28,492 nt of DNA from a virus. Where the stretch lies: positions 1 through 28,492 of the IMG/VR virus record IMGVR_UViG_3300017782_000144. The stretch is one strand, 5' to 3'. The notes below the pieces were generated by a model that worked only from the letters and a program-made list of their open reading frames with translations, made no database searches and was not told the origin of the DNA. A program made the position numbers and the translations under genes. Below, piece after piece: positions 1 to 28,492 of this stretch (positions are counted from its first letter, which is position 1; each line of letters opens with the position of its first letter).

Positions 1-3000
1 GTAATATTATTAAACTCTGGCAACGCAAGCATTGGTTCAGCTACAGTAATAAATGTAACACCAACAAGAATTTATTTAATTGCGATTAAACTGACTTCAG
101 GTACAGTTTCTGATATCGCTAAAGTTCAAGGCTTATCTGGTAACATTTCGGTAGACCCTTCAAGACTTATTGAGTCAAGAACAAAGGCATTAATTTTTAA
201 TACAGGCTTAAAGAGTCTGTTCTCAACAACTGACACATTAATACCAGTAAGAAGCTCAGAGTCTGCGACTCAGACAGGAAATGTAATTACTTTAAATGCA
301 GACCCAGGTGAGGATTTTGCATGTACAAATGATGATGTTCTTGTTGTTGATAATACCAATACTTACATACCAGTATTGTCTACTACCACAACGGTAAACA
401 ATAGTGTATTAACTATAAACTTAGACCCGGCCGCGTCGTCTGCGACGAATGTGACTGTGTACTATAACAAAAGGTTGATAGGCTCATTAAATGGTGTAGA
501 ACCACATAATAAAATTGCAAGTGATACCTATGTTAAAGTGGTATACAATCCTGCTATATCAAAATATAGTTTAGGTTTCCCAGATGTCTATAAACTTGTA
601 AGTGTTGTGGATTCAACTGGTGAAGATTATACAAGTAGTTTCAGATTAAAAACAAACCAAAAAGATACATATTATGATATTTCGTATATGGAATCCATTG
701 CTGGCAGACCAGAACCTTCTGGAACACTTACAGTCAATTTAAAGGTTTTTGAAATTTCACAAGCAACAGGCGAATATTTCTTTACTATTAATAGTTATCC
801 AAACACACTTGATAGTTTTGATATCCCAACATATCTATCGGATTCAGGTACCAGATATAATCTTAGAGAATGTTTTGATTTCAGACCTCATCATGCTAAG
901 GACCCAGCTGCAAGTTATACTGCCACTGAAGGAACAGCTCCAACTATTAGTACAGCTGTAGGTGCTTATACAATATCTTTCTTTGGTGCTCCTCCATTAC
1001 TACCAGCTCCAGGGCAAAATATTACAACTGACATTGAATATTACTTGTCACGAGTTGATGTAATCGCATGTGACTCTTATGGACAAATTAATCTGATTAA
1101 AGGACAAGAGGAACGATTCGCAGTTCCACCTCGTTTGGATACTGACCAATTAGCTATTGCCAATGTGACGATACCCGGTTTCCCTGCACTTTCAAGATTA
1201 AATGCAGCCAAACAAGGTAAGTTTGAATACGCAATTAAAGCCAAATCAACAGGTATTAAAGCCTTCACAATGAAGGAAATGCATGCCCTTGATAAGAAAA
1301 TAGATAACCTTTCATATTATATTTCTCTTAACCAATTGGAAGCTGAGACTCAAAACTTGGTTATCACAGACGAAAATGGATTAAACAGATTTAAAAATGG
1401 CTTTATCGTAGACCCATTTAATGATTTATCTTTATCAAATGTCGAAGATGCTAGCTTTAATGCTGCTATACCATTTAACCAAAGAATATTAACTCCATCA
1501 GTTAAAACTTATCCGTTAAATTTAAAATATAAAACTGCTACAGGCTCTACAGTATTCCCATCAACAAGTCTACCAAAAGTTGCAACGGTTGCTAGAGATT
1601 CAAGTGTTAATATTATTAATCAACCTTATGCATCTAATTTTAGAAACTGTGTAAGTAATTTCTACAAATATGAAGGCGATGGTGCTATTTCACCACCTTA
1701 TGATGGAAATTATGATACAACAACTAATCCTGCTAATATTGATATCGACCTATCAAGTCTAACTGAGACAATTCTTGACACAGTTCAAGAATTTATACCA
1801 ATGACTGATACTAGTCAAACACAAACATTCGAACAAACAGATAGACGTGGTGGTGGAATCGAAACTACAACTTTCACACAAACAACAAGTGAAATTGTTG
1901 TTGAACCAGGCGCAGAGGCTGTAAGCTTTGTTGGTGACTTTATGACCAACTTTGCATTCGAACCATTTATGGCTGGTCGTGATATTAAAATTTATATGGC
2001 TGGTTTAAGACCATCAACAAGACATTATTTCTTCTTTGATGGCGTAAATGTAGATACACATATTATTCCTGGAACACCAGCTGATACAGTGGAAACTGTT
2101 GAAAGATATGGTGAAAAGGGTGCTGTTGTAGAAACAGATGCGAATGGTGTTTTAAGAGCAGTATTTGCATTACCAAGAGAAACATTTTATGTTGGAGATA
2201 GAGTATTACAAATTGCTGACGTAGACACGCTTGCAAATATTGATTCTGCCTCTACTTCAAAAGGTTTCCTTACATATCGTGCATATAACTTCAGCGTTGA
2301 AAAAACAAGTTTAACAACCACAACAAGAACTCCAAATGTTGATGTTAATACTACTGTAACGACAAGAAACGTTGCGAGACGAAGACGTGGTCGTGACCCA
2401 CTTGCTCAGACATTCTTTGTTAAAAAAGGTATGGGTGCTGGATCCAATTCGGTTTACCTATCTGAGGTAGATGTATTCTTTAAACGTGTCAGTACTGTAA
2501 ATGGTATTTCATTACAAATACGTGAAGTCGTAAATGGATATCCAGATACTGCAATTTTACCTTTCAGTGTAGTACATAAAGTTCCTTCACAACTAACATC
2601 AGCTGTAAGTGATGATGCTTCTGTTGCAACAACATTTGCATTTGAGGCTCCAGTAAGATTGGATGTTGAAAAAGAATATGCATTTGTATTACAACCGGAT
2701 GCTTCTGACCCTAATTATCTTGTATATACATCTAAGGTTGGTGGTAGTGATTTAACTCCTGGCGATACTCAAGGTTCAGCAATTGTACAAGACTGGGGTG
2801 ATGGTGTTCTATTTACTTCAACAAATAATTCTGCATGGAAATCTTACCAAGATGAAGATGTTAAATTTACTATAAAAAGACAAAATTTTGTAGGGCCAAC
2901 TGGTGTTGTCACAATGACAAATGCCGACCATGAATTCCTTACAGTTGAAAATTTAAATGGTAGATTTACTCAAGGTGAATTAATATATCAAGAAAAATCA

Positions 3001-4113
3001 TTACAAGGTTCAACTGAAGCGAATGTTGCTATTGTTGCTGCAAGTACAACTGTTACTGGGGTATCATTAGACGATACTTATGCTGTTGGGGATTACATTA
3101 AAATCTCTCAACCTTCTCCAGGCACTACATTTGATATATTTGAGGTTACGAATATTGTAAACGCAAATCAGTTAACAGTAAATAAACCTGCTGCTTTCAC
3201 CTCGAACCCTGCTCCGGCAATTCCAGTTGTGGCTGGTCATTTATCATATTATAATATTAATAATCCATACGAAATGCAACTAGAAAATAGTACAGCTACT
3301 TCGACAAGAGGCTTTGCAGCTGCAGGAACTATTATAGGTTTTGATAGTGGAAGAACAGCAACGGTCACTAGTGTTGATAATATTAATTTAAGTTATGTAC
3401 AGCCTATGATTATGAAAACGACTGATTCATCTTCTAAGACAAGTCTATCTGGAACATTTGTACCACCCGATGCAATAAATACTACATACAATCAACCAAT
3501 GAAATTTAATGATAATAATCATTTCAGTAAAGATGGTGTGGTTGTTTATAGTAAATCGAACGACCCTGCTGGTGCAAAGGCATTTGATATTAAAGTGAAC
3601 TTGGATAATGGAAGCAATATTACATCAACACCATTTGTTGATATTGAGGCTTCATCATTAATAGCTTACAGATATAATCTTACAAATACTCCAGCGACAA
3701 CCTCTAAATATATTGGTAAAACAATTGAGTTGGCAGCAGACCTTGACGCTGAGGATTTAGAATTAATCTTAACTGGTTACAGACCAACTGGTACTGATTT
3801 TAAAGTTTACATAAAAGCTCAACATGCATTCGATAACGAACCATTTGATTTACTTGATTGGACTGAATTAGAGTTATTTGAGGGTGTAGGCTTATTTAGC
3901 TCGACAACAAATATTAGGGATTATAGAGAATTTAAATATAGAATACCGGCTGCAAATAAAGTAGGTGGTGTTGCAAGTGGTGCCTTTACATACACAAGTA
4001 CAGGTGGCACATTTACAGAATATAGAAGATTTGCTATTAGGATAGATCTTCTGTCACCGAACATTCACAATGCACCTACACTGCGAGACTATCGCGGAAT
4101 TGCAATATCATAA
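1..4113 (+). CDS. Large tail/virion structural protein, DUF4815-like (5' partial)
   Basis: The frame is open from base 1, so the gene starts before the window; the TTG at 376 is only an internal codon. 1,370 residues are visible. Around codons 225-300 a segment with DIPTYL, YNLRECFDFRP and a preceding EYFFTINSY matches what I recall of DUF4815, a domain of phage tail-associated proteins. A strongly basic stretch (RRRRGR, codons 793-798) leads into DPLAQTF, the start of a second beta-rich region (VDVFFK, LQIREVVNGYP) typical of large marine T4-like phage structural proteins. The C-terminus (YRPTGTDFKVYIK, then LRDYRGIAIS) also looks family-typical. No signal peptide or membrane segment is seen. 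It is probably a baseplate- or tail-associated protein that precedes the fibre genes; its exact place in the particle is unknown. The DUF4815 call is from memory of the family. Confidence 0.8.
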   Translation, partial: VILLNSGNASIGSATVINVTPTRIYLIAIKLTSGTVSDIAKVQGLSGNISVDPSRLIESRTKALIFNTGLKSLFSTTDTLIPVRSSESATQTGNVITLNADPGEDFACTNDDVLVVDNTNTYIPVLSTTTTVNNSVLTINLDPAASSATNVTVYYNKRLIGSLNGVEPHNKIASDTYVKVVYNPAISKYSLGFPDVYKLVSVVDSTGEDYTSSFRLKTNQKDTYYDISYMESIAGRPEPSGTLTVNLKVFEISQATGEYFFTINSYPNTLDSFDIPTYLSDSGTRYNLRECFDFRPHHAKDPAASYTATEGTAPTISTAVGAYTISFFGAPPLLPAPGQNITTDIEYYLSRVDVIACDSYGQINLIKGQEERFAVPPRLDTDQLAIANVTIPGFPALSRLNAAKQGKFEYAIKAKSTGIKAFTMKEMHALDKKIDNLSYYISLNQLEAETQNLVITDENGLNRFKNGFIVDPFNDLSLSNVEDASFNAAIPFNQRILTPSVKTYPLNLKYKTATGSTVFPSTSLPKVATVARDSSVNIINQPYASNFRNCVSNFYKYEGDGAISPPYDGNYDTTTNPANIDIDLSSLTETILDTVQEFIPMTDTSQTQTFEQTDRRGGGIETTTFTQTTSEIVVEPGAEAVSFVGDFMTNFAFEPFMAGRDIKIYMAGLRPSTRHYFFFDGVNVDTHIIPGTPADTVETVERYGEKGAVVETDANGVLRAVFALPRETFYVGDRVLQIADVDTLANIDSASTSKGFLTYRAYNFSVEKTSLTTTTRTPNVDVNTTVTTRNVARRRRGRDPLAQTFFVKKGMGAGSNSVYLSEVDVFFKRVSTVNGISLQIREVVNGYPDTAILPFSVVHKVPSQLTSAVSDDASVATTFAFEAPVRLDVEKEYAFVLQPDASDPNYLVYTSKVGGSDLTPGDTQGSAIVQDWGDGVLFTSTNNSAWKSYQDEDVKFTIKRQNFVGPTGVVTMTNADHEFLTVENLNGRFTQGELIYQEKSLQGSTEANVAIVAASTTVTGVSLDDTYAVGDYIKISQPSPGTTFDIFEVTNIVNANQLTVNKPAAFTSNPAPAIPVVAGHLSYYNINNPYEMQLENSTATSTRGFAAAGTIIGFDSGRTATVTSVDNINLSYVQPMIMKTTDSSSKTSLSGTFVPPDAINTTYNQPMKFNDNNHFSKDGVVVYSKSNDPAGAKAFDIKVNLDNGSNITSTPFVDIEASSLIAYRYNLTNTPATTSKYIGKTIELAADLDAEDLELILTGYRPTGTDFKVYIKAQHAFDNEPFDLLDWTELELFEGVGLFSSTTNIRDYREFKYRIPAANKVGGVASGAFTYTSTGGTFTEYRRFAIRIDLLSPNIHNAPTLRDYRGIAIS

Positions 4114-4126
4114 GAAGGATAATATT

Positions 4127-4309
4127 ATGTCGTTTCAAAAAGATGAAAAAACACAGGCAGTACTGAACACAGATGTCGCTGCGTTGAATAAATATAAGAT
4201 TGAAAGGACATATTATCGTAAGGTAGATAATCTGACTACAGACATTCTTGAAATTAAAAGAAGTTTAATTACTATCTGGGAAAAGATAGAGGAATTGGAA
4301 AATAAGTAA
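4127..4309 (+). CDS. Small coiled-coil virion-associated protein
   Basis: This encodes 60 residues. The ATG at 4127 is chosen over the upstream in-frame ATG at 4070 because the latter lies inside the preceding gene, while AAGAAGGA at 4112-4119 is a good ribosome binding site 7 bases before 4127. The N-terminus (KDEKTQAVLNTD) resembles short proteins encoded next to structural genes in marine T4-like phages. The C-terminal half (about residues 32-60) is heptad-like and charged (LTTDILEIKRSLITIWEKIEELE), consistent with a coiled coil. The stop TAA shares its last A with the ATG of the next gene, so the two are probably translationally coupled. A role as a small structural or fibre-attachment/assembly protein is inference from context. 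Confidence 0.75.
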   Translation: MSFQKDEKTQAVLNTDVAALNKYKIERTYYRKVDNLTTDILEIKRSLITIWEKIEELENK

Positions 4310-5517
4310 TGGCTAAACCATCGTTAGGAAATATCGCAACTACTCAGACCTTCCAAAATTGGTTGGATAAAACAAATGAAGTAGTCGATTTAATTAAAAC
4401 AGATGTTATAACAGCATCTGGTGGAGCTGGTGATACTACTTCCGGTAATGCTACTTTGGCTGGAACATTAACAACCACCAATTCAACTGTTGATACATTA
4501 TTAAGAACAAATGATATTGCTGCAAGAACTACTTCTTCAATTAATTTTCAAAATGCTATTAATGTTACTAGTGGTGTGGCAGCTGCAGCGACATTTAGTT
4601 TTGGTTCTGGTGGTAGAGTCAATTTTACAGACAGTGCTACTACCTGGGAAGCAGGTATGGAATCTTCCAACCCTGCGAACTTTATTATCGACACAGGAAC
4701 AGGACAGACTAAATTAGAGCTTTCAACAGCTGGTTTATTAACGGTTCCGGCAGCTACGGTCACAGGTACACTTACAGTTGGTTCAATATCCATAGGTGGT
4801 GCTGGTGCAGGTTTTACAACTGACCAAGTTACTGAAGGTGACAATAATTTATATTTTACAGTTGAACGTGCTAGAGCAGCAATTAGAGCTGAGGACCTTC
4901 CAACAGATATAGATGCTGATACAGTTGATGGTTTAGAGGCAGCACAATTTATTAGGTCTGATGCTGATGATATAGCCTCGGGTGATTTAACTTTTAGTGG
5001 TACATTAGACATTACAAATGGTGCAACTTCAGCACTTAATGTCACAAATGGTGCAACGTTTGGAAACACTGTTGATATTACAGGTGCGCTTGATGTTACC
5101 GGTAATACTACGTTAAAAGGATCTTTATTAATTAATAATAGTGCTGATGAAGGCATATTACAATGTGACACAGCTGGTAACCTTATTGTTGTAGGTGATA
5201 TTACATCTACTGGTACTATATCAGATGAAAGATTAAAGGAAAATGTAGTTAGGTTAAATAACTCATTGGAAAAAGTTACACAGATTAATGGTTACCTATT
5301 TAATTATATAGATAGACCAGATGAACCAATGCCGGGTGTACTTGCACAAGAGATTGAAAAAGTGTTACCTGAAGTTGTTTATGATTTTGTGCAGGAAGAT
5401 ACAACATATAAAGCAGTTCGTTATGCAAATATTGTACCTCTATTAATTGAGGCAATAAAAGATTTGAAGGAAAAAGTAGATGATTTAGAGGGTCGCGTAA
5501 ATAGCGACAACAATTAA
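4309..5517 (+). CDS. Tail fibre protein with C-terminal S74 intramolecular chaperone
   Basis: This is a 402-residue fibre protein. Residues 1-30 (IATTQTFQNWLDKTN) form an N-terminal attachment-like segment. The middle is Thr/Ala/Gly-rich beta repeat (GTLTTT, TGTLTVGS, GALDVTGNTTL). Around residues 177-220 lie the common fibre motifs VTEGDNNLYFT, ERARAAI and DADTVDGLEAAQF. The last 98 residues are a peptidase S74 (endosialidase-type) chaperone: SDERLK puts the nucleophile Ser305 and Lys310 at the spacing known for this family, followed by AQEIEKVLPEVV and a C-terminal helix/coiled coil. In this family the domain trimerises the fibre and then cuts itself off before the Ser, so a mature protein of about 304 residues is expected. 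The ATG overlaps the preceding stop (TAATG). The ribosome binding site is weak, which fits coupling. Confidence 0.88.
   Translation: MAKPSLGNIATTQTFQNWLDKTNEVVDLIKTDVITASGGAGDTTSGNATLAGTLTTTNSTVDTLLRTNDIAARTTSSINFQNAINVTSGVAAAATFSFGSGGRVNFTDSATTWEAGMESSNPANFIIDTGTGQTKLELSTAGLLTVPAATVTGTLTVGSISIGGAGAGFTTDQVTEGDNNLYFTVERARAAIRAEDLPTDIDADTVDGLEAAQFIRSDADDIASGDLTFSGTLDITNGATSALNVTNGATFGNTVDITGALDVTGNTTLKGSLLINNSADEGILQCDTAGNLIVVGDITSTGTISDERLKENVVRLNNSLEKVTQINGYLFNYIDRPDEPMPGVLAQEIEKVLPEVVYDFVQEDTTYKAVRYANIVPLLIEAIKDLKEKVDDLEGRVNSDNN
5221..5514 (+). other. S74 self-cleaving chaperone domain of the 402-residue fibre
   Basis: This covers residues 305-402. The catalytic dyad is Ser305 (codon at 5221) and Lys310 (codon at 5236), and cleavage is predicted just before Ser305. 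The domain ends in a long charged helix (IEAIKDLKEKVDDLEGRV). Confidence 0.88.
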
Positions 5518-5524
5518 TTGGTCT

Positions 5525-5532
5525 TATAGATA
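5525..5532 (+). promoter_or_regulatory. Late-promoter-like motif TATAGATA
   Basis: The motif lies in the 42-base gap before the giant gene and differs from the T4 late promoter TATAAATA by one base. It sits 28 bases ahead of the ATG at 5560, close to where a T4-type late promoter would lie. No -35 element is expected for gp55-type late promoters. Chance matches are common in AT-rich DNA; support comes from similar motifs in the two other larger gaps. Confidence 0.4.
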
Positions 5533-5559
5533 AGTATATAAGGGATAAAGGAAAGCTAA

Positions 5560-8500
5560 ATGGCAAAAATTTCAGAACTAGGTGCAATATCAGGCGCTAA
5601 TACCAGGTCAGAAGACTTATTGGTTATCGTTAACCTTGTTCAGGGTGACGACGGCACCAAAAATATTACAAGAAAAGAACTTGTACAGGCAATCCAGTAT
5701 GAGGAATTTGATCGTATAAACATTACTGGCGGAACTATTTCCGGCGTCGTAATGCGTGACTCGCGAATAGACAACGTAGTAATTGACAATTCAGATATCG
5801 AAGATACAACCTTTGTAAGAGGTAGTATTGATAATACTGACATTACAAATTCCACAGCCAATAATATTAGCATTACTCAATCTGACTTTATCAATGGTGA
5901 GATCTTTAATGGTACTGCAAATAATGTAACCATCACTCAATCCGAATTCCTAAACGGTACTGTAAATAACACAATTATTACAAGTTCAGAATTTAATGAT
6001 GGAACAATAGCAGATTCCACTGGTAATAATGTTATACTTACAAATTCAGAACTAAATGATTCTACAGCAAACAATGTTGTCATTGAAAATTCAGAGTTCA
6101 ATAACGGTACAGCCAATACTGTTGTTATGGTTAACTCAGAATTTAATGATGGTATAGTAAATAATTCAGTAATTGTTAATTCAGTAATTAATGATTCTAC
6201 TGGTAATAATGTTGTACTTACAAATTCAGAACTAAATGACTCTACTGGTAACAATAGTGTATTCACAAGTTCAGAGTTTAATCAGGGAACAATTAATGAT
6301 TCTGCCTTCCTAGATGGCACAGTTAATAATACAATTATTACTAATTCTGAATTCAACGATGGTACAGTTAATAACACAATTATTACCTCATCTGAATTTA
6401 ATGATGGTACTGGAAATAATGTAGTACTTACAAATTCAACCATTGACGATTCCTTATTTACAGATGGTACAATATCTAATACTGATTTCCAAGGTACAAT
6501 GCAAGATGTTGTAGCTACCGATATGACAATCAGAAGTTCATCTGCTGATGGACTCTCCTCAAATAATTCAAGCTTTGATAATGGTACAATGGCCGGGTCT
6601 GTATTCTCTGGTGGTACCATTGATAATTCTAAACTTGTTGACTTTGACATGGAACTCAATAACGAGTTCGAACCACCACTTGATGAAGAAAGTTACTTCG
6701 CAATTCGTAACGAAAAAACTGGTGATACTGAACAAATTAACTTTGCTCAACTCTATGATGAAGTTTCCAAAAAGACAGCCCAGGCACTTAAAGTTAATGT
6801 AGATGCTGCATCTGGTGATGATGCAAATCCAGGTACAATGTTACAACCTGTCAGAACATTGGAAAGAGCTTTTGAACTCTGTTTGGAAAAAGCAGGTGGA
6901 GATTTAAACAGAAACGCTATTAATAACGCGGTTCATATTTCTGTTGGTCCTGGAACATATTATACAAAAGGTAATCTTATGTTACCGGATGACTGTTCTT
7001 GTACTTCTACTGCTGGTCAGTATGCAACAGTTATTGAATTGCTTCCTGGATACGAAAACAATAACGGAATCTTAGTTGGTTCTGGTGGTTATGTTCAAGG
7101 ATTTGGTTATCAGAACTTTAAAGTTGATAACTTTGATTTCCCAGAAGGTGGATTCGCGATTGCTTATCGACCTGGTGCCAAACTATTACGTTCACCTTAC
7201 TTAAGAGATAGTACTCAGTTATCTAACTTCTTACGTCAAGATGTTGAACCACCTCTTAATCCTTATAACTCAAAGGGAACACTTGCTGATTTAGGCCGAC
7301 AATTCTATGTTGACCCATCTTATACTGGTACATTTGCTGTTGATGATGAAATTAAATTTAGTTCTGGTGCTGTAGGTTTTATCACTTATGTTGATAGTCT
7401 TGCAACCAATAATGAGATATATGTAAGAAACCTTAAAAACAATCAAGGATTTGCTGTTGGTGATACAATGACAGCAGAATCCGGTGGTGTTGCTGTTATA
7501 ACCGAAATCGGTATTGATGATTTCCCTAACAGACAGGTAGGCCGTGGTGGTGGTTGTGTACTCGCGGACAGAAGAGTACTAGATACTGATTCACTATATA
7601 CCTACGTATTATGTTTTGGTTTCACACCTCGTACTCAAAATGGTATAGGTTATGTTGCTAGAGACGGAGCTGGTGTTAACGGTATTGGTTCTCTATCAAT
7701 TTTTGTAAGATGTGCATTCTACGCCTTAAATGGTGGTCAGATGACATTGAACAACTCAGGTACTCAGTTCGGTGATATTTCAATGAGGGCGAAAGGTTCT
7801 ACAATCTTTATGCAACCTAGAAATACTACTGCTACCATTATCGGTAATACTGCATTCGCTGATACGATTGATACAAATGCTGATTCAATTATTGATGATA
7901 TGGTTGATTACCTATCTGCAAATACTGCACAAGGTGGCTTAGACTACACATTATATGATTCAGTTAAATGTGAACGCGACAGTGGTATTATTTTAGATGG
8001 TGTTGGATACGATATTGCATTAGACACTAACTACTGGTCCAGACTTGCTGGTATTTCATATCGTTCCCCAATAAGTTCTAAAGTTATAGGTGAACAGCTT
8101 GATGCAACAATAGGTGCAAACGAATATCTCCAAGGTAGAGTTGAAGCTCTATTTGGTGACTCTAATCCTGATATTGTTGAACGTGCAAATACCTCATTCC
8201 AAGAACTTTATAACGTTGTAGAGTATGGTGAAGAAAACATCAATCCTATTATCTGGAGAGATACAGGGAATCAAAACTATACTAACGCTAGAGAGTTATT
8301 ACAAGACAATAAAGAATTAATCCAAGATGAACTTATAGATTGGATTGAAAACAATGGCGAATTTTATGCTTATAATAGTAAATCTTGCCGAAGAGATGTA
8401 CAAGATTATATTTTACCAGCTGTCGAAAATGACATGTTACTGGACACAAACTATAATTCAGTTACAGCAGGACGCGCATATTATATGGCAACTGCAAAAA

Positions 8501-11500
8501 CAGTTTTGGAAAATCAAAACAATGAAACTGTTGCTGCATACAGAAGATTAAAAGATCAAACCAATGAACTTGTTGACGGTGATTCATATCTTGCTACACA
8601 AAGACTTGATGAAGGTTTTGATGAAATTTTATCTATCCTTGAAAATAAAGGAACACAGTTTACTCCACCAGCTGCCACTTATGACCCTTCAACCGGTTTA
8701 TCAGTTATCACACTAAGCACAAGTACAAAGTTTACACCAAGTACCGCTACTTATGACCCTGCTACAGGAATTATGGTGGCAACTATTGGAGCTCACGAAT
8801 TAACAACTGACGACCACATTTGGTTCAAACCAGGTGGAATGACATTCAGTTGTGATACAGGTTCTGGTGTACAAAATCATGCTGTACCTGAAGCTCATCA
8901 CCCATATTATAATACCCCTTGCCCAATTACAGCTGTAACTGAAACTACTGTTACGTTAAATGTTGGTAAAGGTGGTCCGACAGGACAACAGGCTCATACC
9001 TTTGTATCAGCTGTTAAAAATGCACTTGCTTCTGGACACGGTTTAGGAGTTGGTAGAAAAGTATTATTAAAAACTGGTGGTCTTATATTTACATGTGACA
9101 GAGATAATAATGTCGCAAAAACTGGATACCCAAGAGCTTCTGACCCAGCTGCTGGTACTCCAATAGATGTAATCGGTGCAAATGAAACTAAGATTACAGT
9201 TAATGTTGGTAAATCTGTACTGATAGACGAACATACATTTGTTGAGGCATTACCAAATTCGGTTTCAGTATTAGGTTCAGCACTAAGATTTAGTGATGAC
9301 GCCGGTATTGCTGCTGATAATATTAATGCTAGAAAACAATTACAAGCTAATAAAGAGTTTATACAAGAACATATGCTCGGTTATATTGACTATAACTTCT
9401 TCAGATATGATTCTGATAAGTGTCGTAGAGATGTAACGAAATATATTCTTCCTGCAGTCGAAAGAGATATATTGACAGGAACAAATTATAATGCAATCCA
9501 AACAGGTCTTGCTTATAGAAGTGGAACAACTCTAGCTGATAACGTAATTAATGACCAGTTGGTAGAAACTTCTGGCGCAATTACAGAATTAAAAACAAGA
9601 GTTAATCTCAATAATACAGAATCTGGTTTTACTGTAACAGATGCTACTTATGATCCTGCAACAGGACGATTTGAGGCCACAATCGGCGCTCATACAATGG
9701 CGGTAGGCGATTATATAAAATTTGCAGATGAAGGTATTACAATGAGTTGTGATATGGGAAGTGGTCAACAGAACCACACTTCACCACAAGCTCACCACCC
9801 TTATTATAGAAAACCTTGTCCAATTACAAGTGTAACTGATACGACTATTGTAATGAATGTTGGCGATGGCGGAACTGGCCAATACCCACATACATTTGTT
9901 TCAGCTGTTGCTAATGCAATTACTCCTGAAAAAGGTATCGGTTTAAGTTATACTCCAACAACTGCTGATTATGACCCAGTCACTGGTAAATTTACGGCTG
10001 AAATTGGACCACATACACTTCAACCAGGCGATATGTTAAAATTCACTGCTGGTGGTGTTACATTTAGTTGTGATACAGGAAGTGGTCCACAGAATGACTC
10101 TGTTCCAGCTGTTGGACATCCATATTATAACCACCCATGTCCTATTGAATCAGTAACAAGAACTTCAGTTTCAATGTTTGTTGGAACCGGTGGAACTAAT
10201 GCTCATACATTTGTATCTGCCTTAGATGATGCTCTAACTCACATGGTAAGTATTGACGATAATGCTTCTGGATTCAGAAGTAATGAATCATTCGATGAAA
10301 TACTTACAATCATGAATGACAGAAATAAGTTATACTCAACAACAAATGCTACTTATGACCCAGCTGGTGGTATGACAGAATTAACAATTGGCACGCATGA
10401 TTTCCAAATTGGAGACCAGATATTAATTGCAGCTGATAGTTTAACATTTACTTGTGCGACCGATGGTGACGCAACAGAACATACATACCCAACCACAACA
10501 ATAAGTACTTTCTCTCCGACAGACGCGACTTATGTACCATCTACTGGTGTATTTACAGCAACAATCGGAACTCATAAATTACAAATTGGTGATTTAGTAG
10601 AAATTGCTCCATACTCATTTGCATTTACTTGTGAAATGGACGACAATGCTACTGAACATCTAGCGCCTGAACCACATCACCCATTCTATAAAAAGAAGGT
10701 TGCTATAACAGGCATTACCAGTAATACAATCACAATGAATGTTGGTTCTGTTGTAAATGGTGGCGGAGTACACACATTTGTATCTGCACTACCTAACAGT
10801 ATTGAAGGTGAAAGACAACACCCTGCTTACAAGAAACCAGTTACGATTGCTTCAAAAACAGCAACAACGATTTCTGTTAATGTAGGACCTTCAACTGACA
10901 CATCAGTTCATACATATGTAAGTTCAACAGCTGACAATATTAAACCAGCTAAATATACATCTGCATACACACCAACAACTGCTACTTATGACCCTGCAAC
11001 TGGTGTCTTTGTTGCAACGATTGGTAATGGCCATAATCTTGTGGCTGGTGATTATGTAGAAATTAAACCTGAATCTATTGTATTCACTTGTGCTCTTGAT
11101 GGTAATGCTACAGAACATGCTGTACCTGAAGCTCATCACCCATTCTATAGAGTACCGGTAATGATTAGTAGTGTTACTGCTGATACAATTACAATGAACG
11201 TTGGTACTGGACCTGGTGGAGCTCACACATTTGTAAGTGCAAGTGTTGGTGCAATTGATTCTGATGCTCTTGTCTTTACGGATCCGGCTTCATATGTAAG
11301 TTACTTTACTCCAACAACTGCTACATTTGTACCGGCAACTGGCGACAGTGTCATTACTTTACCTGCAGGACATGGTTTAACAACAGATGATTATATTGAG
11401 TTCGCTCCATATTCATTCACATTTACTTGTGCACAAGATGGTGACGCAACAGAACATTCATATCCAAGAAAAGGTGACGTAAATTACAGAACACCTATGG

Positions 11501-14500
11501 CAATTACTGCTGTAAATGGTAATGATGTAACAGTTAACCTAGGTGCTTCAACTGGTGGTCTCCACACATTTGTAAGTGTTGAAAAGGATGCTGTATCTAA
11601 AGTCACTTATAATTCTCAAGGCCAATATGCTAGAGAACAATTACAGAAAAACAAAACATTCCTACAAGAGGAAGTTACATCTTACTTAGACAGCCAATAC
11701 TTTGTATTTAATGGCGAAAAGTGTAGCAGAGACACAGGCTTTATATTAGATGCAGTACGCAGAGATGTTGCAACTGGTTCTAATTATAATTCAGTCTTTA
11801 TGGGTCTAGGATATCGCATTGGAACTAAAGGTTCAAATGAGGTTATTACAAATCAATTAACAGAAACTGTAGGCGCAATTAACTACCTTAAAGGTCGTGT
11901 TGCTGCTGAGGCAAGTGTTACAGGAACTGCATTAACTCGTGCAAATGCTGCGTTTGATGAAATCGTTGACATTATGTCAAATGGTACTGCAAATGCTGAT
12001 GCTCTTGTTTACGGAACAGATGCAAGTGTAAGTGTTAATCACACTATAGGCTCAAATGCTTTAATTAATAATAGGGCATTTATTGTTGCTGAGGTTACAG
12101 CTTACATCGCTGACACATTCCCAACATTAACATATAATGTTGCAAGTTGTGAAAGAGATACAGGTTATCTTATAGATGCAATTGTTTGGGATTTAAGATT
12201 CGGTTCAAATACTGCTGCAATTAACTTTGCAAGACTATACTTTGAGAATGCAATTTCTACATTGCCAGAGGACCAAAAACTTCCAACAGCTAAGACTTGG
12301 GAACATATTGCAAATGTTGCGTATGATATCGTAAGAGATATAGCTGTTACTCCTACAACAGGAAATGCTGCATCACAAGATGTATCATTAACAGATGCTG
12401 GTGTTGAAGTTGGTGAGGCTGCAAGGGCAGGTATTAATGTTACTACTCAAATTATTAGAGATGATAACTTACAATCACTTCCTGCAATTAATGAAGGTAA
12501 TGTTGAAGCTGCAATGGCTGGTGCTGTTACTACCATCGATGGTATAACTGAAGGTTTACAATCAGGTGTCATTGACTTCCTTAAAGATGAGTATAATGGA
12601 TTACCTTATGCTGTTGAGACATGTAAACGTGATGTTGGTCTTATGGTTGATGCAGTATCTCGTGATATTGAATACGGTGGTAATGAGAATACATTAGAAG
12701 TGTTTGATTACTACTTCAGAAGATTCAATTCTCAATCAGCTGATTATGAACAACAGCGTTCAATCAACGTATTGCCACTTGAGGTAAAAGGACAGTTCAA
12801 AACACTATCTAATTACGACGATAACGCCAATGTTTCTGGTTTAAGAGAAGCAATTAATGTTCTTCCTTATGACCAACGTGGCCCAACAAGAGATGCATTT
12901 GCTCATTTAGCTGATGTCGCTGAAAAGGTTGTTAAAGAAGTTAATCATTCAACTAGTTTCAATAAATTCACTCCAACGAATGCTACTTATGATCCGGCAA
13001 CTGGTGTGTTCACTGCAACAATCGGTACTCACGACCTTGTAAAAGGTGACAGTGTTTGGTTGAAACCTGAAGGATTTACATTTAGCTGTGATATGGGTGG
13101 CGGTGCTGCTAACCATACTTCACCTCAAGCACATCATCCGTTCTATAACAAACCAGTTACAATTACTGAAACAACATCTACTGTTATTACAATGAATGTT
13201 GGTGGCGGTGGTTCTGGTCAATATCCACATACTTTTGTTTCAGCTGACGCTCAATCAATTAGTGAAGGACCATATCAAAATGTTGATGGAACAGCTGCTG
13301 ATGCTACAACAGGTACAACAGTTCATGATTTATTAGATCTTATTGCCAACCTGGTTGATGATACTAATATAGAAACTGCTCAATTACCAACATTGGTTAA
13401 GGCTTCATACGATCCAAATAGAACTCTTGCTAGAAAACAGCTACAAAGAAACAGAGACTTTATTATTGAAGAAGTTCAAGGTTATATTAAGGACAGATAT
13501 TATGTCTTTGATGGCGACAAATGTAAGGCTGACCTAGGATTTATCCTTGACGCAGTTAAAACTGATGTGCTAACAGGTTCTAATTATAATTCCATATACG
13601 CAGGACTTGCTTATAATATTGGAACAACTAATACAACTAGAGTATTAACTGAACAATTAACAGAAACAGTTTCTGGTATTAATTATGCTAAGAAACTTTG
13701 TATTGAAGCTGTAACTGACGGTAGTGCAAAATTAAAAGTTGAACAAAGTTTTGATGAAATCATAGATATTATGACTAATGGTAGAGGGGCTGCTGATGTA
13801 ATTAATTACACTGGAACTGCCTCAAATAATACTAGGATTAGTGGTAGATCTCAATTACAAAACAACAAGGCATTCTTACAGGCTGAAATAACAGCTTGGC
13901 TTGCTGCAAACAGACCTTCACATTCCTACGATGTAGCAAAATGTGAAAGAGATACAGGTTATATGATTGATGCAATATCATTTGATACTCAGCATCAAGG
14001 TAACTTTGCAACCATAAACTTTGCTAAATTGTATTTTGAAAATGCAATATTGGTTGGTTTACCTGCGGATCAAGTTGAACCGACAGTAGCTGCATATTTA
14101 CACTTAGGTAATTGTGCAAACCTTATTGTTCAAGATACAGATATTGCTGGATTAAAATCATCTGGTAATGCTGCATCCCAGGACTTTAGTGCTGCCTCTG
14201 CTGGTGCTCCTGTAGGTAATGAGGTTCGAGGATTATTTAATATTGTTGCTGATGCAATTGAAGCTGGAACAATGTTATTAAGTCCTCCAGTTGCTATGCC
14301 AACTCTTACTACATATTCTGCAGAAAATCAAGCTTCATTCGGTGAAATTGAAAATACTAAATCTACAGCTCAAAATGGTGTATTATCTCACCTTGCTAAA
14401 TACTTTGAGGTATTACCATATAGTGAAGAGAAGTGCAGAAGAGATACTGGCTACATTGTTGATGCCATATCACACGATATCCAATATGGTGGTAATGCTG

Positions 14501-16740
14501 CAACAGTACAAACAGCTGGTATGTATTTTGAAAATGCTGTAAATACTGGTTTACAAATTGAACAGAGAATGGGTTCAAGAGATGCATTCCTCCACATGGC
14601 AAAATTGGTCGAACATGTTGTAGGTGGTAAATCAATCACAACTACAATGTTCCCAAGAACTGGAAAATATTACACAGGTGATATAGTAACGAAATACGAA
14701 TATTGGAATGGATTACATTCTTATCAATCAACTGAAGCCCAGGATATGCAAGTACATGGTGCAAATCCTAGAACCTCAATTGCTGCAAGAAAACTTGCTG
14801 AGATTGTTGCTAATGCTGTTGATGATAATATTGAGGTCGGTACAACAATTCCAGAAATGATTGATGTTGACCAAACATGGCAAGGTCAAAACTATGTGGT
14901 TGCTAAAGAAATAATCGAAAAAGGTAAAGTACATATATCTGAAAAGATAATTAGTTACCTTTCAAATGTACATAATGGATTATCATTTAGAGATGCCAAG
15001 TGTAGACGTGATATCGGTTATCTTATTGATGCTGTTTCACACGATGTTCAATATGGAACAAACTTTGCTACAAGACAATCTGCAGGCATTTATTTTGAAA
15101 ATGGAATATCTGTTCTACCGATTGACACAAGAGCTCAAACTGCAACAATTTACGACTACCTAGGTACCGTGATGAGTAATGTGGTTCAAGAAATTGATTC
15201 TGCAAATACTACATATTCAATATTCCCACAAGATACAAATGGTACTGCTGCAACTGCTACTGAAGGTGCAAGAGTTGATGAATTAATGGGTTACGTTGAA
15301 AATGTCATTAGAGCTAATGATACTGATGAGTTACCTGCAATTGAGGCTCCAACAACTACTTGGGTCCCTGCTCCACTTGTTAGTGCTAAAACTAAGATTA
15401 TGGATAATTCAGAAGAACTTGCTACTGATATAACAGACTTTATTAACTCTAGCTTTACTGTTCTTGATTATGACAGAGTAAAATGTAGACGAGATACTGA
15501 ATACTTAATTGATGCATTTAGTTTCGATATGAACTTTGGTGGTAACACTGCTTCAAGATGGAACGCAGATTTCTACTTCTGGAATTCAGTTTACAGATTG
15601 CCTGAAGATCAGAGAATACCAACTGCTAAATCATACCGCCATTTAGGTAGAATTGTTAAAGATATAGTAATCGGTGAATATCCAGGTCAGAAGGTCCTTG
15701 GTGGAATTGCTTCAGAAGTTGAGGCTACTAAGGTTCAAGGTCTTGCAGATATGTTCTATAAAACACAACTGTATGACGACACGAAATATTTACAGGTTAA
15801 AACAGAACCAACATACACAGATCCTAAATTTAAGGATGCTTCAGATATCATTGGTCAAAATAGAATTGCATTAAGTAAAGATACTGTGAGATATGTTGGT
15901 GCAACTTATAAATATATAGATGACGCTTTAACCAGAAGAGATGCAAGAAACCTTCTAACAGCTGTCCAAAATGACTTTAAATATGAAAATGTAAATGTTC
16001 CGGCACCAAGTTATCAAACAAATGGTAACTCAAATGCTACAATGACATATACTACTTCATTCTTTAACTTTGATGGACGACATGTATTCCCGGTATTTAA
16101 TGCACAAAGAGCTGAATTGAAATACCAGGGAAGTATACAAGGACCTGTTTCAAATGGTGGCCTTGCAAGTATAACTGGTATGAAACCAAATCATGCTTAT
16201 ATTGTTGCTGATGATATGACAGTAAGTCATTACACTGGAACTATATACTACTGGGATGGTAGTGCTTGGCAATTAGATGGACCAAATAATACTGACCTAT
16301 TGGATGCATTTACTGGGGCTTGGGATAGAATTAAAACAAATCTTGTTAATAATTACTCTCCAAACTCAGAACATAGCTTGATGATTGAAGGTTTATTTAA
16401 TGATTGTATTAAAGGCAATGTATTAAGACCTAGTACTCTGGTATTCGGTTCATTGGTTGAGTCAATTGCTCACCAGTTTAATGGTGCTTCGGCAGGTGTT
16501 AACAGAAATGCATTACCTCTGAACTTTAGAAACTTAGGTTCTGCAATATCGGCTATCGCTTCTGTCCTAAATGAGGATGGTGGTAGAATTAGATGGTCGG
16601 GTGCTGACGAATTGAATAACCAATATTTTGCAAGAGGATTGAAAATTAATGGTCGAACAGGAAGAATTGAAGGACGACCATTTACATCATCTGTAAGAAA
16701 ACTTGCAAGAAGAGCCTCAAATAGTAGAGCTAATATTTAA
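5560..16740 (+). CDS. Giant 3,726-residue modular virion/fibre protein
   Basis: The start is supported by AAAGGAAAG at 5547-5555 before the ATG. Modules in order: an N-terminal segment (MAKISELGAISGANTRSEDL) like those of marine phage fibre proteins; a pentapeptide-like array at about residues 55-360; a right-handed beta-helix/pectate-lyase-like region at about 410-770, with SGDDANPGT, PVRTLERAF and VGPGTYY followed by NGIGYVARDGAG; then two interleaved repeat families to about residue 3,480. One is a helical repeat with a Cys-x-Arg-Asp core (11 copies plus one degenerate). The other is a beta cassette with TYDPATG and HTFVSA (about nine copies plus fragments). The C-terminus is Gly/Asn-rich and ends in a basic tail (RKLARRASNSRANI). 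No signal peptide, membrane segment, S74 chaperone or catalytic motif is recognised. It is probably a tail-attached fibre or adhesin. The family is seen in cyanophage-like genomes as large structural proteins of unknown function. Confidence 0.85.
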   Translation: MAKISELGAISGANTRSEDLLVIVNLVQGDDGTKNITRKELVQAIQYEEFDRINITGGTISGVVMRDSRIDNVVIDNSDIEDTTFVRGSIDNTDITNSTANNISITQSDFINGEIFNGTANNVTITQSEFLNGTVNNTIITSSEFNDGTIADSTGNNVILTNSELNDSTANNVVIENSEFNNGTANTVVMVNSEFNDGIVNNSVIVNSVINDSTGNNVVLTNSELNDSTGNNSVFTSSEFNQGTINDSAFLDGTVNNTIITNSEFNDGTVNNTIITSSEFNDGTGNNVVLTNSTIDDSLFTDGTISNTDFQGTMQDVVATDMTIRSSSADGLSSNNSSFDNGTMAGSVFSGGTIDNSKLVDFDMELNNEFEPPLDEESYFAIRNEKTGDTEQINFAQLYDEVSKKTAQALKVNVDAASGDDANPGTMLQPVRTLERAFELCLEKAGGDLNRNAINNAVHISVGPGTYYTKGNLMLPDDCSCTSTAGQYATVIELLPGYENNNGILVGSGGYVQGFGYQNFKVDNFDFPEGGFAIAYRPGAKLLRSPYLRDSTQLSNFLRQDVEPPLNPYNSKGTLADLGRQFYVDPSYTGTFAVDDEIKFSSGAVGFITYVDSLATNNEIYVRNLKNNQGFAVGDTMTAESGGVAVITEIGIDDFPNRQVGRGGGCVLADRRVLDTDSLYTYVLCFGFTPRTQNGIGYVARDGAGVNGIGSLSIFVRCAFYALNGGQMTLNNSGTQFGDISMRAKGSTIFMQPRNTTATIIGNTAFADTIDTNADSIIDDMVDYLSANTAQGGLDYTLYDSVKCERDSGIILDGVGYDIALDTNYWSRLAGISYRSPISSKVIGEQLDATIGANEYLQGRVEALFGDSNPDIVERANTSFQELYNVVEYGEENINPIIWRDTGNQNYTNARELLQDNKELIQDELIDWIENNGEFYAYNSKSCRRDVQDYILPAVENDMLLDTNYNSVTAGRAYYMATAKTVLENQNNETVAAYRRLKDQTNELVDGDSYLATQRLDEGFDEILSILENKGTQFTPPAATYDPSTGLSVITLSTSTKFTPSTATYDPATGIMVATIGAHELTTDDHIWFKPGGMTFSCDTGSGVQNHAVPEAHHPYYNTPCPITAVTETTVTLNVGKGGPTGQQAHTFVSAVKNALASGHGLGVGRKVLLKTGGLIFTCDRDNNVAKTGYPRASDPAAGTPIDVIGANETKITVNVGKSVLIDEHTFVEALPNSVSVLGSALRFSDDAGIAADNINARKQLQANKEFIQEHMLGYIDYNFFRYDSDKCRRDVTKYILPAVERDILTGTNYNAIQTGLAYRSGTTLADNVINDQLVETSGAITELKTRVNLNNTESGFTVTDATYDPATGRFEATIGAHTMAVGDYIKFADEGITMSCDMGSGQQNHTSPQAHHPYYRKPCPITSVTDTTIVMNVGDGGTGQYPHTFVSAVANAITPEKGIGLSYTPTTADYDPVTGKFTAEIGPHTLQPGDMLKFTAGGVTFSCDTGSGPQNDSVPAVGHPYYNHPCPIESVTRTSVSMFVGTGGTNAHTFVSALDDALTHMVSIDDNASGFRSNESFDEILTIMNDRNKLYSTTNATYDPAGGMTELTIGTHDFQIGDQILIAADSLTFTCATDGDATEHTYPTTTISTFSPTDATYVPSTGVFTATIGTHKLQIGDLVEIAPYSFAFTCEMDDNATEHLAPEPHHPFYKKKVAITGITSNTITMNVGSVVNGGGVHTFVSALPNSIEGERQHPAYKKPVTIASKTATTISVNVGPSTDTSVHTYVSSTADNIKPAKYTSAYTPTTATYDPATGVFVATIGNGHNLVAGDYVEIKPESIVFTCALDGNATEHAVPEAHHPFYRVPVMISSVTADTITMNVGTGPGGAHTFVSASVGAIDSDALVFTDPASYVSYFTPTTATFVPATGDSVITLPAGHGLTTDDYIEFAPYSFTFTCAQDGDATEHSYPRKGDVNYRTPMAITAVNGNDVTVNLGASTGGLHTFVSVEKDAVSKVTYNSQGQYAREQLQKNKTFLQEEVTSYLDSQYFVFNGEKCSRDTGFILDAVRRDVATGSNYNSVFMGLGYRIGTKGSNEVITNQLTETVGAINYLKGRVAAEASVTGTALTRANAAFDEIVDIMSNGTANADALVYGTDASVSVNHTIGSNALINNRAFIVAEVTAYIADTFPTLTYNVASCERDTGYLIDAIVWDLRFGSNTAAINFARLYFENAISTLPEDQKLPTAKTWEHIANVAYDIVRDIAVTPTTGNAASQDVSLTDAGVEVGEAARAGINVTTQIIRDDNLQSLPAINEGNVEAAMAGAVTTIDGITEGLQSGVIDFLKDEYNGLPYAVETCKRDVGLMVDAVSRDIEYGGNENTLEVFDYYFRRFNSQSADYEQQRSINVLPLEVKGQFKTLSNYDDNANVSGLREAINVLPYDQRGPTRDAFAHLADVAEKVVKEVNHSTSFNKFTPTNATYDPATGVFTATIGTHDLVKGDSVWLKPEGFTFSCDMGGGAANHTSPQAHHPFYNKPVTITETTSTVITMNVGGGGSGQYPHTFVSADAQSISEGPYQNVDGTAADATTGTTVHDLLDLIANLVDDTNIETAQLPTLVKASYDPNRTLARKQLQRNRDFIIEEVQGYIKDRYYVFDGDKCKADLGFILDAVKTDVLTGSNYNSIYAGLAYNIGTTNTTRVLTEQLTETVSGINYAKKLCIEAVTDGSAKLKVEQSFDEIIDIMTNGRGAADVINYTGTASNNTRISGRSQLQNNKAFLQAEITAWLAANRPSHSYDVAKCERDTGYMIDAISFDTQHQGNFATINFAKLYFENAILVGLPADQVEPTVAAYLHLGNCANLIVQDTDIAGLKSSGNAASQDFSAASAGAPVGNEVRGLFNIVADAIEAGTMLLSPPVAMPTLTTYSAENQASFGEIENTKSTAQNGVLSHLAKYFEVLPYSEEKCRRDTGYIVDAISHDIQYGGNAATVQTAGMYFENAVNTGLQIEQRMGSRDAFLHMAKLVEHVVGGKSITTTMFPRTGKYYTGDIVTKYEYWNGLHSYQSTEAQDMQVHGANPRTSIAARKLAEIVANAVDDNIEVGTTIPEMIDVDQTWQGQNYVVAKEIIEKGKVHISEKIISYLSNVHNGLSFRDAKCRRDIGYLIDAVSHDVQYGTNFATRQSAGIYFENGISVLPIDTRAQTATIYDYLGTVMSNVVQEIDSANTTYSIFPQDTNGTAATATEGARVDELMGYVENVIRANDTDELPAIEAPTTTWVPAPLVSAKTKIMDNSEELATDITDFINSSFTVLDYDRVKCRRDTEYLIDAFSFDMNFGGNTASRWNADFYFWNSVYRLPEDQRIPTAKSYRHLGRIVKDIVIGEYPGQKVLGGIASEVEATKVQGLADMFYKTQLYDDTKYLQVKTEPTYTDPKFKDASDIIGQNRIALSKDTVRYVGATYKYIDDALTRRDARNLLTAVQNDFKYENVNVPAPSYQTNGNSNATMTYTTSFFNFDGRHVFPVFNAQRAELKYQGSIQGPVSNGGLASITGMKPNHAYIVADDMTVSHYTGTIYYWDGSAWQLDGPNNTDLLDAFTGAWDRIKTNLVNNYSPNSEHSLMIEGLFNDCIKGNVLRPSTLVFGSLVESIAHQFNGASAGVNRNALPLNFRNLGSAISAIASVLNEDGGRIRWSGADELNNQYFARGLKINGRTGRIEGRPFTSSVRKLARRASNSRANI
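5920..6459 (+). repeat. Pentapeptide-like array, 45-base units
   Basis: Twelve consecutive units follow the plan NN-x-V-I/L-x-NSEF/L-NDGT/ST-x. Most are exactly 15 residues (45 bases), one is 10 (6295-6324) and one is 20 (5965-6024). The variants are multiples of five, so the underlying period is a pentapeptide. Flanking degenerate units extend it to roughly 5725-6645. It probably folds as a solenoid beta-helix. Confidence 0.8.
6790..7870 (+). other. Beta-helix/pectate-lyase-like domain of the giant protein
   Basis: Residues about 411-480 contain DAASGDDANPGT, a hydrophobic ladder with TLERAFELC, and ISVGPGTYYTKG, the usual entry of a right-handed parallel beta-helix in phage fibres (DUF1565-like). 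NGIGYVARDGAG and LSIFVRCAFYALNGG at residues 694-730 continue the coils. No catalytic residues were recognised, so a structural or binding role is more likely than lyase activity. Confidence 0.6.
8659..11595 (+). repeat. TYDPATG...HTFVSA beta-cassette array (main block)
   Basis: Cassettes of about 98 residues begin FTPT-x-ATYDPATG, contain an FTC/FSC strand, a His-containing loop (often AHHPFY), a MNVG strand, and end HTFVSA. Starts: a fragment at 8659; full copies at 8731, 9628, 9949, 10510, 10966 and 11305; a copy lacking its N-terminal part at about 9028; a copy cut short at 10333; and an orphan C-terminal half at about 10807-10947. Helical repeat material with a Cys-Arg-Arg-Asp unit interrupts the block near 9300-9600. 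Confidence 0.8.
12967..13260 (+). repeat. Isolated TYDPATG...HTFVSA cassette
   Basis: This is a single full copy of the beta cassette, placed between the helical repeats with Cys at residues 2355 and 2655. It starts FTPTNATYDPATG and ends HTFVSADAQSI, and closely resembles the copy at 9628. Confidence 0.8.
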
Positions 16741-16757
16741 AAATAGGATAAAAGAAA

Positions 16758-17183
16758 ATGTCAATAGTAACAATTACAACCTCCCAAGCGCCGGACGCTA
16801 AACCGGTTGCAGTAAATCTAGTTCTATCAACGAACTGGCAGGAAATTATTAATGTACCAAATTATGAAGTTCCTGAATTGGTATTTGGTGGTAGTACAAC
16901 AGTAGAGCCTGGTGTAGGTGAGGTTATCTCTCCTTTGGTTCTTTGTAATACGTCGGCAAATACTGTAAACGTAGATGTACAAATATATAGATATGATGAT
17001 AACTTAAATTATTATATTATCAGAAATATGCCAGTACCTTCATATGATACAATTCCAATTCCACTGAATGGTCAATTCCTAAAAAGTGGGGATATACTTG
17101 AGGCAAAAGCTTCAGCAGATTTAGCAGTACACAGTACATTATCATTTACCCTCGGTCAGTCCGAAGAAGATGATGTTGTCTAA
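16758..17183 (+). CDS. Small beta-sandwich-like virion protein
   Basis: This encodes 141 residues. It is mostly beta-strand-like, with alternating hydrophobic residues (VNVDVQIYRY, YYIIRNMPVP) and a turn-rich C-terminal part (GDILEAKASADLAVHSTLSF) ending in an acidic tail (EEDDVV). This plan (conserved strands, then PxxYDTIPIP, then a GD-LE-KAS segment) matches small structural proteins encoded beside fibre genes in marine T4-like phages; I know no specific function for them. It follows the giant gene after 17 bases (GGATAAAAG acts as a weak ribosome binding site), so it is probably co-transcribed with it. It could be a fibre-tip, collar or decoration protein; the choice cannot be made from the sequence. 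Confidence 0.75.
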   Translation: MSIVTITTSQAPDAKPVAVNLVLSTNWQEIINVPNYEVPELVFGGSTTVEPGVGEVISPLVLCNTSANTVNVDVQIYRYDDNLNYYIIRNMPVPSYDTIPIPLNGQFLKSGDILEAKASADLAVHSTLSFTLGQSEEDDVV

Positions 17184-17187
17184 AAAA

Positions 17188-17195
17188 CATAAATA
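17188..17195 (+). promoter_or_regulatory. Late-promoter-like motif CATAAATA
   Basis: The motif lies in the 53-base gap before the collagen-like gene, 42 bases ahead of its ATG. It matches T4 late promoter TATAAATA at seven of eight positions. A strong ribosome binding site (AGGAGA, 17223-17228) follows. Confidence 0.45.
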
Positions 17196-17236
17196 AGATA
17201 TATTAATGATGACTATGAACCCAGGAGAAACTTTAA

Positions 17237-20200
17237 ATGTCAAGTAGATTTGGAACCCTTTCAGGTAAGAACCTTGTTATCGGTCACGGTATTCCGCAGA
17301 CGTTTCCTATTCAGTTGGACCCAGCTCCGTTTGAAGGTGCTTTGGTTTATGCCGATAACGGAGAATTAAGATATTCCGACGGTACAAACTGGCTCACAAC
17401 TGGAACAGGCCCACAAGGTCTCCAAGGTACAACTGGTTCCCAGGGAACACAAGGTCTCCAAGGTGATTATGGACCTGGTTTTACAATTATTGGTGCTGTG
17501 CCAGATGTCAATGTCGATCCACCAAATGACGAACAACTTACTCTTAATAATGCCTTTCCTGCAGCAGTTGTGGGCGATGGTGTTATTGATAATACAGATG
17601 ATGAGTTATGGATTTATGATGGTGCGACTTGGGTAAATATTGGTTCATTTAGAGGTGTTCAAGGTTTTACTGGTATACAAGGTACTCAAGGTGTTCAAGG
17701 AACAATTGGTAACGAAGGTATCCAGGGCGAAAGAGGTTTTAGAGGTTTCCAAGGAGAAGCTGGCCCACAAGGTACTCAAGGTGTACAGGGTGATTTAGGT
17801 ATACAAGGTTTACAAGGCCGAAGAGGACCACAAGGTGTTCAAGGCGTACAGGGTGATTTAGGTATACAAGGTATCCAAGGCTTACAAGGTATTCAAGGAC
17901 CTCAAGCATTCCAGGGTGTTCAAGGTACAGACGGTATTCAAGGTTTACAAGGTTATAACGGTGATGATGCTGGTCATGTTGTAGAGTTTAGAATTGACGA
18001 GGCTATTGCTGAATCAGATCCTGGTGTAGGTAATTTAATTCTTAACAGCTCGAATAGTCCTACAGATGATTATTCAACTGTTACTAAAATGTGGATTGAT
18101 GATGAAGCATTTTACAGTGTAAACTTAGAAGGTTTATACACACTTATTTCTCAGTCGACTGGTGCCAACAGAGGATTTATGAAAATCACTCTACGTGGTG
18201 GCCCAGACCATTACATGATTTTCTCAATCCAAGATGCTGTTGACCAAACAGGTTATTGGGAATTTGATTTAACATTTGTATCAGGTACTGGCCAACGTGG
18301 CGACTTTATTTTAGAAAATACTCCTAGCCCAGGCGTAACTACAACATTACCAGTATTGGTTGCATTTAGTTTATCTGGTGATAAAGGTATTCAGGGTGTT
18401 CAAGGCACAACTGGTATCCAAGGTGTTCAAGGACCACAAGGTTTACAAGGACTTCAGGGACCACAAGGGCCGCAAGGAACAACAGGTATCCAAGGTGAAA
18501 CTGGAACTCAGGGTGTTCAAGGTTTACAAGGCTTACAAGGCGGAAGAGGACCACAAGGTGTTCAGGGTATGCAAGGGCTTCAAGGTTTCCGCGGAGACTT
18601 TGGTGGGCTTACATATGATTATACCTATAATACCACTACAGCAAATACAGCTCCAAGTGCTGGTAATTTAAACTTTGATAATACTTCCTTTGCTGGTGCA
18701 ACCGAATTATACATTGCCGATAGAGATGATGGTAATATTAATGTTATGGATGGCATTATGGGTGAGCTTGATAATGTCGTTGGTGGCATTAAAGGGTACT
18801 TTAAACTTATAGATGCTAGTAATTTATATAACCAAGCAACATTTAGAATTGACGGTGTTGATAATAGATCTGACCATTGGGTAGCTGATGTAGTACAAAT
18901 TAATGGTAGTTCATCAATGACTGATGCTCTTGATGTTCGTATTTCTTTTGTTAGAAATGGCGACCAAGGTATTCAGGGCGTTCAAGGTGTACAAGGGGTC
19001 CAAGGTGATTTTGGTATCCAAGGAACACAAGGACTTCAAGGCGGAACTGGTGTTCAAGGTGTGCAAGGCATGCAGGGAAACCAGGGTATTCAGGGTGAAT
19101 CTATACAAGGTACTCAGGGTGTTCAAGGAACAACTGGTATCCAAGGTGTTCAAGGTCTACAAGGAAGTTCAGGTGCAACCGGTTCTCAGGGTATTCAAGG
19201 AATAACTGGTATTCAAGGTGATGTAGGTATTCAAGGTATCCAAGGTCATGTCGGCCAATATGGTGGTTTAACTTGGATATGGAACTTTGATGATAACACA
19301 ATTGGTGGTACTGACCCAGGCACAAATAATTTTAAATTTAATAATTCAAATCCACAACTCGCAACATTAATTACTCTCGATGATGTTCCTTTTGACCAAT
19401 ACAACCAAGAGATTGATGATTTCCTTGACTTTATTGACAGTCAACCTGGAGCAGTAAAAGGTTATCTAAAAATACAAGAAGGTAATTATGACGGTGGTGC
19501 CGGCCCAGCTGGACATCACTGGTTGGTTTATGAAATTACGAATTTCACTTGGAACGGTGCTTCACAAACTTATGGTTATTTTGATGTCAACTTTGTTGAC
19601 GGTACATCAGATGATTGGGATGCCGATGTTGGTACACCACACGGACCAGAAACATTAATTACATTTATTCCAAGAGGACCTTCTGGTATTCAAGGTGCTC
19701 AGGGAACTCAAGGTCTACAAGGTGTTCAAGGTAGGACTGGTGCTGGTACACAGGGTGTTCAAGGTCTACAAGGTAATTTCGGTATCCAAGGTGCTGAAGG
19801 TTCATTTGGTGGTATAACATTTGACTATACCTGGAAGACAGATACAGTTAACAATGACCCATCACCTGGTTACTTAAAACTTAATAATTCAACATATTCA
19901 AGTGCTACCGCATTATATATTGACGACAGAGATGATAACTTTGTTCTTATCGAACCATTTTTAAGAACAGTTGACGATTCAACTACTCCTATTAAAGGTC
20001 ATTTTAAAATTACCAAAAAATCTCAGCCAGAGGTTTTCCAAATCTTTACAATTTCTGCTCTTGCAGAATTAACAGGTTATTTCAATATTACTTGTGCCTT
20101 TGTAAGTGGTAACGGAACATTTGCTGCAGATGAAGATATTACAATTACATTTGCCAGAACTGGTGATGTTGGTGCTGATGGTGCCGCTGGTGCTCAGGGT

Positions 20201-22141
20201 ATTCAAGGTTTACAAGGCTTTGATGGTATCCAAGGTTTACAAGGTACTGATGGTACTGGTGCTCAAGGAACAACTGGTGCAACTGGTGCTCAAGGTTTAC
20301 AAGGTATCCAAGGGGAAACTGGTGGTTTAGGACTTCAAGGAACACAGGGTCTACAAGGTGCTGATGGTTCTCAGGGTGCTGGAGGCTTGCAAGGTTCTGA
20401 TGGTGTAGGTACTCAAGGTTTACAAGGTTTACAGGGTGGTCAAGGAACACAAGGAATCGGTGGTGTAGGTTCTGATGGATTCCAAGGTACACAAGGTATT
20501 CAGGGTGCTGATGGTGGCGAAGGTCCTCAAGGTTTGCAGGGTGCCGATGGTCTTCCTGGTCAACCAGGAGGTGCTGGTTCTCAAGGTATTCAAGGTTCTT
20601 TCGGACCACAGGGTGTCCAAGGTTTACAAGGTAATGATGGTGCTGGTGGTGCTGGTTCTCAAGGTCTACAAGGCTTTAGAGGTAATCAGGGTATACAGGG
20701 TGCTGACGGCGAAGGTTCTGATGGTATTCAAGGACCAGAAGGTCCTCAAGGTATTCAGGGTACTGATGGTTCTGCCGGTGGTGGTACACAGGGTATTCAA
20801 GGTCTACAAGGTTTCCAAGGATTCCAGGGTGGCCTAGGTATTGGTGGTGAAGGTGCTCAGGGTGCTTTCGGACCTCAAGGTATTCAAGGTGTTCAAGGTG
20901 GTGCCGGACCAGGTACTCAAGGTTTCCAAGGTATCCAAGGTGACTTGGGTGTTCAAGGTTTCCAAGGTATTGCTGGTGCTGGTGGTGGAGATGGTATCCA
21001 GGGTGCTGCAGGTGCTCAGGGTGGATTAGGTTTCCAAGGTCCTGGTGGCCCTTCAGGTACATTAGGAACTCAGGGTCCTGCTGGACCGCAGGGTGAGCAA
21101 GGATTAGACGGAACTGGACCACAGGGTATTCAAGGACCTCAAGGTACGCCTGGTGTTGGTGGTTCCGGACCTCAAGGTATTCAAGGTAGTGATGGTCCAA
21201 CAGGCCCAGGTGGTGGAGATGGTATCCAAGGACTTATCGGTTATCAAGGAACTTCTGGTAGTCCAGGTACGGTTGGTGACACAGGTCTCCAAGGTGTTCA
21301 AGGAACTCAAGGTCCTGCTGGATCCGGAAATGCTACTCAAATATCAACAAATACAATTCATGGTTCTTCATTGGATTCCAGTCCAATGTTTATTACATTT
21401 GTACAAGATAGCTCAACAGCTAGACCATTATATGCTACAACTTCTCCAAACCCAGGTGGTCAAGAGAACTTCTACTATACCAATAATATTGATGAATTAA
21501 ATTTAGAGAATATTACAATTGGTGGTTCAGCTACACTTAATGGTTCAACTATTACATCATGGCCATCAGGCGGTGGTGGTTCACAGAGTGTATTCGACAA
21601 GATTGCTGTATCTGGTCAAACGACTATTGCTGCCGATAATACGGCTGATACATTAACATTTGTAGCTGGAACAAACGTTACAATTACTACTGACGCCACA
21701 ACTGATAGTGTTACTATTAATTCTACTGCTTCCGGCGGTGGTGGTGGTCTTGCTAATGTTGTTGAAGATACTACTCCTCAGTTAGGTGGTAACTTAGATC
21801 TTAATAGTAGGTTTATAACTGGCACAGGTGGTATAAGCTTTACTGGTGATTGTGATGCAACCAACTTTAATTCAACATCTGATGAGTCACTTAAAACAAA
21901 TGTGGCAACCATTGAAAACGCACTTGATAAAGTTAATAACATGAGAGGTGTTAATTTTAACTGGGTCGAAAATAGCCAACCTGGTACTGGTGTAATTGCA
22001 CAAGAAATTGAAAAAGTACTACCTGAAGTTGTTATGGAAAATGACGAAGGTATAAAACAGGTTCAATATGGTAATATAATCGGTACATTAATTGAGGCAA
22101 TCAAAGAACTTAAAACAGAAATTGAAGAATTAAAAAAATAA
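17237..22141 (+). CDS. Collagen-like fibre protein with globular inserts and S74 chaperone
   Basis: This is a 1,634-residue protein. The ATG follows AGGAGA by 8 bases. After a short N-terminal head (about residues 1-54) come six blocks of Gly-X-Y triplets, mostly Gly-(Ile/Val/Leu)-Gln, separated by four related globular modules of about 117-136 residues. The last block is the longest (20162 to about 21330). Then follow a Ser/Gly-rich linker, a segment with VEDTTPQLGGNLDLNS common in phage fibres, and an S74 chaperone (residues 1548-1634) with Ser1548 and Lys1553 in SDESLK. Collagen-like triplets in phage form triple-helical shafts; S74 domains trimerise fibres and cut themselves off, so the mature protein should have about 1,547 residues. 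It is probably a long, flexible, trimeric fibre. The Gln-rich Y position replaces the hydroxyproline of animal collagen. Confidence 0.9.
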   Translation: MSSRFGTLSGKNLVIGHGIPQTFPIQLDPAPFEGALVYADNGELRYSDGTNWLTTGTGPQGLQGTTGSQGTQGLQGDYGPGFTIIGAVPDVNVDPPNDEQLTLNNAFPAAVVGDGVIDNTDDELWIYDGATWVNIGSFRGVQGFTGIQGTQGVQGTIGNEGIQGERGFRGFQGEAGPQGTQGVQGDLGIQGLQGRRGPQGVQGVQGDLGIQGIQGLQGIQGPQAFQGVQGTDGIQGLQGYNGDDAGHVVEFRIDEAIAESDPGVGNLILNSSNSPTDDYSTVTKMWIDDEAFYSVNLEGLYTLISQSTGANRGFMKITLRGGPDHYMIFSIQDAVDQTGYWEFDLTFVSGTGQRGDFILENTPSPGVTTTLPVLVAFSLSGDKGIQGVQGTTGIQGVQGPQGLQGLQGPQGPQGTTGIQGETGTQGVQGLQGLQGGRGPQGVQGMQGLQGFRGDFGGLTYDYTYNTTTANTAPSAGNLNFDNTSFAGATELYIADRDDGNINVMDGIMGELDNVVGGIKGYFKLIDASNLYNQATFRIDGVDNRSDHWVADVVQINGSSSMTDALDVRISFVRNGDQGIQGVQGVQGVQGDFGIQGTQGLQGGTGVQGVQGMQGNQGIQGESIQGTQGVQGTTGIQGVQGLQGSSGATGSQGIQGITGIQGDVGIQGIQGHVGQYGGLTWIWNFDDNTIGGTDPGTNNFKFNNSNPQLATLITLDDVPFDQYNQEIDDFLDFIDSQPGAVKGYLKIQEGNYDGGAGPAGHHWLVYEITNFTWNGASQTYGYFDVNFVDGTSDDWDADVGTPHGPETLITFIPRGPSGIQGAQGTQGLQGVQGRTGAGTQGVQGLQGNFGIQGAEGSFGGITFDYTWKTDTVNNDPSPGYLKLNNSTYSSATALYIDDRDDNFVLIEPFLRTVDDSTTPIKGHFKITKKSQPEVFQIFTISALAELTGYFNITCAFVSGNGTFAADEDITITFARTGDVGADGAAGAQGIQGLQGFDGIQGLQGTDGTGAQGTTGATGAQGLQGIQGETGGLGLQGTQGLQGADGSQGAGGLQGSDGVGTQGLQGLQGGQGTQGIGGVGSDGFQGTQGIQGADGGEGPQGLQGADGLPGQPGGAGSQGIQGSFGPQGVQGLQGNDGAGGAGSQGLQGFRGNQGIQGADGEGSDGIQGPEGPQGIQGTDGSAGGGTQGIQGLQGFQGFQGGLGIGGEGAQGAFGPQGIQGVQGGAGPGTQGFQGIQGDLGVQGFQGIAGAGGGDGIQGAAGAQGGLGFQGPGGPSGTLGTQGPAGPQGEQGLDGTGPQGIQGPQGTPGVGGSGPQGIQGSDGPTGPGGGDGIQGLIGYQGTSGSPGTVGDTGLQGVQGTQGPAGSGNATQISTNTIHGSSLDSSPMFITFVQDSSTARPLYATTSPNPGGQENFYYTNNIDELNLENITIGGSATLNGSTITSWPSGGGGSQSVFDKIAVSGQTTIAADNTADTLTFVAGTNVTITTDATTDSVTINSTASGGGGGLANVVEDTTPQLGGNLDLNSRFITGTGGISFTGDCDATNFNSTSDESLKTNVATIENALDKVNNMRGVNFNWVENSQPGTGVIAQEIEKVLPEVVMENDEGIKQVQYGNIIGTLIEAIKELKTEIEELKK
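17402..21330 (+). repeat. Six Gly-X-Gln collagen-like blocks (9-base period)
   Basis: Blocks lie at about 17402-17482, 17654-17974, 18377-18606, 18959-19267, 19676-19811 and 20162-21330. The DNA repeats GGT-NNN-CAA-like 9-mers with synonymous variation. Breaks in the triplet frame include Ala224 replacing Gly (GCA at 17906), GESIQG near 19094 and GAGTQG near 19739. Confidence 0.92.
17975..20161 (+). repeat. Four paralogous globular modules between collagen blocks
   Basis: Modules lie at about 17975-18376, 18606-18958, 19268-19675 and 19812-20161. Shared features: an aromatic opening strand (GGLTYDYTY, GGLTWIWNF, GGITFDYTW), a DPSPGYLKLNN-like turn, a Thr/Ala-(Leu/Met)-x-IDD strand, a G(Y/H)(F/L)KI strand, and a closing strand ending in (A/F)R-x-GD just before the next Gly triplet. 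The first is the most divergent. They look like small beta-sandwiches; ligand binding is possible but unproven. Confidence 0.75.
21878..22138 (+). other. S74 self-cleaving chaperone domain of the collagen-like fibre
   Basis: This covers residues 1548-1634. Ser1548 (codon at 21878) and Lys1553 (codon at 21893) have the same spacing as in the 402-residue fibre. AQEIEKVLPEVV is identical in both domains. The C-terminal helix is IEAIKELKTEIEELKK. Confidence 0.88.
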
Positions 22142-22196
22142 ATAATTTGGATTGTATATTATGAGAGAAAATTGCTCTAAATCGCAATAAGATATG

Positions 22197-22224
22197 AGGG
22201 GCATGTAAATGCCCTTTGTGTTTT
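22197..22224 (+). terminator. Intrinsic terminator after the collagen-like gene
   Basis: The stem AGGGGCAT / ATGCCCTT (one G-T pair) closes a GTAA loop, which is a GNRA-type tetraloop, and is followed by the T-rich run TGTGTTTT. It stands 55 bases after the stop of the collagen-like gene and ahead of the next promoter-like motif. This 137-base gap (22142-22278) otherwise holds no gene. Confidence 0.75.
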
Positions 22225-22237
22225 ATAGGGCAAAATT

Positions 22238-22245
22238 AATAAATA
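22238..22245 (+). promoter_or_regulatory. Late-promoter-like motif AATAAATA
   Basis: It lies just downstream of the terminator and 34 bases ahead of the ATG at 22279. One base differs from T4 late promoter TATAAATA. A promoter is expected here because the terminator would otherwise silence the downstream fibre genes. Confidence 0.5.
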
Positions 22246-22278
22246 GAACAATAATAGAAAGAAAAGGGTTTCATCGCC

Positions 22279-22611
22279 ATGGCATCAAGAGCAAATATTT
22301 ACATAGACAAAGGTATGGACTTCAGAACGAGCTTAGACTTGTTTGATGAAGACGACCAAGAGTTGGTGATATCTACCTATAGTTTCTACAGCGGTATTAA
22401 GAAATTATATTCAACCGCTAATAACTTAGTTAACTTTACAATCGAAACCGCAAACAACGATGTTACATTAGTTCTTACAGACCAACAAACTGATACACTC
22501 AAACCGGGTAAATATCAATACGATGTAGTAATGGAAAAGACAACAGGAGAATTATCTAAAATAGTTTCAGGCTTAGCGATTGTAGTTGACACTATCACGG
22601 AGGTCTCATAG
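22279..22611 (+). CDS. Small Ig-like/beta-sandwich virion protein
   Basis: This encodes 110 residues. It opens with ANIYIDKGMDF-x-TSLDL and ends with a G-KYQYDV strand followed by a G-x-A-x-VV strand. This plan is shared by short proteins of cyanophage-like genomes and resembles the Ig-like N-terminal domain of phage baseplate upper (BppU-type) proteins. A role at the baseplate-fibre junction is possible but is inference. AAAAGGG at 22262-22268 serves as ribosome binding site at a slightly long distance. It is the first gene after the terminator/promoter gap and ends two bases before the GTG of the next gene; its last codons contain that gene's ribosome binding site, so the pair is probably translated in a coupled way. 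Confidence 0.75.
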   Translation: MASRANIYIDKGMDFRTSLDLFDEDDQELVISTYSFYSGIKKLYSTANNLVNFTIETANNDVTLVLTDQQTDTLKPGKYQYDVVMEKTTGELSKIVSGLAIVVDTITEVS

Positions 22612-22612
22612 A

Positions 22613-25600
22613 GTGTCCATTAAGGTTAAGGTAAACGCCTCACAGAGTATTAGGGCGGTACCGAAACAACATACTACAACTCCAATAGTTGCACCAGCAG
22701 AACGTAAACCGACGATTGTTCCAAATTCGGTTGTTCTTGGTATTGACACTATTGGCGCGTATGTGCAGGACATAGATGCTGGTCCTGGTATTATTATCAC
22801 TCCAGAGCTTGATACCGAGCTTTCTAATGTAGTCGTTTCACACGCAAATACCACGGTAGAAATAAGTTCAAATAATGATGTTCTTGCTTTTACAAGAAAT
22901 GTCGATATTGACCAATTCGGTCATATAACCAGTTTTTACAATACAAGTTTAACTTCTTTAAACTTTTCAGCTAATGGTACAGTCATTCAAGCGAATGATT
23001 TTACTCTAGGAAATACATCTCTTACAATTGGTGAGTCTACAGGTCAAATTGTAGGGCTGACTACTGTTGGAGTTGGTGAGCTTACATTAACACAAGATGG
23101 TATTTTAGGTACTGACGATATCAGAATCGTACCTGGTGAGGTTGGAGATACTCTTAATCTTACAGACCATAGGATTTCAGGCCTTGCAAATCCAATTAAC
23201 GAACAAGATGCTGTAACCAAAATTTATTTGGAACAAGAACTAGGTGCAGTCGGTGACCCGATTGACCCAGACGATATAGCAAACAAACGATATGTTGATA
23301 AAATCGGAAGAAAATATTCCGAAAGACAAAGAGTTTTAGCAGCAACAACACAAGATTTAAGTGCTTATGGGAGTGTATTTGCCAGTGGTAATACAACCTT
23401 TGCAAGTACTTTAACACTTTCACCAGCAGCAACTATTGATGTTGACGGTGTTTTAGACTGGGAGTTAGGCGATGGACTCTTAGTTAAAGACCAGACGAAC
23501 CAAGAAGAAAATGGTCGTTATGAACTAATCCAAGTCGGAGCTCTTTCCGATAACTGGGTATTCCAAAGATCTCTATTTGATGATGAAACCTCAGAGTATG
23601 GACTTACTCTAGAAGAGATTGCGGGTTCATTTGTATTTGTCACTGACGGTACAATACACGGCCAAACTGGTTGGGTCGCTACAGTTGCTGATGCTGAAAC
23701 TTATGATGTAGATACTGATGCTGTAATATTTAAACAATTCCAAGGACAAGGAATTGATGGTAGAGGTATTACTCTTATCGATGGTACACAATTTGATCTA
23801 GATTATACCCAAACATTCACAGATATTATTGGTAAAGACGATAGTCTTATTATAACATCAAATGTGGTGGATGTCAACACTTCCGGCGGATTTATTTTGC
23901 CTGATGGTACATCTGCTGAAAGACCTACTGCTCAGAGAGGCATGATTCGTTTTAATACGAGTGATACGCAATTTGAAGGATATGATGGAAATGCTTGGAA
24001 GGGTCTTGGTGGTGTAATTGACGTCGACCAAGATACAAAGATTCTAGCAGAAAATACTCCAGGCGCGGATAATGACCAACTAAAATTCTTTACTGGTGGG
24101 ACTGAACGATACAGACTTGATACTGATGGCGATTTCCAGTATGGTGCTGGCCTTAATAAATTTATAATTGATTGGCAGACCGGTGATACTAACATCGCTG
24201 GTAATACCGATATTCAGGGCACACTGAATGTAGTTGGTGACACAACAATAACCGGTGATATTGACTTTACTGGTGCTCTCGAAGTAGATAGTCTCAATGT
24301 AACAGACCTTACAAATAATAGAGTACTGATTGCTGGTCCTAGTGGCGAAGTTGAAGATGATGCCAACTTTACCTTTAATGGTACAACACTTAATCTTACT
24401 GGTGACCAGAATATAACTGGTAATTTAGATGTATCGGTTGCAGCTACTCTTGCTAGTGCAAAAATTGAAGACCTTACTCAGAATAGAGTAGTATTTGTAG
24501 GGACTGGTGGTGAGTTAATAGACAGTAATGCTTTACGATTTGATGGCTCTACATTATCTATTGATGGCGATACAGACATTACTGGTAATATTAATATTGG
24601 TGGTAATATACGAATTGGTGATGCTGATGTTGATACAGTAAATGTTGTCGCTGATTTCACTTCCGATTTAATACCAGATGTAGATGTTACCTATGATTTA
24701 GGTATGATTGGCAAACAATGGGGCAGAATTTATGTTCCAACTATTAAATCAGATTCTGGTGTAGTAACTTTTGATACAACTGGTGCAATAAAACTTCCAA
24801 TAGGTGGAACGACAGACAGACCTACTGCTGAAACCGGTATGATTCGTTATAATACTACCGATGTAAGATTTGAAGGTTATGATGGAACACAATGGGCTGG
24901 ACTTGCTGGTTCTGTAGTTGATATTGACCAAGATACAAAAATTGTTGCTGAATCAAGTCCTGGTGCTGATAATGACGAATTAGAATTTTACACTGCTGGT
25001 GTACAAAGATTCTTTATCTCAAATAATGGTGTAATTTCAACAGCTGCCAATACAGACCTTACATTTGATATTGGTGGTTTATTAAGTGTTGGTAACACTA
25101 TTATAACAGGTTTAGGTGCTCCTGTCAACCCCTCTGACGCAGTTAATTTAGGTTTTATTAATGATAATTTCAGTTCAAACCTAGATATACAAGATGGTTC
25201 AAATAGTGCTGTTATTGATATTCTTTCAACTCCAACTTTCCATATTGGAACAGGTTTGGAACTTGGTGCGAATACAGCAATTGCTAATAACGTATTTGAA
25301 ATTGGGCTAGATGATACTGGTGTATCGGCTGACTTATATGGTACTGATGGATTTACTCCTCGTATCCGAGTTGATGCTCAAGGTCGTATTACATTTGCGA
25401 CAGAAATTCCAGTAGAATTACAAGCTAACGCGATTCCTGACTTTACAGAAACAACTCACGATCTCGTTGGTGAGATGATAAGAAACAATACCGAACTAGG
25501 TATTTCTGTTACTCATGATGACCCTAATGACAAAATTAATTTCAGAACAGACGACTTTACCATTGCCTTAACTGGCGGTGTTACTGGTACAGGAACTGTT

Positions 25601-26476
25601 GTACATAACTCAAATGTAGCAATTGCCACAACATTTGATTTTACAAATTTAGATCCGAGATACATTAATACAATTGGAGATACAGCCACAGGAGCTATAA
25701 ACGCTCCAAGATTTGGTGATTCTGCAAATACAGATATGTATATTGAACCAGATGATGTATCACATATTGACGGTCTTGTTGTAGGTTATGGCCAAGGTGC
25801 AGGTAGATTACAAATTGAAAACGCGCCTGGTCAAACAATGTCACTATATGCAGTTGGTGATACTATTGGTTTCCTTGCACCGAACTTTAACTTTGGTGCT
25901 TCTTATGATAAGTCAAATGGTTCTTGGTTAGTACCAGGAGATATTATAGGTCGTAGATTTGTAGACCAAAATAACAGCTCATATCTTATTGACCCTGCTA
26001 CAGCAAATGTTTCAAAAATTACAGATATACAAATTGATGATGATATTAATATTAACAATAATTTCCTCATCAGTGACTCTACACTTGCAACACAGATTGG
26101 TGATATTGTACTTAATGCAGCCTTTGGAAGCAATCAGGTAGATGTAAGTCAATCTAGAATTCAAAATGTTGGCGACCCTGTTAATAATCAGGACGCAGTA
26201 AACAAACAATTTTTAGCAACACAGATAGGTAATATAACAACAGGTGGTATCTCTATATCAGCTGAGTCCGGCAACACAGATGTAGTTGCTCTGGGCGAAA
26301 CTATTGCCTTTGCTGCTGGTGAAGGTATAAACACAACGGTCAGTAATAATCAAATATTAATTGCTGGTGAATTGGCGACAGATTCCAATATTGGAGTTGC
26401 CTCGTTTAACATAAATAACTTTACAGTCACAGGTGGCGATGTTACCGTGACAACCCTCGATGGAGGAACTTTTTAA
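22613..26476 (+). CDS. Long tail fibre protein (proximal-fibre-like)
   Basis: The protein has 1,287 residues. The GTG at 22613 is chosen because GGAGG (22599-22603) lies 9 bases before it; an in-frame TTG at 22586 lies inside the previous gene and has no such site. In order: a head with GIDTIGAYVQDI and GPGIIITPELD; phage-fibre repeats of the type NP-x-x-x-x-DAV-x-K-x-Y (ANPINEQDAVTKIY near 23185; relatives near 25114 and 26167); a domain with GDGLLVKDQTNQEENGRYE (about residues 285-320) common in phage fibres; two copies of a domain with RPTA-x-x-GMIR, FEGYDG and DQDTKI (near 23900 and 24800); and a C-terminus with DSNIGVASFN-like motif. No S74 domain. T4 gp34-like placement is inferred from size and order, not homology I can show. 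Confidence 0.82.
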   Translation: MSIKVKVNASQSIRAVPKQHTTTPIVAPAERKPTIVPNSVVLGIDTIGAYVQDIDAGPGIIITPELDTELSNVVVSHANTTVEISSNNDVLAFTRNVDIDQFGHITSFYNTSLTSLNFSANGTVIQANDFTLGNTSLTIGESTGQIVGLTTVGVGELTLTQDGILGTDDIRIVPGEVGDTLNLTDHRISGLANPINEQDAVTKIYLEQELGAVGDPIDPDDIANKRYVDKIGRKYSERQRVLAATTQDLSAYGSVFASGNTTFASTLTLSPAATIDVDGVLDWELGDGLLVKDQTNQEENGRYELIQVGALSDNWVFQRSLFDDETSEYGLTLEEIAGSFVFVTDGTIHGQTGWVATVADAETYDVDTDAVIFKQFQGQGIDGRGITLIDGTQFDLDYTQTFTDIIGKDDSLIITSNVVDVNTSGGFILPDGTSAERPTAQRGMIRFNTSDTQFEGYDGNAWKGLGGVIDVDQDTKILAENTPGADNDQLKFFTGGTERYRLDTDGDFQYGAGLNKFIIDWQTGDTNIAGNTDIQGTLNVVGDTTITGDIDFTGALEVDSLNVTDLTNNRVLIAGPSGEVEDDANFTFNGTTLNLTGDQNITGNLDVSVAATLASAKIEDLTQNRVVFVGTGGELIDSNALRFDGSTLSIDGDTDITGNINIGGNIRIGDADVDTVNVVADFTSDLIPDVDVTYDLGMIGKQWGRIYVPTIKSDSGVVTFDTTGAIKLPIGGTTDRPTAETGMIRYNTTDVRFEGYDGTQWAGLAGSVVDIDQDTKIVAESSPGADNDELEFYTAGVQRFFISNNGVISTAANTDLTFDIGGLLSVGNTIITGLGAPVNPSDAVNLGFINDNFSSNLDIQDGSNSAVIDILSTPTFHIGTGLELGANTAIANNVFEIGLDDTGVSADLYGTDGFTPRIRVDAQGRITFATEIPVELQANAIPDFTETTHDLVGEMIRNNTELGISVTHDDPNDKINFRTDDFTIALTGGVTGTGTVVHNSNVAIATTFDFTNLDPRYINTIGDTATGAINAPRFGDSANTDMYIEPDDVSHIDGLVVGYGQGAGRLQIENAPGQTMSLYAVGDTIGFLAPNFNFGASYDKSNGSWLVPGDIIGRRFVDQNNSSYLIDPATANVSKITDIQIDDDININNNFLISDSTLATQIGDIVLNAAFGSNQVDVSQSRIQNVGDPVNNQDAVNKQFLATQIGNITTGGISISAESGNTDVVALGETIAFAAGEGINTTVSNNQILIAGELATDSNIGVASFNINNFTVTGGDVTVTTLDGGTF
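23899..25015 (+). repeat. Duplicated fibre domain, 897-base spacing
   Basis: Two copies of about 75 residues start near 23899 and 24796. Both contain RPTA, GMIR(F/Y)NT, FEGYDG, DQDTKI-x-AE and PGADND. The shared DNA word AGACCTACTGCT starts at 23921 and 24818, 897 bases (299 codons) apart. Confidence 0.75.
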
Positions 26477-26510
26477 CTGGCCTACATAGGCGTGAGGAAA
26501 GGACATACAT

Positions 26511-28492
26511 ATGTCGACATTGATTAAGCTAAGACGAAGTGCCGTATCTGGACGCGTCCCGACTACAGCTCAATTAGAGCTGGGCGAATTAGCGATTAAT
26601 ACAAATGACGGTAAAATCTTTATTAAACAAGATGAACCTTCAGTCACACCAAATTTAAGCTTTACGATTGCTGCCGATGTCGCAGATGCAAATACTGCTG
26701 GCGATTGGGCTATTTCAGGCGATGATAGGTCAGGCTCAATTAGTGGCAATGATATTGATATTGCATTATATACTGGTGATACAATTACCATCAATAATGC
26801 TGGTTCAGCTGGACACCCTTTATACATAAAAACTGCTCAAGGTACTGGAACTGGTGACCAGGTCGCTGGGGCTTCAGGCCAAGGAACTTCTACTGTTCAG
26901 TGGACACCGAGTACTCCTGGCACATATTATTACCAATGTGCTAACCATGCCGGCATGGTGGGTACAATTACTGTAACTGCTTTACCCAGAACAGAATCTA
27001 TTGTCGAGTTTAGTGCAGACCCACTTGACCTTCTAGAATTAATTAAAACTGTTGATGGTGCGAACAGTGGACTTGATGCAGATTTACTTGATGGATTTGA
27101 AGGGTCACAATATTTAAGATCTGACGTTGATGATACATTCGATGCCAGTCTAGTTATTACTGGGGACCTAACAGTTTCTGGTAATACAACATATGTTAAT
27201 ACTGAAACAATTCAGTTATCAGATAACATTATTACTCTTAACGCGAACCATGTTGGTGCTCCAACACAGGATGCTGGACTTGAGGTTGAGCGTGGCGATG
27301 AGAGTAATGTAATAATACAATGGAACGAAACAAACGATTATTGGGAAATTGCTTCTGGTGGTGTTGTTGGGCGTATCCTTACTACTGGTGATGAAGGCTC
27401 TGGAAATGGAATAGATGCTGATACACTTGATGGCCAGGAAGGAACATATTATTTAGATTACAATAATTTTACAAATGTACCAGCTGCAAGCCTAGATTTT
27501 TCTCTAACTGGTAAAGTTACCGGAACAGCATTCTCTAATACTGGAGTAATGACAGTTGTAACAGAACTTGCAAATACCGCTGTTACTCCTGGTACCTATG
27601 GTTCAAGTTCTCAAATACCTGTATTTACAGTTGATGAAGATGGTAGACTTACAGCTGCTAGCAATACTGCTGTTGCTGGTGTAGATTCAACTGATTGGTA
27701 TTCTGCAAATAATACTTTTGCTATTGAAACAGGTGACGGAAGTACCTTTAATACTATTATATCAGACTTTGATTTAAATGTCAACTTTGGTGCTGGTATT
27801 GATGTAACAGGTAATGTCACAGTTACCGGTACGGTCGACGGCCGTGATGTTGCTGCAGATGGTTCTAAACTTGATGGGATAGAATCAGGCGCGACCGGCG
27901 ACCAAACCGCCTCGGAAATACTTACATTAGTTAAAACAGTTGATGGAAATACCTCCGGTTTAGATTCAGATTTATTAGATGGCCAGGAAGGAACCTATTA
28001 TTTAGATTATAATAATTTTACAAATGTTCCACCAGCCACACTTGATTTAACACTCAATGGTAAAGTAACAGGTAACGCCTTCAGTAATACTGGCGTAATG
28101 ACTCTTACTACCGAACTTGCAAATACTGCTGTTACTGCCGGCACTTATGGTAGCTCATCACAAATTCCAATCTTTACAGTTGATGAAGATGGCCGACTTA
28201 CTGCTGCAAGTAATACAGCTGTTGCTGGTGTCGAGGATTTTGATTGGTATAATGCCAATAATACTTTACAGCTAGAAACCGGTGATGGTAGTACATATAA
28301 TGTAGTAATAGACACATTCTCTGATATTATTATTAATGGTAATGTATCTATTTCTGGAACAATTGATGGCCGAGACATCTCGATTGATGGTGCAAAACTT
28401 GATGGAATAGAGGCTGGCTCTACTGGCGACATGACAGCTGCAGAAATACTTGCAGAATTAATTACGGTTGATGGAACAACATCAGGATTAGA
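26511..28492 (+). CDS. Tail fibre protein with cupredoxin-like domain (3' partial)
   Basis: 660 codons are visible and the frame is open at the window end. The ATG follows GAGGAAAGGA (26494-26503). The N-terminus (LIKLRRSAVSGRVPTTAQLELGELAIN, split here as LIKLRRSAVSG and RVPTTAQLELGELAIN) is the standard opening of many phage fibres. Residues about 45-160 form a cupredoxin-like beta domain with His102, Cys143, His146 and Met149. Then comes a fibre shaft: LLDGFEGSQYLRSD, a segment with LSDNIITLN, and a tandem repeat of about 183 residues beginning LDGQEGTYYLDYNN. It is probably a distal or side fibre. No C-terminal receptor or chaperone domain is visible because the gene is cut by the window. 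Confidence 0.82.
   Translation, partial: MSTLIKLRRSAVSGRVPTTAQLELGELAINTNDGKIFIKQDEPSVTPNLSFTIAADVADANTAGDWAISGDDRSGSISGNDIDIALYTGDTITINNAGSAGHPLYIKTAQGTGTGDQVAGASGQGTSTVQWTPSTPGTYYYQCANHAGMVGTITVTALPRTESIVEFSADPLDLLELIKTVDGANSGLDADLLDGFEGSQYLRSDVDDTFDASLVITGDLTVSGNTTYVNTETIQLSDNIITLNANHVGAPTQDAGLEVERGDESNVIIQWNETNDYWEIASGGVVGRILTTGDEGSGNGIDADTLDGQEGTYYLDYNNFTNVPAASLDFSLTGKVTGTAFSNTGVMTVVTELANTAVTPGTYGSSSQIPVFTVDEDGRLTAASNTAVAGVDSTDWYSANNTFAIETGDGSTFNTIISDFDLNVNFGAGIDVTGNVTVTGTVDGRDVAADGSKLDGIESGATGDQTASEILTLVKTVDGNTSGLDSDLLDGQEGTYYLDYNNFTNVPPATLDLTLNGKVTGNAFSNTGVMTLTTELANTAVTAGTYGSSSQIPIFTVDEDGRLTAASNTAVAGVEDFDWYNANNTLQLETGDGSTYNVVIDTFSDIIINGNVSISGTIDGRDISIDGAKLDGIEAGSTGDMTAAEILAELITVDGTTSGL
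26640..26985 (+). other. Cupredoxin-like (type-1 copper) domain in fibre
   Basis: Segments GDTITINN, GHPLYIKT and TYYYQCANHAGMVGTITV follow the plastocyanin/amicyanin C-terminal plan. The ligand set is His102 (codon 26814), Cys143 (26937), His146 (26946) and Met149 (26955). The Cys-x2-His-x2-Met spacing is that of amicyanin. All four ligand positions are intact. Confidence 0.7.
27426..28492 (+). repeat. Tandem fibre-shaft repeat, 549-base period
   Basis: Two successive units, the second cut by the window end. GATGGCCAG starts at 27429 and 27978. Both units contain TYYLDYNNFTNVP, GKVTG, NTAVT, YGSSSQIP, TVDEDGRLTAASNTAVAG and LDGIE. Divergence is spread evenly, with conserved motifs. Confidence 0.85.

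Follow-up and report, generated by a model that had tools for sequence, protein, structure and literature searches.

A cupredoxin domain with a predicted type-1 copper site between the cap and the shaft of a viral tail fibre

Sequence comparison and structure prediction identify residues 44-160 of a viral tail fibre, with high confidence, as a predicted cupredoxin with an intact type-1 copper site. The site is supported by homology, by the predicted fold and by the four ligands, which are all present in the fibre and are conserved jointly among the viral copies. The best explanation of the domain, held here with moderate confidence, is that it would serve as a metal-clamped, mainly structural module on the exterior of the fibre and baseplate. 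The window, by which is meant the whole stretch of DNA analysed, is a 28,492-base virus fragment, and the fibre ORF is still open at the 3′ end of the record. The features of the fibre region are as follows.

26495..26502, plus strand: Shine-Dalgarno-like AGGAAAGG, 8 nt upstream of the ATG (sequence)
26511..28490, plus strand: fibre ORF, 660 codons, incomplete at the 3′ end of the window (PHROG tail-fibre families; phrog_32829, E 1.4e-66)
26511..26639, plus strand: N-terminal cap, 43 aa, resembling the N-terminus of the T4-type long-tail-fibre distal subunit (tblastn)
26640..26990, plus strand: cupredoxin domain, residues 44-160 (PF00127, PDB profile search, AlphaFold2, Foldseek, VIA-align)
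26814..26816, plus strand: His102, predicted first copper ligand, followed by Pro103 (sequence, ligand-masked profile)
26937..26939, plus strand: Cys143, predicted thiolate ligand and sole Cys of the ORF (sequence, ligand-masked profile)
26946..26948, plus strand: His146, predicted second His ligand (sequence, ligand-masked profile)
26955..26957, plus strand: Met149, predicted axial ligand (sequence, ligand-masked profile)
26991..28490, plus strand: beta-rich repetitive fibre shaft, running past the end of the window (sequence; PHROG tail-fibre matches)

The cupredoxin domain sits between a T4-gp37-like N-terminal cap and a long tail fibre shaft, and the ORF that encodes all three is preceded by a good Shine-Dalgarno sequence. 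A gp37-type cap is present: its tblastn matches (571 records at E≤0.01) include entries from T4-like phages, T6 and RB6 among them, that are annotated 'long tail fiber distal subunit', and its residues 1-41 are 46-54% identical to the annotated distal subunits of T4-like phages. The PHROG tail-fibre matches of the ORF lie at residues 181-572. A sequence-only reading had placed a beta-rich insert with a copper site near the N-terminus of a fibre, at 26640-26985; the position after a 43-residue gp37-like cap agrees with this, the proposed boundaries lie within two codons of the domain limits, and translation of the ORF puts His102, Cys143, His146 and Met149 at the residues that had been named.

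The first protein of the window (1-4113, plus strand) is nearest to those of the T4-like Sinorhizobium phages phiM12, phiM7 and phiN3 (32% over its full length) and the virus is therefore probably a T4-like myovirus, as far as sequence similarity indicates. Two further large proteins are encoded in the window. A 3,726-aa structural protein (5560-16740, plus strand) contains, at residues 1096-2560, at least seven copies of a repeat with a set Cys and His pattern, F[ST]C(x)n-NH/EH-x2-P-x3-HHP[YF]Y ... NVG ... HTFV, which may be another metal or disulfide motif; from residue 2197 it also repeats, many times over, segments resembling KC[RK]RD(T/I)GYLIDA, four by a narrow pattern and more by eye. 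Inspection by eye of a 1,634-aa protein (17237-22141, plus strand) found long collagen-like GxQGxQG repeats with beta-rich inserts and, at its end, a tail resembling the S74-type intramolecular chaperone.

Membership of the cupredoxin family was supported by profile searches. Scored alone, the domain passed the cut-off of PF00127 Copper-bind (23.9 bits against 21.2, E 5.6e-5), while within the whole 660-aa protein the score was 20.6, slightly below that cut-off; the same family matched 34 of 38 diverse relatives at E≤0.1. When a profile built from the relatives was compared with the PDB, the matches were plastocyanins, amicyanins, rusticyanins, pseudoazurins and nitrite reductases, with a best E of 1.3e-8, and in the alignments shown the four ligands of the domain line up with the His, Cys, His and Met of plastocyanin. 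The AlphaFold2 model of the domain is nine-stranded (pLDDT 91.5, pTM 0.86), and among the Foldseek matches to the PDB that were listed all were cupredoxins. Since the whole-model TM-scores of these matches were only 0.4-0.57, the relationship of the domain to cupredoxins of solved structure is remote. In VIA-align the N-terminal domain of 2dv6 superposed on the model over 98 residues with a Z of 10.7. Compared with viral models, the TM-score reached 0.84, and a Prochlorococcus phage protein ranked first. Taken together, the predicted model and its structural matches support the cupredoxin beta-sandwich that had been proposed from the sequence.

Among the 660 residues available there are one Cys (143) and three His (102, 146 and 247), and the type-1 ligands His, Cys, His and Met occur in order, aligned with those of known cupredoxins. 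The pattern H-x(35-45)-C-x2-H-x2-M occurs once in the six frames of the window. A chance His-Cys-His-Met arrangement in an unrelated beta-rich insert could find some room in the modest Pfam score of the single sequence, but the profile search, the model, the structural match and the recurrence of the domain concur in ruling it out, shuffled window proteins gave 0.0005 chance matches per proteome, and the probability left to such a false positive is vanishingly small.

Comparison with characterised families places the domain close to plastocyanin and amicyanin without assigning it to either. It shares with plastocyanin (PF00127 / TIGR02656; best PDB profile match 1b3i) the fold and the ligand order His...Cys-x-x-His...Met. 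However, its C-x2-H-x2-M loop is two residues shorter, it has Pro where plastocyanin has Asn, it fails the TIGR02656 equivalog cut-off (25.5 bits against 87.85) and it is a domain of a fibre, whereas plastocyanin is a free luminal electron carrier. The loop formed by C143, H146 and M149 has a spacing identical to that of amicyanin (TIGR02657; PDB profile match E 6.7e-7), and in this respect the earlier description of the site as amicyanin-type holds; the domain is nevertheless not an amicyanin as such, as it reached 22.6 bits against an equivalog cut-off of 110.2, lacks the methylamine dehydrogenase context and is marginally closer to plastocyanin. The best structural matches were to cupredoxin domains fused to copper nitrite reductases, such as 2dv6, and to rusticyanin (Z of about 9-10), and a C-x2-H-x2-M loop is also found in the C-terminal domain of 6hbe, but these proteins are redox enzymes or carriers and have no virion context.

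Retention of the ligands was counted in three ways. First, 18 records of cyanophages and marine viruses yielded 25 copies aligned at E≤0.01, every one of them with His, Cys, His and Met. A profile with the four ligand columns masked found 67 distinct viral copies, 60 of which have all four ligands, in a set where, as in the ligand-free count that follows, some or many of the IMG/VR loci had been recruited by patterns that include Cys or His and Met. The remaining seven comprise one copy that ends before the Met and six that keep none or one of the ligands. Under this profile the ligand columns rank 5th, 6th, 7th and 9th in conservation. In the third count, a DNA pattern for PGTYYYQ, which has no ligand inside, gave 48 distinct stretches that were sorted by eye into 30 with C-x2-H-x2-M, two with C-x4-H-x2-M, 11 unrelated proteins and five apparent site-less relatives; Cys, His and Met are kept in the 32 relatives with either loop, two of them having a Cys-His loop longer by two residues. 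The rows of alignment A1 had been selected for all four ligands, and ligand invariance there was not counted as evidence. His102 and Cys143, whose free loss among homologues would have spoken against a copper site, are thus not freely lost.

A few copies that have lost the whole site persist (L028, L076 and L129), and those in L076 and L129 share a chain with an intact copy. Since the fold is retained in such copies although the site is gone, not every copy requires copper. They also lend some support to the idea that the cupredoxin fold is one more Ig-like decoration domain in a virion without bound copper, as does the use of many beta-sandwich domains by fibres. Against this scaffold role, the ligand positions rank with the best conserved of the domain even under a profile in which their columns are masked, and the ligands are lost together; a metal site would be expected to be kept or lost as a unit in this way. 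The pattern fits selection for metal binding beyond a mere scaffold, so far as sequences can indicate it, and a scaffold without copper is the least probable of the functional alternatives considered here.

The residue that follows the first His was Pro in 59 of the 60 distinct intact viral copies and Thr in one. Asn, which occupies this position in the classical plastocyanin and azurin site, although it is not a strictly defining feature of that site, is absent from these intact viral copies, whereas the plastocyanins aligned here show His-Asn. This Asn hydrogen-bonds the Cys thiolate. In rusticyanin, a high-potential protein, Ser follows the first His. With His-Pro in place of His-Asn, the site may be tuned differently or may bind another metal, and by analogy a shifted potential or spectrum is a reasonable expectation. 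A second, divergent cupredoxin-like domain with the motif YYWCHxHTGQG was seen in large structural proteins (L016, L017, L025, L029, L030, L052 and L053). Its axial position holds Gln instead of Met, reminiscent of stellacyanin with its axial Gln, and the place of the first ligand is taken by His or Met; some members are without the first His in the alignment.

The domain is real and widespread among the viral sequences searched, and the recurrence in other marine phages that had been suggested earlier was found on a large scale. Relatives were present in 53 fetched IMG/VR loci, and 281 of 50,697 phage records matched at E≤0.01, of which by name 207 are Synechococcus, 48 'Cyanophage', 22 Prochlorococcus, three marine virus and one other. 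In T4-like cyanophages the domain makes up the C-terminal 100 residues of the gp9 'baseplate wedge tail fiber connector' (phrog_677), with the four ligands intact; there the N-terminus is a PF07880 domain, matching T4 gp9 and gp10 in sequence, in place of the gp37-like cap. Other carriers have it inside or at the end of fibres and large structural proteins, and in P-HM1, P-HM2 and P-SSM2 one protein contains it twice. The viral families are present in PHROGs (phrog_677, 9158 and 27200), where the domain goes unnamed.

Cellular relatives were sought in 84,980 species genomes with a single protein as the query, since alignment A1 had no stretch of 7-10 columns conserved enough, and this search, which misses distant cellular relatives, gave 14 loci, mostly from marine Flavobacteriaceae and other Bacteroidota. 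Within the genomes of one family (drawn around G001), 11 of 149 matched at E≤1e-10. The Bacteroidota proteins belong to the same domain family as the fibre domain, with HPF[YV]IK, GTYYYQC and C-x2-H-x2-M, but are cellular: several, 125-150 residues long, consist of this domain alone plus a signal peptide or lipobox (judged by eye), and in others it is the C-terminal part of a large surface protein. A scaffold-only role does not apply to these copies, since the domain stands almost alone in secreted or lipobox proteins, and the existence of stand-alone bacterial copies points to metal binding as the property of the domain that is kept. In a tree built from 117 columns, too short to root the family or to give a direction of transfer, the bacterial copies fall inside the range of the viral copies and the gp9 copies form a clade separate from the fibre type (99/97). 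One contig binned as a Euryarchaeota MAG (L148) encodes a multi-domain protein of 1,236 aa, and the cupredoxin of this protein clusters with viral copies; the contig is probably viral sequence in a MAG.

Among the genes neighbouring the Bacteroidota copies no constant copper or redox partner was found. The neighbours include a GTPase pair, a succinate-dehydrogenase-type flavoprotein and a beta-lactamase-family protein, and in single cases a Fasciclin protein (L151), a DsbD-like protein (L142), and DoxX and flavodoxin-like proteins (L147). This bears on a redox role, in which the site would transfer single electrons, or neutralise superoxide or a different oxidant, on the virion surface or at the envelope of the host during attachment. 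Retention of the full Cys-His-His-Met set, typical of electron-transfer cupredoxins, would suit such a role, and the hosts of most cultured carriers are cyanobacteria, which employ plastocyanin in their redox chains. However, neither the window nor the fibre has a partner domain or redox enzyme next to the domain, the Bacteroidota lipoproteins carry it without a constant redox neighbour, and its copies occur in fibres and connectors of very different build, so that a redox role appears unlikely.

Metal ions in tail fibres have precedents in T4 gp37 and in the HxH iron sites of marine phages (PMC11705849), where octahedral Fe is held at the tip of a trimeric shaft; the predicted type-1 copper site of the fibre domain, by contrast, would lie within a single chain near the cap. 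Iron in the tails and fibres of marine phages has been proposed as the basis of a Trojan horse hypothesis (PMC11705849). A loaded copper domain could by similar reasoning act as a lure, recognised by, or competing for, a copper-acquisition receptor of the host. The domain is on the exterior adsorption apparatus and its carriers are overwhelmingly marine, in keeping with such a lure and with the grounds on which iron in phage fibres was proposed (PMC11705849). In gp9 and in the fibre of the window, however, it is baseplate-proximal, away from the receptor-binding tip, and there is no known receptor; we consider a lure quite unlikely.

The preferred reading remains that of a metal-clamped structural module. 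Judged from the sequences and the predicted model, copper is probably present in the virion and, given copper binding, a mainly structural, exterior role is somewhat favoured. The cytoplasm contains little free copper; the fibre would be made there in the apo form and loaded with copper during or after lysis, and each domain would hold one copper ion in the virion. By linking the C-terminal Cys-His-Met loop to the His of a neighbouring strand, the metal may produce a stiff, protease-resistant beta-sandwich. Such a domain could have been reused as an exposed spacer or weak adhesion module, both at the joint of fibre and baseplate, where it would be positioned at the gp9 C-terminus and the fibre N-terminus, and within fibres.

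The open-access literature covered yielded no account of the domain in a phage fibre, virion or baseplate; in the cyanophage papers examined, plastocyanin is the product of a separate petE gene and copper goes unmentioned. The fold is already known and metal-bearing fibres are a known idea (PMC11705849), and a cupredoxin in fibres appears to be new. A bolder proposal would make marine T4-like virions copper proteins, with several to dozens of type-1 copper ions per particle, bound at His-Pro sites on baseplate connectors and fibres and used in infection through envelope redox chemistry or copper-uptake recognition; we advance this tentatively, as a speculative and rather doubtful extension. 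The occurrence of one domain in phage and in marine Bacteroidota surface proteins suggests exchange between viral and cellular surface proteins. Existing phage cultures would allow a direct test of the copper claim. Should the domain bind copper, a redox-active metal would be displayed on the virion exterior of many uncultured marine viruses and of a large fraction of the cultured marine cyanophages, with a bearing on phage stability, on attachment and on the copper of seawater, as has been argued for iron in phage tails.
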